Positions 1-64,000 of a stretch of 64,000 nucleotides of DNA are shown in pieces; position 1 is the stretch's first letter; each line of letters opens with the position of its first letter. The stretch covers positions 1,116,001 through 1,180,000 of the forward strand of contig NZ_CP022989.1 of NCBI RefSeq assembly GCF_002278075.1, written 5' to 3'. The position numbers and the translations under genes were made by a program. Source of the stretch: Paraburkholderia aromaticivorans (lineage in GTDB: Bacteria > Pseudomonadota > Gammaproteobacteria > Burkholderiales > Burkholderiaceae). The notes below the pieces were generated by a model. It did not search any database. It saw only the letters and a program-made list of their open reading frames with translations, and was not told the origin of the DNA.

Positions 1-871
1 TTCCTGCCTGCCGCTGCCAGGTCGCCCAGGTATGTCTCAAGTCATGCCAGCGAAAGTCCTCGATGCCAGCCCGCATCAAGGCAGCTCGCCAAGCCTTCGT
101 ATTAGCTGAATTGATCGGCCGCCCCCTGAAAGTGAAAACTCGCTGGGGGTGCCGCCCAATCTGTCGCTTGAGTACATCCATCGCCGTCTCGCTCAACGGA
201 ACCGCAATAGGGCGGCGGTTCTTTGATTGCGTACCCTTGACCCAGGCATGGCGCAGCTCCAGATTCACCTGCGCCCACTCCAGCTTGAGAACGTTGCTCT
301 GTCTCAAACCCGTTGCCAAGGCAAACAGCACGCAATCGCGCTGATGCTCCGGTAACTCCTGGAGCAGGCTGCGGGCCTGCTCCGGAGTCAACGACCGTTC
401 ACGGTTATTTGCTTCTTTAAAGAGCCTGACCTTGGGCACCTTGTCGATCCACTCCCATTCGTCTCGTGCCCGAAGAAGAATGGATCGAACCAGTGCCAGG
501 TAGCGGTTGCATGTGCCTTTCGAACCCTCTTTAAGCCTCGCGGACCTGATTCGATCGATCACATCCATCGTGATTTCATCGAGATTCAGGCTACCAAGAT
601 AAGCATGCAGCCATACCAGCTTCCGCTTGTCCTCTTTATGCGTGGCCTTTTCCGAGGTTTCCTCCAGCCAGCGAACAACCGCCTCACGCCAAGAACGCTT
701 GGGCTTAACCCCAAGACGTTCTTGCTGCCACAGCGACGCCTTCAGCATGTCGTGATATTCCTGAGCCGCTACTTTGTCAGCAGTCCCAGTACTTCGCTGT
801 ATTGCCGGTCCACTGCGTGGCGTGAGCTTGACCCACCAATAGGGGGAGTCCTTGCGTTTGAAGAGTGACAT
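1..871 (-). CDS. Tyrosine recombinase/integrase, C-terminus beyond the window
   Basis: The reverse strand reads open from an ATG at 871 to the window edge, about 290 codons, without reaching a stop. The N-terminus (MSLFKRKDSPYWWVKL) is a typical Arm/SAM-like DNA-binding start. The catalytic domain shows the first active-site arginine in ATGLRQSNVLKLEW and the second box in WHDLRHTWA. The catalytic tyrosine would lie beyond base 1. It overlaps the upstream HTH gene by 103 bp, and the relaxase operon lies just behind, so it is probably the recombinase that inserts and excises this element. Family assignment is firm; the target site is unknown because the left end is outside the window. Confidence 0.9.
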   Translation of the reverse strand, partial: MSLFKRKDSPYWWVKLTPRSGPAIQRSTGTADKVAAQEYHDMLKASLWQQERLGVKPKRSWREAVVRWLEETSEKATHKEDKRKLVWLHAYLGSLNLDEITMDVIDRIRSARLKEGSKGTCNRYLALVRSILLRARDEWEWIDKVPKVRLFKEANNRERSLTPEQARSLLQELPEHQRDCVLFALATGLRQSNVLKLEWAQVNLELRHAWVKGTQSKNRRPIAVPLSETAMDVLKRQIGRHPQRVFTFRGRPINSANTKAWRAALMRAGIEDFRWHDLRHTWATWQRQAG

Positions 872-1071
872 ATATCGTTCCTTGCAGTGTCACCCTGCAA
901 CGCTCGCCGCGTATATTGTGACCGGATGTGTTCGATCAGGTCAATTTTGAGAAAAACCCAGCGCTTGCCGATCTTGGCACCAGGGACAGCCCCGGTTTTC
1001 GCCTTTTCCAGCAGCGTGACTGGATGAATCTTCAGGAACTCGGCGGCCTGTTGCAGGGTGAACGTCTCCAT
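769..1071 (-). CDS. Excisionase-like helix-turn-helix protein
   Basis: A 100-residue protein. Residues 1-50 form a MerR/Xis-type winged helix (TLQQAAEFLKIHPVTLLEKA, then GAKIGKRWVF), the small DNA-binding fold used by recombination directionality factors. The C-terminal 34 residues are encoded inside the start of the integrase gene in another frame. From memory of the family, the tail pattern CHSSNA...GGS recurs in homologues, so the overlap is probably a real feature and not a misread stop. It would couple translation of Xis and Int. The start lies 3 bp downstream of the relaxase stop, so it may sit at the end of the relaxase operon. It could also be a simple transcriptional regulator. Confidence 0.75.
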   Translation of the reverse strand: METFTLQQAAEFLKIHPVTLLEKAKTGAVPGAKIGKRWVFLKIDLIEHIRSQYTRRALQGDTARNDICHSSNARTPPIGGSSSRHAVDRQYSEVLGLLTK

Positions 1072-1074
1072 GCA

Positions 1075-3675
1075 TCAGCCCCCGATTTCCGGGCCGTCAT
1101 GCCGATGCCGACCGGCTGAATCCAGCTCCAGCGCAGCGCCCTTGGCGCTCTCACGCGATACGGCATCGGACAACATGGAGCGATCATCGGTATAAATCGT
1201 GACCTCATCCCGAGCGCGCGAAATCGCGACGTACCACGCGTTCTCGTTCATCGTCATGCTGTGGCTGTCGGCCTCGACCAATACACGATCGACGGTTTGC
1301 CCTTGGGATGCATGAACCGTCACGCAGTAGCCATGATCGAGATGCAGCGGTTGCGACGCATCGAGTATCAGTTGCCGACCGTCTTCCCGGCCGAGCGTCA
1401 CTGTTTGCCGTTCGGCATCGATGCCCGTGACGATTGCCCGATCTCCGTTTGCAATTTCACGTCCGTAATCGTTCGCCGTTAGCCGGACAGCATCGCCCAA
1501 CGCCAGCTCCCGGGAAACCAGTTGATACGCGCTCAGGTTGCTCTGAATGGCCGGACGCCACTCAACTCGCCCCCCATCACTACGGAGCAGCGTAACGCGC
1601 CCTTGAGATACCTCCTCAACCCGAGCCCAGTCTCCCCGGCCGATTCCCAGCGATGCGTACAATTTCTGAGCCTGGACAACGTCGCCAGCTTGATAGGACA
1701 AGGAACTGCGGGCCTGTGCCATCGTCAGGTCCTTACGCTCCATCGTGGCGACCATGACCCCATGCCCCGCCAGCCCCAACGCTGTCCGAACCTGTTCGTT
1801 GATAGAGGTTCTAGCCGCGCGGGTGCCAGCGACAATCAACGATGCCTTACGCTCATCCGGCGACAGTCCGGAAAATTCTCGCGCAATGGCCTGGTGGCGC
1901 TCGCGGCCATCATTGATTTCGATCACGTTCCGGGAGAGCGCCGACAGCGAGCGCGCACCATCGCCACGTGCAGCCAGCTCCACGGCATGGCGCAGACGCG
2001 CATCGTTCTGCCGGAGAATTTCACCCATCTCCGCGCGTGCGATGCCCGCCTCCTGAAGCTGTGCGAATGGTCGGCCCGCCTCGATAGCCTGGAGCTGCTG
2101 CACGTCGCCGATGAGTACGACCCGCGCATTAGCCTGCTCAACACGGGACAGGATGGCATGCATGTCTCGGGCCGAAACCATACCGGCTTCGTCCACGATC
2201 AGTACGGTTTGCGGCGTGAGCCCCGACGCTTCGCGGTTAATGAATGCCGCAATGGTCTCGCTCTTGATACCCACCCCGGACAGTTCCCGGGCTGCCGCAG
2301 CAGACGGCGCAATACCGACAAGCTGGTAGCCCTGTTGCTGCATGACCAGCGACGCCACGCCCAGCATGGCAGTCTTCCCCGTTCCGGCCAGCCCCTGTAT
2401 GGCACTCACCCTGCTATCCGTCGCCAGCATGAGCGCCGCTGCCGCCTGCTGCCCCGAGCGCAGATTCGAAGCGGACAAGATGCGCCCAACCTGCTGTACA
2501 TCCATGATCGGCTCAACGGCTGCTCGGCCGCGCAACTCCATCGCAAGAATCTCGCGCTCGCGCTGCTGCGCCGCTGGCGTGGTATAGCGTCCATCCTGCG
2601 CGATCAACAGGCCATCGGCAAGCTGATGCGAGATTTCGGCCCGAATCGCATCAAGATTGGTACTACCCGTTCCCACCTCCAATGCGGCGCGCAAAATCTG
2701 CGCGTCGGTCACGACGGACTGGCGCTCGGTCGTATGTGCAACGGCATGCGCGACGGCTTCCCGTGTACTCGCCGGATCAATTTGGACCGTGGACAGCTCC
2801 CGGGCGTGCCTCGATAAAAAATCGATGCTCAGTTCATGGCTTTTCTCTTTCCACGTTTCGAGCAATACAGCTCGATTCACCTCGCCCTTGGCCTCACGCG
2901 TGGCCAGCGTTGCCCGCTGCCGCTCATAGTGGGTCGCATCCGCCCTTGTCAGACCGTCATTGGCAAGTGCAGCGGTAATTGCCTGGCTGCGCTGGCTGAA
3001 CGCCTGGGCTTGGTAATCGGAAATATGGGCAAGCTCAAACCGGCCATCGGCGTGGGTCAAACGTACGTCATACCCAAGCTGCTGGACCTCCAGCGCCAAC
3101 TCTGAACGGTACAGTGCACCGACAAGCATTTTCTGGCGCAGGATTTCGCCCGGCTCCAGCGCCCGCCATTCACCGTCAGCCCGCTGCGTCGCATTGATCA
3201 GCACCGCATGCGTATGCAATTGCGGGTCGGTATCGCGCGAGAGGTCATGCAGAAAACTGGCGATCAACAGATTGCCGCTTTTCTGAAGCTCGGTTTGCCC
3301 TCCGTCCGTTACACGATACGCAGCAAGCCCCTGTACATAATCGAGTGCTCGTCCCACAGCGGTTTGATGCGCCTCGACCAGGCGGATATCTCCACCAATC
3401 AACGCCTGCATCGATACCGATTTCGGGGCAGAGAATGTCAGATCGACGCCCGCCCGCCGTCCATCTCCAGCATTGTGAATATGGCTTCCATTTGGCAGAT
3501 GCCCGTCAAGAAGGCGTGTAAACGTCGTTGCGTCCACATCGTCGGCCAACTCCATACGCTCTGCACCAGCTCCCATCCACCGCGATGGTGAACGATCCCC
3601 GGTGTAGTAGTTGTCAGCCTCAGCATAGTAGGTGCTCGCAGCACCACTATTTTTTACGATAGCAATGCTCAGCAT
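1075..3675 (-). CDS. MobF-family conjugative relaxase-helicase (TrwC/TraI type)
   Basis: An 866-residue two-domain protein. The relaxase domain has paired tyrosines near the N-terminus (Y16/Y17 and Y23/Y24, where TrwC has its nicking tyrosines) and a three-histidine metal site (H143, then H154 and H156 in PQLHTHAVLIN). The second half is a RecD-like helicase with Walker A GLAGTGKTAML near residue 430, Walker B LIVDEAGMVS near 490, and the C-terminal motif HASQGQTVDRV followed by YVAISRARDEV. It would nick oriT, stay covalently bound to the transferred strand and unwind the plasmid. It is somewhat shorter than TrwC (966 aa). The start overlaps the coupling-protein stop by 7 bp, indicating translational coupling. 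Confidence 0.93.
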   Translation of the reverse strand: MLSIAIVKNSGAASTYYAEADNYYTGDRSPSRWMGAGAERMELADDVDATTFTRLLDGHLPNGSHIHNAGDGRRAGVDLTFSAPKSVSMQALIGGDIRLVEAHQTAVGRALDYVQGLAAYRVTDGGQTELQKSGNLLIASFLHDLSRDTDPQLHTHAVLINATQRADGEWRALEPGEILRQKMLVGALYRSELALEVQQLGYDVRLTHADGRFELAHISDYQAQAFSQRSQAITAALANDGLTRADATHYERQRATLATREAKGEVNRAVLLETWKEKSHELSIDFLSRHARELSTVQIDPASTREAVAHAVAHTTERQSVVTDAQILRAALEVGTGSTNLDAIRAEISHQLADGLLIAQDGRYTTPAAQQREREILAMELRGRAAVEPIMDVQQVGRILSASNLRSGQQAAAALMLATDSRVSAIQGLAGTGKTAMLGVASLVMQQQGYQLVGIAPSAAAARELSGVGIKSETIAAFINREASGLTPQTVLIVDEAGMVSARDMHAILSRVEQANARVVLIGDVQQLQAIEAGRPFAQLQEAGIARAEMGEILRQNDARLRHAVELAARGDGARSLSALSRNVIEINDGRERHQAIAREFSGLSPDERKASLIVAGTRAARTSINEQVRTALGLAGHGVMVATMERKDLTMAQARSSLSYQAGDVVQAQKLYASLGIGRGDWARVEEVSQGRVTLLRSDGGRVEWRPAIQSNLSAYQLVSRELALGDAVRLTANDYGREIANGDRAIVTGIDAERQTVTLGREDGRQLILDASQPLHLDHGYCVTVHASQGQTVDRVLVEADSHSMTMNENAWYVAISRARDEVTIYTDDRSMLSDAVSRESAKGAALELDSAGRHRHDGPEIGG

Positions 3676-4928
3676 GAGCCCTCCATGAACGGTATCTGCA
3701 CGGCTGGCCGGGGCACCGGGGAAAATCCAACCTGACGCACAGGCTCGTTACCTGCCAGAGCAACATAGGCGGTCAAATCGGCGAGCTGGGTCAGCTCGCT
3801 TGGCAATGCCAGACGTTCCGTCGCACGCTGCAAGCTTTCTCCGCGAGAGATTCCCTGCATACCGGATTGAGTGCTGTACTGCACCCGGTCGATTTCACGG
3901 TCTCCAAGCGCCTTCGAGAGGATTTCGCTGGTATCGGGATCGCTCCTCGATAGCGACAACACCACCAGATTACGAAAACACGAGCGAATGCTGATGGCCG
4001 TCTCGCGCCCATACACACGGTCAAGCTGGGCCGTCGATTGCAACCCGGCGATCACGCAGAGACCATGTTTACGCCCCCGCGTAAGTGCGCCTTCCAATGA
4101 ACTCAAATGGCCCAGCGCTCCCAGCTCATCAAGCAGCAACCACAACCGGCGATCCGGGGACGGCTGAAGACTCAACACGGCATTGCACAGCAGATCGACC
4201 CAGCAGCCGATCAGGGGCTGCATGACTGCCTGCATGTCTTCTCGCCAGGTGATATACAGATTGCTATCTCCGTCAGCCAGCCAGTCGCGAAGGCTGAAGC
4301 CCCCTGGCTGCAAATACTGGTGGGAATTCAGATATGTGGTCAGAATGAATCTGGTGCTGGCCAGCGCCCGGCCCGCATCGCGGTCGAACAGCCCCTGAGC
4401 CTGGGTTCCCGCGAGGAGCTTCGCCAATTCCTCGACAGTCGCACTGGTCAGCCTGTCGAGCAAATGCATGGTCGTGTTTTCCCCCTGCCGCATCAGCACA
4501 CGCATGCCCTCGGCAGCGAGGATTTGCGAATAGAAATGCCAACTCGCGTCGGGGCCGTGACCATCGGGAATGAGGGATTTTGCCAACCGGAAGTAATCGA
4601 AATCTTTCCGGATTTCGTTAAAGATCGTCCACCCCTGCCCGCGCCGGTCAAACGGATTCAGGATGATGTCGTCGTCGCCACCGAAGTAGGTCAGGTGATG
4701 CGCACTAGGATCAACCACGATGGCGCGATCCCCACGGGAGACAATGCCCGCCAAGACCTCATCAATTAGAGTGGTCTTGCCGACTCCTGTCGAGCCGACG
4801 AGCAGGGTATGAAGGGTCTCGTTTTTGGGCGGGAGGCTGACACCTCCCAGCGTGATAGCGGCACGCTGGGAAGCACGCCCGCCGAGAATGGCAGGACGCA
4901 TGCGCATGGGCTCAGCCTCCCCGCTCAT
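3669..4928 (-). CDS. Type IV coupling protein ATPase (TraD/TrwB family), soluble part
   Basis: A 419-residue ATPase that delivers the relaxase-DNA complex to a type IV channel. Walker A is LLVGSTGVGKTTLI (about residues 43-55) and Walker B is LWLLLDELGALGHL; GLQSTAQLDRVYG matches the conserved TrwB motif after Walker B. The frame is open to 5033, but ATG 4928 (MSGEAEPMRMRP) is preferred because it overlaps the upstream stop by only 17 bp. With this start it has no N-terminal membrane helices, unlike TrwB or TraD. The two-helix protein just upstream could supply them. TraG/VirD4 paralogy makes the exact subfamily uncertain. Confidence 0.88.
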   Translation of the reverse strand: MSGEAEPMRMRPAILGGRASQRAAITLGGVSLPPKNETLHTLLVGSTGVGKTTLIDEVLAGIVSRGDRAIVVDPSAHHLTYFGGDDDIILNPFDRRGQGWTIFNEIRKDFDYFRLAKSLIPDGHGPDASWHFYSQILAAEGMRVLMRQGENTTMHLLDRLTSATVEELAKLLAGTQAQGLFDRDAGRALASTRFILTTYLNSHQYLQPGGFSLRDWLADGDSNLYITWREDMQAVMQPLIGCWVDLLCNAVLSLQPSPDRRLWLLLDELGALGHLSSLEGALTRGRKHGLCVIAGLQSTAQLDRVYGRETAISIRSCFRNLVVLSLSRSDPDTSEILSKALGDREIDRVQYSTQSGMQGISRGESLQRATERLALPSELTQLADLTAYVALAGNEPVRQVGFSPVPRPAVQIPFMEGSC

Positions 4929-5241
4929 CGATGAAGCGACTGCCGCGGCGATGCATGACATTTGTTTTGCGAGCCCACCAGCGACCAATAATGAGAAACA
5001 GAATGGTCGTCTGCAAAACGCTAGCCCATACAATCAGCATCGCGAGGAGGCTATTAATCGATCCGGGAGAAAGCGGCCAGACGCCCGAAAGCCGGATCAA
5101 CGCATCGAGCCACGAATCGCCAAGCTGTTGCCAGCATGCGACCCACAAGAGCACGCTTTGAACGAGCGCGAACGCCACAAAGTAAACCACACGCACTAGG
5201 ATGGTGTGGACTTGCTGCATTAAAGGATCATGAGCCATCAC
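4912..5241 (-). CDS. Two-helix membrane protein, probable membrane module of the coupling protein
   Basis: A 109-residue protein with two hydrophobic segments (about residues 13-37 and 62-86) separated by a loop of roughly 25 residues containing DSWLDALIRLSG, and a basic C-terminus (RWWARKTNVMHRRGSR). This is the topology of the N-terminal membrane domain of TrwB/TraD. The gene overlaps the start of the ATPase gene and itself begins with a 4-bp ATGA overlap with the RHH gene upstream. The inference is that a coupling protein has been split into two chains. It could instead be an unrelated small inner-membrane protein; no sequence motif proves the role. Confidence 0.6.
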   Translation of the reverse strand: MMAHDPLMQQVHTILVRVVYFVAFALVQSVLLWVACWQQLGDSWLDALIRLSGVWPLSPGSINSLLAMLIVWASVLQTTILFLIIGRWWARKTNVMHRRGSRFIDERGG

Positions 5242-5555
5242 AGTCCCTCCTGACGGTACTGCTGGTTGCAGGATGCTGTGATGCGCGCGGCGGCCTGTGG
5301 GTGGCTATGACTGGCCATCAAACGCACCAGTTGCAGTGTTTCCTGGATCGCGGGCCAAGCGTCAGGGGTTGCCGTCGCAGGCTGAGTCGAGACGATGTCG
5401 CGAATCGCGTCCACGACGCCGAGCCCTTCAACAGCGCGATCGAGCACGGCCCGCATGAATGCCGAAACTGTCAAGCCTTCGGCATCGGCTCGCTTGCGGA
5501 TCGCATCGAACTGGGCGCAAGTCACGGCGGTCTTGAGGAAATTGCGACGTGCCAT
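5238..5555 (-). CDS. Ribbon-helix-helix relaxosome accessory protein (TrwA/MobC-like)
   Basis: A 105-residue protein whose first 50 residues look like a ribbon-helix-helix unit: a short basic strand (ARRNFLKTAVTCAQF) followed by helices containing IRKRADAEGLTVSAFMRAVLDRA. Such proteins bind next to nic, bend oriT and assist the relaxase, and usually repress their own operon. It is the first gene of the transfer operon, joined by ATGA to the membrane protein downstream. The presumed oriT gap lies immediately upstream. The family match is by pattern and position, since RHH proteins conserve little sequence. Confidence 0.65.
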   Translation of the reverse strand: MARRNFLKTAVTCAQFDAIRKRADAEGLTVSAFMRAVLDRAVEGLGVVDAIRDIVSTQPATATPDAWPAIQETLQLVRLMASHSHPQAAARITASCNQQYRQEGL

Positions 5556-5863
5556 TACACCCCCCGAAAAATCAAGGGGTTAGCGGTTTTGTGGCCAAGT
5601 GCCGGAAAGAAACGTGGCCACGCACTACCCCGGCCAGACGGGGCAGCCGAGGCAATCGCAGATTGCGCAGGTGTGTACTTTTTTGATTGATGAATATGGA
5701 AAATCGCGGTCATCGGCGCTCCTTTCTCTCGGTACATGGATTTGAGATCGCATAACCGCCCACGGAGGGCGCGGTCATGTCTCGCATCCATCATCACGAG
5801 GAAAAGTCGCACATCCCACGTTAAGCTGTTACACGAAATGCCCCAACAGATGCGAGGCACGGG
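5556..5863. other. Candidate oriT / divergent promoter gap
   Basis: A 308-bp gap between the leftward transfer operon and a rightward hypothetical gene. MobF oriTs usually sit at this position. It holds the perfect palindrome GTGGCCAC at 5615-5622, another GTGGCCA at 5591-5597, and an inverted repeat CCCCG-N6-CGGGG at 5628-5643. These could be relaxosome or repressor sites. No nic consensus can be named by eye. A 101-codon leftward frame here (5555-5860) was not accepted as a gene. Confidence 0.4.
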
Positions 5864-6538
5864 ATGAGAGAAGGCGAAAACTCAGTGGGCAAGAATCGAC
5901 ATCGAGCCGCGTGGGCCACTGCTGTCAGGGTAATTACCCGAGAATCTGGCAACAAGCTTCCACGTGAACTTGAGCAGATCTTTCACATTGGAACTGGTCA
6001 AACGGGAGCACCAGCACCGGAAAGGCGGGGCCACGCATGGCGGTACTGGATCAACGCGAAACGGCTTGCCGAACCATTCACTATCGACCGCGTAGTCAAT
6101 ACGGCTCTTGAGAAGGGCTGGCTGAATCCCGACCCCGTCGAAGCGAGAGCAATTTTGGACTTGCCTAGTGAGGTCGTCCAAGAATGGCTGGCGGAGATGA
6201 GCCCATTTGTAGGCCGCTTACTGCCGGATCCGCCATTGCATCGAACTAACCATCGCCACATGGCCCGCCTCGCAGCTCACGTTTTGATGGAAGATGTTTT
6301 AAATGCCATGAATATCAACGGCTGGTTTTATCGCGGGTTTGAACGCACCCAAAGAAAGCTGAAACGCGGCTCAAAAATCATGGAAACAACAGAACTAGCG
6401 ATGGCACAAAGCGTTGAAGAGACAATCGAATGGCGTAAAGCAGTAAATTTCATTAGCGACCTGGTCCGCAAAAATCACGATACAGATGTTTTGCGGACTC
6501 AGCTAACCGTAACCTATAAGCGGCAGGGCTATAGATAA
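5864..6538 (+). CDS. Hypothetical protein of mobile-element cargo
   Basis: A 224-residue soluble protein with no signal peptide or membrane segment and no motif I recognise. The C-terminal third (about 145-224) is charged and likely helical (RTQRKLKRGSKIMETTELA, then EWRKAVNFISDLVRKNHDTD). The middle contains WRYWINAKRLAEPFTIDRVV, which could be a small helical domain. It starts just after the presumed oriT and is transcribed away from the transfer operon, a place where element-specific accessory genes are common. GGGATGAG at the start gives only a weak ribosome-binding site. It is accepted as a gene because the frame is long, unopposed by a better one, and codon use is consistent through its length. 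Confidence 0.55.
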   Translation: MREGENSVGKNRHRAAWATAVRVITRESGNKLPRELEQIFHIGTGQTGAPAPERRGHAWRYWINAKRLAEPFTIDRVVNTALEKGWLNPDPVEARAILDLPSEVVQEWLAEMSPFVGRLLPDPPLHRTNHRHMARLAAHVLMEDVLNAMNINGWFYRGFERTQRKLKRGSKIMETTELAMAQSVEETIEWRKAVNFISDLVRKNHDTDVLRTQLTVTYKRQGYR

Positions 6539-6699
6539 GTCGCAGTCTTAGGCTGTTGCAAACCCACCTCCACGGTAAAAGAGCGGGTCGATGGGGCGAC
6601 ACCGTACAAGGCTAGTCAACCATTGCCGCTGTTGGGTCTAAAGAGGGCCGCGATAGCTGCCGTTATCCAGATCACCATTATCGGATTTGGATAAGTGCG

Positions 6700-7056
6700 A
6701 TGAAAGTGCTCTGGATTCTAGATGCCTTTTGGTCTGGACTGTCCCTTCGTAGCAAGACGATCCTTTGTCTCGGACTAGTAGGGCTGGTATTGGGCATGCC
6801 GACAAACGAATTGGGATGGGTGTGGCGATGGACACGCCAAATTTTCCAAATGCAGAACTGTATGGATGACTTCACCAATCCGGTTATGAGCGCCGTTGAG
6901 AGTGGTGACCAGAAAGCCCTTGAACGCGCGGTGGGTGCCGACAAACCTCAGCAGCTTAGAACATGCGGCAGCAACGCAATCCAACATCCCGAAGGCACCG
7001 TTTCTTTCCTTCTCGACGAATACAGGCGCCGGCCCGCCGAGGCTGAGCATCGGTAG
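6700..7056 (+). CDS. Small hypothetical protein with one membrane helix
   Basis: A 118-residue frame with a hydrophobic stretch at about residues 18-33 (KTILCLGLVGLVLGMP) after a short N-terminus, then a polar domain of about 80 residues (MDDFTNPVMSAVESGDQKAL). The layout suggests a single-pass membrane protein with its bulk on one side. There is no recognisable family and the ribosome-binding site is weak. It lies alone between the hypothetical gene at 5864 and the TIGR04255 cassette, with gaps of 161 and 212 bp. A reverse-strand frame covers part of the same bases but has poorer composition. Confidence 0.4.
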   Translation: MKVLWILDAFWSGLSLRSKTILCLGLVGLVLGMPTNELGWVWRWTRQIFQMQNCMDDFTNPVMSAVESGDQKALERAVGADKPQQLRTCGSNAIQHPEGTVSFLLDEYRRRPAEAEHR

Positions 7057-7209
7057 GTCACGTTCGGATCCTCATACGCTCGGTGGGTAACGCCGGTCGA
7101 GCATTGCCGACGAAGTTGAGCGATCAAGAGGAAGATTTTACCGCTTCGCTTGTAGCGAAGGACGCCGTCGGTAGCAACGAAAAGTCACTTGTGAGAAGCG
7201 CGACGTGTT

Positions 7210-7230
7210 GTATAGTTTGATGTATAGTTT
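7210..7230 (+). promoter_or_regulatory. Repeated GTATAGTTT upstream of the TIGR04255 cassette
   Basis: The 9-mer GTATAGTTT occurs twice, at 7210-7218 and 7222-7230, one helical turn apart and 39 bp before the TIGR04255 start. It could be a tandem operator for the HTH protein of the same cassette, and each copy also supplies a TATAGT -10-like hexamer. No separate -35 is convincing. Confidence 0.35.
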
Positions 7231-7268
7231 CGCGGTTAACTTGAAAACACATCGATAGGCAAGATGAC

Positions 7269-8084
7269 ATGACCGATCGCAGCGGCATCCTTCCACATTC
7301 GCCTCTGCTGTATGCTCTCGCATCGGTTCGGTTTGCGCCGTTGCCGCTGCTACCGTCCAAGATCCCGGAAATACACGAGCAACTACGGGATGCGACGCCT
7401 CTTTTGCAAAATGTCCAGCAGCAGACGCAGTTGGTGATGACCCACGGCGCAACTCCGATTGCTGAATCGTCTACGCAGGCTTGGCTCATCATGGCTAGCG
7501 ATCGGTCGTTCGGTGTGCAGTTGGGGACAGAACAGGTGCTATTCTTTGCCCGCAGATACAGCAGGTTCGCTGCGTTCGGGGAGTTCATCACCCGTTGCTT
7601 GGGCTTGCTCTTCGAGCATATGAAGTTTTTGGACGTTACCGGCACTGGCGTTCGCTACGTCGATCATATCAAGCCGCGACAAGGGGAAACCTTGGCTGAC
7701 TACGTCGCGGAAGACTTTCTGACGCCTCCTGTTCCAACTTTCGATCCAATTGGCGGCGTATCACAATACATTTACGGCGCTGGCGAAAGTCAACTTCGTG
7801 TGCGGAGTGTGTTCAGTGCGGAGGCTTTGTCTATTCCGGTTGATTTGATCGGACTCATCGCAACGATCCAAGGGCCAGAAAATCCCTTGATCCTGACGAA
7901 ATTGCAGCGAGATGAAATGCTGCTCGACATGGATTCGGTACTCAACTTCTCGCAGCCGCGACGTCAGGATCTAAAGGAAATCGAGAAAACGCTCGATAAC
8001 TTGCATAAGAATGCTAATGCATTCTTTAGGCATGATGCGGTATGTACAGACTTTGCGTTCGAAGTATGGCGAGGAGAGAAATAG
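7269..8084 (+). CDS. TIGR04255 family protein
   Basis: A 271-residue soluble protein matching the layout of the sporadic TIGR04255 family: an N-terminal pattern PLLYALASVRFAPL, a central segment with VTGTGVRYVDHI, a later stretch GLIATIQGPENPLILTKL, and a closing helix ending FAFEVWRGEK that resembles the family's typical FE.W.GE end. The biochemical role of the family is unknown; members are scattered and common in mobile regions. It is the first gene of a tight three-gene set (+1-bp gap to the HTH gene). It could be a sensor or effector; nothing in the sequence shows an enzyme active site. Confidence 0.72.
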   Translation: MTDRSGILPHSPLLYALASVRFAPLPLLPSKIPEIHEQLRDATPLLQNVQQQTQLVMTHGATPIAESSTQAWLIMASDRSFGVQLGTEQVLFFARRYSRFAAFGEFITRCLGLLFEHMKFLDVTGTGVRYVDHIKPRQGETLADYVAEDFLTPPVPTFDPIGGVSQYIYGAGESQLRVRSVFSAEALSIPVDLIGLIATIQGPENPLILTKLQRDEMLLDMDSVLNFSQPRRQDLKEIEKTLDNLHKNANAFFRHDAVCTDFAFEVWRGEK

Positions 8085-8085
8085 C

Positions 8086-8769
8086 ATGATCGACATCAAT
8101 CCGCCCTCGATTAATGTGCAATGGGATAGCTCAATGCCCCTTAGAGTTCCGGGGTGGCAGGAGCTTCCGCTCGGCACGTTTTCTGCAGCTTCGTTTGAGT
8201 CGGAATGGCTTAATGGTAGCGAATCGTTAGCAACTGCGCCGGCCGGTGTCTCTGGACAAAAGGCATTGCTCTTTGTCATCGATGGCAAGCCGTTGATGGT
8301 TACCCTCCAAGCTTCTATTGAAGAGCGAGCATCGGGCCAATCAGCCGCAGAGCTGTCAACCCCCGGCCAATTGGACATGGTGAAGACGCGCCTCGGAATT
8401 TCCGTCACGCAACTTGCCGATCTGCTTGGCGTCACAAGGAAGGCAGTCTACGATTGGTATGAAGGTGCCGCCCCCCGACCCACTATGATTGGCCGTATCA
8501 ACTCGCTGGCGGACGCGCTTGGCAGTTTCGATGACACAGACCTTAAGAAGTTAAAGGCGGTCTGGAATATCACGTTGCCGAGTGGTTCATTCCGGTCTAC
8601 GCTCCAAAGTGATACGCTATCGGGTCCCGATCTCACGGCCGCCCTGGTGGCAAAGCTGAATGAACTTTCTGCGGAAATGTCTGCAACGACTAGGTCGTCC
8701 CGGCGCGCGTCAGCTTACGTCGGAGAATCGAGCCTCTCAGACATCGACCGCCGCAGCGACTCCTTCTGA
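8086..8769 (+). CDS. HTH (XRE-type) protein paired with TIGR04255
   Basis: A 227-residue protein with start ATG 8086 preceded by GAGGAGAG. Residues about 97-128 form a helix-turn-helix (KTRLGISVTQLADLLGVTRK, then AVYDWYEG). The N-terminal 80 residues are a separate domain with no recognised family, and the tail is serine- and arginine-rich. The frame also runs from 8011, but that start would overlap the preceding gene by 74 bp and lacks an SD. Probably the cassette's regulator, or a DNA-binding component of a three-part system. The next gene begins inside its 3' end, 110 bp before the stop. Confidence 0.75.
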   Translation: MIDINPPSINVQWDSSMPLRVPGWQELPLGTFSAASFESEWLNGSESLATAPAGVSGQKALLFVIDGKPLMVTLQASIEERASGQSAAELSTPGQLDMVKTRLGISVTQLADLLGVTRKAVYDWYEGAAPRPTMIGRINSLADALGSFDDTDLKKLKAVWNITLPSGSFRSTLQSDTLSGPDLTAALVAKLNELSAEMSATTRSSRRASAYVGESSLSDIDRRSDSF

Positions 8770-9658
8770 CGACCCTGCCACCGTTTTGATTCGAATAAGG
8801 GATCAAGGATGGTGGCAGGGCTCGGTTATTGAATCCTGTCAACTGGCTGCTGTTGGTCATCCTTGCGACGAGGCCGATTTCTGGATCGTTGCTTCGCAAA
8901 CGTGCAATTTATATAACCCGTCCTTCGAGAAAGTGCCCGTGTTCGAGGTGGTCGGAGCCTACGGAGTGGACGAATGCAGCCCTGCAAAGGTGAAGGGCGA
9001 CGATCCCCGCGTTCTTCACGTGGAGGCGGAATCCGCAGACCTCAAGATGGCCCTGAATGTGGACATTCAAAAGCGCAAGTGGCTGCCTCGAAACTGCCTT
9101 GCGTTGCTTCCGGCGCCAGAATTTCACATCAAAGATCGCGTCAACCAAGCCGGATCATTAAAGGATCAGTGGCTCGACAATTTTTCCGGCTGGATGGGTA
9201 GAAGCTACACCCGTGTCGCGCTTCCGGATGAGTTCAACGATGCTCTAGGAGAATCGCGGCTCAAGCAGATCTTGGAAGAAAAGTTGGCGAAGGAGAAAGA
9301 CGCTCTTTATGGAATCTATCTGACGATCGAGCCCGACAGCGACGAACCTTGGACCGAGACGTTGGGGTTAATGCCGTCGCCGTATCTGCTGGGCATCACG
9401 CTTCTAGTGCACGAAGAACACTCGCCCGTTACAGTACGGAGCAAAGCGGTCAAGCAGATTTTCAAGGACACGCTGCCGGACCCGTTGGACGGAACAAAGA
9501 AAGTTACGCGGGCGGAACTGGCGAAGCGTCATGGCATTCGTATCGTAGAGGCCGGAGTAGAGTCAATCAGCGTAGCCGACATCAGCCTCCAAGAAATGAA
9601 GCGCCTAGTCCGCTACACAATGGTGGATCACCTGTCAAATTCGTCGATGGCCGCGTGA
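8660..9658 (+). CDS. Unknown protein, third member of the TIGR04255 cassette
   Basis: A 332-residue soluble protein. The most distinctive segment is ADFWIVASQTCNLYNPSFEK (about residues 72-91), a hydrophobic strand followed by SQ-x-C-x-L-x-N. I recall similar SQ.CD..N motifs in uncharacterised mobile-element proteins but cannot name a family. A lysine-rich helix follows (KQILEEKLAKEKDALYG). The long 110-bp overlap with the HTH gene suggests either strong coupling or a later start; a TTG at 8786 is in frame but has no SD. The operon-like arrangement points to a joint function with the two preceding proteins. Function unknown. Confidence 0.62.
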   Translation: MNFLRKCLQRLGRPGARQLTSENRASQTSTAAATPSDDPATVLIRIRDQGWWQGSVIESCQLAAVGHPCDEADFWIVASQTCNLYNPSFEKVPVFEVVGAYGVDECSPAKVKGDDPRVLHVEAESADLKMALNVDIQKRKWLPRNCLALLPAPEFHIKDRVNQAGSLKDQWLDNFSGWMGRSYTRVALPDEFNDALGESRLKQILEEKLAKEKDALYGIYLTIEPDSDEPWTETLGLMPSPYLLGITLLVHEEHSPVTVRSKAVKQIFKDTLPDPLDGTKKVTRAELAKRHGIRIVEAGVESISVADISLQEMKRLVRYTMVDHLSNSSMAA

Positions 9659-9742
9659 CGATCACCGAGATTGGTGGGGACTTGCCTCGCTGTACGCTTT
9701 TGCGGTTTCGCCTCTCCAGTTTCCGTGCGCAGCACCAGCGGA

Positions 9743-9760
9743 GCCGGTCTTCCGACCGGC
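9743..9760. other. Perfect hairpin between convergent cassette and HEPN genes
   Basis: A 7-bp perfect stem GCCGGTC-TTCC-GACCGGC sits between the two converging genes. There is no T-run on either side, so it is at best a weak terminator or processing structure. Confidence 0.35.
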
Positions 9761-9797
9761 GATCAATTGATGCTACATCTCAGGTCTCGCTAGGCAG

Positions 9798-11126
9798 TCA
9801 GGTTGGCATTTGTGGACTCTCGAGCTGATCGTCATCATCTTTGTCGCCCGTGAAATTGCGTACAGGGGCGCCACTCCTCGCGATCCCATTTAATTTGTCT
9901 TTCAAATAGCGTGTGTAACCAAGAACACTTTCCAAGTGCCGAGATAGCACTTGCGAGGGAACGATCACGGACGGCTCGTGAACGATATAGTTCCTCAGCC
10001 GAACTAAATCTTGAATCTCCGACCTTTGGTCCGATGTTAATAAATGGTATCGCTTGGTGACGACATTTACCAGCGATCTAATATTGTTTGGATCTGGCCT
10101 AGACTCATGCTTCCCCTCCGATTCGAGGAGCTGATCGACCAAAATAAGCAAGTTTTCGTGAAACTCGTTCCATGCGGATAAGAACTCGTAATAGCCTTCC
10201 CCCTTCGTAAGAGCAACATTTTCAGAAACCATTTCACGCTCATCCTCTGAGACTGTCACTTGATCTAGATTTTCGATCGCGTGTTGCAGTTTCGGCGCGA
10301 GTTCATCACGCAGCGCGACTATTTCTTCAAAATCCCCCCTAGTCACCGGGCGATTGTGCGCCACCTGATTGCGTCTCTCGTATAAGCGCTCCCACCTTGA
10401 CCGAAGGTATTCGCTTTCGCAGTTAACTATTTTTGAAAAGAATCGATCCCAGTTTGATTGCGGAATTGCAAGCTTAAGCTCGGATAAATTCAAGTCATCA
10501 AGTTTCTCCGCTTTTTTCAGCCTCTCGATCAAAACGGCTGGATTTATATTTGCATATTCTTTAAACAAAAAATTTGACAATTGAATAAAGTCGACTTCAT
10601 ACAAATAATTTTGATCTAATTTTGCATCTTTCGAACGAACAGATTCTAGAACTTCTTTCGGAACAGCTTCTTTAGCCCAGCCACCGCCGACATTAATTAG
10701 CATGAATTTCGTTATCAGCTTACGCATCGTGTTTTCTATTTCATGCACGATCGGGTAAGCGGTCTTCGCGTAGCCAAAACTAACGTCATCCCACAATATT
10801 TGCGGAGGTTTCGCTGCCGCCTTATGCAGGAGGCTTCTGATATTCTTTAAAAACCCCTCAAAATCACGATTTTGCGATTCATCATCGACTGAAATTTTTA
10901 GATGAAAAAAGCGATGCTTATCGCGCTCAATTTCACCGCATTGAATCTCATAACGCATGACGAGAGAACCGAATTTCATCTCAGTTTTTGAGATCGATAC
11001 TCCGTCGATTGTTCTCAATAAATTATTAAATGAGGATACGGACTTGCAAAAAGCTTCTTTCTGGTCAACGGTAATAAGATATTCAACCCTTGGCACAGCT
11101 ATTCTCCCCGGTTTCCGTGGCGTCAA
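9798..11126 (-). CDS. HEPN-type (Swt1-like) protein with two RX4H motifs
   Basis: A 442-residue soluble protein. Segment 124-139 (YPIVHEIENTMRKLIT) resembles the opening helix of Swt1-like HEPN domains. The first HEPN signature is R252-N-Q-V-A-H257 (YERRNQVAHNRPV) and a second is R378-N-Y-I-V-H383 (RLRNYIVHEPS). HEPN domains with R-x4-6-H are ribonucleases widespread in toxins and phage defence, and the motif residues form the active site. The N-terminal 110 residues are of unknown fold. The gene converges on the TIGR04255 cassette and is visibly richer in A and T than its neighbours, a sign of recent transfer. A non-catalytic HEPN scaffold is possible, but both motifs are intact. Confidence 0.7.
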   Translation of the reverse strand: MTPRKPGRIAVPRVEYLITVDQKEAFCKSVSSFNNLLRTIDGVSISKTEMKFGSLVMRYEIQCGEIERDKHRFFHLKISVDDESQNRDFEGFLKNIRSLLHKAAAKPPQILWDDVSFGYAKTAYPIVHEIENTMRKLITKFMLINVGGGWAKEAVPKEVLESVRSKDAKLDQNYLYEVDFIQLSNFLFKEYANINPAVLIERLKKAEKLDDLNLSELKLAIPQSNWDRFFSKIVNCESEYLRSRWERLYERRNQVAHNRPVTRGDFEEIVALRDELAPKLQHAIENLDQVTVSEDEREMVSENVALTKGEGYYEFLSAWNEFHENLLILVDQLLESEGKHESRPDPNNIRSLVNVVTKRYHLLTSDQRSEIQDLVRLRNYIVHEPSVIVPSQVLSRHLESVLGYTRYLKDKLNGIARSGAPVRNFTGDKDDDDQLESPQMPT

Positions 11127-11573
11127 TTTTGTTCACGTCGCACCCCCAACCCGACTCGTACTACTATAAAGTTGAGGCAATCGTTATACCATCAACTACG
11201 TTACTCAGGCGCACTACTAGGTACTCTGATCATAGTTGAGCCGATCTCAGGTGCAGCTGCGTTGAACTCTTGAGCGTCGCAATAGATCCCATTCAGGTCG
11301 AGTCCCGTTGTTGCTATTTTGCGAAAGCCGATATTGCTCTGCTGTCGTCGGCACTATGGGACCGGTGACAGCTTAGATCGAAGCTGACAACGCACAACGT
11401 GTGTTGTCTATCTGGGGCGAACAGGCGCCAGCATGTCCGTCCAAGGACAACGTAGCTGCCACGTAGCTACGCTGAACGCAAATGCCTTGATTCAGCACTG
11501 TCTAGCACTATGGTTGATGTTGGCAAGCGAAGCAGGATATTGATTTTAAAAGAGATTTCTTGTGACCCGTACC
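11127..11573. other. Gene-free junction before the tRNA fragment
   Basis: A 447-bp stretch with no credible frame on either strand and mixed base composition. It presumably contains the promoter of the leftward HEPN gene near its left end. Nothing else is recognised. Confidence 0.5.
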
Positions 11574-11618
11574 CTCTTAATCCGTAGGTCGAGTGTTCGA
11601 GTCACTCACGCCCCACCA
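11574..11618 (+). repeat. 3' half of tRNA-Lys(CTT), attachment-site remnant
   Basis: These 45 bases carry the 3' part of an anticodon loop with CTT, a complete T arm (GAGTG-TTCGAGT-CACTC), the acceptor 3' strand and an encoded CCA. No 5' half precedes it, so it cannot make a tRNA. Islands that integrate into tRNA genes duplicate exactly this portion, and a relic integrase starts 165 bp downstream. It is therefore read as the att copy of an old tRNA-Lys island. Confidence 0.85.
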
Positions 11619-11782
11619 TCGAATTCTGTTGTTGAAAATCAAGCACTTGCGAGCGATCGCGGTGCTTTTTTTTCGTCCGTCGTCGGCGTGCGGCAGCGTC
11701 AAAAACTGGCCTTTGCCGGAAATCTGCCGGAACGGAAGAATCCAGACCAAGCGATCTCAACCCTTTCGCATGGAGTCTGGAA

Positions 11783-12660
11783 ATGGCATACATCAGTCAG
11801 CGCGGCGCGTACTGGCGTGCCGAAATTCGTCGGCGCGGCTACAAACCTGTCTATCGCACATTCGATACGAAGCAGCAGGCGCAGCAATGGGCGAGGCGGG
11901 TGGAGTCGGAGATGGACAGCCGGGCGTACGTCGATCGTACGGAAGCTGAGCGAACCACGCTCCGCCAAGCGTTGGAGCGGTACCGCCGCGAGATCGTCCC
12001 CGAGAAGCGCCACCCGTATCAAGAAAACCGACGCATCCAACGCTGGATCGACAACGATCTGTCGCATCGAACTCTAGCCAACTTGCGCGGCGCAGATTTC
12101 GCGAAGTATCAAGACGAACGCCGGGCAGCCGGGCAGCCGGGCGCGCAGAAAACACCATTCGGCTCGAACTTCAGGTCATCAGCCACCTTTTCGAAATCGC
12201 CCGCAAGGAATGGGGCATGGAAGCGCTGACGAATCCTTTGAAGAACATCCGAAAGCCATCCGGCAGCGAGGCAAGGGATCGCCGTTTACGTCCCGGCGAA
12301 TTCGAGATGCTGCACGCGCGCCTATCGGCTAGCGGCAATCTGTGGGCGGCGCTTGCGTTCGAGCTGGCAATCGAAACGAGCCTGCGACAAGGGGCTCTCT
12401 TCAGTGTGCAGTGGGAATGGCTCGATCTAGCAGGTCGCCTCCTTCATTTCCCACCGACTGCCGTGGCACGGAGAACAAGGGCGTACCCCCAATCCTTCCG
12501 CTGTCCAGCCGAGCCGTCGCTGTATTTCGCCACCTTGCAGCTCTCGCAGAAGGCCCGGAGGCCCGCGTGACCCGTTCGCGGGTCGGCCCTGCGGACGTGA
12601 TCCCTCAGAGGCTGACGGGACGGGTGTTCGGGACGAGTGTTAACGCAGTGAGCGGCGCCG
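11783..12660 (+). pseudogene. Decayed tyrosine integrase next to the tRNA-Lys fragment
   Basis: The N-terminus (MAYISQRGAYWRAEIRRRGY, then KPVYRTFDTKQQAQQWARRV) is a clear integrase arm-binding domain. The reading shifts frame near 12150 into EALTNPLKNIRKPSGSEARD with the first catalytic arginine region (AIETSLRQGALFSVQWEWLD), then shifts again near 12470 into VPPILPLSSRAVAVFRHLAA and RLTGRVFGTSVNAV. After about 12660 the similarity ends, before the HxxR box and the tyrosine. At least two frameshifts plus a truncation mean it is dead. Its place beside the tRNA 3' end is the classic integrase position of a genomic island. Confidence 0.85.
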
Positions 12661-12829
12661 GGAATGAGCAGCACGCTTGGCCCAACATCGAGGGTAGCCG
12701 GCCGTCCAACCTTTTTCTATGTGCGCCGTTCACTACGGAGGGCAACAGCTACCACCCGGAATGGGCGCGATCAGCCGCGACGCGGTATAAAACGCCCGAC
12801 GAACCGCTCGTCTTCGCGCTCCTTCAGAT

Positions 12830-13132
12830 TCAACACTTGTTGGATAACACCCACCTAGGGAGAGGGTGACTAACGGTCAATTCTTTCCCGATCATCGACT
12901 TCAAGTCGATGTTTGCCGCGGCCTGCTCCGGCATAACCGACGCAAGCGGTATGCAACAGTCGAGGGTGTACGTATATATCTGGGAGAGCGCTTCCTCTCC
13001 CAGGATGGCTCGCAAGAGCAACGCGGGCTCACCCGTGGATGTGCGTGGCAGTGCCGCACCATGCATGGTTACAGTGCGGGGCAAGGATTTCAGCACGACG
13101 CAAAACCTCGGAAAATAGACATTGATCTGCAA
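12830..13132 (-). pseudogene. vgrG: Truncated vgrG (type VI spike protein), N-terminal fragment
   Basis: The 100-codon frame starts MQINVYFPRF and continues with RTVTMHGAALP, EPALLLRAILGEEALSQIYT and DLKSMIGKELTV, which is the start of the gp27-like part of VgrG. Full-length VgrG proteins exceed 600 residues; here similarity stops around 12865, where island DNA begins. It lies 61 bp downstream of tssA in the same direction, as vgrG genes often do. A deletion or island insertion removed the rest. A fragment this short cannot form a spike. Confidence 0.8.
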
Positions 13133-13193
13133 CTCACACCACTAACGGCACCGCGAAGCCGCAATGGCAATTCCGATAATCCATGCTGAAGTG

Positions 13194-14258
13194 CTATTCA
13201 TCTTTTGCCCATTCAGCAATCAATTCAGCCGGAATCGCCTTCACCGCTTCTACATAGCGCTTACCGACAAACTGCTCGGCACGAAATAACAGAATTGGAA
13301 TCGGACTGCTGGGTTCATGTCTTTCGAACCAGTGTCGTGCGTCGCGAATAGATTGCAATGCCGCGTCGCGGCCCGATAAGGTTCGTCCAGCCACACCGCT
13401 TTGCGCCTCCTGCTGCGGCGATTCGGGCGTGGCGGCATCGAGTGCGGCCGTGGCTGGCACCCCGTCGAACTCAGGTGAGGCGATCTCGCCTTCCAACAGG
13501 GATACCGCATGCGCGGCATCGGAACCTTCACCCACCACACGCTCGAGCATGCGCGTCAATGCAGCGAGATCCGCCGCGAACTCGCCGAGCCTTTCCCGAT
13601 TCCACGTGTCGATCACGTCAAGACTTTCAAGCGCCGCGTCGAAGCCCGCCATCAAAGCGGGCTGCTGAACGCGCACATCCTCAAGCTGCCGCGTCACAGA
13701 CTCCACCGATAGCGCATCGCTCGGGCGCGGCTGGGCAAACGCACGCTCCACGTCGCGCACCTGCAAACGCGTGGCTGACGAGCGCGCCAGCGCGATATCG
13801 CGCACGTCCGATAGCAGCCCGTCCGTATCGGTCAATGCCTGGAGCGCGTTCATGCGAATTTCAAGCGCCGCGTCTTTATCGTCATCCACGCCGGGTTGCG
13901 GGTGGACGGTGTCGGCAAAGACCGTCAACCACGAAGCGAGCAAACCCAGCCCTTCGGCCAATCCTGGCGCCGCGCCTAAACGCGTGCGGCAACGTGTAAA
14001 TAGCACGGCAAGCCGGATGTCCTTGCTGCGCATCATGAGCCGTCGGCAATCGCGCTCGACGTCGCTCCAGTTGATCGGCTCCGGTGAGCCTACGAAGTCG
14101 CCATACTGCGCATCCATTTTTGCCGCCACCTGGGCCGATAACACCACGAATTCCGGATCGTATTCGAGGTCTACGCCGCAGGGAGCGGACGGGTCGACCG
14201 GCGTCATCCAGTCGTGCGACGGTTTGTGCTGGGCCGTCGAATTGCGTTTCGTGCTCAT
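13194..14258 (-). CDS. tssA: Type VI secretion protein TssA (ImpA-like)
   Basis: A 354-residue protein with the ImpA N-terminal domain (about 15-150: DWMTPVDPSAPCGVDLEYDP, then DWERDCRRL-like WSDVERDCRRLM and SKDIRLAVLFTRC). TssA binds the baseplate and caps or primes sheath-tube assembly. The tail (RDAALQSIRDARHWFERHEP followed by SSPIPILLFRAEQFVGK) matches the short TssA class. The start overlaps the tssG stop by 4 bp (ATGA), so it belongs to the tssEFGA transcript. It is intact; the next gene downstream, vgrG, is not. Confidence 0.92.
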   Translation of the reverse strand: MSTKRNSTAQHKPSHDWMTPVDPSAPCGVDLEYDPEFVVLSAQVAAKMDAQYGDFVGSPEPINWSDVERDCRRLMMRSKDIRLAVLFTRCRTRLGAAPGLAEGLGLLASWLTVFADTVHPQPGVDDDKDAALEIRMNALQALTDTDGLLSDVRDIALARSSATRLQVRDVERAFAQPRPSDALSVESVTRQLEDVRVQQPALMAGFDAALESLDVIDTWNRERLGEFAADLAALTRMLERVVGEGSDAAHAVSLLEGEIASPEFDGVPATAALDAATPESPQQEAQSGVAGRTLSGRDAALQSIRDARHWFERHEPSSPIPILLFRAEQFVGKRYVEAVKAIPAELIAEWAKDE

Positions 14259-15346
14259 GCCACCCCCTGAACGGCGTTACGCCGCATTGCGTCCGGATTG
14301 AATCGCGCACCGCACTTGACGTACTCCTCGGGCTCGAAAAGCATGCCGGTAATCGGTTTGCCGTCGGACGACCGGCCGAGCCATCCTGACCACCCTAACT
14401 GTTGCTCGCCACCCAGCACCGCGGGTGGCGCGCTCTCTGCCTTGATGCGCAATTCCAGCTCCCACTGGAACTCCCGGCCGACGAAACTGCGCACCCAATC
14501 CACGAGTTCGGGCAACGCAGCGCCACGCGGCGTGAAACGCAGGTATTCGTCCAGGTGAACAGGCCCGATCACCACCCTGAAGTGATACTGCCGATCCGGG
14601 GCCAACTCGCCGAGCATGGCACCCTCACCCATGACCGAGGCCGCGCTGGGTTCACCGAGATGCGTCTGTTCTTCGCGCGTTACATTGACCCAATGAAACT
14701 GGTACTCAGCGATGCGGACCGGCACGCCGAAATACTGTTCGAGCGTCATGCGCAACCCATCGGGATCGCGCGCCTCGCGCACGAGGTTGGCCGATGCGGC
14801 CAACTGCGCATGCGGTGGCAGCGCACGGCCGGCGATCTCGTCGAGGTCTTGCCCCGTCCAACTGGCGATATAGAACGAGAACTTCTCGTCGTCGGCTCGA
14901 TCGAGCCCTGCCGCGGCCTGCGCCGATGCCCACGCCCGATACAGCAGCGCGAGATACCGGTGATGAAAGATGTCGAGAAAATTGCTCAACGTCCGGTCGC
15001 CCCGGTTTTCCTCCCGCTCTCGAGCAATCTCGGTCACATGGCTAGGTAGCGGCCCGTTTGGCCCGAGCGAGCCGAGACCGAACAGACGCACATGCAGGCG
15101 TCCATCGAGCTCGCCGACACTGGCGATTTCGCGCGGGGCGAACGCGAGGCTCGGCTGCTGTCCCAGACGAAACGGCTCGGCCCGCGGGCGCGCGGCGGTG
15201 CCGACGGGTTCGATGCGAGGATCCGCGCCGATGCGCCGCATCAGCGACAAAAACCCGTAACGCCACGGCGTGGTCCGCAGGCCTTCGATCATCTCGGGAG
15301 AGAGCGTCGATTCGCGCTGCAACGGCGTGTCGAAGCTGCGCTCCAT
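14255..15346 (-). CDS. tssG: Type VI secretion baseplate protein TssG
   Basis: A 363-residue baseplate component of the TssE-F-G-K wedge. Recognised by TTPWRYGFLSLMRRIGADPR near the N-terminus, LGPNGPLPSHVTEIARER, and the middle FFHRYL-like FLDIFHHRYLALLYRAW. The open frame extends up to 15532, but ATG 15346 is chosen because it overlaps the tssF stop by one base (TAATG) and gives the normal length. A TAATG junction implies coupled translation, fitting the fixed stoichiometry of the wedge. Confidence 0.93.
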   Translation of the reverse strand: MERSFDTPLQRESTLSPEMIEGLRTTPWRYGFLSLMRRIGADPRIEPVGTAARPRAEPFRLGQQPSLAFAPREIASVGELDGRLHVRLFGLGSLGPNGPLPSHVTEIAREREENRGDRTLSNFLDIFHHRYLALLYRAWASAQAAAGLDRADDEKFSFYIASWTGQDLDEIAGRALPPHAQLAASANLVREARDPDGLRMTLEQYFGVPVRIAEYQFHWVNVTREEQTHLGEPSAASVMGEGAMLGELAPDRQYHFRVVIGPVHLDEYLRFTPRGAALPELVDWVRSFVGREFQWELELRIKAESAPPAVLGGEQQLGWSGWLGRSSDGKPITGMLFEPEEYVKCGARFNPDAMRRNAVQGVA

Positions 15347-17238
15347 TACGCCACGCCTCGCGTACCCATGCGCACGGGCCAGCGCATGATGCAGCCGCGC
15401 TGCATCGAATGCAATTCGGTCTGCGTGAACGAATTGATCGATACATGCCGCGCCAGATAATGTTCGAGGATTAGCCCCAACAGGTAGGGGCTGGTGCCTG
15501 AGAACCCCGTCTCGTCGACGGTCAGCTGACATTCAATGCCGCGCCCGAACACGAGCGGACCATTGCCCGGAAGCTTGCGCGTCACGGAACGGGTCCTCAC
15601 GCCCAACAGGCTCTCGACCTGACGCTGGTGCTCAGTGTCTTCGCTGCTCAGAAAGAGCCGCAGCATGTCGCGCAAGCCCTGGCCGCCGGGACGATGATCG
15701 ACGTCCTCGAGCGGCAAATAGTTGAAGTTCAATTGCCGGATCAATCGCCACGCGGTCTCGCCTTCCGCATAAGGTGGCCGCGGCGCGCTCGGTGGGCGAA
15801 TCAGACCGATGCTTGCAACCGGTTCGCCGCTTTCCAGCTGCATGAAATCGTTCACGCCGTTGCGCGGCACGAGGAGAGGCAAATCACGGTTGGTCAGCCA
15901 CGCATCCGCGGACAGATAGCGAATGCCATCATGATATGGCGCTGCCCGCTGATCCACGAGCGAGACAAACGTCTCGGTGCCGACATAGGCCGTACGCGTG
16001 CCATAGCGTCGCGACGTATCCGAAGGCAGACGTCGCTCGCGGCGCACCGAGAAGTATTGGCCGTGATTGCCTTCGTCGTTGTTCAGTGTCTGATAGAGCG
16101 GCCGGAATTCGAACTTCGCCGAGCTCTTTCCTACTTGGGCATGCAGCGCCTCAACCGAGAACACTTCGTAGTCGAGCGGTGCCTGACGTTTGGGCACCAG
16201 ATGAAACTCCGTGCTCGCCTCCGCCAGTTCGATACGTTCCAGTCTTTGCGGGAACAGATTGATAACCGGCGTGCAAAAGAGCGCGAAGCGTGATGCGTCG
16301 ACGAGGCTGGCGAGCCGATCCGGCGCGCGGTCGAGCAGCACCACGATCTCGGCTTCTTCGCCCTCAGCTTTTTTCAGGCCATCCTGAAGACCCGTGAGCG
16401 TGAAGAAGTAGAAGCGACTCGGGCACGCGAAATACTCCTGCAGGAGATTGTGTCCGTGAAACTTCGACCATGTGAGCGGCAACATGCCTTGATCGAGATC
16501 GAGCCCTTCGTGAACGACGGCCTTTGACGTCACTGCCGCGAAGGGACGATTCGGTGCGTTGAACTTACCCGGCTCGCCAACGACCGACGCAATGCCCGCC
16601 GTATGCACGAGCTCGAACAGGTTTGATGCAACCTGCTCATCGCCCGCTAGATAGACGGGCAGGCGATCCAGATTTCCGATCGAGGCAATCTTCTCCTGGT
16701 TCGTGGTTCGAATGCGCAGCCTTAGTGCGCCGCACACTTGCGAATGCGCCGGGACATAGCGCTCGATTCCTGGAATGTCGGGAGGAACGCCCGTGAACCT
16801 CGCACTGGCGATTTCCAGCGGATACAATACGACATCCTGCGTAGTACGAAACGTGCATGACGTATGCTCGTTACCGGGCGTAGGTGTCTTGAGTCTCCTC
16901 CCTCGCTGCAAACAAAAACCGTCCGTCAGATCGCCTTTCGTGTGAGCCGGATAAAACTGCGCCACGGCCATTGATGGCGTGGGCGCAACGTAGTTCGGGT
17001 AAGTGACTTCGAGCAGGCGTTGCGTAAAGCGCGGAAACTCGGCGTCGAGCTTGAGTCGCATGCGCGCGGCCATAAAGCAGAACGACTCGATTAAGCGCTC
17101 GACATAGGGATCGGTCATCTCACCCGCCTGAAGGCCCAGGCGCCGCGCGATCTTCGGGTGCGCCTGCGCGAACTCACCCGCGCTCTCGCGCAGGTAAATC
17201 AATTCCTGGTTGTAGTATTCGAGTAGTCGCGGGTCCAT
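15346..17238 (-). CDS. tssF: Type VI secretion baseplate protein TssF
   Basis: A 630-residue protein matching TssF (VasA, DUF879) over its full length. The start MDPRLLEYYNQELIYLRESA and the segment FPRFTQRLLEVTYPNYVAPT are characteristic. TssF is the largest wedge protein of the phage-like baseplate and acts in the cytoplasm at the inner membrane. The gene follows tssE after 31 bp and overlaps tssG by one base. No frameshift is seen. Confidence 0.95.
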   Translation of the reverse strand: MDPRLLEYYNQELIYLRESAGEFAQAHPKIARRLGLQAGEMTDPYVERLIESFCFMAARMRLKLDAEFPRFTQRLLEVTYPNYVAPTPSMAVAQFYPAHTKGDLTDGFCLQRGRRLKTPTPGNEHTSCTFRTTQDVVLYPLEIASARFTGVPPDIPGIERYVPAHSQVCGALRLRIRTTNQEKIASIGNLDRLPVYLAGDEQVASNLFELVHTAGIASVVGEPGKFNAPNRPFAAVTSKAVVHEGLDLDQGMLPLTWSKFHGHNLLQEYFACPSRFYFFTLTGLQDGLKKAEGEEAEIVVLLDRAPDRLASLVDASRFALFCTPVINLFPQRLERIELAEASTEFHLVPKRQAPLDYEVFSVEALHAQVGKSSAKFEFRPLYQTLNNDEGNHGQYFSVRRERRLPSDTSRRYGTRTAYVGTETFVSLVDQRAAPYHDGIRYLSADAWLTNRDLPLLVPRNGVNDFMQLESGEPVASIGLIRPPSAPRPPYAEGETAWRLIRQLNFNYLPLEDVDHRPGGQGLRDMLRLFLSSEDTEHQRQVESLLGVRTRSVTRKLPGNGPLVFGRGIECQLTVDETGFSGTSPYLLGLILEHYLARHVSINSFTQTELHSMQRGCIMRWPVRMGTRGVA

Positions 17239-17269
17239 GCGAGCGCTTCAGCTCCGTTGATGTCCTGGT

Positions 17270-17818
17270 TCAGATACGCTTTAGATCCGTATGCAAGCGG
17301 CTCGACTCCAGATCGAGCGAGCTTTGCACCATGAATTCGAGTGGATACGGCTCCATGCGGACCATCCCATGAATTTCGAAGGCCACCTGGCTGTGACGGC
17401 CTTGACGATCACTGTCGCTGCGTGGAACCACCCGAAGCGACTCGGGTATCAGCCGCGGCTCGAATCGCTCGATCGCGTCCTTGATTGTTCTTTCGATATC
17501 GGACCACTTGCGCGAGGCCATGAACGCGCCCGCAAGAGGCGGCACGCCAAAATTCACCGTCGATACCTCCACGAGCGGATAGCGCTTGCGGTCGATGAGA
17601 TCGCCCAGATTGGTCGCATTCAACAGATAGGCCAGATCGCGTTGGATGATGTCGCGCAACTGGGTACGCGTGACGGCATATTCGCCAGGCACTTCGGTCT
17701 GCCGATGCGGTGCATCGTCGCGCAGACGGTCAAACAGTGTCGGCAGCAAGTAGCTGTCGGCACGGCGCGGTGAGCCTGCCGCGTGTTTAGCGCGATTGGG
17801 TTGAGTTGATTGCGTCAT
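17270..17818 (-). CDS. tssE: Type VI secretion baseplate protein TssE (gp25-like)
   Basis: A 182-residue gp25/lysozyme-like baseplate protein. The family core appears as YLLPTLFDRLRDD, RTQLRDIIQRDLAYLLNATN and VSTVNFGVPPLAGAF, where gp25 proteins have a conserved NyG.P. The start is taken at ATG 17818 (MTQSTQPN); the frame continues 9 codons upstream. It is the first surviving gene of the cluster. Sheath genes tssB and tssC and hcp, which often precede it, are not present in the 690 bp upstream. Confidence 0.9.
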   Translation of the reverse strand: MTQSTQPNRAKHAAGSPRRADSYLLPTLFDRLRDDAPHRQTEVPGEYAVTRTQLRDIIQRDLAYLLNATNLGDLIDRKRYPLVEVSTVNFGVPPLAGAFMASRKWSDIERTIKDAIERFEPRLIPESLRVVPRSDSDRQGRHSQVAFEIHGMVRMEPYPLEFMVQSSLDLESSRLHTDLKRI

Positions 17819-18513
17819 GCTCGATCCTGCATACCGGACGCACACGTCGGCGTCTGCGACGCGTCACTTCGCGCACGAGACCGCGGCACGCATGGCTTGG
17901 CCCGCTGCTGAGCCACCACATCCCGCTCGAAGATCGATAAAACTTTCATGTTGTCGTGCGCGATCGCTTTGATATCCGTCAATACACAACGGACAACTAA
18001 TCTTATAAGTAGCCCAAAAAAATCCGACGCATTAGCTCACGATCCATTTGTATTTGTCAATCCTTAATATCTGTCAAAAAACATTGATTTCTATTCAAAT
18101 AAAATATCTGTCACAAAACATCGATTCATCAAAGGGAAATGTCTTAGAATTTTCCTACGCATGCGAGTTATTTAAGAATTTTCTAGTGCATGGCACGCTG
18201 GCGTCTCAGAGTCTACTGGGTTAGCATTCGTCGATGCAACGAGCACAGGTAAATAGCCACGATGTCTCGCCAAGGCATTTCTCTCGAAACTTAGTTTTGC
18301 CATTTTTTCGGCATTGAATGCCACGATCGCGTTCTGTAAACCATGAAACGGTATGAACGCATTCGCTGATCGGCTTGAGCGCTTCCGGCTGCCCGATCGC
18401 GCGCGCCGCGAGCGTGCTGAACCAGGCGCGTTCGCCTTCCGATACCATGTCGGCTGCCCGCGCCACCCCGCGCGCGGCGCAAAGCTTTGCATTTTCCCGC
18501 ACCGACAAAGAAC
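17819..18513. other. Long gap upstream of tssE with AT-rich core
   Basis: Nearly 700 bp without a confident gene. The middle (about 17990-18170) is AT-rich, unlike the rest, and contains a near-perfect direct repeat (listed separately). The right part, about 18365-18508, has strongly coding-like third-position GC on the reverse strand (MVSEGERAWFSTLAARAIGQ), suggesting a gene fragment that loses sense near 18350. It probably also contains the tssE promoter and the promoter of the rightward membrane-protein gene. Confidence 0.45.
18066..18126. repeat. 24-bp imperfect direct repeat upstream of tssE
   Basis: AATATCTGTCAAAAAACATT-GATT at 18066-18089 recurs as AATATCTGTCACAAAACATC-GATT at 18103-18126, with only two mismatches, 37 bp apart (start to start), inside AT-rich DNA. 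It could be a paired binding site for a regulator or an H-NS-type silencer controlling the T6SS genes. Confidence 0.6.
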
Positions 18514-20376
18514 ATGAACATGATCGACCACCCCGCTCGCCGCTCCTTCTGGCAGCGGACCTTGTCGCGGGATCTCAACGACCCTCGCCTGACAGCCGCC
18601 GCGCGCGTGTGGGTTCCGATCCTCTTCGGCCTGTGGTCGCTCTTCCTCGGACAGGACCGCAATTGGGACGGGTTCAACTATCACCAGTACAACGGCTTCG
18701 CGTTTTTGAACGACAAGCTGCATACCGACTTCGCACCAGCCGGCATGCAGAGCTACTTCAATCCGATGCTCGACGTCTTCTACTACGCATTGAACCGGGC
18801 ATTTGCCGCGCCACTGGTAGGATTCATCATCGGTACGCTGCATGGCCTCAATTTCGTGCTGCTGCTGTCGATCATCCGGCGAACCCTGCCGGAGCTTGCG
18901 CCCGAAGACGCGAACCGCACGCCGTTACTGCTTGCCGCAGCGGGCATCCTGACAGCGAATTTTCTGTCCGGCTTCGGCAATTCCATGGGCGACGACACGA
19001 CCACGCTGTTCGTGCTCGCCTCGCTCGTTCTCGTCCTGCATCTGTGGGACAGGTTGGCAACGTGGTCGGCGGCCACCGCGGCGGCGCTGGTCGGCACCGG
19101 CCTGATCGCCGGCCTTGGCATGGGCCTCAAGCTGACCAACGCGCCGTTTGCCGTCGCACTCTGCGCGGGGTTGCTGCTATTGCCGGCCACGCCGTTCGCA
19201 CGAGTGCGCGCAGCGTTCCTGTTCGGCGTGGGCGCCCTCGCCGGCCTGCTGGCCGCGGGCGGCTACTGGATGGCGGTGATGTGGCACACGTTCGGCAACC
19301 CGTTCTTTCCACAATTCAGCGCGATCTTCCCCAATCCGCTCACTCCGCCGAGCGGCGTCGCGGATCAATCGTGGCTGCCGAAAAACGCACGCGAATACAT
19401 TCTCTGGCCCTTCGTCTTTGCATTCGATTCGAAGCGGGTCGGACAAGCGCGCCTGCATCAGATCATCTGGCCTGTGGTGTACGTGCTTTTTTTCACGCTG
19501 GCCGCAACGCGGATCGCGGAACGGGTGCGTGGCCGGACCCGAACGCGGCGATTGAATTCGCGAGCGGTATACGTCATGACCTTCGTGGCGCTGGGCTACT
19601 TTCTCTGGATGATTCTGTTCAGCATCTACCGCTACGTTGTTCCAATCGAAACGCTCACGCCACTCGTCGCGTATCTGCTGCTTAAGCGGCTTCTGCCGTA
19701 CCTGACGGCGCGGCACGTCGCCGCGTGGCTGCTCTCTATCACGACGTTGGTTGTCGTGGCCGGAGGTGTCGAAACCTGGGGGCACGAGCACTGGGCAAGA
19801 GCGGCCTACCGTGCCGAAGTGCCCCTCCTGGCTAGCCCGCAAAACACGACGGCGGTGATCGTCGGCGGGGATCCGCCGTGGGGTTGGATCGTGCAGTTCT
19901 TTCCCGTGTCGGTGGCGTTCACGCAAATCGACGGCAGCTTTCCATTCTCGCCGCAATTCGATCGGCACATCGCGGACATGGTGCGTTCTCGCGGCGGTCC
20001 TGCCTATGCAATCATCGCGGCCCGCTATAACTGGCGCGTCGACAACGTAGCGAAGATGGATCGGTTCGCAAACGCAATCGGCCTGACAAACGGCATGAAG
20101 GGCTGCGGCACGATGCAAGCCGCGATCACCCACCTGCACCTTCATGCGAGCCTGCAATGGACCCCCAACGCCGCCGACAAGCGCATGTGCCGGCTCGACG
20201 TCCGGCACGACGACGAACGCGATGTGGCCGCGGAGAATGCGCAGCTAGTCGAACAGACGCGGCCCACGTTGGAGCGGCATGGCTTCACCATCGATGCCAG
20301 CTCCTGCACCACGTACCGGGCCTACGTCGGCCAAGGCGTCTTTCCTTACCAATGGTGCCGCATCACACAGCGCTAA
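18514..20376 (+). CDS. Polytopic membrane protein, possible GT-C type glycosyltransferase
   Basis: A protein of about 620 residues with roughly ten hydrophobic segments in the first 430 residues (e.g. LLLAAAGILTANFLSGFGNS, LLSITTLVVVAGGV) and a soluble C-terminal domain of about 180 residues. A short loop after the first helix contains QDRNWDGFNYHQYNG, reminiscent of the acidic first loop of GT-C lipid-linked sugar transferases, but no family is certain. The frame opens at 18487; ATG 18514 (MNMIDHPARR) or 18520 is preferred. The C-terminal domain has several cysteines (MKGCGTM, MCRLDV, SSCTTY). It stands alone between the T6SS fragment and a LysE gene. Confidence 0.7.
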   Translation: MNMIDHPARRSFWQRTLSRDLNDPRLTAAARVWVPILFGLWSLFLGQDRNWDGFNYHQYNGFAFLNDKLHTDFAPAGMQSYFNPMLDVFYYALNRAFAAPLVGFIIGTLHGLNFVLLLSIIRRTLPELAPEDANRTPLLLAAAGILTANFLSGFGNSMGDDTTTLFVLASLVLVLHLWDRLATWSAATAAALVGTGLIAGLGMGLKLTNAPFAVALCAGLLLLPATPFARVRAAFLFGVGALAGLLAAGGYWMAVMWHTFGNPFFPQFSAIFPNPLTPPSGVADQSWLPKNAREYILWPFVFAFDSKRVGQARLHQIIWPVVYVLFFTLAATRIAERVRGRTRTRRLNSRAVYVMTFVALGYFLWMILFSIYRYVVPIETLTPLVAYLLLKRLLPYLTARHVAAWLLSITTLVVVAGGVETWGHEHWARAAYRAEVPLLASPQNTTAVIVGGDPPWGWIVQFFPVSVAFTQIDGSFPFSPQFDRHIADMVRSRGGPAYAIIAARYNWRVDNVAKMDRFANAIGLTNGMKGCGTMQAAITHLHLHASLQWTPNAADKRMCRLDVRHDDERDVAAENAQLVEQTRPTLERHGFTIDASSCTTYRAYVGQGVFPYQWCRITQR

Positions 20377-20500
20377 ATCCGCGTGGCCCGGCGCGCAGCG
20401 CCACGGGCCGGCCATAGCAATTTCCTTCAATACAGCCACCACCCTCGCCCGATACCTTTGAGCGTCGCAGATCCTGCGCACTTCCGTATCGAGGCATCCG

Positions 20501-21088
20501 ATGACCGCTTTACTCTCCATGGCCGCGTTCGCGCTGGCCTGTTCCATTTCTCCCGGCCCGGTGAATGTCGTCGCGCTCAGCGCCGGCGCGCAACACGGGC
20601 TGGCCGCGAGCATGCGGCATGTTACCGGCGCGACCGTCGGTTTCACTGTGCTGCTTCTGTTGATCGGCCTGGGCCTGCATGAACTGCTTGCCCATTTCCC
20701 CGACCTGATCACCATTGTCAAATGGGCGGGCGTGGGCTTCTTGCTCTACATGGCCTACACGCTCGCCGCCGACGATGGTCAACTCGGCGCGAACAAGCCG
20801 GCGCGCGGACCGTCGTTCGCCTATGGCGCGGCCATGCAATGGCTCAACCCGAAAGCCTGGCTCGCATCGCTGGCCGGCATGGGCGCGTATGCGGCCGACG
20901 GCGACGGCAAGCTCATCTGGCAACTCACCGCGGTGTACTTCGTGATCTGCTATCTATCGATTGCCAGTTGGGCATACGCCGGCACGTTCCTGCGCAAATA
21001 CTTGCGGCAACCGCAGCGGGTGAGGTCTTTCAATCGCGTGATGGCGGCGCTCCTCGCGGCAAGCGCGCTGTATCTGCTCGCAGCCTGA
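20501..21088 (+). CDS. LysE/RhtB family amino-acid exporter
   Basis: A 195-residue inner-membrane protein with about six hydrophobic segments. The LysE signature is visible at the start (SISPGPVNVVALSAGAQHG) and in the middle (WAGVGFLLYMAY, then GAAMQWLNPKAWL, the family's NPK motif). These proteins export amino acids or their analogues. A GAGG sequence sits 8 bp before the ATG. The AraC-type regulator at 21109-21954 converges on it and may regulate it, since AraC regulators beside lysE-family exporters are common. The substrate cannot be told. Confidence 0.88.
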   Translation: MTALLSMAAFALACSISPGPVNVVALSAGAQHGLAASMRHVTGATVGFTVLLLLIGLGLHELLAHFPDLITIVKWAGVGFLLYMAYTLAADDGQLGANKPARGPSFAYGAAMQWLNPKAWLASLAGMGAYAADGDGKLIWQLTAVYFVICYLSIASWAYAGTFLRKYLRQPQRVRSFNRVMAALLAASALYLLAA

Positions 21089-21108
21089 CGCACTGCGCCA
21101 CTGCGGCT

Positions 21109-21954
21109 TCAACTCCGATATTGGCCCGGCGTCGCCGCGACTAGCCGCTTGAAGATTCTCTGCAAGTGCGCCTGGTCCGCGAAACCGGCGTCGAGCGCGA
21201 CGTCCGCGATCAAACGACCGCGCCTGAGTTGCGCGCGGCTGTACTGAATACGCCGGTTGATCAGGTAAGCGTGCGGCGTCATGCCGTAGCGTTGCTTGAA
21301 CGCGCGGATCAGATGCGACGCGGACAGACCGGCCGCCTCGCAAATGTCGTCCAGTCTCAGCGAACGCGTGCAGTTTTCAGCGATGAATTCCGCCGCGCGC
21401 GCCAATTGGCGGCTCGCGTCGTAATCCGGCAAGAGCGCCGGATTCAGCTTGTCTTGCACATCGGAGAAGAAGATGATGGCCGCGCTTTCCTTGCGCAACA
21501 TATCAGTGTCACTATCGACGAGAATCGCGTGCAGCCGGTTCAAGCCGCCGAACAATGCCGCGTCCGTGGACAGGGTCTGCGAGAACGCGCGAAATGCGTG
21601 ATTCTCGCTGAAACCCAGCTGGTGTTGCAGACCGGTGAGCCATGCCACATCGATATGCATCATGCGATACGACCAGCGCTCGCCGGCAACCGGATTGCAG
21701 GCATGCACGTCGTCCGGGTTCATCATGACGACCGCGCCCGCGCCGATCCACTCACGCGTGTGGCGATTCAGATAGACGCTGCGTCCGCCGATAACGGCGC
21801 CGATGGAGAACGTTTCGTGAGAGTGTTTGGCGTAACAGACTTCGCGGCCATCTTCGATGGAGCGCACCTCGATGAACGGCAACGCGTCATTGCGCCAGAA
21901 TCGCGGCGCCGAAGCGCTTTTCGCGTGAATTGCCGCTTGCGTGATCCCGCTCAT
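21109..21954 (-). CDS. AraC-family regulator with cupin-like sensor domain
   Basis: A 281-residue protein. Residues about 30-170 form an AraC-type cupin sensor (YAKHSHETFSIGAVIGGRSV, GAGAVVMMNPDDVHACNP), and the last 100 hold two HTH units (LRLDDICEAAGLSASHLIRA, then FKQRYGMTPHAYL and IADVALDAGFADQAHLQRIF). ATG 21954 is preferred over 21978 because GGAGAG precedes it by 8 bases. It converges on the LysE exporter and is the usual partner type for such genes. The ligand is unknown. Confidence 0.88.
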   Translation of the reverse strand: MSGITQAAIHAKSASAPRFWRNDALPFIEVRSIEDGREVCYAKHSHETFSIGAVIGGRSVYLNRHTREWIGAGAVVMMNPDDVHACNPVAGERWSYRMMHIDVAWLTGLQHQLGFSENHAFRAFSQTLSTDAALFGGLNRLHAILVDSDTDMLRKESAAIIFFSDVQDKLNPALLPDYDASRQLARAAEFIAENCTRSLRLDDICEAAGLSASHLIRAFKQRYGMTPHAYLINRRIQYSRAQLRRGRLIADVALDAGFADQAHLQRIFKRLVAATPGQYRS

Positions 21955-22083
21955 CTGTGCGCTCTCCGATATTTGCATAGGCCTTGCCGCAGCAGGGCCT
22001 ATGTATCGTAGCCGCCAAACGCATCGTCAACAAGCTGACTCACGAACCGGATGAACAGCGCGGCACAACGGAAACGCGACAGA

Positions 22084-22878
22084 TTACTTCGCCGTCACGT
22101 CGATATTGCCGAGATACTTGGTAGCCAGCGTCTTCACCGTGCCGTCGGCCTGCACCTTCGCGATCGCGGCATTCAGGCGATCACGCAATGCCGTATCGCC
22201 CTTGCGAATCCCGTAGGCAATGCCGCTGCCGAGAATCTTGTCGTCGCGCACCGGCTCGCCGACAAACGCGTAGCCTTTGCCGTTCGGCTTCGACAGAAAG
22301 CCTGTCTGTCCGGCCGGCGCCAGCACCAGCGTCGCGTCGAGACGGCCCGCCACCAGATCCGCATAAACCTGGTTCTGGTCCTGATACGGCACGACCGTCA
22401 CGCCCGCCGGTTCCCAATGGGCCTTCGCAAAAGTTTCCTGAATCGACGATTGCAGCACGCCCACGCGTTTGCCCTTCAGCGAGGCCGCGGTCGGCAGCAA
22501 ACCGCTGTCGCCCTTCGCGATCAACTGCGTCGGTACGCGGTACACGACAGTGGTGAAATCGATCGTCTGCCGGCGTTGTTCGGTCGCGTTCATCGCCGAA
22601 TTGATCGCGTCGAACTTGCGGCCCTGCAGCGCGGGAATCAGCCCGTCGAACGAGGTCTCGACCCATTTGCACGTCATATGCGCAGCGGCGCAGACCGCGT
22701 TGCCGACGTCGATGTCCAGACCCTGCAACTCACCGTTCGGGCCCTTCGATTCGAACGGCGGATACTGCGCTTCGAGGCCGAAACGCAGCGTCGAGGTCTC
22801 GGCAGCGTTCACGGCAGACGACGCCGCAAGCGACGCGAATGCGCAGGCCAGCGCCAATAGAGGCTTGAGCAATTTCAT
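22084..22878 (-). CDS. Polar amino-acid ABC transporter substrate-binding protein
   Basis: A 264-residue periplasmic protein. The signal peptide covers about residues 1-25 (MKLLKPLLALACAFASLAAS, then AVNA). The mature part has the family hallmarks: LRFGLEAQYPPFESKGPNGE, LQGLDIDVGNAVC, KWVETSFDGLIPALQGRKFD. The set resembles HisJ/ArgT-type basic amino-acid binders. No permease or ATPase genes adjoin it, so it probably works with a transporter encoded elsewhere. A purine-rich SD (AAAGGGACC) precedes the start. Confidence 0.9.
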   Translation of the reverse strand: MKLLKPLLALACAFASLAASSAVNAAETSTLRFGLEAQYPPFESKGPNGELQGLDIDVGNAVCAAAHMTCKWVETSFDGLIPALQGRKFDAINSAMNATEQRRQTIDFTTVVYRVPTQLIAKGDSGLLPTAASLKGKRVGVLQSSIQETFAKAHWEPAGVTVVPYQDQNQVYADLVAGRLDATLVLAPAGQTGFLSKPNGKGYAFVGEPVRDDKILGSGIAYGIRKGDTALRDRLNAAIAKVQADGTVKTLATKYLGNIDVTAK

Positions 22879-22999
22879 AGCAGGTCCCTTTCCCTTCGAT
22901 TTATTGTCACGCCGCTCCGCGGCGCGCTGATACGTGTCGGCGCGACGATCATACTGCGGTCAAAAATGCCGCCGTCGCGCGCGGTCGCTACTCACCTGG

Positions 23000-24154
23000 T
23001 CAGATCTCGCACAGACGGCGCGCGCCTTCGATCAAGGTCGCATCGTCCTTCGAGAAACTCAGGCGGATCAAGCCGGAGTCCGTACCATCGGTATAGAACG
23101 CCGACAGCGGAATCGTCGCAACCCGGGCGTCGCGAATCAGGCGCAGCACGAAATCGCTGTCGCTTTCCTCGGAGAAGCCGCGAAAACGCGCGAGCATGAA
23201 GAAGCTCCCTTCGCTCGGCAGCAACTCGAAGCGTGAATCGCGCAGTGCATCCGTCAGCAGATCGCGCTTCTTCTGATAGAACGCGGACAAACCGAGGTAG
23301 CTCTCGCGATTGGCCAATGCGTCGACGAACGCGTATTGCATCGGTGTATCGGCAGAAAACACCATGAACTGATGGACTTTGCGAATCTCGTCCATCAGCG
23401 CGGCGGGCGCGAGGCAATAGCCGACGCGCCAGCCGGTCACGTGATACGACTTGCCGAATGACGAGACGATAACGCTGCGCTCCGCGAGTTCGGAATGGCA
23501 CGCCATGCTCTGATGTTTCGCGCCGTCGAACACCACGTGTTCGTAGACCTCGTCGGCGAGAATCACGATATCGGTATTGCGCGTAATGGCCTTCAGGCGC
23601 TCGACGTCCGCTTCGCTGAACACGGTGGCGGTCGGATTGTGCGGCGTGTTGATGATGATCATGCGGGTCTTCGGCGTGATCGCCGCGGCGACCTCGTCCC
23701 AGTCCACGCGGAAGTCGCTCATGGAGAGTTTGATCGGCACAGGCGTGGCGCCTTGCAGGCGGACGATCGGGCCATAGCTGTCGAACGAAGGCTCGAAGTA
23801 GATCACCTCGTCGCCCGGATGCACCAATGCGCTGATGGTCGAATACAGCCCTTCGCTCGCGCTCGCGATCACGGTCACTTCGCTCGCCGGGTTGTAGCGC
23901 ACGCCGTACAGCGTGGCGACCTTGTCGGCTAGCGCTTCGCGCAACGCGGCGATGCCGGCCATCGGCGCGTACTGGTTATGACCGGCGCGCATGGCCTGGG
24001 CGACGCCATCGATCAGTTTGGCGTCCGGCGCGAAATTCGGCGCGCCTTGCGACAGGTTCAGCGCATCGTGCTGCGCGGCCAGTTGACCGATCACGGTAAA
24101 AATCGTCGTGCCCACATCAGGCAACTTCGAGCGGGCTTGTGTGGCGCTCTGCAT
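23000..24154 (-). CDS. PLP-dependent aminotransferase (YbdL/methionine aminotransferase type)
   Basis: A 384-residue fold-type I aminotransferase. Visible are NLSQGAPNFAPD (substrate-binding N-terminus), INTPHNPTATVFSEAD (the NPT motif), ILADEVYEHVVF (aspartate and tyrosine contacting PLP) and SFGKSYHVTGWRVGY with the Schiff-base lysine. The pattern matches the methionine/aromatic aminotransferase subgroup that includes E. coli YbdL, which acts on 4-methylthio-2-oxobutyrate. A good SD (AGGGAGAAAG) precedes ATG 24154. Substrate assignment is by similarity only; kynurenine aminotransferase-like activity is an alternative. Confidence 0.87.
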   Translation of the reverse strand: MQSATQARSKLPDVGTTIFTVIGQLAAQHDALNLSQGAPNFAPDAKLIDGVAQAMRAGHNQYAPMAGIAALREALADKVATLYGVRYNPASEVTVIASASEGLYSTISALVHPGDEVIYFEPSFDSYGPIVRLQGATPVPIKLSMSDFRVDWDEVAAAITPKTRMIIINTPHNPTATVFSEADVERLKAITRNTDIVILADEVYEHVVFDGAKHQSMACHSELAERSVIVSSFGKSYHVTGWRVGYCLAPAALMDEIRKVHQFMVFSADTPMQYAFVDALANRESYLGLSAFYQKKRDLLTDALRDSRFELLPSEGSFFMLARFRGFSEESDSDFVLRLIRDARVATIPLSAFYTDGTDSGLIRLSFSKDDATLIEGARRLCEI

Positions 24155-24464
24155 AAGGCTTTCTCCCTTTCTCCAACCGGCAGCGGATTCACGGACGGCC
24201 AGCTGCGCGGCGGTCCCTTCTGGTTTGGTGATTAGGCATCAGCCAAAGAACCGTCACAATCGAAACTTTGTCATGCGCCGCATGCGTTTACGTCATGGCT
24301 GACGCGAACTCGCGCCGCCGCGGGCGAAGCCTGTCAGATCGGTGCTTTCGGGGAAGAAACGAGGCCGCGTGGAGAACGCGTGAAACTGCGGAGGTATGAC
24401 GTAATGTGATGCGCCCGGCCACGAGCGGAGCGCTCGCGGCCGGCCTTGCCCTAGGCGTCGACCA
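24155..24464. other. Gap between dbpA and the aminotransferase gene
   Basis: A 310-bp stretch with no credible gene. A strong hairpin, CCGGCC-A-CGAGCG / CGCTCG-C-GGCCGG, spans 24415-24443 just after the dbpA stop. It lacks a T-run but could end or stabilise the dbpA message. The promoter of the aminotransferase gene should lie in the left half. Confidence 0.4.
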
Positions 24465-25868
24465 TCAGGCGTCGTCCATCAGGCGCACTTTGACCTTCTT
24501 GCCCTTCACCTTGCCGGCGCTGAGCTTGCGCAACGCTTCGCGCGCGATACTGCGCTCCACCGCCACGTAGGTGGACATTTCCGTCACGTTGATCTTGCCG
24601 ATCTGCGAGCCGGCGAAACCTGCCTCGCCGGTCAGCGCGCCGAGCACGTCGCCGGGACGGATCTTTTCCTTGCGTCCGCCGAGAATCTGCAGCGTTTCCA
24701 TGGGCGGCAACAGTCGCTCATTGCTCGCCGCTGTCAGTTCGGAAAGCTTGTGCCACTCGACCTCGCGCTTTTGCGCCTGTTCGAGACTGCCGACGCGGCC
24801 CATCTCGTTCATGCTCGCGAGACTCAGCGCCCAGCCTTCCTGATCGGCGCGGCCCGTGCGGCCGATGCGGTGCACGTGTACTTCCGGATCCGGCGTCACG
24901 TCCACGTTGATCACCGCTTCGAGCTGCGCGATGTCGAGCCCGCGTGCGGCGACATCTGTCGCTACCAGCACCGAGCAACTGCGATTGGCGAACTGGATCA
25001 GCACCTGATCGCGTTCACGCTGGTCGAGTTCGCCATGCAGCGCGAGCGCATGAAATCCTTGCGCGCGCAGCACGTCGAGCAGATCGCGGCATTGCTGCTT
25101 GGTATTGCAGAACGCCAGCGTGCTCACCGGGCGATAGTGGTTCAGCAGCAGGCCGACCGCGTGCAGACGCCCGTCTTCGGTCACTTCATAGAAGCGCTGA
25201 CGGATCTTGGTGTTGTCATGCCGCTCGGCGAGTTTGACTTCTTTCGGATTACGCAGGAATTGCTGGCTCAGTTTGACGATGCCTTCGGGATACGTCGCCG
25301 AGAACAGCAGCGTTTGCCGTTCTTTCGGGCACTGCTTCACGACGGTGGCGATATCGTCGAAGAAACCCATGTCGAGCATGCGGTCCGCTTCGTCGAGCAC
25401 CAGCGTGTTGAGCGACTGCAGTTGCAGGCTGCCGCGCTCCAGGTGATCCATGATGCGGCCCGGCGTGCCGACCACGATGTGCGCACCGTGTTCGAGGCTG
25501 GCCGTTTGCGGACGCATCGGCGTGCCGCCGCACAACGTCAGCACCTTGATGTTTTCTTCGGCGCGCGCGAGGCGGCGAATTTCCTGCGTGACCTGATCGG
25601 CGAGCTCGCGCGTCGGACACAGCACCATCGCCTGCACGGCGAAGTTGCGCGTGTCGAGGCGCGCCAGCAGCGCCAGCGAAAACGCCGCGGTCTTGCCGCT
25701 GCCGGTTTTCGCCTGGGCGATCAGATCGTTGCCGGCGAGCGCGATGGGCAGGCTCGCGGCCTGAATCGGCGTCATCTCGACGTAGCCGAGCTGCGTCAGG
25801 TTGGCGAGCGTGGCGGGCGGCAGCGGGAGCTGGCTAAACGGCGCGCCCGCGGGAGTGGGACTGTTCAT
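24465..25868 (-). CDS. dbpA: ATP-dependent RNA helicase DbpA
   Basis: A 467-residue DEAD-box helicase acting on 23S rRNA during large-subunit assembly. All motifs are seen: Q-motif YVEMTPIQAASLP, I AQAKTGSGKTAAF, II LVLDEADRML, III LLFSATYPEG, VI HRIGRTGRAD. The C-terminal 75 residues (GRKEKIRPGDVLGALTGEAG, ... KVKGKKVKVRLM) form the DbpA RNA-recognition domain that targets hairpin 92. The frame extends to 25952, but ATG 25868 (MNSPTPAG) gives the normal N-terminus, and the upstream part is repeat-rich. Alone in its transcription unit as far as can be seen. Confidence 0.95.
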   Translation of the reverse strand: MNSPTPAGAPFSQLPLPPATLANLTQLGYVEMTPIQAASLPIALAGNDLIAQAKTGSGKTAAFSLALLARLDTRNFAVQAMVLCPTRELADQVTQEIRRLARAEENIKVLTLCGGTPMRPQTASLEHGAHIVVGTPGRIMDHLERGSLQLQSLNTLVLDEADRMLDMGFFDDIATVVKQCPKERQTLLFSATYPEGIVKLSQQFLRNPKEVKLAERHDNTKIRQRFYEVTEDGRLHAVGLLLNHYRPVSTLAFCNTKQQCRDLLDVLRAQGFHALALHGELDQRERDQVLIQFANRSCSVLVATDVAARGLDIAQLEAVINVDVTPDPEVHVHRIGRTGRADQEGWALSLASMNEMGRVGSLEQAQKREVEWHKLSELTAASNERLLPPMETLQILGGRKEKIRPGDVLGALTGEAGFAGSQIGKINVTEMSTYVAVERSIAREALRKLSAGKVKGKKVKVRLMDDA

Positions 25869-25888
25869 AGGTGTGATGGCTCGGAATC

Positions 25889-25962
25889 GGCTGGAACGTC
25901 TGGAAACGGCTGAAAGCGGCTGAAAGCGGCTGGAATCCGCTGGAAGCGGCAAGAGGCTGCAA
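25889..25962. repeat. Degenerate 10-bp tandem repeat upstream of dbpA
   Basis: About seven imperfect copies of a decamer near GGCTGAAAGC (variants GGCTGGAATC, GGCTGGAAGC) follow one another just before the dbpA start. This looks like slippage-generated simple sequence; length may vary between strains and could affect the leader of dbpA. Confidence 0.6.
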
Positions 25963-25991
25963 GCGCGGCAAAAAGGCTGCCGCGGGCAAAC

Positions 25992-26192
25992 CTATTCGGC
26001 CATGGGACCGGCGGCGGGACGGCCTTCGATCTGCTCGTACAGCACCGAGCCGTCGTCGCCGTCGAAACGCTCGACGTAATTGCGCGCGCCGCACATCGGG
26101 CAACGGAACAGGAGGCCCTGTCCTTCGTTCTTGATGACGACGTCCGATTGTTCCCACTGCGCTTCGCAGGATTGGTTTCTACAGGTAAACAC
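25992..26192 (-). CDS. Small zinc-ribbon protein
   Basis: A 66-residue protein starting at GTG 26192, chosen because GGAGAAG lies just upstream and the residues before it look like non-coding sequence. It has two cysteine pairs, CRNQSC and CPMCGARNYVERFD, spaced as in a rubredoxin-like or zinc-ribbon knuckle, and an acidic C-terminus. Probably a single zinc-binding fold; no partner is evident. It lies between dbpA and cadR in the same direction with gaps of about 100 bp. Function unknown. Confidence 0.7.
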   Translation of the reverse strand: MFTCRNQSCEAQWEQSDVVIKNEGQGLLFRCPMCGARNYVERFDGDDGSVLYEQIEGRPAAGPMAE

Positions 26193-26292
26193 GTTGCTTC
26201 TCCAACTGATTCGATTGTTGATCTGGCGGACCGCTTGAATGGCCCGGCCGTGAATGGGTGGCCGCTGTCGAGCTGACGACGGCTGAAGCACA

Positions 26293-26724
26293 TCAACCCA
26301 GATGCGTATGCCGCGCACGCGGCGCGCTCACATCCATTTCGTTGAGACCCTGCACGATGCCGCAGTCTTCCACGGCCTGTTCGCCATGGCATTGCTCGCG
26401 CAGCGTGGTCAGTTGCACTTTCAACTGCTTCAGTTCTTCGATACGGGTGTCGACGTGCGCGATGTGCTCGTCGATCAAGGCATTGATGCCGCCGCAGCCG
26501 GTGGCCGGTGCGTCGGTCAGGCGCAGCAACGCACGGATTTCGTCGTGCGTCATGTCGAGCGCGCGGCAATTACGGATGAAACGCAACCGTTCGACGTGCT
26601 TCGCCGTATAACTGCGGTAATTGGCCTCGGTGCGCTCCGCTTCCGGCAACAGGCTCTCTTTTTCGTAGAAGCGGATGGTTTCGGTCGTGCAATGGGCGAT
26701 TTTCGCCAATTCGCCGATTTTCAT
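26293..26724 (-). CDS. cadR: CadR/PbrR-type MerR metal-responsive regulator
   Basis: A 143-residue MerR regulator. The N-terminal winged helix is canonical (MKIGELAKIAHCTTETIRFY). Metal-binding cysteines fall at the CadR/PbrR positions: one in PATGCGGINALIDEH before the dimerisation helix and two in REQCHGEQAVEDCGIV near the end. It senses Cd(II), Pb(II) or Zn(II). ATG 26724 is chosen by homology; upstream codons cross the operator. It is divergent from cadA, and the operator between them would let it control both genes. Confidence 0.92.
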   Translation of the reverse strand: MKIGELAKIAHCTTETIRFYEKESLLPEAERTEANYRSYTAKHVERLRFIRNCRALDMTHDEIRALLRLTDAPATGCGGINALIDEHIAHVDTRIEELKQLKVQLTTLREQCHGEQAVEDCGIVQGLNEMDVSAPRARHTHLG

Positions 26725-26744
26725 GGACCCTCCGGAAGGCGGCC

Positions 26745-26775
26745 TTGACCTTGTAGTGGCTTCAAGGTGTTTACT
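26745..26775 (+). promoter_or_regulatory. MerR-family operator/promoter of cadA
   Basis: The dyad ACCTTG-N9-CAAGGT (26748-26768) overlaps a -35 TTGACC (26745-26750), with a -10-like TTTACT at 26770, a long 19-bp spacer. This is the distorted promoter design that MerR proteins untwist when metal binds. Confidence 0.8.
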
Positions 26776-26803
26776 AGACCACAAATCGAACCAGGAAGCC
26801 ACC

Positions 26804-29173
26804 ATGCCTCACGCCAACCCCGCCGAAGCCGACCGCCCGCAACCGGCGAAAGCCTGTACCGACAGGCACGACGGCCATGCTCATGCGCATGAACCGGCTC
26901 ATGGTCAGGACGCGAGCTGCTGCCACGGCCATCACGAGCACGACCACGACCACGCCAAGGACGACCACGGCCACGACCACGCTCACAGTCACGCCGACGC
27001 GGCTTGTTGCGCGACCGCGGCAACCGTGTCCGCCCCGCTCCCGCTGCCCCGATCCGAAGCCGTCGGCAGCGACATGCGCACCGCCATCCGCATCATGCAG
27101 ATGGATTGCCCGACCGAGGAAGCGCTGATCCGCAAGAAATTCAGCCGCATGCCGCACGTGCGCAGCATGGACTTCAACCTGATGCAGCGGGTCTTGACGG
27201 TCGTGCACGCGCCCGAGGCGCTCGAATCGATCCTCGCCGCGCTTCGCTCGCTCGATTTCACGCCGGAGCTGGCGGACCCCGCTGCGCACGCCGCGCCCAC
27301 CGCCGCTCCGCACGCACCGCCCAAGCCGTGGTGGCCGCTGGCGCTCGCCGGCGTGGCTGCGGCCGGCTCAGAGGCCGCCAGCTGGCTTCATGCGCCTGCC
27401 TGGCTGCCAGCGGGTCTGGCGACCCTCGCCATCCTCTCCTGCGGCCTCACGACGTACAGGAAGGGCTGGCTTGCGATTCGCAACGGCAACCTGAACATCA
27501 ACGCGCTGATGAGCATCGCGGTGACCGGCGCGCTGATCCTGCGGCAATGGCCGGAAGCCGCGATGGTGATGGTGCTCTTCACCATCGCCGAACTGATCGA
27601 GGCGAAGTCGCTCGATCGTGCCCGCAATGCGATCCAGGGCCTCATGCAGCTCACGCCCGCTCAGGCCAGCGTGCAGCAGCCCGATGGCAGCTGGCGCGCA
27701 ACCGACCTCGAGGCGATTGCGCCCGGTGCGGTGGTTCGCGTGAAACCGGGCGAGCGGATCGCGCTCGACGGCGAAATCGTGGCGGGCCGCTCGAGTGTGA
27801 ATCAGGCGCTGATCACCGGCGAAAGCCTGCCGGTCGACAAGGCAGAGGGCGACGCGGTGTTCGCCGGCATGATCAATCAGGCCGGCTCGTTCGACTACCG
27901 CGTCAGCGCCGCCGCCAGCAACACCACGCTCGCGCGCATCATCCATGCCGTCGAAGAAGCCCAGGCCACCAAGGCGCCGACGCAACGCTTCGTCGACCAG
28001 TTCGCCCGCGTGTATACGCCGATCGTGTTCGCCGTCGCGCTCGCCGTGGCCATCGTGCCGCCGCTGCTCATCGACGGATCGTGGCAAGCATGGATCTACA
28101 AGGCGCTGGTGATGCTGGTGATTGCCTGCCCGTGCGCGCTCGTGATCTCGACGCCGGTGACCATTGTCAGCGGTCTGGCCGCCGCTGCCCGCAAAGGCAT
28201 TCTGATCAAGGGCGGCGCCTACCTCGAACAGGGCCGCAAGCTGACCCGGCTCGCGCTCGACAAAACCGGCACGATCACCCACGGCAAGCCCGTGCAAACC
28301 GAGTTCGAGCGACTTGCCGAGGTCGACGCCGTCCGTTGCCGCACGCTTGCGGCAAGCCTCGCGGGACGTTCCGACCATCCCGTATCGATGGCGCTCGCGG
28401 CGGCGGCGCAAGCCGACGGCGTGCCCCATCTGACGGTCGACGCCTTCGAAGCGCTCGCGGGACGCGGCGTGCGCGGCGAGATCGACGGCTTGCCGTACTG
28501 GCTCGGCAATCACCGGCTCGTTGAAGAACTCGGACGCTGTTCGGCGTCGCTCGAGGCACGGCTCGACGCGCTCGAACGCCAGGGCAAAACCGTCGTGATG
28601 CTGGTGGACGCTGAACGCGTGCTCGCCCTGTTCGCGGTCGCCGATACGGTGAAGGAGACGAGCCGCGCCGCCATCGCCGACTTGCATCGCCTCGGCGTGA
28701 GCACGGCGATGCTCACCGGCGACAACCCGCACACCGCCGACGCGATCGCGCAGCAGGTCGGCATCGACGAAGCGCGCGGCAATCAGTTGCCGGCAGACAA
28801 GCTCGACGCGATCGCGCAGTGGTCCAAGGAGCGCGCGACTGTCGGCATGGTCGGCGACGGCATCAACGATGCGCCCGCGCTGGCACGCGCGGACATCGGC
28901 TTCGCGATGGGTGCGATGGGCACCGACACGGCGATAGAGACCGCCGACGTCGCGTTGATGGACGACGACCTCCGCAAGATTCCGTCGTTCATTCGGCTGT
29001 CGAAGGCGACGCATGCGGTGCTGGTGCAGAACATCACGCTCGCTTTGGGTATCAAGAGCGTGTTCCTCGCGTTGACCGTGATCGGTCTCGGCACGATGTG
29101 GATGGCCGTATTCGCCGATGTGGGCGCGAGCCTGCTGGTGGTCGCGAACGGGTTGCGGCTATTGCGCAAGTGA
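26804..29173 (+). CDS. cadA: Cd/Zn/Pb-exporting P1B-type ATPase
   Basis: A 789-residue metal pump. The N-terminus is a histidine-rich tail (HHEHDHDHAKDDHGHDHAHS and nearby) followed by an HMA domain with MQMDCPTEEALI. The transmembrane metal site is VIACPCALVIS, the phosphorylation site LALDKTGTITHGKP, and the hinge VGMVGDGINDAPALARADIG. About eight membrane helices fit the family. It exports divalent soft metals from the cytoplasm. ATG 26804 follows the CadR-type operator; a reading start at 26675 would cross it. Regulation by the divergent cadR is expected. Confidence 0.95.
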   Translation: MPHANPAEADRPQPAKACTDRHDGHAHAHEPAHGQDASCCHGHHEHDHDHAKDDHGHDHAHSHADAACCATAATVSAPLPLPRSEAVGSDMRTAIRIMQMDCPTEEALIRKKFSRMPHVRSMDFNLMQRVLTVVHAPEALESILAALRSLDFTPELADPAAHAAPTAAPHAPPKPWWPLALAGVAAAGSEAASWLHAPAWLPAGLATLAILSCGLTTYRKGWLAIRNGNLNINALMSIAVTGALILRQWPEAAMVMVLFTIAELIEAKSLDRARNAIQGLMQLTPAQASVQQPDGSWRATDLEAIAPGAVVRVKPGERIALDGEIVAGRSSVNQALITGESLPVDKAEGDAVFAGMINQAGSFDYRVSAAASNTTLARIIHAVEEAQATKAPTQRFVDQFARVYTPIVFAVALAVAIVPPLLIDGSWQAWIYKALVMLVIACPCALVISTPVTIVSGLAAAARKGILIKGGAYLEQGRKLTRLALDKTGTITHGKPVQTEFERLAEVDAVRCRTLAASLAGRSDHPVSMALAAAAQADGVPHLTVDAFEALAGRGVRGEIDGLPYWLGNHRLVEELGRCSASLEARLDALERQGKTVVMLVDAERVLALFAVADTVKETSRAAIADLHRLGVSTAMLTGDNPHTADAIAQQVGIDEARGNQLPADKLDAIAQWSKERATVGMVGDGINDAPALARADIGFAMGAMGTDTAIETADVALMDDDLRKIPSFIRLSKATHAVLVQNITLALGIKSVFLALTVIGLGTMWMAVFADVGASLLVVANGLRLLRK

Positions 29174-29235
29174 CGCTGTCGCGAGCTTTGCGGCCTGACG
29201 CGCGGCGCGGCGTACCGCGATTGCGCCCGGCCGGA

Positions 29236-30291
29236 TCAGTGCGCCGACGCGATCGCGTCCGCCGCGCCGGCCATATCGTCGCGAGCGCCGAGCGCGGCCT
29301 TCAGTGTTTCCGAGGGCCGCATGCCGAAGAGCTTCCGGTAATCGGTCGCGAACTGGCTCAAATGCCAGAAGCCCCACGCCGCCGCGACGTCCTGCACCGA
29401 GCGTGATTCGCGCGACGCATTCGACAGATCGCGCCGCGCGCCATTCAGGCGAATCGCGCGCAGATACGTGGCGGGGGCCATGCCGAGCACGTCCTGAAAG
29501 CAGTACTGCAGCGTGCGCCGGCTCACATGCAACTGCTCGCACAACTCCGGCACGCTCACCGCGCGGTCGCGATTGACCAGCACATAGTCGCGCGCTTCCG
29601 ATACGATCGACTGACGGCGCGGACGCGCCGGCATCGCAACCGGCTCCGAAACGGGCAATGCGCCCACGTCGAACAGTGAAGCCAGTACCGAGGCCTGCAA
29701 ATTGTTGCGAGCCACCGAAGAGAGCGGCGTGCCGCGCGCCGCGCCGTCGTCGAGCAACTGGCGCAGCGTGGCGCACAACTGCTGCTTGCGCGCCATGCCG
29801 AGCGCCACCGCCTGCGTGTTCGGCACAGGGTCGGCGAGACCGACGCGCTCCACTTGCGCCGCGTAGCGGCGCAGCACTTCGCCTTTCACCACCACGCCGA
29901 AAATCTCGTAGCCCGCCGACGTCAGCAGTTCGAATTCGATCCCGCCCGGACGAAACGCGAGCGCGTCGCCGCCGATCACCTGCGCGTCGATGCGCCCCGA
30001 ACCCGCCGGGCAAGTCGGAATGCCGAACCAGTAGGCGTCCTTCTGCACTTCGCAGGTTTGCCGCAGCGTATGGCTGGTCGTTTCGACGAACACCTGCATG
30101 TGGTCGAGACACAACTCCGTCAGGCCGCCGACAAAACACCCGGCCGTCAGCTGGTCGTAGATCTGGCTCCAGCCATGAAGATTGCGCGCCTGCTCGTCCG
30201 CATCATGGGCGACCCGGGTCTGCACGCAGAAGCTCGGCTGCGGCGTGAGTGTCGAAGCTGGCAGATTGTCACCGAAAGTGTGAATCGTCAT
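29236..30291 (-). CDS. eutR: EutR-like AraC-family regulator of ethanolamine use
   Basis: A 351-residue regulator. The C-terminal 110 residues hold the AraC DNA-binding domain (RAVSVPELCEQLHVSRRTLQ, YCFQDVLGMAPATYLRAIRL, VAAAWGFWHLSQFATDYRKL). The N-terminal part is of the EutR/OruR kind (DQLTAGCFVGGLTELCLDHM). ATG 30291 is taken as start. It is divergent from the aldehyde dehydrogenase gene and close to eutC, eutB and eat. In enterobacteria EutR responds to ethanolamine plus B12. That it does the same here is an inference from context. Confidence 0.78.
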   Translation of the reverse strand: MTIHTFGDNLPASTLTPQPSFCVQTRVAHDADEQARNLHGWSQIYDQLTAGCFVGGLTELCLDHMQVFVETTSHTLRQTCEVQKDAYWFGIPTCPAGSGRIDAQVIGGDALAFRPGGIEFELLTSAGYEIFGVVVKGEVLRRYAAQVERVGLADPVPNTQAVALGMARKQQLCATLRQLLDDGAARGTPLSSVARNNLQASVLASLFDVGALPVSEPVAMPARPRRQSIVSEARDYVLVNRDRAVSVPELCEQLHVSRRTLQYCFQDVLGMAPATYLRAIRLNGARRDLSNASRESRSVQDVAAAWGFWHLSQFATDYRKLFGMRPSETLKAALGARDDMAGAADAIASAH

Positions 30292-30531
30292 ACCGGATCT
30301 GCGCAAACGGAAGAGAGGGGTGACAGGGAAAGGCAATTCCCATGCCGAACGCCTCCGGCACCCTGCCCACCCGAATCGTACGTCACCTGCCCAGCCCACT
30401 GTTCAATGGATGAACAGCAGGGCGCGCATTGCTCAGAAATGTGACGCTCGCTGGACGCCGATGGAACAACTTTGCGCGCGGTTCCGTGCGCAAGTGCCTG
30501 CCGCGTGTGCACGCATCACCAGCGCGGTGCA

Positions 30532-30548
30532 TTGGCACGCTTCTGGCT
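30532..30548 (+). promoter_or_regulatory. Candidate sigma-54 promoter for the aldehyde dehydrogenase gene
   Basis: TTGGCACGCTTCTGGCT fits the -24/-12 pattern, with exactly 10 bases between GG and GC and one mismatch in the -12 element. It would start transcription about 58 bp before ATG 30618. Confidence 0.6.
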
Positions 30549-30617
30549 CTAGCCTGTCGCGGCCAAGCGAAATATCGCGCCGAATATAGCCCATTCCAAC
30601 ATGTGAGGAGCACACAG

Positions 30618-31557
30618 ATGAATCATGCAGAGATGCAATTTCTGACCACCGAATTCCCGTACAAAAAGCAGTATGCGAACTTTATCGGCGGCGAATGGGT
30701 GAAGCCCGTCGGCGGCGAGTACTTCGACAATGTGTCGCCGATCACCGGCGAGCCGTTTACGTCGATTCCGCGTTCGCGCGAAGCCGACATCGAACTCGCA
30801 CTCGACGCCGCGCATCGTGCGAAAACGGCGTGGGGCAAGACCTCGACCACCGATCGCGCGAATATCCTGAACCGCATTGCCGACCGGATGGAAGCGAACC
30901 TGCAACGTCTCGCCGTGGCCGAGACGATCGACAACGGCAAGCCGCTGCGCGAAACCATGGCCGCCGACATTCCGCTCGCCATCGATCACTTCCGCTATTT
31001 CGCCGGCGCCGTGCGTGCACAGGAAGGCTCGCTCTCGGAGATCGACCACGACACCGTGGCGTATCACTTTCATGAACCGCTCGGCGTGGTGGGCCAGATC
31101 ATTCCGTGGAATTTCCCGATCCTGATGGCGGTGTGGAAGCTCGCGCCCGCGCTTGCCGCCGGCAACTGCGTGGTGCTCAAGCCGGCCGAGCAAACACCCG
31201 CTTCGATTCTCGTGCTGGTCGAACTGATTCAGGACCTGCTGCCCGCGGGCGTGCTGAACGTGGTGAATGGCTTCGGTCTCGAAGCCGGCAAACCGCTGGC
31301 ATCGAGCAAGCGTATCGCCAAGATCGCGTTTACCGGTGAAACCACGACCGGCCGCCTGATCATGCAGTACGCAAGCCAGAACATCATTCCTGTCACGCTC
31401 GAACTCGGCGGCAAGAGTCCGAATATTTTCTTCGCCGACGTGATGGCTGAGGACGACAGCTATTTCGACAAGGCGCTCGAAGGCTTCGCGATGTTTGCGC
31501 TGAATCAGGGCGAAGTGTGCACCTGTCCGTCGCGCGTGTTGATCGATGAAAAGATTT
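30618..31557 (+). pseudogene. exaC: Aldehyde dehydrogenase (ExaC/AcoD type), 5' part cut by ISL3 element
   Basis: The first 313 codons of an NAD-dependent aldehyde dehydrogenase. The start [20 protein letters not shown] has an upstream GAGGAG. Visible are [20 protein letters not shown] (cofactor loop), [11 protein letters not shown] (general-base Glu) and [13 protein letters not shown] (catalytic Cys). Sense ends at DEKI, where an 8-bp target duplication (AAAGATTT, 31550-31557) meets the insertion. The C-terminal part continues at 33267. Rejoined, the protein would have 506 residues, the family length. ExaC-type enzymes oxidise acetaldehyde from ethanol or ethanolamine. Confidence 0.95.
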
Positions 31558-31594
31558 GGCTCGTCGGCGGAATCTGTGGGTGGTTTGATGCGAT

Positions 31595-32014
31595 TCATGA
31601 GGGACAGAGGAAGCGATAGAGTTTCTTGCAGGTAGCGTCAAAGGCGTTCTGCTCGTGCTCGGAGAGGTGCCTCGAAAGCGGGCCACCGAACTCGTGGATC
31701 TCATTGAGAAGCAGTGTGCGGGCATCCATGGCGGCTAAGTCCGGATCGACGTGACGGACTTCGATGAGATGGCCACCAAGCATCCAAAGGTGATCGCGGT
31801 GGCGGTGCAACGTTTTGCGGGCATAGCCGTGGGTCAGCAGGTGTTGCAGGAAAGGTGTGAAGACCTTCACGAGCGCCTGTCCGAATGGGATGTCCTCGTC
31901 CTCGAAGCGCCATGAGGCAGGCCAGTTCTGCAAGTCCGGGACGTAGCGCTCCAGTGCGTGCGGATCTGAGGTAACAATAGCGTCTTTACTGATTCCCGCG
32001 CGCTTGCTAACCAT
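31595..32014 (-). CDS. ISL3 accessory protein of unknown function
   Basis: A 139-residue soluble protein transcribed opposite the transposase within the element. Residues 20-100 ([40 protein letters not shown]) look helical and recall the SAM-like N-terminal domain of tyrosine recombinases, without any catalytic part. The start ATG at 32014 overlaps the transposase ATG at 32013 on the opposite strand. A start at 32035 is also open. The frame is full length and unbroken, so it is probably useful to the element, for instance as a DNA-binding helper. Role unproven. Confidence 0.7.
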
Positions 32015-33260
32015 GTTGCTGACCCGCCTGCTCAATGCCTGCCATCATTTTCCCGGCTTCGTCTATGAAAGTGCCCGACTGTGCGAGCAGTCCAAAACCA
32101 TCGAGATCGACGTGCGGCCACGCAAGGGTTCGAAGCCGATCTGTTCGTGTTGCAACCGGCCTGGCAGCGGCTATGACACGCTCGCATCGCGTAGTTTCGA
32201 ATTTATTCCGATCTGGGGCTTCGCGGTGATTTTGCTGTACGCCATGCGCCGCGTCGACTGCCGTGAGTGCGGCGTGAAGGTCGAGACGGTGCCGTGGGCC
32301 ATCGGCAAGCACACGCTGACCAAGGCCTACATGCTGTTTCTCGCGCAGTGGGCACGCAAGCTCTCCTGGAAAGAGACAGCGCAAAGCTTTCGCACCAGTT
32401 GGGAGAAGGTTGCCCAGGCGGTGGAGTGGGTGGTCGACTGGGGGCTGGCCCATCGCGAACTCGGCACCATCCGCGCTTTGGGCGTCGATGAAATCCAGTA
32501 TGGCCGAGGGCACAATTATCTCACGCTGGTCTATCAGATCGAGGCCAGCTGCGTGCGCCTGCTTTGGGTTGGCCAGGAGCGCACGAAGGAAAGCTTCGCA
32601 AAGTTCTTCGTCATGATCGGCAAACGGTTGTGCGAGCAGGTCGAGTTCGTCTGCTCGGACATGTGGCGGCCCTACATCGAGATGATCGCACTACATTGCC
32701 CCAACGCGCTGAACATCCTCGACCGCTTCCACATCGTTGCCAAAATGAACAAGGCGATCGACGAGGTTCGCGCCGAGGAAGCTCGCCGCATGACCCGCGA
32801 CGGCTATGAGCCAGTCCTCAAGAAGTCCCGCTGGTGTTTGCTCAAGCGGCCAGAGAACCTTACTGACAATCAGCGACTGCGCCTGCGCGATCTGCTGCAC
32901 TACAACCTGCGCAGTGTCCGCGCCTATCTTCTCAAGGAGGAGTTCCAGCAGATCTGGGATTACATCTCGCCTGTCTGGGCAGGCAAGTTCCTCGATCAGT
33001 GGTGCACCCGGGTCATGCGCTCACGCATCGAACCAATGAAGAAGTTCGCACGCACCGTGCGCGCCCATCGAGAACTGATTCTCAACTACTTTCATGCGCG
33101 CAAGCAGTTCTCCAGCGGAATCGTCGAGGGTTTGAACAACAAGGCCAAAGTCACCATGAGAAAAGCGTACGGCTTCCGGACGTTTCGAACGACGGAAATC
33201 GCGCTATATCATGCACTTGGCAATTTGCCCGAGCCGCCGACAACCCACACTTTTTACTGA
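32013..33260 (+). CDS. ISL3-family transposase
   Basis: A 415-residue DDE transposase. The N-terminus has a zinc-finger pattern (CSCCNRPG, then [13 protein letters not shown]) followed by an HTH. Catalytic acidic residues fall in [23 protein letters not shown] and [20 protein letters not shown]. It ends 6 bp before the right end of the element. ATG 32013 ([18 protein letters not shown]) is preferred to the TTG at 32004. The frame is intact, so the element could still move. Confidence 0.93.
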
Positions 33261-33266
33261 CGAACC

Positions 33267-33855
33267 AAAGATTTACGACCGCTTCATGGAACGTGCTTTG
33301 AAGCGCGTCGCGGCGATTACGCAAGGGCATCCGCTCGATACCAAAACTATGATCGGCGCGCAGGCCTCGCAGGAACAACTGGAAAAGATCCTCTCGTATG
33401 TGGATCTCGGCAAACAGGAAGGCGCCGAGTGTCTGATTGGCGGCGAACGCAACACGCTTGGCGGTGAGTTGAGCAAAGGCTACTACGTGAAGCCGACGGT
33501 GTTTCGCGGCAACAACAAGATGCGCATCTTCCAGGAAGAGATCTTCGGGCCGGTGGTGTCGGTCACGACGTTCAAGACCGAAGAAGAAGCGCTCGAAATC
33601 GCCAACGATACGCTCTACGGTCTCGGCGCGGGCGTGTGGACGCGCGACGGCACGCGTGCCTATCGCTTCGGCCGGCAGATTCAGGCGGGCCGCGTATGGA
33701 CCAACTGCTATCACGCCTATCCGGCACATGCGGCGTTCGGCGGCTACAAACAGTCCGGCATTGGCCGCGAGAATCACAAGATGATGCTCGACCACTATCA
33801 GCAGACCAAGAATCTGCTCGTCAGCTATAGCGACAAGCCGCTCGGTTTCTTCTAA
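33267..33855 (+). pseudogene. exaC: Aldehyde dehydrogenase (ExaC/AcoD type), 3' part
   Basis: The continuation of the interrupted gene: after the second AAAGATTT copy, the frame reads [20 protein letters not shown] to the stop at 33855 (193 residues). It contains [15 protein letters not shown] and the closing [17 protein letters not shown], both hallmarks of the family. The 3' part has no start of its own, so no active enzyme can be made unless the element excises precisely. A hairpin terminator follows. Confidence 0.95.
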
Positions 33856-33872
33856 GCGTCGTGCTCCTGTTC

Positions 33873-33907
33873 GAGCGGGCCGCGTGGTGCGGCTCGCTCT
33901 TTTTTTT
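33873..33907 (+). terminator. Rho-independent terminator after exaC
   Basis: The stem GAGCGGGCCGC-GTGGT-GCGGCTCGCTC, with one G-T pair, is followed directly by seven T. It ends exaC transcription just before DUF779, or attenuates read-through into it. Confidence 0.85.
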
Positions 33908-33921
33908 CGCGAGGGCATGTG

Positions 33922-34317
33922 ATGGCTGATGAGAAGGAAGTCGCCCGAGTAATCGCAACGCCGGCCGCTATCGAGTTGATCGACAAGTTGCGCGCGGAGC
34001 ACGGAGCCGTGCTGTTTCATCAATCCGGTGGCTGCTGCGACGGCAGCGCACCGATGATGTTTCCGCAAAGCGAGTTCATGGTGGGTTCGTCCGATGTGAA
34101 ACTCGGCACGATTGCGAGCGTGCCGTTCTACATGAGCGAATCGCAGTTCGAATACTGGCAGCACACGCAGTTGATCATCGACGTGGTGCCGGGCAATGGC
34201 GGAATGTTTTCTCTGGAGCGGCCAAGCGGTTTGCGTTTCCTCACGCGCTCCCGTCTATTCGAGGACGACGAAAACGCATGGCTGGAAACGCATCCGGTGC
34301 AGCGGGCCGATGCTTGA
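33922..34317 (+). CDS. DUF779 domain protein
   Basis: A 131-residue protein of the DUF779 family, recognised by ELIDKLRAEHGAVLFHQSGG, the cysteine pair in CCDGSAPMM, and a C-terminal VPGNGGMFSLERPSGLRFLT. DUF779 genes regularly follow ExaC/AcoD-type aldehyde dehydrogenases, as here; their role is not established, though the CC motif suggests metal or redox chemistry. ATG 33922 directly follows an in-frame GTG at 33919, and either could serve. It may now be an orphan because the dehydrogenase is broken. Confidence 0.88.
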   Translation: MADEKEVARVIATPAAIELIDKLRAEHGAVLFHQSGGCCDGSAPMMFPQSEFMVGSSDVKLGTIASVPFYMSESQFEYWQHTQLIIDVVPGNGGMFSLERPSGLRFLTRSRLFEDDENAWLETHPVQRADA

Positions 34318-34333
34318 TCCGATTTGCAATCTG

Positions 34334-35131
34334 CTATGCGGCGCTTGGGTTTGAATCGTCGCTGATCGACGGTGTTGCTGGCGTCTCTGCCAGCAGCGCG
34401 TCGCTATCGTCTTTCAGGCCGACGCCGGTGAGACCCAAACGCCTTGCGTGCGTCAGCAGATAGTGCAGTTTGTGCGCGGCCAGCGGATAGTCCAATCCTT
34501 CAGGGCGTACATTGGAAATACAGTTGCGCTGCGCGTCGCTGCAGCCGACTTTCGGCGCGTACGTCAGATAAATGCCGAGGCTATCGGGCGAACTCAACCC
34601 GGGCCGCTCGCCGATCAGCATCACCACCAGCTTCGCATTGAGCAACTCGCCGATCTCGTCACCCAACGCGACGCGCGCCTGACGCGCGACCACGACCGGA
34701 CCGACCTTCCAATCCGCTAGACGCGGCGTGACGGATTGCAGCAGAGGAAGCGCCTGTTTCGATGCGGCGAACGCCGAAAGACCATCGCCGATGACGAAGA
34801 CCACCTCGGGCGAATCGTTCGGGACCGCCGCCAGGGCAGCACGACTGTCTTCCGATAAACGTCGCCCGAGATCGGGACGCCGCAAGTAATGCTCGCGATC
34901 CGGCGCGGCGCTATGCACGTCGAGCGTCTTGAAGTTTTGCGCACGCAACTGCTCGTGCAACACGTCCGTGTCGAGCGGATGATGCACAGCGTCACGCGCC
35001 TGCGCGTGCGACAGGTTGAACGCCAGCAGCGGCGCGGTCGGCAGACTATTACCCGCACGGCCCAGCGCGATGCGCGCATTGGTGAACTGCCGCAGCGCGT
35101 TCCATGGATTCTTTTCGAGGAAGTCGCTCAT
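34334..35131 (-). CDS. eutC: Ethanolamine ammonia-lyase small subunit
   Basis: A 265-residue subunit of the B12-dependent lyase that splits ethanolamine to acetaldehyde and ammonia. Characteristic segments are TNARIALGRAGNSLPTAPLL, VVFVIGDGLSAFAASKQALP (cobalamin-side loop), MLIGERPGLSSPDSLGIYLT and the cysteine-bearing KVGCSDAQRNCISNVRPEGL. ATG 35131 overlaps the eutB stop by 4 bp (ATGA); longer frame extensions upstream are eutB shadow. It is the last gene of the eat-eutB-eutC operon. Confidence 0.95.
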   Translation of the reverse strand: MSDFLEKNPWNALRQFTNARIALGRAGNSLPTAPLLAFNLSHAQARDAVHHPLDTDVLHEQLRAQNFKTLDVHSAAPDREHYLRRPDLGRRLSEDSRAALAAVPNDSPEVVFVIGDGLSAFAASKQALPLLQSVTPRLADWKVGPVVVARQARVALGDEIGELLNAKLVVMLIGERPGLSSPDSLGIYLTYAPKVGCSDAQRNCISNVRPEGLDYPLAAHKLHYLLTHARRLGLTGVGLKDDSDALLAETPATPSISDDSNPSAA

Positions 35132-36522
35132 GCAATGCCCATCCAGTCGGGCGCGCCTTCCAGCAGCGGTTGTTGTGTCGAGGCACTCAGCAACGCACCG
35201 CGCGCGTCGGTGATCTGCATCGATTCCAGCCATTCTTCGAACTCCGGCGCGCGGCGCAAGCCGAGCACCTCGCGCACGTAAAGCGCGTCGTGGAAGGACG
35301 TGCTCTGGTAGTTGAGCATGACGTCGTCCGCGCCGGGAATGCCCATGATGAAGTTGATGCCCGCTACGCCGAGCAGCGTGAGCAGATTGTCCATGTCGTC
35401 CTGATCGGCTTCGGCATGGTTCGTGTAGCAGATGTCGCAACCCATCGGCACGCCGAGCAGTTTGCCGCAGAAGTGATCTTCGAGGCCGGCGCGCGTGATC
35501 TGTTTACCGTCGTACAGATACTCCGGTCCGATAAAACCGACCACGGTATTCACGAGGAACGGATTGAACTTGCGCGCGACTGCGTAGGCGCGCACTTCGC
35601 AAGTCTGCTGATCCACGCCGAAATGCGCATCCGCCGACAACGCGCTGCCCTGGCCGGTTTCGAAGTACATCAGATTGTTGCCGACCGTCCCGCGTTTGAG
35701 CGAAAGGCCCGCTTCATACGCTTCCTGCAGCAGCGCGAGCGAAATGCCGAAGCCCGCGTTCGCTTTCTCCGTACCCGCGATCGACTGAAACACCAGATCG
35801 ACCGGCGCGCCTTTTTCGATCGCGGCAATCGTGTTGGTGACGTGGGTCAGCACGCACGATTGCGTCGGCACCTGATAGCGTTGGCGGAAGTCGTCGATCA
35901 TCAGCAGCAGCCTGGTGATCGCGGCGAGATTGTCGCTGGCCGGATTGATGCCGATCATTGCGTCGCCGCAACCGTACATCAGGCCGTCGAGCATCGAGGC
36001 GGCGATGCCTTTGACGTCGTCGGTCGGATGATTCGGTTGCAAGCGCACCGACATGTGTCCAGGCAGACCGACCGTATTGCGAAAGCGCGTAATCACCGGA
36101 CGTTTGCGCGCCGCCGCGATCAGATCCTGATTGCGCATCAGTTTGGATACCGCCGCGACCATCTCCGGCGTGAGGCCCGCGGCGATACGCGTGAGCGCCT
36201 CGGCATCGGTCGTGCTGCTCAGCAGCCAGTTGCGGAAATCGCCGACCGTGAGATGCGCGATCTCGGCGAATGCCTGCGGCGAATGATCGTCGATCACGAG
36301 GCGCGTGACTTCGTCGCTTTCGTAGGGGATCAGCGCTTCGTTGAGGAAGGTGCGCAGCGGCAACTGCGCGAGCGCCATCTTGGCGGCGACGCGTTCTTCC
36401 TCGCTCGCCGCCGCGACGCCCGCGAGTTGATCGCCGGAACGCTGCGGACTGGCTTTCGCCATCAGGGTCTTCAGATCGGCAAAGCGGTAGGTGCGGCTGC
36501 CGATCGTCTCGGTGTAGCTCAT
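35128..36522 (-). CDS. eutB: Ethanolamine ammonia-lyase large subunit
   Basis: A 464-residue TIM-barrel subunit carrying the ethanolamine site. Family landmarks include VGLPGHMSVRLQPNHPTDDV, GDAMIGINPASDN, FETGQGSALSADAHFGVDQQ, and LLGVPMGCDICYTNHAEADQ. The length is normal (E. coli EutB has 453). The gene starts 43 bp after eat and is joined to eutC by ATGA, so the two subunits are co-translated. No reactivating factor gene (eutA) is seen nearby. Confidence 0.96.
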   Translation of the reverse strand: MSYTETIGSRTYRFADLKTLMAKASPQRSGDQLAGVAAASEEERVAAKMALAQLPLRTFLNEALIPYESDEVTRLVIDDHSPQAFAEIAHLTVGDFRNWLLSSTTDAEALTRIAAGLTPEMVAAVSKLMRNQDLIAAARKRPVITRFRNTVGLPGHMSVRLQPNHPTDDVKGIAASMLDGLMYGCGDAMIGINPASDNLAAITRLLLMIDDFRQRYQVPTQSCVLTHVTNTIAAIEKGAPVDLVFQSIAGTEKANAGFGISLALLQEAYEAGLSLKRGTVGNNLMYFETGQGSALSADAHFGVDQQTCEVRAYAVARKFNPFLVNTVVGFIGPEYLYDGKQITRAGLEDHFCGKLLGVPMGCDICYTNHAEADQDDMDNLLTLLGVAGINFIMGIPGADDVMLNYQSTSFHDALYVREVLGLRRAPEFEEWLESMQITDARGALLSASTQQPLLEGAPDWMGIA

Positions 36523-36565
36523 CTTTACGACTCCATCGCCGCTGCCCGCGCAGCGGCTCGATCCG

Positions 36566-37969
36566 TCATTCTTCGAGCAGGGCGTCCGCTGGCGCGGCTT
36601 CGCGTTGGTGCCGCGTCATCAGGAAGTAGACATAGCCCAGCGCGAGAAAGATTGCGAACACGATCGCCACCAGAAAGTTGAAGTAGACCATGGTTGCCAG
36701 ACAAATGACCGCGGCCACCAGCGCAAACGCCGGAAAGAACGGAAACAGCGGCGCGCGGAACGGGCGCTCCATGTTCGGCTCGGCGCGGCGCAGCTTGAAC
36801 AGCGACAACATGCTGATGATATACATCACGATAGCGCCAAATACCGACATCGTCACGATGTTCGCGGTCAGCGTCTGGCCGCCGAACTGGATCAGCTCGT
36901 CGCTGTAGATGGCCGCGATGCCCACCACGCCGCCCGCCAGGATCGCGCGATGCGGCGTCTTGAAGCGCGGATGCACCTTCGAGAGCCACTCCGGCAGATA
37001 GCCTGCGCGTGCCAGCGCGAAGATTTGCCGCGAATAGCCGAGGATGATGCCGTGAAACGACGCCACCAGTCCGAACAGGCCGAGCCACACCAGCATATGC
37101 ATCCAGCCGCTATGTTCACCGACGATGAATTTCATCGCCTGCGGCAGCGGATCGTTGATGTTCGACAGCTTGGTCCAGTCGCCAGCCGCGCCGGCAAAAA
37201 CCATCACGCCGATGGCAAGCACCACCAGCGTCAGAATGCCGGTGACATAGGCAATCGGAATCGAGCGCTTCGGGTTCTTGGCTTCTTCGGCGGCCATGGC
37301 CACGCCTTCGATCGCGAGGAAGAACCAGATCGCGAACGGAATCGCCGCGAACATGCCGTGAAAGGAGCCCATGCTGAAGGTGTCGGCGCCGGACCAGCCG
37401 CCCTTGGCGAAGTTCGACCATTGAAAACCGGGTGACACGACGCCCATGAAAACCAGCAACTCGAAGATCGCGAGCAGCGTCACGCACAACTCGAACGCCG
37501 CGGCGATCTGCACGCCGACGATATTCAGCGCCATGAACACGAGATACGCGCCCATCGCCGCGTGTTTCGGTTCGAGACCCGGAAACTGCACGTGCAGATA
37601 AGCGCCGATGGCGAGCGCGATCGCTGGGGGCGCGAACACGAATTCGACGAGCGTCGCCGCGCCGGCCAGGTAGCCGCCAGTCGGGCCGAAAGCGTGACGG
37701 GCGTAGGCAAACGGGCCGCCCGCATGCGGAATCGACGTGGTGAGCTCGGTGAAACTGAAAATGAACGTCGTATACATGGCGGCGATGAAAATCGCCGTGA
37801 TGACGAAGCCCAGCGTGCCGGCGCTCGCCCAGCCATAGCTCCAGCCGAAATACTCGCCGGAAATGACGAGACCGACCGCGATGCCCCACAGTTGCCACGT
37901 GCCGAGCGTCTGCTTCAACTCGTGATGCGTGACTTTGCCGACGTGCTGACTTTTGGACTCTGAATTCAT
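36566..37969 (-). CDS. eat: Ethanolamine permease (Eat family, APC superfamily)
   Basis: A 467-residue transporter with about 12 membrane segments (e.g. TLGFVITAIFIAAMYTTFIF, IPFAIWFFLAIEGVAMAAEE). The start region GTWQLWGIAVGLVISGEYFG, then WSYGWASAG, is characteristic of ethanolamine permeases. ATG 37969 is chosen with GGAG upstream; the open frame reaches 38086. It leads the operon eat-eutB-eutC. Uptake of ethanolamine followed by EutBC cleavage supplies nitrogen and acetaldehyde. Confidence 0.93.
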   Translation of the reverse strand: MNSESKSQHVGKVTHHELKQTLGTWQLWGIAVGLVISGEYFGWSYGWASAGTLGFVITAIFIAAMYTTFIFSFTELTTSIPHAGGPFAYARHAFGPTGGYLAGAATLVEFVFAPPAIALAIGAYLHVQFPGLEPKHAAMGAYLVFMALNIVGVQIAAAFELCVTLLAIFELLVFMGVVSPGFQWSNFAKGGWSGADTFSMGSFHGMFAAIPFAIWFFLAIEGVAMAAEEAKNPKRSIPIAYVTGILTLVVLAIGVMVFAGAAGDWTKLSNINDPLPQAMKFIVGEHSGWMHMLVWLGLFGLVASFHGIILGYSRQIFALARAGYLPEWLSKVHPRFKTPHRAILAGGVVGIAAIYSDELIQFGGQTLTANIVTMSVFGAIVMYIISMLSLFKLRRAEPNMERPFRAPLFPFFPAFALVAAVICLATMVYFNFLVAIVFAIFLALGYVYFLMTRHQREAAPADALLEE

Positions 37970-38230
37970 CGGATGCTCCCTGATGGTGCCGCCAGCTCGA
38001 CGCCGCAAGGCTTTGCGGGGCATGGGCGGACAGGTTTCAGCCGATAGTAGTGAGCCATTATTCGAGGTGTTATCGAAATTCGGCAAAGTTCTGGGGCTGT
38101 GCGGTGTTAGTGGGCGCTTAACTCCGCTGCGTATTCACCGCTGGATTCTGGCGAATTTCGCAGGATTTGGTAAACGCGGACGTGATACTTTGGCCCGCAT
38201 CTGTTCGATATTCTTTACGTTGACCCAGCC

Positions 38231-39097
38231 ATGAATGAAGCCGGTAATCGAGCTCGATACGAAACCCGGCTCGGCCGCGTGCTCGACCATATCTACGATC
38301 ATCTCGATGAGCCGTTGGACATTGATCGTCTTGCGGAAATTGCCTGCCTGTCGCCGTATCACTGGCACCGGATTTATCAGGCAATGTATGGCGAGACGGT
38401 CGCCACCACGGTGCGGCGTTTACGGCTGCATCGCGCGGCGGGTTATCTGGCTAACGCGTCGATGCCGATTGCGGAGATTGCCGAGCGCTCCGGCTACAGC
38501 AGTCTGCAGTCTTTTTCCCGCACGTTTCGCGCTGTGTTCGGCATGCCGCCGGCGCAGTATCGCAAGCAAGGCACACATAGCCGGTTTCGTCCGGTGCTAT
38601 CAGGAGACGATCAAATGACATTGCGTGAAGTAGTGATTCGCCACGTAGAGCCGATGGAGGTGTTGTCGGTCGATCACGTTGGACCGTATATGCAGATAGG
38701 CAAAGCATTCGATGCGCTGTTCGGCTGGCTGGCAAAACATAATTTGCTCGCGGCGCAGATGCGGATGATCGGCGTTTACTACGACGATCCGGGTGTTGTT
38801 GCGGAGAGTGAGTTGCGCTCTAAGGCCGGGGTGTTATTGCCGCATCCGGTTCAGGCGTCCGTGACGGTGAGTCCGCCGGTTTCCGTGGCGCATGTGAAAG
38901 GGGGCGAGTACGCGGTGTTGCAACATCAAGGACCGTATAGCGATATGCGTGCGGCGTATGAGTGGCTGTACGGAACGTGGCTCGTGCAATCCGGGCGAGA
39001 AGCCGCCGATGCGCCGGTGTTCGAGGAGTATCTGAATAGCCCGAAGGATACGGCGCCTGCTGATCTCATTACGGAGATCTGTTTGCCGTTGGTTTGA
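38231..39097 (+). CDS. AraC-GyrI regulator (two-domain)
   Basis: A 288-residue protein. Residues 10-115 form an AraC-type double HTH (LDIDRLAEIACLSPYHWHRI, IAEIAERSGYSSLQSFSRTF), and residues about 130-288 are a GyrI/SbmC-like ligand-binding domain (VVIRHVEPMEVLSVDHVGPY, then EYAVLQHQGPYSDMRAAYEW). This is the Rob/SoxS-like multidrug-sensor architecture that binds amphipathic drugs. It is divergent from eat across 261 bp, but no drug pump adjoins it, so its targets are unknown. Confidence 0.9.
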   Translation: MNEAGNRARYETRLGRVLDHIYDHLDEPLDIDRLAEIACLSPYHWHRIYQAMYGETVATTVRRLRLHRAAGYLANASMPIAEIAERSGYSSLQSFSRTFRAVFGMPPAQYRKQGTHSRFRPVLSGDDQMTLREVVIRHVEPMEVLSVDHVGPYMQIGKAFDALFGWLAKHNLLAAQMRMIGVYYDDPGVVAESELRSKAGVLLPHPVQASVTVSPPVSVAHVKGGEYAVLQHQGPYSDMRAAYEWLYGTWLVQSGREAADAPVFEEYLNSPKDTAPADLITEICLPLV

Positions 39098-39209
39098 GGG
39101 TTTGCTTGCCCGGTGCGCGGTTGTGCGGCGTGCTGTGGGCGTGGCTCTCTGGTTTTTATAATCTTTGTATATGTATACGTAGTAATAGTTAACAAGCATC
39201 GCATTCGGC

Positions 39210-39218
39210 TGTGGATAA
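39210..39218 (-). promoter_or_regulatory. DnaA box
   Basis: TGTGGATAA, an exact reverse-strand match to TTATCCACA, followed by GTTG. Confidence 0.7.
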
Positions 39219-39393
39219 GTTGAAAGTTCTTTTACGGATCAAGGCGATGCGGAATCGATAACCCTGCGGAACGTGGGCGGACAGAAACGCGGAGCCAGGG
39301 AAAACTTTTGTGCGGCCTGGCGATGGCGCGTTTTTATCAAGGTTTCGCCCACAACGTGTCAGGTGGGTTTTACAAAAGTTGTCCAGAGGGGGA

Positions 39394-39402
39394 TGTGGAT
39401 AA
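39394..39402 (-). promoter_or_regulatory. DnaA box
   Basis: TGTGGATAA again, in the same orientation and followed by the same GTTG, 184 bp from the first box. Confidence 0.7.
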
Positions 39403-39539
39403 GTTGGTGGTTTGGGGGAGTGATTGGGACGGTGGGTTGGCGTGGACGGTGGGCGGGTGGGATGGTGATGTGCGCATTGGTGGCGCGCTTATAGTTCGGC
39501 CATGTATCGCCTGAGTGCGGCATCGTTGATGACTGCAGT

Positions 39540-40882
39540 GGGGGTGTCAGAATTTCCGTGTTCAAGGCGGGTTGAGAATCACACGGACGGGCGAACGAAT
39601 CGATCCGCGTAGAGGATAGCGAATTGGTTCATGGCCGCTTTCCAATCTTTGGCTGCGCGTCCCCAATCGGCGGTGATGTTGCGCAGCGCCAGCCAGATGA
39701 GTTTCGTCGCTGCATCATCGGTCGGGAAGTGCCCTCGCGTCTTGATGATCTTGCGCAGTTGCGAGTTGATATTCTCAATGGCATTCGTAGTGTATATAAC
39801 CTTGCGGATGTCTGGCGGAAACGCAAAGAACGGAATCACGCGATCCCAGGCATTGCGCCAGGCGTTACTGACGGGCGGGAATTTCTGGCCCCAGGGTCCT
39901 TCAGCAAACGCCTCCAGTTCGGCCTGAGCCGCCTCCGCGCTGGGTGCCGTGTAGATCGGTTTGATTGCGGTAGCCAATCCCTTACGGTCCTTCCAGCTCG
40001 CGTAATCGAGGCTGTTCCGGATCAGGTGGACGATGCAGGTTTGCAGCGTGGTCGCCGGGAACACCGCGGCCAAGGCCTCAGGCATGCCTTTGAGGCCGTC
40101 GGTCACCGCGATCAGGACATCGTGGACGCCGCGTGTTTTCAGATCGTTGAACACTTTCATCCAGAACTTGGCGCCTTCTGTGTTTTCGATCCACAGGCCG
40201 AGGATGTGGCGCGATCCATCGGGCAGCACGCCCAACGCCAGATAGACGGCCTTGTTGCGAACAACGGCATCTTCACGGATCTTGACCCGCAGCGCATCGA
40301 AGAACACGACCGGATACATCGGCTCGAGCGGCCGGCCCTGCCAGGCAGTGACCTCGGCCATCACCTCATCGGTCACGGAACTGATGAAGTCGGGCGAAAC
40401 CTCGGTGCCGTACTGCTCAAGCAGGAAGCCCTGGATCTCGCGCACTGTCATGCCCCGGGCATACATGGCGACGATCTTGTCGTCGAAGCCCGTGAAGCGA
40501 CGTTCGTGTTTGGGAATCAGCAGCGGTTCGAAGCTGCCATCGCGGTCGCGCGGCACTTCGATACGCATTGGACCGTCTTCGGTCAGCACTGTCTTGGCGC
40601 CACGACCGTTGCGCTGGTTGGTGACCGTGGCCGGTTTGGCGGCGCCCGACGGATAACCGAGATGGTGATTCATCTCGCCCCCCAGTGCACGCTCGATCAG
40701 CGCTTTCTTGAGTGCCATCGTCGCAGCATTGATGGCTTCAGCCGTCATCGGACCGTTGCCGAACTGCTCAAGCAGCTCGGCGGGAATCGCCGGCAGGTCT
40801 ACCGGTTGGGCTTTCGGTTTGCGAGGCATAAATTCTCCTTGAGAGCATGTTATGCCTTAAACACGAAATTCCTGACAGGCCC
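39540..40882 (-). mobile_element. Complete IS256-family insertion sequence
   Basis: A 1343-bp element bounded by the 8-bp repeat ACTGCAGT (39532-39539 and 40883-40890), itself a palindrome. The inverted ends read GGGGGTGTCAGAATTTCCGT (left) and GGGCCTGTCAGGAATTTCGT (right, reverse complement), continuing with GTT. One intact leftward transposase fills it. Confidence 0.92.
39579..40829 (-). CDS. IS256-family transposase
   Basis: A 416-residue DDE transposase of the mutator/IS256 group. Acidic catalytic residues lie in VVFFDALRVKIR, LIAVTDGLKGMPEAL and YTTNAIENINSQLRK; the C/H motif is seen in TLQTCIVHLIRNSLDYASWK. No frameshift interrupts it. The gene starts 53 bp inside the right end and reads leftward, and its product should act on the two inverted ends listed for the element. 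Confidence 0.95.
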   Translation of the reverse strand: MPRKPKAQPVDLPAIPAELLEQFGNGPMTAEAINAATMALKKALIERALGGEMNHHLGYPSGAAKPATVTNQRNGRGAKTVLTEDGPMRIEVPRDRDGSFEPLLIPKHERRFTGFDDKIVAMYARGMTVREIQGFLLEQYGTEVSPDFISSVTDEVMAEVTAWQGRPLEPMYPVVFFDALRVKIREDAVVRNKAVYLALGVLPDGSRHILGLWIENTEGAKFWMKVFNDLKTRGVHDVLIAVTDGLKGMPEALAAVFPATTLQTCIVHLIRNSLDYASWKDRKGLATAIKPIYTAPSAEAAQAELEAFAEGPWGQKFPPVSNAWRNAWDRVIPFFAFPPDIRKVIYTTNAIENINSQLRKIIKTRGHFPTDDAATKLIWLALRNITADWGRAAKDWKAAMNQFAILYADRFVRPSV

Positions 40883-40942
40883 ACTGCAGTCGGTCCCCCG
40901 GAAACCACGCGCCTTCTAGAAGGCCAGCGGCTGAACGCTGCA

Positions 40943-41818
40943 CTAGCTCCTGAATTCATCAAAAAATTGCGCATCGACGGCAAAGGTTCGTACTGGCTTC
41001 AATCCTAGTTCTAAGTGTTCCAGCATGTCGACAAGCTTTTCGCCATCAATCAGTTCGATTGGTGGGACGCCGTCACGGCCGGCCTCGCGACGCGATTCCG
41101 CCGTAAATGTGCCGGTCGTGATGATGATGCCTTTGTCGGTTCGACCCGACATTGCTCCTCGAAAATCACGAACTTGTGACGGCGACACCGACTTCGCGTA
41201 GCGTTTGCATTGGAACAGAACTTTGAACGAAACAAGTGGGTTGACTTGCAGCGTGCCATACCCGTCTATGCCTCCGTCACCACTGCTCCCAGTCACGACA
41301 ACTTGTACGAAGCCAGCTTCGCGAAGAAGTCGCTGAGACAACCGCTCAAATCCCGATGCGGGTAGATTTTTCAGTATTTGAATGAGTTCGTATCGATAGT
41401 CACTTGTGGCTGCACCCGCGGGATCTGAAATTTCGGCCGATATAAGCTCTGTGCTGCCCGCTCTCGCTCGCCGCTCTTCTCCAAAAATACGGTTCCACTT
41501 TGTAGCTACGCCGCGTGCCTGTTCAATCGAAAGAGTCGTGTGACGTCCGGCGTCGGTGAGCGCCCAGACTCCCCGTCGGGACGAGTCGACTAGCCCTTCG
41601 CGCACAAGGTAGAGCCGTGCCCATCGCACACGGTTCCGGAAACGTCCTTCTCCTGACGGTAAGACCTCATTCTGTGCCTCATCTGAAAGATCGAGGTCTT
41701 GCGCAATACGCTCCACGACTTCGTCTGGGGTGCCGGACCCACCGAGAGTCCTAAGCGCGTCTAACGCAGGCCCCATGTAGCGAAATATTGCAGCAATATC
41801 TTTCTTTTCTTTTGCCAT
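40943..41818 (-). CDS. Mrr-type restriction endonuclease
   Basis: A 291-residue protein. The N-terminal 105 residues are a winged-helix domain of the Mrr_N type (GSGTPDEVVERIAQDLDLSD, ... GRFRNRVRWARLYLVREGLV, then WALTDAGR). The C-terminal nuclease has the PD-(D/E)XK-like residues in GSSGDGGIDGYGTLQ and FQCKRYAKSVSPSQ (QxK form). Mrr cleaves methylated foreign DNA. It ends 52 bp from the IS256 target duplication, and the reading frame is complete. No methylase gene is nearby, as expected for a modification-dependent enzyme. Confidence 0.9.
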   Translation of the reverse strand: MAKEKKDIAAIFRYMGPALDALRTLGGSGTPDEVVERIAQDLDLSDEAQNEVLPSGEGRFRNRVRWARLYLVREGLVDSSRRGVWALTDAGRHTTLSIEQARGVATKWNRIFGEERRARAGSTELISAEISDPAGAATSDYRYELIQILKNLPASGFERLSQRLLREAGFVQVVVTGSSGDGGIDGYGTLQVNPLVSFKVLFQCKRYAKSVSPSQVRDFRGAMSGRTDKGIIITTGTFTAESRREAGRDGVPPIELIDGEKLVDMLEHLELGLKPVRTFAVDAQFFDEFRS

Positions 41819-41935
41819 CTATGTGCCTATCCAAAACTCGGAGCCCCCGGTTCATGTAACAATCCGAGGTCAGACAAATTTGTCTCTTCGTGAATACTAC
41901 TGTTTCAGCGGGACTGTCGAGAGTCCGATCCATTG

Positions 41936-41970
41936 AAAAAGACCCATAAGTTTCTCAACTTAAGGGTCTT
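41936..41970 (-). terminator. Terminator downstream of gyrB
   Basis: On the reverse strand AAGACCCTTAAG-TTGAGAAA-CTTATGGGTCTT forms a 12-bp stem with one mismatch, followed by TTTC. It lies 38 bp after the gyrB stop. Confidence 0.8.
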
Positions 41971-42007
41971 ATATTCTTAACTCATTCAACTGTCTTAGCG
42001 ACGGCCG

Positions 42008-44527
<2,520 letters not shown>

Positions 44528-44539
44528 TCAAATCACCAT

Positions 44540-44571
44540 AAAAACGCCAAAGGGGCGCTGCGCCCCTTGGT
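44540..44571 (-). terminator. Hairpin between dnaN and gyrB
   Basis: On the reverse strand CCAAGGGGCGC-AGC-GCGCCCC-like stem (44547-44570) is followed by GCGTTTTTAT. It can end dnaN transcription or set the dnaN:gyrB ratio. Confidence 0.75.
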
Positions 44572-44593
44572 GTGTTCTTTGGTGTTGGACGCG

Positions 44594-45697
44594 TTAGATG
44601 CGCATCGGCATGACGACGTATTTGAATTCGTCGTTCTCGGGAATCGTGATCAACGCGCTGGAGCTGGCGTCGCCCAGGCTCACTTGCAACGTGTCGACCT
44701 TCAGGTTCGCGAGCACGTCGAGCAGATACGTGACGTTGAACCCGATATCGACGCTGTCGCCGTCGTATGCGATTTCCAGTTCTTCCTGCGCCTCTTCCTG
44801 ATCGGCGTTGGTCGACATGATCTTCAACTGGCCCGGCTCGATGATGCAGCGCACGCCCTTGAATTTGTCCGAGGTCAGAATCGCGGCGCGTTGCAGCGAG
44901 CGCTGCAGTTCTTCACGGCCGATCACGAACTGATTCTTGTGCGACTTCGGAATCACGCGCTGGAAGTCGGGGAATTTGCCTTCCACCAGCTTCGACACCA
45001 GTTCGACCTGGCCGAACGTGAACTTGACCTGCGTCTGCGCGATGTCGATCTTCAGCGTGTCGTCGATGTCTTCCAGCAGACGCTGGAGTTCCAGAATCGT
45101 CTTGCGCGGAATGATCACTTCCTGGCGCTGGAACGAGCCTTCGATCTTCATGGACGAGAACGCCAGACGGTGGCCGTCGGTCGCGACCGCCATCAGCTGG
45201 TCGCCGTCCACCACCAGCAGCATGCCGTTCAGGTAGTAGCGGATGTCCTGCTGGGCCATCGAAAAATGGACCATGCCGAGCAACTGGCGGAACGTCTTCT
45301 GGGGAACCACGAGGTTCGCGCCGTAGTCTTTAGCTTGCGCGACCGTCGGGAATTCGTCTGCGGCGAGCGTTTGCAGCGCAAAGCGGCTCTTGCCGGATTG
45401 CACGGTCAGACGCTTGTCGTTCAGCGTGAGCGTGACCTGCCCGTCGGGCATGGCGCGCAGAATGTCGAGGAGCTTTCTCGCTGCCACCGTGGTCGCCACC
45501 GAATCGCCGCCCACGCCGAAATCCGCACGCGTGGTGATCTGCAATTCGAGGTCGGTCGACAGGAACGACACGTCCGGGCCGTTCTTGGTAATCAGCAAAT
45601 TGGCGAGGATCGGCAACGTATGGCGGCGTTCGACGATGCCGCTCACGGTTTGCAGCGGCCTGAGGAGGTTATCGCGTTCGGTCTTGACCAGTTGCAT
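44594..45697 (-). CDS. dnaN: DNA polymerase III beta subunit (sliding clamp)
   Basis: A 367-residue clamp. It begins MQLVKTERDNLLRPLQTVSG and ends NDEFKYVVMPMRI, as beta clamps do; the hydrophobic cleft region (VVMPMRI) for partner binding is intact. Three repeated domains fit the length. The frame is open to 45781, but ATG 45697 gives the standard N-terminus. It lies 220 bp after dnaA in the same direction, the usual operon. Confidence 0.98.
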   Translation of the reverse strand: MQLVKTERDNLLRPLQTVSGIVERRHTLPILANLLITKNGPDVSFLSTDLELQITTRADFGVGGDSVATTVAARKLLDILRAMPDGQVTLTLNDKRLTVQSGKSRFALQTLAADEFPTVAQAKDYGANLVVPQKTFRQLLGMVHFSMAQQDIRYYLNGMLLVVDGDQLMAVATDGHRLAFSSMKIEGSFQRQEVIIPRKTILELQRLLEDIDDTLKIDIAQTQVKFTFGQVELVSKLVEGKFPDFQRVIPKSHKNQFVIGREELQRSLQRAAILTSDKFKGVRCIIEPGQLKIMSTNADQEEAQEELEIAYDGDSVDIGFNVTYLLDVLANLKVDTLQVSLGDASSSALITIPENDEFKYVVMPMRI

Positions 45698-45917
45698 AGA
45701 GTTCCTTCGTTGATATAACGGCCTGCGCGCCTTGCCAGGACAGCGTTCCCGCGCGCAGCCGTGGCTCCCCGCCGGCGCCACGCAGCGCCTGTCACGGCGT
45801 GAAATCCGCCCGCGGCCGCCGGGCGGTTAAACCTGTATTGTGCCTGAAAACGGAAGCGCCTCACTAAAATGGGGGCGACTTCGGAAATAAACAGGTCGAT
45901 TTTTCCAGACAGCCCGC

Positions 45918-47546
45918 TCAGCCTTTCAGCGTCTGCTCCAGCACGTGCAGTTCGTGGTTCAGTTGGGCGTCCTTGCTGCGTTCGTCGGCAATTTTGCGCA
46001 CCGCGTGCAACACGGTGGTGTGGTCGCGTCCGCCGAACAGCTCGCCGATTTCCGGCAAGCTCTTCTGGGTCAGCTCCTTCGCCAGATACATGGCGATCTG
46101 CCGCGGCCGCGCGATGTTCGCGGGACGCTTCTTCGAATACATGTCCGCGACCTTGATGCTGTAGAAGTCAGCCGTGGTCTTCTGAATGTTTTCCACCGAA
46201 ATCTGCCGGTTCTGCACCGTCAGCAGGTCTTTCAGCGCTTCTTTCGTCACTTCGATCGTGATTTCGCGGCCATGGAACTTCGAATACGCGAGGATCTTGC
46301 GCAGCGCGCCTTCGAGCTCACGCACGTTCGAACGCAAGTGTTTCGCGACGAAGAACGCGACGTCCTCATTCAGGCTCACGAACTCGGATTGCGCCTTGCG
46401 CATCAGAATCGCGACGCGCATTTCCAGCTCGGGCGGCTCGATCGCCACGGTCAGGCCGGAGTCGAAGCGCGAGATCAGACGGTCGTCAATACCCGAAATT
46501 TCCTTCGGATACGTGTCGCTGGTGATGATCACCTGCGCCTTGTTGGCGACCAGCGCCTCGAACGCGTAGAAGAATTCCTCTTGTGTGCGCGACTTGCCTG
46601 AGAAAAATTGAATATCGTCGATCAGCAGCAGGTCGAGCGAGTGGTAGTAGCGCTTGAAATCGTCGAACGCCTTGCGTTGGTAGGCCTTCACGACGTCGGA
46701 CACGTACTGCTCCGCATGGATGTAGCGAATCCGCGCGCCGGCCTTGTCCATCAGGAGCTGGTTGCCGATCGCGTGGATCAGGTGGGTCTTGCCCAAACCG
46801 ACGCCACCATACAGAAACAGCGGGTTGTACGAAATACCGGGGTTGTCCGCGACCTGAATCGCCGCGGCTCGCGCCAACTGGTTGGCCTTACCCGTCACGA
46901 AGTTGTCGAAAGTCAGAACCGGGTTTAGCTTGGAGCGCTCGTACATCGAGTCGGTCTCGCCGTTGCCGTTCGAGCCGGCGCTTTGACCCGGACGCCACGT
47001 GCGGCGGGCGGCGGCGGCTTCGTTCGCGTCGAGGCTGGGCAGATCGAGGTCGGCGGAATCTTCTGCCGCGGCGCGCGCGTTCGCGTTTTGCTCGGCTGCG
47101 GCGCGTGCATTCGCGTTGAGGTTGGCCATCGCGTTGTTCGCGCCGTTCGTACCGCCGGTGCGCGCGGCCTGCGCCGCTTGCACGGCGCCGACGGCCGCGT
47201 CCACGGCAGCGCCATTGCCGGCGCTACCGCCCATCGAGGCAGGCGCAGAAGCCGGACGCGCCGGTGCCGGCTGGGCTGCCACGGGCGCGCGCATGCCGGC
47301 TTTCGGGTCGAGCACGAATTGGACGTCGACCGGGGCGTGCCAGAAATCGCGGGCCATATCGGCGATGCGGCCGGAGAACTGGCTCTTGACCCAGTCGAGC
47401 TTGAAACGGTTCGGCGCGGCGATGCTAAGCGTGTTCGCAGCGGCGTCGAAGGCGACCGGGGCCAACGGTTTGATCCACGTCACGTACTGCTGGGGCGTAA
47501 GCTCACGCTCCAGCAATGCGGAACAGTGTTGCCAGAAATCGTTCAT
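45918..47546 (-). CDS. dnaA: Chromosomal replication initiator DnaA
   Basis: A 542-residue initiator. Domain I ([20 protein letters not shown]) binds helicase partners. Domain II (about 90-180) is an unusually long alanine/asparagine-rich linker with a repeated ANARAAAE motif. Domain III has Walker [16 protein letters not shown] and Walker [14 protein letters not shown]. Domain IV has the DnaA signature ([20 protein letters not shown]). ATG 47546 gives the usual start; the frame is open to 47735. It is divergent from rpmH, with a DnaA box in the gap for autoregulation. Confidence 0.98.
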
Positions 47547-47753
47547 CGAGTTGCTGTCGTTATGGTGTGCACGGCGGTTGCCGCTGCCCCTGTCGCGCGC
47601 GCGCAACAAGGCCCTGAGCAGCCAGACTAACCAGGCGCAATGGCTCCAGGCGCTTGTGCCACAAGGGTTTGCGGGGCAAGCGAGCCGGAGCGGCGTGCAG
47701 GATTTTTGGGAAGTAAGGCGAGATTCTAACGCCAAAACGGACCCGCAAGGGAG

Positions 47754-47762
47754 TTATCCACA
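47754..47762 (+). promoter_or_regulatory. DnaA box upstream of dnaA
   Basis: Exact TTATCCACA, 208 bp before the dnaA start; suited to autoregulation of dnaA or to origin function. Confidence 0.75.
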
Positions 47763-47817
47763 GGGACGGATCACGAGGCTTGCTCCTCATGGGGCCAGGC
47801 CGAACTAGGCTAAACTA

Positions 47818-47846
47818 TTGACGGTCAACGAAAAACCGGTTTAAAT
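47818..47846 (+). promoter_or_regulatory. Sigma-70 promoter of rpmH
   Basis: TTGACG (47818-47823), a 17-bp spacer and TTAAAT (47841-47846), about 93 bp before the rpmH start. Confidence 0.75.
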
Positions 47847-47938
47847 AGCGGGTTCCGCGAAAACCAATTCAGCAAACCTCCGGCCATTGCGCTTTCAGCG
47901 ATGATCGCGCGGTTATTTTTCGATCAAGTGAGAGCAAC

Positions 47939-48073
47939 ATGAAACGTACTTACCAACCTTCCGTTACCCGTCGCAAGCGCACCCACGGCTTTCGCGTTCG
48001 CATGAAGACCGCAGGTGGCCGCAAGGTCATCAACGCACGTCGCGCGAAGGGCCGCAAGCGCCTCGCCATCTAA
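47939..48073 (+). CDS. rpmH: 50S ribosomal protein L34
   Basis: A 44-residue basic protein reading [20 protein letters not shown] through [11 protein letters not shown], identical in pattern to all bacterial L34 proteins. It is too short for ordinary ORF cut-offs. It has its own promoter and is followed 23 bp later by rnpA, the universal order. A purine-rich GTGAGAG precedes the ATG. Confidence 0.98.
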
Positions 48074-48096
48074 GGCAGGCGTTGCACGCGACGCTT

Positions 48097-48582
48097 ATGC
48101 CGGGTAGTGAAGCCCGCGGTGATGCGGGAACGGCTGAGGCGCAGCAACAGGGCTCGGTTCCGTTGCGAGCGCAAGCCGCCTTCCCCAAAGCCGCAAGGCT
48201 GCTGAAAACGGATGAATTTTCATCCGTTTTTCGTTTGCGCCCGTGGCGCCGCACCGCGCACTTCGTGGTGTACGGCCGGCCCACCGGCAACGAAGCCCGC
48301 TTAGGCCTCGTGATCGGCAAGAAGTATGCGCCGCGCGCGGCCACGCGTAATCTGGTACGTCGCATCGCGCGTGAAGCCTTCCGGCTGCGTCGCGCGGAAT
48401 TCGGCGGTTGGGATGTGCTGCTGCGTTTGCACACGCGCTTCGACAAGAAAGCTTTGCCGAGCGCCTCGTCGCCGCCGTTGAGGGCGCTGTGCCGCAGTGA
48501 AATCGAGGCGCTGCTCGACAAGGCCGCGCGCGAAGTGACCCGTCGCGAGGCGCCGCCCGCGGAAGCGCCCAAGACGGAATGA
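48097..48582 (+). CDS. rnpA: Ribonuclease P protein component
   Basis: About 161 residues. The core matches Rnp[41 protein letters not shown] (the RNR-like RNA-binding motif) and [16 protein letters not shown]. It helps M1 RNA process tRNA 5' ends. The start is uncertain: ATG 48097 or a TTG at 48082; the first 25 residues are poorly conserved in the family. It lies in the rpmH-rnpA-yidD-yidC cluster. Confidence 0.93.
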
Positions 48583-48688
48583 CGCTCAAGTGACCGCCCG
48601 CTTTGCAGTTCAGGCCGCTCCGGCGGCCACGCTTCGCGGGCGTCGCCCGGTACTCCACGTTGCGCGGCGCCGTCCGGCCGCACCAGCC

Positions 48689-48919
48689 ATGCAAACGGTA
48701 CTCATCGCTTTATTGCGTTTCTACAAGGTTGCCGTGAGCCCAATGCTCGGCAACCGGTGCCGTTTTTACCCTTCCTGCTCTGATTACGCGCGCGAAGCAA
48801 TCCAGTATCATGGCGCCGCGCGCGGGACTTATCTCGCCGCCAGGCGTATTTGCCGCTGCCACCCGTTTTCCGCGGGCGGCATCGATCTCGTCCCGCCTCC
48901 CACTTCTGAAAAGCGCTGA
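48689..48919 (+). CDS. yidD: Membrane protein insertion efficiency factor YidD
   Basis: A 76-residue basic protein with the invariant YidD core: [31 protein letters not shown], and [15 protein letters not shown]. It assists YidC and Sec in membrane-protein insertion. ATG 48689 is chosen by homology; the frame is open from 48590. It sits between rnpA and yidC, as usual. Confidence 0.95.
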
Positions 48920-48949
48920 CGCGCCGTTCCATCGACACTGAGACAACGC

Positions 48950-50608
48950 ATGGATATCAAACGCACCGTCCTATGGGTCATCTTCTTCATGTCAGCGGTC
49001 ATGCTGTTCGACAACTGGCAACGCGACCACGGACGCCCGTCGATGTTCTTCCCGAGCGCCACGCCGACCAAGACCGTCGGTAGCGCCGCACCGGGAACCA
49101 CGACGCCGGGAACCCAGCCCGCCGATCTGCCGGCCACGAACGCAGCCGCGCCGGGCAACGCGCCGGCGGCCACGCAATCGCAGCTGATCAAGTTCACCAC
49201 CGACGTTTATAGCGGCGAGATCGACACCCGCGGCGGCACGCTGTCGAAGCTGTCGCTCGTCAAGCAAGGCGACGGCAAGCAACCGGATCTCGTCATCACG
49301 CTGTTCGACCGCACCGCGAACCACACGTATCTGGCGCGCACGGGCCTGCTCGGCGGCGATTTCCCGAATCACAACGACATCTACACGCCGGTGCCGAACC
49401 AGCAACACGATCTGACGGGCGACGCAAAGTCGTTCCAGCTCAGCTTCGAGTCGCCGGTGAAGGGTGGCGTGAAGGTCATCAAGACCTACACGTTCACGCG
49501 TGGCAGCTACGTGATCGGCATCGACACGAAGATCCAGAACGTCGGCACGACGCCGGTGAGCCCGTCGGTCTACATGGAACTGGTGCGTGACGATCAGCCG
49601 GTGGAAACGCCGCGCTTCTCGCACACGTTTATCGGACCGGCTGTCTACACCGATCAGCATCACTTCCAGAAGATGACGTTCGGCGACATCGACAAGAACA
49701 AGCAGGATTACGCGACCTCGGCCGACAACGGCTGGATCGCGATGGTCCAGCATTACTTCGCGTCGGCCTGGATTCCGCAGCAAGGCGCGAAGCGCGATAT
49801 CTACGTCGAGAAAATCGATCCGGCGCTGTATCGCGTGGGCGTGAAGGAACCGGTGGCGACCATCGCCCCGGGCCAAACCGTCGACGTGTCCGCGCGCCTG
49901 TTCGCCGGCCCGGAAGAAGAGCGCATGCTCGAAGGCATCGCGCCGGGTCTGGAACTGGTGAAGGACTACGGCTGGGTGACGATCATCGCGAAGCCGCTGT
50001 TCTGGCTGCTCGAGAAGATCCACAGCTATGTCGGCAACTGGGGCTGGTCGATCGTGCTGCTCACGCTGCTGATCAAGGCGGTGTTCTTCCCGCTGTCGGC
50101 TGCGAGCTACAAGTCGATGGCACGCATGAAGGCGATCACGCCGCGCATGCAAGCACTGCGCGAACGCTTCAAGGGCGATCCGCAGAAGATGAACGCCGCG
50201 CTGATGGAGCTGTACAAGACCGAGAAGGTCAATCCGTTCGGCGGCTGTCTGCCGGTCGTGATCCAGATTCCGGTGTTCATCTCGCTGTACTGGGTGCTGC
50301 TGTCGTCGGTCGAAATGCGCGGCGCGCCGTGGATTCTGTGGATTCACGATCTGTCGCAACAGGATCCGTTCTTCATCCTGCCGGTGCTGATGGCCGTTTC
50401 GATGTTCCTGCAGACCAAGCTGAACCCGACGCCGCCGGACCCGGTTCAAGCCAAGATGATGATGTTCATGCCGATCGCATTCTCGGTCATGTTCTTCTTC
50501 TTCCCGGCCGGTCTGGTGCTCTACTACGTCGTGAACAACGTGTTGTCGATCGCCCAGCAGTACTACATCACGCGGATGATGGGCCAGGCGAAAACCAAAG
50601 CGGCCTGA
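48950..50608 (+). CDS. yidC: Membrane protein insertase YidC
   Basis: A 552-residue Oxa1-type insertase. The first helix is near residues 5-17 ([13 protein letters not shown]), then comes a proline/threonine-rich linker and the periplasmic domain ([20 protein letters not shown]). The insertase domain has [20 protein letters not shown], then SYKSMARM, with the conserved positive residue in the groove, and [21 protein letters not shown] strong bidirectional terminator follows. Confidence 0.97.
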
Positions 50609-50683
50609 TATCCCCGCTGAAACGGGCGGCAACGCCCGCTAGCAGGCTGATGCAAGCCAACGCTGGCTGACAACGAAGCAGCG

Positions 50684-50723
50684 AAAAAAATGCCGCCCGG
50701 TGCGAACCGGGCGGCATTTTTTA
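50684..50723. terminator. Bidirectional terminator after yidC
   Basis: A 10-bp perfect stem TGCCGCCCGG-TGCGAA-CCGGGCGGCA with an A-run before and a T-run after, able to end yidC and the leftward HTH gene. Confidence 0.93.
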
Positions 50724-50761
50724 TGGTCGGGCTCAAACGCGCCGAATCGGCGATGCTGTCG

Positions 50762-51169
50762 TTACTCTCCTTCCGCATCCTCACCGTAAAAGCGCACGAT
50801 CATCTCTTCGACCAGAAAGCGGTCTTTCGGCGTCAGCGACTGGATCTTCGAAGCGAGCTCGATCGTCTCGGGCGTGGGCGGATATTTCTCTCCGCGCGCC
50901 AGCGGCCTCGCGTTCGTGCCGGGTGGCGGCCCATAGTGAAGCCAATGCTCCTTGACGTTCAGCCATTCGGCCAACGTGCGCAACTTATCGGGCTTTGGGA
51001 TCGTCGTACCGGATAACCACTTGTGAGCGGTCTGCGGCGTCACTTCCCGCTCGCCCCGGTAGCGAAGGTTGAATTGCTGGGCGAGCTTGGTCCCGCCGCG
51101 AATTTTCAGCGGCTCTAGCAGGTCCTTCAGCCGTTTGGCGAAGGCGGCTTTTTCTTTGTTGGTCGGCAT
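50762..51169 (-). CDS. HTH regulator, paralogue of the gene at 51514
   Basis: A 135-residue protein with an N-terminal XRE-like helix-turn-helix (AKRLKDLLEPLKIRGGTKLA, then EREVTPQTAHKWLSGTTIPK), and a conserved segment LRTLAEWLNVKEHWLHYGPP. A helical tail follows (LTPKDRFLVEEMIVRFYG). It resembles the CI-like repressor class without a protease domain. The start is ATG 51169. It is about 45% similar by eye to the protein at 51514-51930; the pair looks like an old tandem duplication. Targets are unknown. Confidence 0.82.
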   Translation of the reverse strand: MPTNKEKAAFAKRLKDLLEPLKIRGGTKLAQQFNLRYRGEREVTPQTAHKWLSGTTIPKPDKLRTLAEWLNVKEHWLHYGPPPGTNARPLARGEKYPPTPETIELASKIQSLTPKDRFLVEEMIVRFYGEDAEGE

Positions 51170-51513
51170 GGGCCGGATTGTGCAATTCAACGTTCAACCA
51201 GTTGACAACCAGCCAAGCTTACTTATAGCTTATTTGAGATACATTTAGCTTGCAGGCGCCGCCGAACAAAGCGCCTGCCGAGTTGTCATTTTTTGTTGTT
51301 TTTCGTTGTGCGATAGACCAGCGCAGAACCCAAGATCTCGCGATGCCCTATTTTTTCGCAAATCCTGCGGTAGCAATCCTAGCTTGCATGAGATAAATCT
51401 GACTCGCCGGCAAGAATGACCATCAGGCAGCCCATCAGGCGGCGCAGTCGTCCCGAGCTTAGGTAGAGACGACCCGGCAGTACGAGGCCGGTGGGCACCA
51501 AGCAGCCCGCCCG
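51170..51513. other. Gap between the paired HTH genes
   Basis: A 344-bp gap that holds the leftward promoter of the HTH gene at 50762 and two copies of an AT-rich element (TGAGATACATTT 51235, TGAGATAAATCT 51389). The leader TTGCACAATCCG next to the start is shared with the second gene. No gene is seen. Confidence 0.5.
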
Positions 51514-52161
51514 CTAACTTTCTTCGCCCTTCTGGCTGGCAACGCGGACGGTCACCTCCTGGAACCCTGCGCGGTCCTCCAGGTTTATTGTCAATATCAG
51601 CGCGCCCATTTTCGGCACCCACTCGATCGTCTCGGCCGAAAGCGGATAGTTCTCGCCGGGCGCAAGCGGCTTTGCCTTCGTACCCTCCGACAGTCCGTAC
51701 GCCAGCCAATGCTTATCCACCTCCAGCAATTTGGCTAAGGTCCGCAGGTTGTCTGGACGCGGCATCGTCTTTCCGTCGAGCCACTTGTATATGGCTTGAT
51801 CCGTCACCTCTGCGCCAGGGTGAAGGAGATTGAATCTTCTACAGAGCTCGGCCCCGTTGGAAATATTGCGCCGCTTCATCGAGCGGCTCAATCGTTCGGC
51901 AAACGCGGCTTTCAGTTGTTTGGTCGTCATGCATCGGATTGTGCAAGCGCCCGAGTCATGGGTTCTCAACCAATCAGGCTAACAACTAACGGAATTAATC
52001 TACTTTTTAGCTTTGACCGGCGCCAGCCGTGATACGCCGCGATTTTGAAAAATACGCGCTTTTTTCTCTTTTTTACAGTCTGATCGGCGCTTAGCCCTCT
52101 CGTGCAGTCTCGGTTATTCTCAAAAAAATGCGGCAGAATTTAGCTTTTGTGAGATAAATCT
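51389..52161. repeat. Repeated TGAGATAAATCT element
   Basis: An exact 12-mer at 51389-51400 and 52150-52161, each preceded by AGCTT within a few bases, and a variant TGAGATACATTT at 51235-51246 followed by AGCTT. All lie in the gaps around the two HTH genes, the expected place for operators of these proteins. Confidence 0.5.
51514..51930 (-). CDS. HTH regulator, paralogue of the gene at 50762
   Basis: A 138-residue protein with a helix-turn-helix (GAELCRRFNLLHPGAEVTDQ, then AIYKWLDGKTMPRPDNLRTL) and the same middle block, LRTLAKLLEVDKHWLAYGLS, then EGTKAKPLAPGENYPLSAET, as its neighbour. The C-terminus differs (LILTINLEDRAGFQEVTVRV). ATG 51930 is chosen; the frame opens at 51969. The two genes read leftward between yidC and mnmE, against both flanking genes, an insertion into an otherwise conserved gene order. 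Confidence 0.82.
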   Translation of the reverse strand: MTTKQLKAAFAERLSRSMKRRNISNGAELCRRFNLLHPGAEVTDQAIYKWLDGKTMPRPDNLRTLAKLLEVDKHWLAYGLSEGTKAKPLAPGENYPLSAETIEWVPKMGALILTINLEDRAGFQEVTVRVASQKGEES

Positions 52162-52301
52162 AAATTCGGCGCCGAGTCAGCAAAGCGGCGGCTCCCGCCG
52201 CGCCGCCGGTCAGCCTTCACACACTGCCGCGTTACAATGCCTCGCGCCGCGTTGACCGGCGGCAACCTGCCCTCCTCTCTGTTTTTCCTGCCACGTTTTC
52301 T
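51931..52301. other. Promoter gap before mnmE and the HTH gene
   Basis: A 371-bp divergent gap, AT-rich in the middle. A third copy of TGAGATAAATCT (52150-52161) lies here. It should contain the leftward promoter for the HTH gene and the rightward promoter for mnmE. No gene is seen. Confidence 0.5.
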
Positions 52302-53696
52302 ATGCTCACCACCGATTCCGATCCGATCGTCGCCATTGCCACCGCGCCCGGCCGGGGAGGTATCGGCGTGGTGCGGATTTCGTTCGGACGAGCGGGCGAG
52401 GCGGCGGCTCAGCCGCTGATGCAAGCGCTCACCGGCCAGACACTCGCCGCCCGTCACGCCAGCTACGTTCCGTTCCTCGACGCCCACGGCAGCGCGCTCG
52501 ACCGTGGCATTGCGCTGTACTTTCCGGCGCCGCATTCCTACACCGGCGAACACGTGCTCGAACTGCAGGGCCACGGCGGCCCGGTGGTATTGCAACTCGT
52601 GCTGCAACGTTGCATCGACGCCGGCCGCGCGTTCGGTCTGCGTCTGGCCGAACCGGGCGAATTCACGCGCCGGGCGTTCCTCAACGACAAGCTCGATCTG
52701 GCGCAAGCCGAAGCGGTCGCCGATCTGATCGAGGCCAGCACCGAAGCCGCCGCGCGCTCGGCGGGCCGATCGCTCGACGGCGCGTTTTCGCGCGACATTC
52801 ACGCGCTGGTCGAAGACGTGATCACGCTGCGCATGCTCGTCGAAGCGACACTCGACTTTCCCGAGGAGGAGATCGACTTCCTCGAAGCCGCCGACGCCCG
52901 CGGCAAGCTCGCACGGATACGTGAGCGCCTGGCGCACGTGCTGAGCGAGGCGCGGCAAGGCGCGTTGTTGCGCGAAGGCCTTTCGGTGGTGCTGGCCGGG
53001 CAGCCGAACGTCGGCAAATCGTCGTTGCTCAACGCGCTGGCGGGCGCGGAGTTGGCCATCGTCACGCCGATCGCCGGCACGACGCGGGACAAGGTCGCGC
53101 AGACGATTCAGATCGAAGGCATTCCGCTTCACGTGATCGATACCGCCGGCCTGCGCGATACCGAGGACGAAGTCGAAAAGATCGGTATTGCGCGCACGTG
53201 GAGCGAGATCGAGCGCGCGGATGTCGTGCTGCATCTGCTCGATGCGCGCACCGGCATGACGGCCGAAGATGAGGTGATAGCCGGACGCTTTCCGGCCGGC
53301 GTGCCGGTGGTGCGCGTATTGAACAAGACGGACCTGACCGGTCTCGCGCCCGCCACACAAGTGCTCGACGCAGAGCTCGACCTGAGCGAAGTGCGGCTTT
53401 CGGCGAAACAAGGCGACGGCGTGGCGCTGTTGCGCGACGAGTTGTTGAGGATCGCCGGCTGGCAGGCGGGCGCGGAAAGCGTGTATCTGGCGCGCGAGCG
53501 GCATCTGATTGCACTGCGCGCCGCCGAAGAGCATCTGGCAACCGCCGCCGCGCATGCCGATCAGAACTCGCAGGCGCTTGATCTGTTCGCTGAAGAACTG
53601 CGGCTCGCTCAAGACCAGTTGAATTCGATCACGGGCGAATTCAGTTCGGATGATCTGCTCGGAGTGATTTTTAGTAGGTTCTGTATCGGCAAGTGA
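52302..53696 (+). CDS. mnmE: tRNA modification GTPase MnmE
   Basis: A 464-residue GTPase that with MnmG modifies the wobble uridine of several tRNAs. Visible: N-terminal [20 protein letters not shown] (tetrahydrofolate-binding domain), G1 [17 protein letters not shown]3 DTAGLRD, G4 NKTD, and the C-terminal CIGK with the catalytic cysteine at the very end. The order yidC ... mnmE is conserved in the order, here interrupted by the HTH pair. Confidence 0.97.
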
Positions 53697-53807
53697 ACGC
53701 GGATCGTGAGCTACGCCACAAAGCCTATATTTATGGGCTTCATGCGATTCCCGCCGCGCCATCGTGGTCGTATAACCCTCGTTGGTTGACCCAAAACCTG
53801 CGAAATT

Positions 53808-53817
53808 TTTGGTACAC
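53808..53817 (+). repeat. Left copy of TTTGGTACAC flanking the integrase-like gene
   Basis: Exact 10-mer matching 55135-55144, 51 bp before the integrase start. Possible attachment-site half or recombinase-binding site. Confidence 0.5.
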
Positions 53818-53867
53818 AGCCAACTGAGGTTTAAAATCGCCGCTGTCCGCGTTTCAACGATCCGAGC

Positions 53868-55079
53868 ATGCCCCGTCTAGCCGTCCCCCTCACCGAAGCC
53901 CAGATCCGCGCGCTCGAACCGCGCGCCACCCGGTATTGCGTCGCTGACGGCAACGGCCTCGTCATCGAAGTCATGACGACCGGCACCAAGGTCTGGCGCT
54001 TCCGCTATTCGCTGAACGGCAAACGCCAGCCGCTCGCCACGATCGGCGACTATCGGATGATCTCGCTGCGGGTCGCGCGGGCCAAGGCGCAAAAATATGC
54101 GGAGATGGTCGCGCAAGGCATTTCGCCGGTCGCCACGGCGCGTCGCGACCGCGGTGCGGAAAGCAAAGCCGACGTGCTGCGCGAAGCCGCCGATCTGTAT
54201 CTCGCGACGGAAATGGCGGGCAAATCGGCGGAATATCGGCGTACCACGCGGCGGGCGCTGGATAAGGATGTCCTGCCCGCCATCGGCCACATGCCGATCA
54301 AAGCGGTAACCGCCGCCGACATCGTCGCGGTCTGCGACAGAATCAAAAGCCGTGGGTCGCCGAAGATGGCGTTGCATACGCGTAATGTGATCAAGCGCCT
54401 CTATGAGTATCTGATCGCCCGGCAACTCGCGCTCAGCAATCCGGCCGAGGTCGTTCCGGCGCGCTCCATCGCCACCTTCGAGACCCGCAGCCGCGTGCTG
54501 TCGGGCGACGAAATCGGCGCCATGTTCCGCTCGATCGACGCGTCGAGCATCCGCCGGCCCCTGAAACTGGCGCTGCATCTGCTGGTGCTGACGATGGTGC
54601 GCAAATCGGACCTGGTCGAATCGACGTGGTCCGAGTTCGATCTGGACAAAGCGCTGTGGAAGATCCCCGCCGCGCGTCTGAAAAAAGACCGCGATCAGCG
54701 CGTGCCGCTCTCCCGTCAGGCGGTTTCCATGCTGCGCGAGTTGCACCAGGCCAAGGCCAGCCAACACTTCGTATTCCCGAGCGTCCGGGGCGACGATCGG
54801 CCGATCGCGAAGAGCACGTTGAACCAGGCGGTCAAGGCGCTTGGCCTCGACGTCGAGCATTTCGTCCTGCATGACTTCCGACGCACCGCGGCGGCGCACT
54901 TGCGCGAGATGGAGCACGCGGACGCACCCGACCCGAATGCGCTGGAAGCGCCCGCGCGGATCGAACACGGCGCGATTGCGGAAAGCGCGGCCGATCAGCG
55001 TCGAGTCATGCAACGGTGGGCAGACTTCGTCGACGAGCAGATCAACGGCACCCGCGGAGCGTTGATCGCCTCGCCTTAA
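53868..55079 (+). CDS. Integrase-like protein lacking a recognisable catalytic tyrosine
   Basis: A 403-residue protein of the P4-type (DUF4102 + SAM-like + catalytic) integrase group. The N-terminal domain has VADGNGLVIEVMTTGTKVWR, FRYSLNGKRQPLATIGDY; active-site arginine I lies in LTMVRKSDLVESTWSE and box II in LHDFRRTAAAHLREM. After that, where intact relatives have an LAH...Y block, this one reads PDPNALEAPARIEHGAIAES and then QRRVMQRWADFVDE, with no tyrosine. It may therefore be catalytically dead, or kept as a regulator. It follows mnmE after 171 bp and is flanked by direct repeats. Confidence 0.82.
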   Translation: MPRLAVPLTEAQIRALEPRATRYCVADGNGLVIEVMTTGTKVWRFRYSLNGKRQPLATIGDYRMISLRVARAKAQKYAEMVAQGISPVATARRDRGAESKADVLREAADLYLATEMAGKSAEYRRTTRRALDKDVLPAIGHMPIKAVTAADIVAVCDRIKSRGSPKMALHTRNVIKRLYEYLIARQLALSNPAEVVPARSIATFETRSRVLSGDEIGAMFRSIDASSIRRPLKLALHLLVLTMVRKSDLVESTWSEFDLDKALWKIPAARLKKDRDQRVPLSRQAVSMLRELHQAKASQHFVFPSVRGDDRPIAKSTLNQAVKALGLDVEHFVLHDFRRTAAAHLREMEHADAPDPNALEAPARIEHGAIAESAADQRRVMQRWADFVDEQINGTRGALIASP

Positions 55080-55134
55080 AGGGCAGCGCGGCCTTCCCGG
55101 CCCCGTTCCGCCGCTCGTCACGTCAAACCGCTTC

Positions 55135-55144
55135 TTTGGTACAC
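55135..55144 (+). repeat. Right copy of TTTGGTACAC
   Basis: The second exact copy, 56 bp after the integrase stop and in the same orientation as the first. Confidence 0.5.
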
Positions 55145-55328
55145 GGAATCATCAATGGTTGCGCTAAGCCATTGGTCAAAATGCAGAATTCGTTTTCTCA
55201 CTAGGTTTCAAAAGTGAGTGATTCAACGCCGCCCATGCCCGCATCGCGATCACATCATGCGGTCCATTTTTTTCCCGCGTTTGATCGCCTAAACTGAAGG
55301 GTGCTCGCAACCCGAAACGGAGGCTCCC

Positions 55329-55490
55329 ATGTCTGAATCACTGTTGGCTTATTTGCTGGGGCCTACCGTTATGCTGCTGGTCGGCGTGGCTATCTGGGCC
55401 GCGTCGCACTACCATCGCAAGACCAGGCCGCAAAAAGGCGAGCGCTGGCTCGACACGCACTATGCCGAGTGGCTGCATCACAGGCACTGA
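55329..55490 (+). CDS. Small single-pass membrane protein
   Basis: A 53-residue protein, too short for usual cut-offs. A hydrophobic helix covers about residues 5-25 (LLAYLLGPTVMLLVGVAIWA) and is followed by a basic, histidine-containing tail (SHYHRKTRPQKGERWLDTHY). CGGAGGCTCCC precedes the ATG. A strong terminator follows 15 bp after the stop, which supports a real transcript. Function unknown. Confidence 0.72.
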   Translation: MSESLLAYLLGPTVMLLVGVAIWAASHYHRKTRPQKGERWLDTHYAEWLHHRH

Positions 55491-55504
55491 ACGGCGCACG
55501 AAAT

Positions 55505-55537
55505 AAAAGGCCGTCGCGTAAGGCGACGGCCTTTTTG
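55505..55537. terminator. Terminator after the small membrane protein
   Basis: AAAGGCCGTCGC-GTAA-GGCGACGGCCTT forms an 11-12 bp stem followed by TTTTTG, and preceded by an A-run, so it can serve both directions. Confidence 0.92.
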
Positions 55538-55569
55538 TCTGTGGCGCGCACAACGTGCGCGCTGCGCGA

Positions 55570-55893
55570 TTACCAACCCGGTTGAGGCTGCGGATATCCG
55601 TATTGCGCAGGCGGCGGCGCACCGCACGCCACATACGCGCGTTGGTATTGGTCATAGCAGTATCCCGGCGGCGCCTGCGCGTAGACCGGCGCGGGCTGAT
55701 ATGCCGGCTGCGCATACACGGGCTGCGGGTACGCCACCACCGGCGCCGGATTCAGCGCGGAGCTCACCACCGCTCCCAGCACCGCGCCGCCGATCAGCGC
55801 ACCCACCACGTCGCCGCCATTGCCGTGCGCCGACGCCTGCCCCGCTACGCTCAAACTTCCCACCATCACCAACGCCACTGCGATCTTTTTCAT
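55570..55893 (-). CDS. Secreted glycine-zipper, Tyr/Pro-rich protein
   Basis: A 107-residue exported protein. The signal peptide is MKKIAVALVMVGSLSVAGQA, then SAHG. A glycine-zipper follows (GGDVVGALIGGAVLGAVVSS), and then a low-complexity tail of Pro, Tyr, Gln and Ala (VVAYPQPVYAQPAYQPAPVY) with two cysteines near the end. This layout is common in small outer-membrane or envelope proteins of Burkholderiaceae. The role is unknown; the glycine zipper may insert in a membrane. Confidence 0.85.
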   Translation of the reverse strand: MKKIAVALVMVGSLSVAGQASAHGNGGDVVGALIGGAVLGAVVSSALNPAPVVAYPQPVYAQPAYQPAPVYAQAPPGYCYDQYQRAYVACGAPPPAQYGYPQPQPGW

Positions 55894-56192
55894 GTTTGAC
55901 TCCCCGCCGTTCAGGCATGCAAGCCATTGTGGATGGCGCGCATGGAAATAGATGCTGCAAGTGGTAACGGGACATTACCCCTGTAACGCGCCGGCCGGCG
56001 CGCTTCGCGAACGGGCTCCCCCTCCCCCTCCCCGTTCCTTCGTTCGCCAGCCATTCGCCCGATCAATGTAAAATTCACCCCATAACTCGTCGGATGAATC
56101 TGACGAACTGTAAAGCTTTCCGACCGTCGGTCGTAAGACAGATCATGTCGACGACCCAGGTCGAGACAAAGCCAAAAGTAAGGGGCGTTCGC

Positions 56193-57818
56193 GTGAAACA
56201 ATGGACCATCCGGCAACGGATTCTGTGCAGCTTCGGGATCGTGCTGATCGTGATGCTGGCAATGGCAATCGTCACCTTCCAGCAGCTCGGCGGCATCGAC
56301 CGCGATGCCAAGAGCCAGCAGCAGGACTCGATGCCCGGCCTCTACTATGCGACCGCGATGCGCGCAGCATGGTTCGAGAACTACAGCGTCACACAGCGCC
56401 TCATCTATGTCGACGCCGACCCCGAGAGTGTCAAGCGCGACACCGCACGTTTGCAGGAAACCCAGCAAACGCTCCAGAAGCTCCTCAGCGACTATAGCGT
56501 GACGATTTTCCGCGACGTCGATCGCGAGCTCTTCAACGATTTCCGCCAGCAACACGCGCAGTACGTGCCGATCCAGGCAGCGCTGCTGGACAACTTGCCG
56601 GCTTCGAAAGACAACGCCGCGCGTCTCTTCAACATGCAACTCACGCCGGTCTGGGAAACCGGCCGGCTCTCCGTGCGCAAGCTCGTCGAGAACAATAAGA
56701 GTTACGCCGACCAGGCCGCTGAAAGCATCCGCAGTTCGGTCGAAACGACTCGCATCGTGCTGCTCGTCATGCTGCTGATCGCCGCCGTTGCCGCGGTGCT
56801 GGCCGGTTACTGGCTGCTGCGCGCCGTCACCATGCCGATGGCCAAAGTGCTGCAAGTCGTCGACGTGATGCGCACGGGCGACCTGACGCAACGCCTGCAA
56901 CTGAATCGCGCCGACGAAATCGGCGCGCTCGAAGCGGGCTTCAACCGCATGACCGACGAACTCACCGCGCTGGTCGGCCAGGCGCAGAAGTCGGCGGTTC
57001 AGGTCACCACCTCGGTGACGGAAATCGCGGCGACCTCGCGCGAACAGCAAGCCACCGCGAACGAAACCGCCGCCACCACGACAGAGATCGGCGCCACGTC
57101 GCGTGAAATCTTCGCGACCTCGCGCGATCTGCTGCGCACCATGAACGAAGTCTCGGAAGTGGCCGGCCAGTCGGCGGTGCTCGCGGGCACCGGTCACGCC
57201 GGGCTCGCGCGCATGGAAGAGACCATGCGCCTCGTGATGGAGGCGGCCGGCTCGGTCAACGCGAAGCTCGCCATCCTCAACGAGAAAGCCAGCAACATCA
57301 ATCAGGTCGTCGCCACCATCACCAAGGTCGCGGACCAGACCAACCTGCTCTCGCTGAACGCCGCGATCGAAGCGGAAAAAGCTGGCGAATATGGTCGCGG
57401 TTTCGCGGTCGTCGCGACGGAGATCCGCCGTCTTGCCGATCAGACCGCCGTGGCGACCTACGACATCGAACAGATGGTCAAGGAGATCCAGTCCGCCGTG
57501 GCCGCGGGCGTGATGGGCATGGACAAGTTCTCGGAAGAAGTGCGGCGCGGCATGCTCGACGTGCAGAATGTCGGCGGCCATCTCACGGAGATCATCCAGC
57601 AGGTGCAGCAACTCGCGCCGCGCTTCTCGATGGTGAACGAAGGCATGCAGACGCAGGCCACCGGCGCCGAGCAGATCACCCAGGCACTGACGCAACTCTC
57701 GGAGGCCGCGCAACAGACCGCGGAGTCGCTGCGCCAGTCCACCCAGGCGATCGACGATCTGACGCACGTCGCCAACAGTCTGCGCACCGGCGTGTCGCGC
57801 TTCAAGGTGACGGCCTGA
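56193..57818 (+). CDS. wspA: Wsp-type methyl-accepting chemoreceptor
   Basis: A 541-residue receptor starting at GTG 56193, chosen because AAGGGGC lies 9 bases upstream and VKQWTIRQRILCSFGIVLIV is a typical receptor start; frames at 56094 and 56145 give longer tails. TM1 is about residues 12-33 and TM2 about 185-207, enclosing a periplasmic four-helix sensor. HAMP and signalling domains follow, with the tip VADQTNLLSLNAAIEAEKAG, then EYGRGFAVVATEIRRLADQT. It is the first gene of the Wsp operon and responds to surface contact in pseudomonads. Confidence 0.9.
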   Translation: MKQWTIRQRILCSFGIVLIVMLAMAIVTFQQLGGIDRDAKSQQQDSMPGLYYATAMRAAWFENYSVTQRLIYVDADPESVKRDTARLQETQQTLQKLLSDYSVTIFRDVDRELFNDFRQQHAQYVPIQAALLDNLPASKDNAARLFNMQLTPVWETGRLSVRKLVENNKSYADQAAESIRSSVETTRIVLLVMLLIAAVAAVLAGYWLLRAVTMPMAKVLQVVDVMRTGDLTQRLQLNRADEIGALEAGFNRMTDELTALVGQAQKSAVQVTTSVTEIAATSREQQATANETAATTTEIGATSREIFATSRDLLRTMNEVSEVAGQSAVLAGTGHAGLARMEETMRLVMEAAGSVNAKLAILNEKASNINQVVATITKVADQTNLLSLNAAIEAEKAGEYGRGFAVVATEIRRLADQTAVATYDIEQMVKEIQSAVAAGVMGMDKFSEEVRRGMLDVQNVGGHLTEIIQQVQQLAPRFSMVNEGMQTQATGAEQITQALTQLSEAAQQTAESLRQSTQAIDDLTHVANSLRTGVSRFKVTA

Positions 57819-57879
57819 CGCGCCACCGCGCAGTTCGAAGCCGGCACTCGCACGCTCATCCATCGCCCCGCCTACGCCG

Positions 57880-58344
57880 ATGCTCTTCATCCTCTTCACG
57901 CTCGATAGCGAACGGTACGTGATCGACGCGACGCAGGTGGAGCGTCTGATGCCGCTCACGCCGCACTCGCCGCCGAAAACGATTCCCGGCGCGCCCGCGT
58001 GGGTCGCGGGCGTGCTCGATCACGAAGGCTCGCCGCTGCCGCTGATCGATCTGCCGGCGCTCGCGCTCGGCCGTCCCGCCGCGCAACTCATGTCCACACG
58101 CGTAGTACTGGTGCGCTATCCGCACGCCGGCACCACGCGTCTGCTCGCGCTGCTGCTCGAAGGCGCGACACGCACCATTCGCCTGGACGCGGCGGCGTTT
58201 CAGGGTGCCGGTCTCGACATGCCGCACGCGCGTTATCTCGGCCCGGTCGCGAGCGAAGCGGGCGGGCTCGTGCAGTGGATCCGCGTCGAGCACCTGCTGC
58301 CCGATGAGGTGAAAGCGCTCCTCTTTCCCGAGGTGCACGCATGA
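57880..58344 (+). CDS. wspB: CheW-like coupling protein WspB
   Basis: A 154-residue single-domain CheW-like protein (ILFTLDSERYVIDATQVERL, then GAPAWVAGVLDHEGSPLPLI). It should link the receptor to the kinase WspE. It is 61 bp after wspA and overlaps wspC by 4 bp. Wsp systems have two such couplers; the one here is the shorter. Confidence 0.88.
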   Translation: MLFILFTLDSERYVIDATQVERLMPLTPHSPPKTIPGAPAWVAGVLDHEGSPLPLIDLPALALGRPAAQLMSTRVVLVRYPHAGTTRLLALLLEGATRTIRLDAAAFQGAGLDMPHARYLGPVASEAGGLVQWIRVEHLLPDEVKALLFPEVHA

Positions 58345-59759
58345 ACGCGCATCACGATAACGCGCCGCTCTATCAGCGCTTTGCCGATCTGCTGCATCGG
58401 ACCATGGGGCTCGACGCGGCGTCGCTCGGTCATAGCGCGATCGAGCGTGCCGTCGATCAACGCGCCGCGGCCTGGTACGCGGACGGTCACGTCGAGGCCA
58501 CGCTCACCGACTATTGGGACGCCACGCAAAGTTCGCCGGCGATGGTGCAGGCGCTGATCGAAACCGTTGTCGTGCCGGAGACCTGGTTCTACCGCGACGC
58601 CGACGCGTTCAAGGCACTCGCGCGGCTCGCGCATGAGCGCCTCGTCGGGCGTGGCACCGCGTTGCCGCTGCGCATCCTCAGCCTGCCTTGCTCGACCGGC
58701 GAAGAACCGTACACGATCGCGATGACGCTGCTCGACGCCGGCATCGACCCCGCGCAGTGGCGCATCGACGCGATGGATATCAGCGACCGGTCGCTCGCCG
58801 TCGCGCAGCGCGCGGTCTATGGACGCAATTCGTTTCGCGGCAATGCGTTTGCGTTTCGCGACGCGCACTTCACGCGCACCGGGGACGGCTGGCGTCTCGC
58901 GCCGCGCGTCGTGGAAGCGGTGCGATTCTCGCGCGCCAATCTGATGCAACTCGACGCGTCGGCGCTTGGCGTCTACGACTTCGTGTTCTGCCGCAACGTG
59001 CTGATTTACTTCGACCGCGACGCCCAGCAAAAAGCCTTGCACGCGCTCAATAGCATGCTGGCCGAAAACGGCACGCTATTCGTCGGGCCTGCGGAGACCG
59101 GGCTGCTGATGCGCTACGGCATGCAGTCCGCCAGAATCCCGTTGGCGTTCGCATTTCACCGCGCCGCGCTCGACGAAACGCCGTCGAGCGGCTGGCACAC
59201 TGCATCGCTTCCCGCCGCCGCGGCGCTCGCGATGGCGCCGTCACAGTTGCCGGCCCTTGCGCGGCCGCCCATGTCGTCCACGCAGCCAGCCGCGTGGCCC
59301 GTCCGGGTTGCGCGCACGCCGGCCAATGGCGCCACGCCGTTCGCGCCGCGTGGCAGCGTCGCGCCGTGCATGCGCAAGATGTCGATATCCGCCTCGCCGG
59401 TGCACCACCCGCTGTCGCCGCCAAGCCCCGCGACGGCCGATGCGGCGCGCGACACCTTGCAGGCCGCGCGCGCGCTCGCCGACGCCGGCCGCCTCGCGCA
59501 AGCCGAGTCGGCAATCAACGCCTATCTCGAACATCACGCCCCGCTCGCCGACGCGTTCTACCTGCTCGGCGTGCTGGCCGATGCCAACGGCGCTGCGCAG
59601 CTCGCGCGCGGCCACTATCGCAAGGCACTGTATCTCGATCCTCGGCACGCGGAAGCGCTTGCGCATCTCGCGACCTTGCTCGAACTCGAAGGCGATCGCG
59701 ACGGCGCGCGCCTGTTGATGCAACGCGCCGCGCGCGCACAGGGAGCGCAACGTGGCTGA
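58341..59759 (+). CDS. wspC: CheR-type methyltransferase with TPR repeats, WspC
   Basis: A 472-residue protein. Residues about 1-270 are a CheR methyltransferase (ETVVVPETWFYRDADAFKAL, SLPCSTGEEPYTIAMTLLDA, YDFVFCRNVLIYFDRDAQQK), and about 380-465 hold TPR-like helices (AFYLLGVLADANGAAQLARG, HYRKALYLDPRHAEALAHLA). It methylates receptor glutamates. A proline-rich linker joins the two parts. It overlaps both neighbours (4 and 8 bp). Confidence 0.93.
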   Translation: MNAHHDNAPLYQRFADLLHRTMGLDAASLGHSAIERAVDQRAAAWYADGHVEATLTDYWDATQSSPAMVQALIETVVVPETWFYRDADAFKALARLAHERLVGRGTALPLRILSLPCSTGEEPYTIAMTLLDAGIDPAQWRIDAMDISDRSLAVAQRAVYGRNSFRGNAFAFRDAHFTRTGDGWRLAPRVVEAVRFSRANLMQLDASALGVYDFVFCRNVLIYFDRDAQQKALHALNSMLAENGTLFVGPAETGLLMRYGMQSARIPLAFAFHRAALDETPSSGWHTASLPAAAALAMAPSQLPALARPPMSSTQPAAWPVRVARTPANGATPFAPRGSVAPCMRKMSISASPVHHPLSPPSPATADAARDTLQAARALADAGRLAQAESAINAYLEHHAPLADAFYLLGVLADANGAAQLARGHYRKALYLDPRHAEALAHLATLLELEGDRDGARLLMQRAARAQGAQRG

Positions 59760-60432
59760 TGCGCATACGGTGAGTTTCGACGATTGCTGGAATCGCATCG
59801 GCGTGCGCGGCGATTCGTCGTGCGAGCGTCTGGTCGAGCATGTGCGCTGCCTGAATTGCCCGGTATTCGAAACGGCCGCGGCCAAACTGCTGGAGCGGCC
59901 GATTCCCAAGGTGGATCTCTCGCAGCATGAGGTTCGCGCGCCGGCACGAGCGCAGCATGACGTGCAAGGCGCGAGCGAATCGTTCCTCGTCTTTCGTATC
60001 GGCGACGAATGGCTGGCGCTGCCCACGCCGATCTTCAAGCGCATCGTGCAGACGCGGCCGATTCACACGTTGCCACATCGGCAGCATCGCGCGGTGCTCG
60101 GCGTGGTGAACGTGCGAGGCGAGTTGCTGGTGTGCCTGTCGCTCGCGCACCTGCTCGGTTTCGAAACCGATGCCGCCGCGCGCGACGACCGCGCCCGTCA
60201 CGATCTGCCGCGTTTGCTGGTGGTTTCGCGCGCGGAAGAACACGCGGTGTTCCCCGTCGACCAGGTCGACGGCGTGCACCGGATCGAGGTGGCCAGCTTT
60301 TGCGCGCCACCCGCCACGCTCTCGCGAGCGGCCGCCGCGCATACGCGCGCCGTCGCGCCATGGCGCGGCATGAGCGTTGGCCTGCTCGACGCCGACACGC
60401 TCTTCGACACCTTGAACCGGAGTCTCGGATGA
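59752..60432 (+). CDS. wspD: CheW-like coupling protein WspD
   Basis: A 226-residue protein starting at GTG 59752 inside the wspC end. The N-terminus has two cysteines in CWNRIGVRGDSSCERLVEHV and CLNCPVF, an extension typical of WspD. The CheW domain follows (FLVFRIGDEWLALPTPIFKR, GVVNVRGELLVCLSLAHLLG). It overlaps wspE by 4 bp. It couples WspA to WspE along with WspB. Confidence 0.9.
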   Translation: MADAHTVSFDDCWNRIGVRGDSSCERLVEHVRCLNCPVFETAAAKLLERPIPKVDLSQHEVRAPARAQHDVQGASESFLVFRIGDEWLALPTPIFKRIVQTRPIHTLPHRQHRAVLGVVNVRGELLVCLSLAHLLGFETDAAARDDRARHDLPRLLVVSRAEEHAVFPVDQVDGVHRIEVASFCAPPATLSRAAAAHTRAVAPWRGMSVGLLDADTLFDTLNRSLG

Positions 60433-62846
60433 CGGACGAGCCACGCCGCCCGTCGCTGATCGATCTGTTCCGCGAGGAAGCGCGGACCCAGGCACGCGTG
60501 CTCAACGACGGCCTGCTCGCCCTCGACCGCGCGCCGCGCGATGCCGCCGCGCTCGAAGCCTGCATGCGCGCCGCGCATTCGTTGAAGGGGGCCGCGCGCA
60601 TTGTCGGCGTGCAGGTCGGCGTCGAACTCGCGCACGCCATGGAGGATTGCTTCGTCGCCGCGCAGGAAGGGCGTGCGTTGCTCGATCCGGCGTGGATCGA
60701 CGAATTGCTGCGCGGCGTGGATATCGTCGCGCGCATCGGCAATGACGAAGACGAGTCGGCGCGCGACGCAGTCGGTGCATGCGTGGCGTCGTTGCAGGCG
60801 CGTATGGCCAACGTCACGCCACATGGCGCTGCAATGCGGCGGGAGGCGCCGCCGCCGGCCGCGATGGCGTCCGAACCCGTGCCGGACGTCGCCGCCGAAC
60901 CGCCCCCGCCCCCGCCCCCGCCTTCTGTCAGCGCAAGCGCAGACGCGAGCCCGGACCCGGACGCGGCCTTCAACCTGCTGGCCGATGCGCTGCGCGCCGA
61001 GGCCACGCAACAGCACGCACCAAGCCCCGCACCCGCGAGGCCGTCCGCATCGAACAGCACGAGCGGGGCGAGCGGCACGAGCAACGTAGCGGCCGAATCC
61101 GGCCGCATGTTGCGGGTGCGCGCCGACAACCTCGACCGCCTGCTGTCGTTGTCCGGCGAATCGCTGGTTGAATCGCGCTGGCTGAAACCCTTCGCGCAAT
61201 CGATGCTGCGCGTCAAACGCGTGCAGCGCGACAGCACCCGCGCGCTGGACCAGCTGCACGAAACGCTTGCCGATCTGAAACTCGATCCGCGCGCCCAGGC
61301 CGCGCTCGAAGAAGTGCGCCGCCTCACCGCCGAATCGCAGCATCTGCTGGCCGAGCGTCTCGCCGATCTGGAGAGCTTCGACCGCCGCTCGACGCATCTG
61401 TCGCAACAGCTCTACGACGCCGCCCTGCAATGCCGCATGCGCCCGTTCGGCGACGGCACCGGCGGACTCGCGCGGATGGTGCGCGACGTCGCGCGATCGC
61501 TCGGCAAGAAGGTGCGCTGGCAGCTGGTCGGCGAATCCACCCAGGTGGACCGCGACATTCTCGATCTGCTCGAAGCGCCGCTCGGCCACATGCTGCGCAA
61601 CGCGCTCGACCACGGCATCGAAGCACCGGCCGTGCGTCTCGCACGCGGCAAGCCGGAAGAAGGCACGCTCACGCTCGACGCGCGGCATACGGCCGGCGCG
61701 CTGCTGATCACCGTGTCCGACGACGGCGCGGGCATCGATCTCGACGCCTTGCGTGCGTCGATCGTGCGCAAGAAGCTCGCGAGCGAGGAAACGGTCACGC
61801 GTCTGTCCGAAGCCGAGCTGCTCGAATTCCTGTTGCTGCCGGGCTTCTCGTTACGCGATCAGGTGACCGACGTGTCCGGCCGCGGGGTCGGACTCGACGC
61901 GGTGCACGACGTCGTCAAACGCGTGCGCGGCACGGTGCGGATCACGCATGAGGCCGGTCTCGGCACGCGCGTGCAATTGCAATTGCCGCTGACGCTCTCG
62001 GTAATCCGCAGTCTGCTGATCGAAGTCGCGGGCGAGCCGTACGCGGTGCCGCTCGCGCACGTGAACCGCACGCTGCACGTGAGCCGCGCGCAGATCGAAT
62101 GGCTCGAAGGACATCAGCACATCGCCTTTTCCGGCCGGCGCATCGGCGTCGTCACCGCGCATCAGATTCTCGACACCGCGCCGCCCGCGAATGAAAGCGA
62201 CGCCGTCAGCATGATCGTGATCGGCGACGGCCCGCAAACCTACGGCGTGGTAGTCGACCGCTTTCTCGGCGAGCGGATGCTGGTGGTGCAGCCGCTCGAT
62301 CCGCGCCTGGGCAAGATCAGGAACATCACCGCCGGCGCGTTGATGGAGAACGGCGACCCGGTGCTGATCGCCGATGTCGACGACTGGCTGCGTTCCGTCG
62401 AACGGCTCGTGGCGGGCGGCGATCTCAGGCACATGCAACACGGCGTCGCGCATACGGCTGAGCGCGCCACGCGCCGCGTGCTGGTCGTCGACGATTCGCT
62501 CACTGTGCGCGAGCTCGAACGCAAGCTGCTGGCCATGCGCGGTTACGACGTGACGATCGCCGTCGACGGCATGGACGGCTGGAACGCGGTACGCGGCGAA
62601 CGCTTCGACCTCGTCATCACCGACATCGACATGCCGCGCATGGACGGCATCGAACTCGTCACGCTCATCAAGCGCGATCCGCAGTTGCAGTCGCTGCCGG
62701 TGATGATCGTGTCGTACAAGGATCGTGAAGAGGACCGCCGCGCCGGGCTGGATGCGGGCGCGGACTACTATCTGGCGAAAGGCAGTTTTCATGACGAAGC
62801 ACTGCTCGATGCGGTGCGTGATCTGATCGGCGAAGCTTACGGTTAA
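60429..62846 (+). CDS. wspE: CheA-type hybrid histidine kinase WspE
   Basis: An 805-residue kinase. The Hpt histidine is H50 in ACMRAAHSLKGAARIVG. A proline/alanine-rich linker follows (about 140-220). The dimerisation and ATPase region has HMLRNALDHGIEAPAVRLAR and DDGAGIDLDALR, then DVSGRGVGLDAVHDVVKRVR. A CheW-like domain (SLLIEVAGEPYAVPLAHVNR) and a receiver (VLVVDDSLTVRELERKLLAM, ITDIDMPRMDGIELV) complete it. It phosphorylates WspR and WspF. Start ATG 60429 overlaps wspD by 4 bp; upstream codons are wspD shadow. Confidence 0.95.
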   Translation: MTDEPRRPSLIDLFREEARTQARVLNDGLLALDRAPRDAAALEACMRAAHSLKGAARIVGVQVGVELAHAMEDCFVAAQEGRALLDPAWIDELLRGVDIVARIGNDEDESARDAVGACVASLQARMANVTPHGAAMRREAPPPAAMASEPVPDVAAEPPPPPPPPSVSASADASPDPDAAFNLLADALRAEATQQHAPSPAPARPSASNSTSGASGTSNVAAESGRMLRVRADNLDRLLSLSGESLVESRWLKPFAQSMLRVKRVQRDSTRALDQLHETLADLKLDPRAQAALEEVRRLTAESQHLLAERLADLESFDRRSTHLSQQLYDAALQCRMRPFGDGTGGLARMVRDVARSLGKKVRWQLVGESTQVDRDILDLLEAPLGHMLRNALDHGIEAPAVRLARGKPEEGTLTLDARHTAGALLITVSDDGAGIDLDALRASIVRKKLASEETVTRLSEAELLEFLLLPGFSLRDQVTDVSGRGVGLDAVHDVVKRVRGTVRITHEAGLGTRVQLQLPLTLSVIRSLLIEVAGEPYAVPLAHVNRTLHVSRAQIEWLEGHQHIAFSGRRIGVVTAHQILDTAPPANESDAVSMIVIGDGPQTYGVVVDRFLGERMLVVQPLDPRLGKIRNITAGALMENGDPVLIADVDDWLRSVERLVAGGDLRHMQHGVAHTAERATRRVLVVDDSLTVRELERKLLAMRGYDVTIAVDGMDGWNAVRGERFDLVITDIDMPRMDGIELVTLIKRDPQLQSLPVMIVSYKDREEDRRAGLDAGADYYLAKGSFHDEALLDAVRDLIGEAYG

Positions 62847-62863
62847 ACCCACGGGTAAAACGG

Positions 62864-63880
62864 ATGAAAATCGGAATCGTCAACGACATGCCGCTTGCCG
62901 TCGAGGCGCTGCGTCGCGCGCTCGCGGCGCGCCGTGACTACGAGGTGCTGTGGATCGCGCAGGACGGCCAGCAGGCGGTCGATTTCTGCACCGCGCAGCG
63001 GCCCGACATCGTGCTGATGGATCTGGTGATGCCGAATGTCGACGGCATCGAGGCCACGCGGCGCATCATGGCGCGCGCGCCCTGCGCGATCCTGATCGTC
63101 ACCGTCGACGTGGGCGCGAACGCATGGCGCGTTTATGAAGCGATGGGCGCGGGCGCGCTCGACGCCGTCGATACGCCGTCGCTGAGCGGTCCCGACGCGC
63201 ACAAGAGCATCGCCACACTGATCGCGAAGATCGACCGTATCGCGGCGCTCGTCAAGGAGCGCAACGCACCCGGCGCGGCCGCCGCGGCCACGCCCGCCTG
63301 CGCGACGAACCGCGACACGCCGCTGGTGGCGATCGGCGCGTCGGCGGGCGGACCGGCGGCGCTTGCCACGCTGCTCGCCGGCCTGCCTAAGGACTTTGCG
63401 GCGGCCGTCGTCATCGTGCAGCACGTCGACGCCGCATTCGCCGCCGGCATGGCGGACTGGCTGAACCAGCAATCGGCGCTGCCGGTGCGAATCGCCTGCG
63501 AAGGCGACCGGCCGCAAGCGGGCGTCGTGCTGCTCGCCGCCACCGACGATCATCTGCATCTGAAACTGCCGAACGTACTCGGCTACACGCGCGTCCCGGA
63601 AGAGACGCCTTACCGCCCTTCCGTCGACGTGTTCTTTCACAGCGTGGTGGCCCGCTGGCCGGCGCGCGCCGTCGGCGTGCTGCTGACCGGCATGGGCCGC
63701 GACGGCGCGATCGGACTCAAGGCGATGCGCACCAAGGGCTATCACACGATCGCGCAGGACGAAGCCACCAGCGCCGTGTACGGCATGCCGAAAGCAGCCG
63801 CCGCGCTCGAGGCCGCCGCCGCCATCCTGCCGTTGCCGCGCATTGCCGCCGCGCTCACAAGCGTGGTCAACGCGCGCTAG
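62864..63880 (+). CDS. wspF: CheB-type methylesterase WspF
   Basis: A 338-residue response-regulator methylesterase. The receiver has IGIVNDMPLAVEALRRAL and PDIVLMDLVMPNVDGIEATR with the phospho-acceptor Asp. The esterase domain shows the serine in GASAGGPAALATLLAGL, the histidine in VVIVQHVDAAFAAG and the aspartate in TGMGRDGAIGLKAMRTKGYH. It removes receptor methyl groups and so resets the pathway; losing WspF in pseudomonads locks c-di-GMP high. It lies 17 bp after wspE. Confidence 0.95.
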   Translation: MKIGIVNDMPLAVEALRRALAARRDYEVLWIAQDGQQAVDFCTAQRPDIVLMDLVMPNVDGIEATRRIMARAPCAILIVTVDVGANAWRVYEAMGAGALDAVDTPSLSGPDAHKSIATLIAKIDRIAALVKERNAPGAAAAATPACATNRDTPLVAIGASAGGPAALATLLAGLPKDFAAAVVIVQHVDAAFAAGMADWLNQQSALPVRIACEGDRPQAGVVLLAATDDHLHLKLPNVLGYTRVPEETPYRPSVDVFFHSVVARWPARAVGVLLTGMGRDGAIGLKAMRTKGYHTIAQDEATSAVYGMPKAAAALEAAAAILPLPRIAAALTSVVNAR

Positions 63881-63940
63881 CCGTGCATTCGCCACCCATG
63901 ACCCGCTTCGATTCAATGACATCCTTTCTGGCTGAACGAC

Positions 63941-64000
63941 ATGGACACTCCTGAACCGCATCAGATCATCGCCGCGCGGGATCGCGCGGAAGGCGACGCA
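63941..64000 (+). CDS. wspR: Start of the next gene, expected WspR diguanylate cyclase
   Basis: ATG 63941 opens MDTPEPHQIIAARDRAEGDA and runs off the window. In Wsp operons the gene after wspF encodes the response regulator/GGDEF cyclase WspR. The 20 visible residues are too few to prove it; identity rests on operon order. Confidence 0.5.
   Translation, partial: MDTPEPHQIIAARDRAEGDA

Follow-up and report, generated by a model that had tools for sequence, protein, structure and literature searches.

What is the function of the three closely packed genes that precede a HEPN gene near the left end of a 64,000-nucleotide stretch of Paraburkholderia aromaticivorans DNA (contig NZ_CP022989.1, positions 1,116,001 to 1,180,000; here called the window)? 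An earlier note, made from the sequence alone, had read them as a multi-component defence or stress system. The features concerned are the following.

7209-7230, + strand: tandem repeat, putative operator (conservation and specificity scoring)
7269-8084, + strand: TIGR04255 protein, 271 aa, the constant module component (NCBIfam match, structure model)
8086-8769, + strand: HTH protein, 227 aa, proposed antitoxin/regulator (Pfam HTH matches below cut-off)
8660-9658, + strand: third protein, 332 aa, proposed toxin (predicted barrel)
9798-11126, - strand: HEPN protein, 442 aa, cargo of the element beside the trio (Pfam HEPN domains)

The three co-directional genes are all intact at these coordinates, with the 1-bp gap and the 110-bp overlap that had been described, and the tandem repeat just upstream consists of two TGTATAGTTT copies (7209-7218 and 7221-7230). 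The first product is clearly a TIGR04255 protein (NCBIfam TIGR04255.1, E 1.2e-24, 87.5 bits against a curated cut-off of 30), encoded by the single TIGR04255 gene of the source genome. An alpha/beta fold is predicted for it (pLDDT 91.9); it has no match at E <= 1 in Pfam or in PADLOC 2.0.0, and a PDB sequence search with its profile gave no credible match (best E 0.0033, to tissue factor). The helix-turn-helix (HTH) assignment of the second protein is real, yet below Pfam cut-offs (best E 1.9e-4). The HTH comprises about residues 96-150 and follows a variable N-terminal region; R118 and W124 within it are invariant in an alignment of 31 sequences, and the matches in PADLOC are weak and cover only the HTH. 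The convergent gene behind the trio does encode HEPN domains according to Pfam, and has a weak PADLOC match to the candidate system PDC-M34B (E 1e-9).

For the third protein no family match at E <= 1 could be identified in Pfam (the MazF/PemK family PF02452 included), NCBIfam, PADLOC or PHROGs, and a PDB sequence search with its profile yielded no credible match (best E 0.027). The SQxC motif, which had been noticed without being assigned, is well conserved: Q80, C82 and N83 are invariant across an alignment of 45 sequences, and C82, R117 and W178 are the only invariant residues in a broader set of 19. The structure model has a predicted MazF/CcdB-like barrel at about residues 44-187 and a C-terminal part at about residues 199-320. 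Foldseek found nothing at E <= 0.001; type III secretion ring proteins and zinc transporters head its list (from E 0.03 on), and the earliest CcdB and MazF rows appear at E 0.39-0.59. Comparing profiles of the barrel and of 19-20 PemK sequences gave a negative result (prob 0.1-0.4); the best of these comparisons, in which the shorter SNTCD/SQSCD-type third genes were set against PemK, reached just 4.3% (E 0.01). Since sequence profiles thus do not confirm the relationship to PemK, the barrel is predicted to be MazF/CcdB-like in fold only. In the group with overlapping genes, the N-terminus of the third protein looks amphipathic by eye over a short length (M-x-F/Y-L-x-x-x-L-x-R; window 8660-8770). 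This segment, encoded within the HTH gene and followed by a disordered linker, is missing from many other relatives and may serve for docking or membrane targeting.

The earlier note had also placed the trio on a mobilisable element, which is borne out by its surroundings:

1-871, - strand: integrase-like gene, 336 aa, ending 139 bp left of the window (ORF, by eye)
769-1071, - strand: excisionase-like small HTH ORF (by eye)
1075-3675, - strand: TrwC-type relaxase (PF08751, E 4.4e-76)
3669-5033, - strand: TrwB/TraD-type coupling protein (PF10412, E 7.4e-101)
5238-5555, - strand: NikA-like mobilisation protein (PF21983, E 3.2e-5, 24.4 bits, short of the cut-off of 27)
11574-11618, + strand: attR, a 45-bp perfect copy of the tRNA-Lys(CTT) 3' end

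The complete tRNA-Lys(CTT) gene is located left of the window (G000:C1:1115730-1115805), and its end is the sole other match of the 45-bp attR stretch in the genome (E <= 0.001). From this tRNA gene onwards the order is integrase-like ORF, relaxase, coupling protein, NikA-like protein, trio and HEPN gene. As the attachment repeats bracket these genes, the element measures about 11.9 kb, with the trio and the HEPN gene as cargo. An integrase (by eye), attachment-site repeats and a relaxase characterize it as an integrative mobilisable element, and inspection by eye of the ORFs that the repeats enclose showed no mating-pair genes. Just beyond attR, outside the element, lies a truncated tyrosine-integrase-like ORF (11783-12229; weak Arm-DNA-bind_4 match, E 0.021), perhaps left behind by an element that had used this tRNA-Lys gene before. 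Farther along, the window contains type VI secretion core-like ORFs (TssA/TssG/TssF-like; 13194-17845, - strand, by eye), an aldehyde dehydrogenase gene (30429-33855) that is apparently split by a transposase ORF (32004-33260, by eye), and an Mrr-type restriction endonuclease gene (40943-41818, - strand; Mrr_cat, E 4.3e-29).

A lack of co-occurrence of the three families elsewhere had been named as one finding that would refute the earlier idea. Instead, the same gene order was kept, on one strand, at all 19 loci fetched via the third protein (10/10 on genome contigs and 9/9 on viral contigs). It was also kept on all five plasmids where distant third-protein relatives (23-27% identity) had been found, from Mesorhizobium, Meiothermus, two cyanobacteria and Vibrio furnissii. 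Together with the HTH gene and the anatomy of the element, this co-occurrence supports a multi-component system with its own regulator on an integrative element. Protein searches returned 174 relatives of the third protein (120 among the matches listed), 24 of the TIGR04255 protein and 44 of the HTH protein; the phages collection searched gave no match. The third protein is rare, with matches in three of 299 genomes of the family, including its own genome and one weak partial match. Sampled genomes from the phylum contain a TIGR04255 match in 30 out of 398 cases, those from the class in 28 out of 274 and those from the genus in 14 out of 97; for another class the count is 20 out of 385. Another genome of the family carries a distant pair of HTH and SQxC-like genes (L023:1162-2799, - strand; E 3e-7 and 5e-7), with no TIGR04255 gene within the short stretch around it.

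A survey of TIGR04255 genes themselves revealed that the trio is one form of a more general arrangement. In a first batch of 72 loci TIGR04255 could be placed in 67, 65 of them with 900 bp or more downstream; next to TIGR04255, a co-directional second gene was present in 60 of these 65, and both a second and a third gene in 55. In a second batch of 21 loci, with TIGR04255 placed in 20, the corresponding numbers were 18/20 and 15/20, so that over all surveyed loci with room the second gene was found in 78/85 and both genes in 70/85. An adjacent co-directional gene upstream of TIGR04255 was found in 9 of 63 loci. TIGR04255 stood without an adjacent partner in 5/65 and 2/20 loci of the two batches; one of these loci is L037, with a trio-type TIGR04255 protein (E 5.7e-49). 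BLAST divides the second and the third genes into several unconnected sequence groups. A strongly hydrophobic stretch occurs in 20% of 60 second genes, versus 8% of 60 TIGR04255 and 9% of 55 third genes. This signal is too weak, and the idea that the second protein contains a hydrophobic, chaperone-addicted segment was dropped.

Ten third genes were hand-picked for comparison with Pfam, for coverage of the groups and in some cases for a toxin-like appearance by eye. Three had matches above cut-off, namely PemK/MazF (L034), Zeta_toxin (L062) and PIN (L154), one locus each, a proportion that is not a rate because the representatives were chosen partly for their toxin-like look; the other seven had none. 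Most of the remaining third genes (groups C, D and E) carry no family name. The third gene of L034 is a MazF, as confirmed by PDB sequences, and was the one third gene matched by the PemK profile in the first batch, with none in the second. The naming of the L062 gene rests on Pfam, since by sequence the PDB offered no zeta toxin, just RecA and another P-loop protein. When the TIGR04255 proteins of the MazF and PIN loci were searched against plasmids, one record was found, a Bacteroidota plasmid whose third gene is of the SNTCD type, and no further known-toxin cassette. The third genes of L050, L069 and L165 are HEPN-like as read by eye; that of L165 has no match in Pfam, and the best PDB match for L069 has an E of just 0.073.

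Further cassette types were encountered in the same survey. A large subtype combines a 'WDGYGA' second protein with an 'NPAHA' third protein (L029, L039, L051, L053, L054, L068, L070 and others), and contains candidate new toxin families; the one 'NPAHA' protein tested, that of L039, has no Pfam match. In L030, L031, L149, L151 and L180 the third protein has a conserved GLTC[AS][TS]F motif that resembles NlpC/P60 cysteine hydrolases by eye, with no Pfam match for that of L031. An SNTCD-type TIGR04255 cassette lies in an unannotated record of a Phocaeicola massiliensis plasmid (Bacteroidota; L200:2571-4283).

Family tree analysis was performed with 67 TIGR04255 proteins (57 group-labelled placed loci, eight additional loci with the trio, L062 and the window), leaving out ten placed loci without a group and labelling group C by its second gene. 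Cassette type changes 13 times on this tree, compared to 37.3 times in shuffles, indicating that the cassettes have been inherited together, yet that third genes have been swapped. Sister loci include MazF and PIN (98/73), an HEPN-like and an SNTCD-type locus (98/89), and zeta and an SQxC locus (99/97), on a tree with long branches in several rows, L062 included. Because third genes of TIGR04255 cassettes interchange and include known toxin families, the comparison points to a toxin-antitoxin-like module, a more specific reading than that of the earlier note, whose observation is correct and understated and whose interpretation is supported in part.

The tandem repeat is the other conserved element of the cassette. 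Its consensus, two TGTNTASTTT copies with a 12-bp period, heads cassettes in the window, in Caballeronia, Pseudomonas, a Desulfocapsaceae genome and Mesorhizobium, and variants occur in Meiothermus (Deinococcota) and in cyanobacteria, the latter with three copies. When the region was block-shuffled 200 times, the score of the window repeat was never reached. Of the cassette starts, 36 were scored, with 22 at 17 or higher and 14 lower; this measures conservation and is not an independent test, since the consensus was written from the scored sequences. In 1.09 Mb, both strands included, a score of at least 17 of 20 is reached by 26 sites. All but one of them, 25, are at the heads of cassettes and belong to 23 loci, or 22 independent ones since L002 and L040, with an identical HTH protein, are the same locus. 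In L007, L008, L015, L062 and L064, which all reach 17, the site falls 42-63 bp inside the called start, so these starts are probably miscalled. Some distant cassettes have operator variants such as TGTAAAGT.

A looser operator pattern proved unspecific in viral contigs: the trio was found at 6 of 47 matches, all six of the exact form TGTTTACTTTGGTGTATAGTT; the other 41 lie mostly within long antisense ORFs. As the six were on contigs already known, the pattern brought no new cassette. A separate viral contig (L091, reverse complement, about 1420-1520) has six clustered TGTATAGTT repeats with no trio gene found nearby, which might serve a related repressor as operators or decoys.

As the repeat is kept at cassette heads, it is most likely the operator of the HTH protein, by its conservation and position. 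The conserved tandem operator accompanies HTH-type second genes, and in one case, L062, the repeat can be seen to follow the HTH gene, since this cassette is headed by the repeat and has an HTH second gene with a zeta-like third gene. A -10-like TATAGT (7211-7216) overlaps the first repeat copy in the window, where promoter-like matches are not above the shuffle mean. The HTH gene and the conserved operator at the cassette head make the operon a candidate for autoregulation.

The gene order, the constant first gene, the exchangeable second and third genes, the conserved tandem repeat that accompanies HTH-type second genes and the location on mobile elements are established computationally. We consider it fairly probable that the cassette is a subtype of a modular tripartite toxin-antitoxin-like system built around a constant TIGR04255 protein. 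With the cell at rest, the HTH protein would sit on the tandem operator over the promoter and repress the operon, and HTH and TIGR04255 proteins together would keep the third protein, the putative toxin, inactive. A barrel like that of MazF and CcdB would make RNA or the gene-expression or replication machinery its likely target. TIGR04255 might stabilise the antitoxin or sense the trigger, e.g. phage infection or loss of the element, upon which the complex would be broken, the toxin released and growth halted. Infection by competing phages would thereby be aborted, or the element maintained in the population. Read in this way, the cassette is probably a defence or self-preservation device.

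The same machinery could serve to stabilise mobile elements (addiction) rather than in anti-phage defence, which we regard as unlikely. Such a role fits the trio's presence on an integrative mobilisable element and on plasmids, of which three out of five are conjugative and three out of five have VapC/PIN or YhaV toxin genes nearby. The neighbourhoods of 17 loci (L002-L009, L012-L020; 128 of 227 ORFs, not counting the trio and many ORFs that are short or at an edge) contain features that count against it. In L009 and L012 the trio adjoins the portal gene of P2-like prophages (some genes assigned through BLAST clusters), and the cos-proximal slot by gpQ of E. coli P2-like phages is described as a defence hotspot (PMC9122126). 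At least 3 of the 17 loci have strong known defence genes at a distance of up to 8 kb, namely type I restriction (L004), SIR2-HerA (L007) and AbiD (L016); this is a raw count, uncorrected for background. Primase and integrase genes are found together in three of these loci, and in one an integrase gene adjoins the trio.

It is quite unlikely that the cassette is a defence system of another kind, in which TIGR04255 and the third protein form a sensor-effector pair acting on phage nucleic acid and the HTH protein is a mere repressor. The extra C-terminal part of the third protein, its invariant C, R and W residues and the failure of sequence profiles to join it to PemK could be understood in this way, but at other loci the slot is filled by a MazF, a zeta or a PIN toxin, in one locus each, and the barrel alone serves as third gene in L061 and L175.

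The predicted fold of the TIGR04255 protein resembles the catalytic domain of guanidino kinases and McsB. McsB acts on CtsR, and by analogy TIGR04255 could be an enzyme that modifies the HTH repressor, whereby the operon and the toxin would be released; we rate such an activity as very unlikely. Least credible, and in our view most improbable, is a lysogeny or transfer control module of a repressor and two accessory proteins with no toxin, since the HTH gene, the conserved operator and nearby integrases that would suit it are set against very different host elements, second genes that in some cases fail the HTH model, and toxin families in the third slot.

A modular toxin-antitoxin-like system thus remains the preferred reading, and the trio appears to be a real and widespread tripartite module of this kind that is apparently undescribed, as the earlier note had supposed of it. 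Literature searches found no mention of 'TIGR04255' in a scope that left most subscription papers and bioRxiv preprints outside, and nothing on the trio in the literature on MazF-like or tripartite phage-defence systems. There is in our estimate an even chance that TIGR04255 is the universal part of a large unrecognised superfamily of tripartite toxin-antitoxin or defence modules, acting as a generic antitoxin-chaperone or infection sensor. If so, the SQxC barrel, MazF, zeta, PIN, possibly HEPN-like proteins and several further families would be exchanged on TIGR04255, and third-gene families without known relatives would be new toxins. A testable role is thereby proposed for a family without assigned function, and several new toxin families and a cognate operator are predicted.

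The conserved, adjacent and co-directional genes of the trio are an arrangement by which type II toxin-antitoxin systems are recognised. Compared with MazEF, PemIK and CcdAB, the third protein has a similar predicted barrel, and a true PemK fills its slot in L034; it differs in having no sequence match to these toxins, an SQxC motif that is invariant among nearer relatives, an extra C-terminal part and TIGR04255 as a partner. The protein families of PaaR-PaaA-ParE are presumably unrelated to those of the TIGR04255 trio. This too is a three-gene system with a separate regulator (named in PMC8832971). The position of the trio beside the portal gene in L009 and L012 recalls the defence hotspots of P2-like phages and P4 satellites, although the described hotspots belong to E. 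coli phages, and TIGR04255 is not mentioned in the available part of that source (PMC9122126).

The closest printed principles, as far as the sources were available, are those of the TAC systems (PMC11618068) and of the Panacea network (PMC8832971). TAC systems such as CmdTAC likewise have three genes, with a constant partner beside toxin and antitoxin; this partner is a SecB-related chaperone, which in the case of CmdC senses a phage capsid protein (PMC11618068). The TIGR04255 cassette differs in that the constant partner is the first gene. SecB is absent among the fold matches listed for TIGR04255, which leaves a relation possible. In Panacea (PanA/PanT), a hyperpromiscuous antitoxin network that is also the subject of a further paper (PMC10440598), one conserved protein is paired with many unrelated toxin families (PMC8832971). 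No Panacea/DUF4065 domain was matched by Pfam in any of the three window proteins, and the TIGR04255 cassette differs from Panacea in having three genes with a separate HTH gene. TIGR04255 is similarly found beside PemK, Zeta and PIN, in one locus each and in agreement with the tree, and may possibly form a second 'one partner, many toxins' network alongside Panacea.
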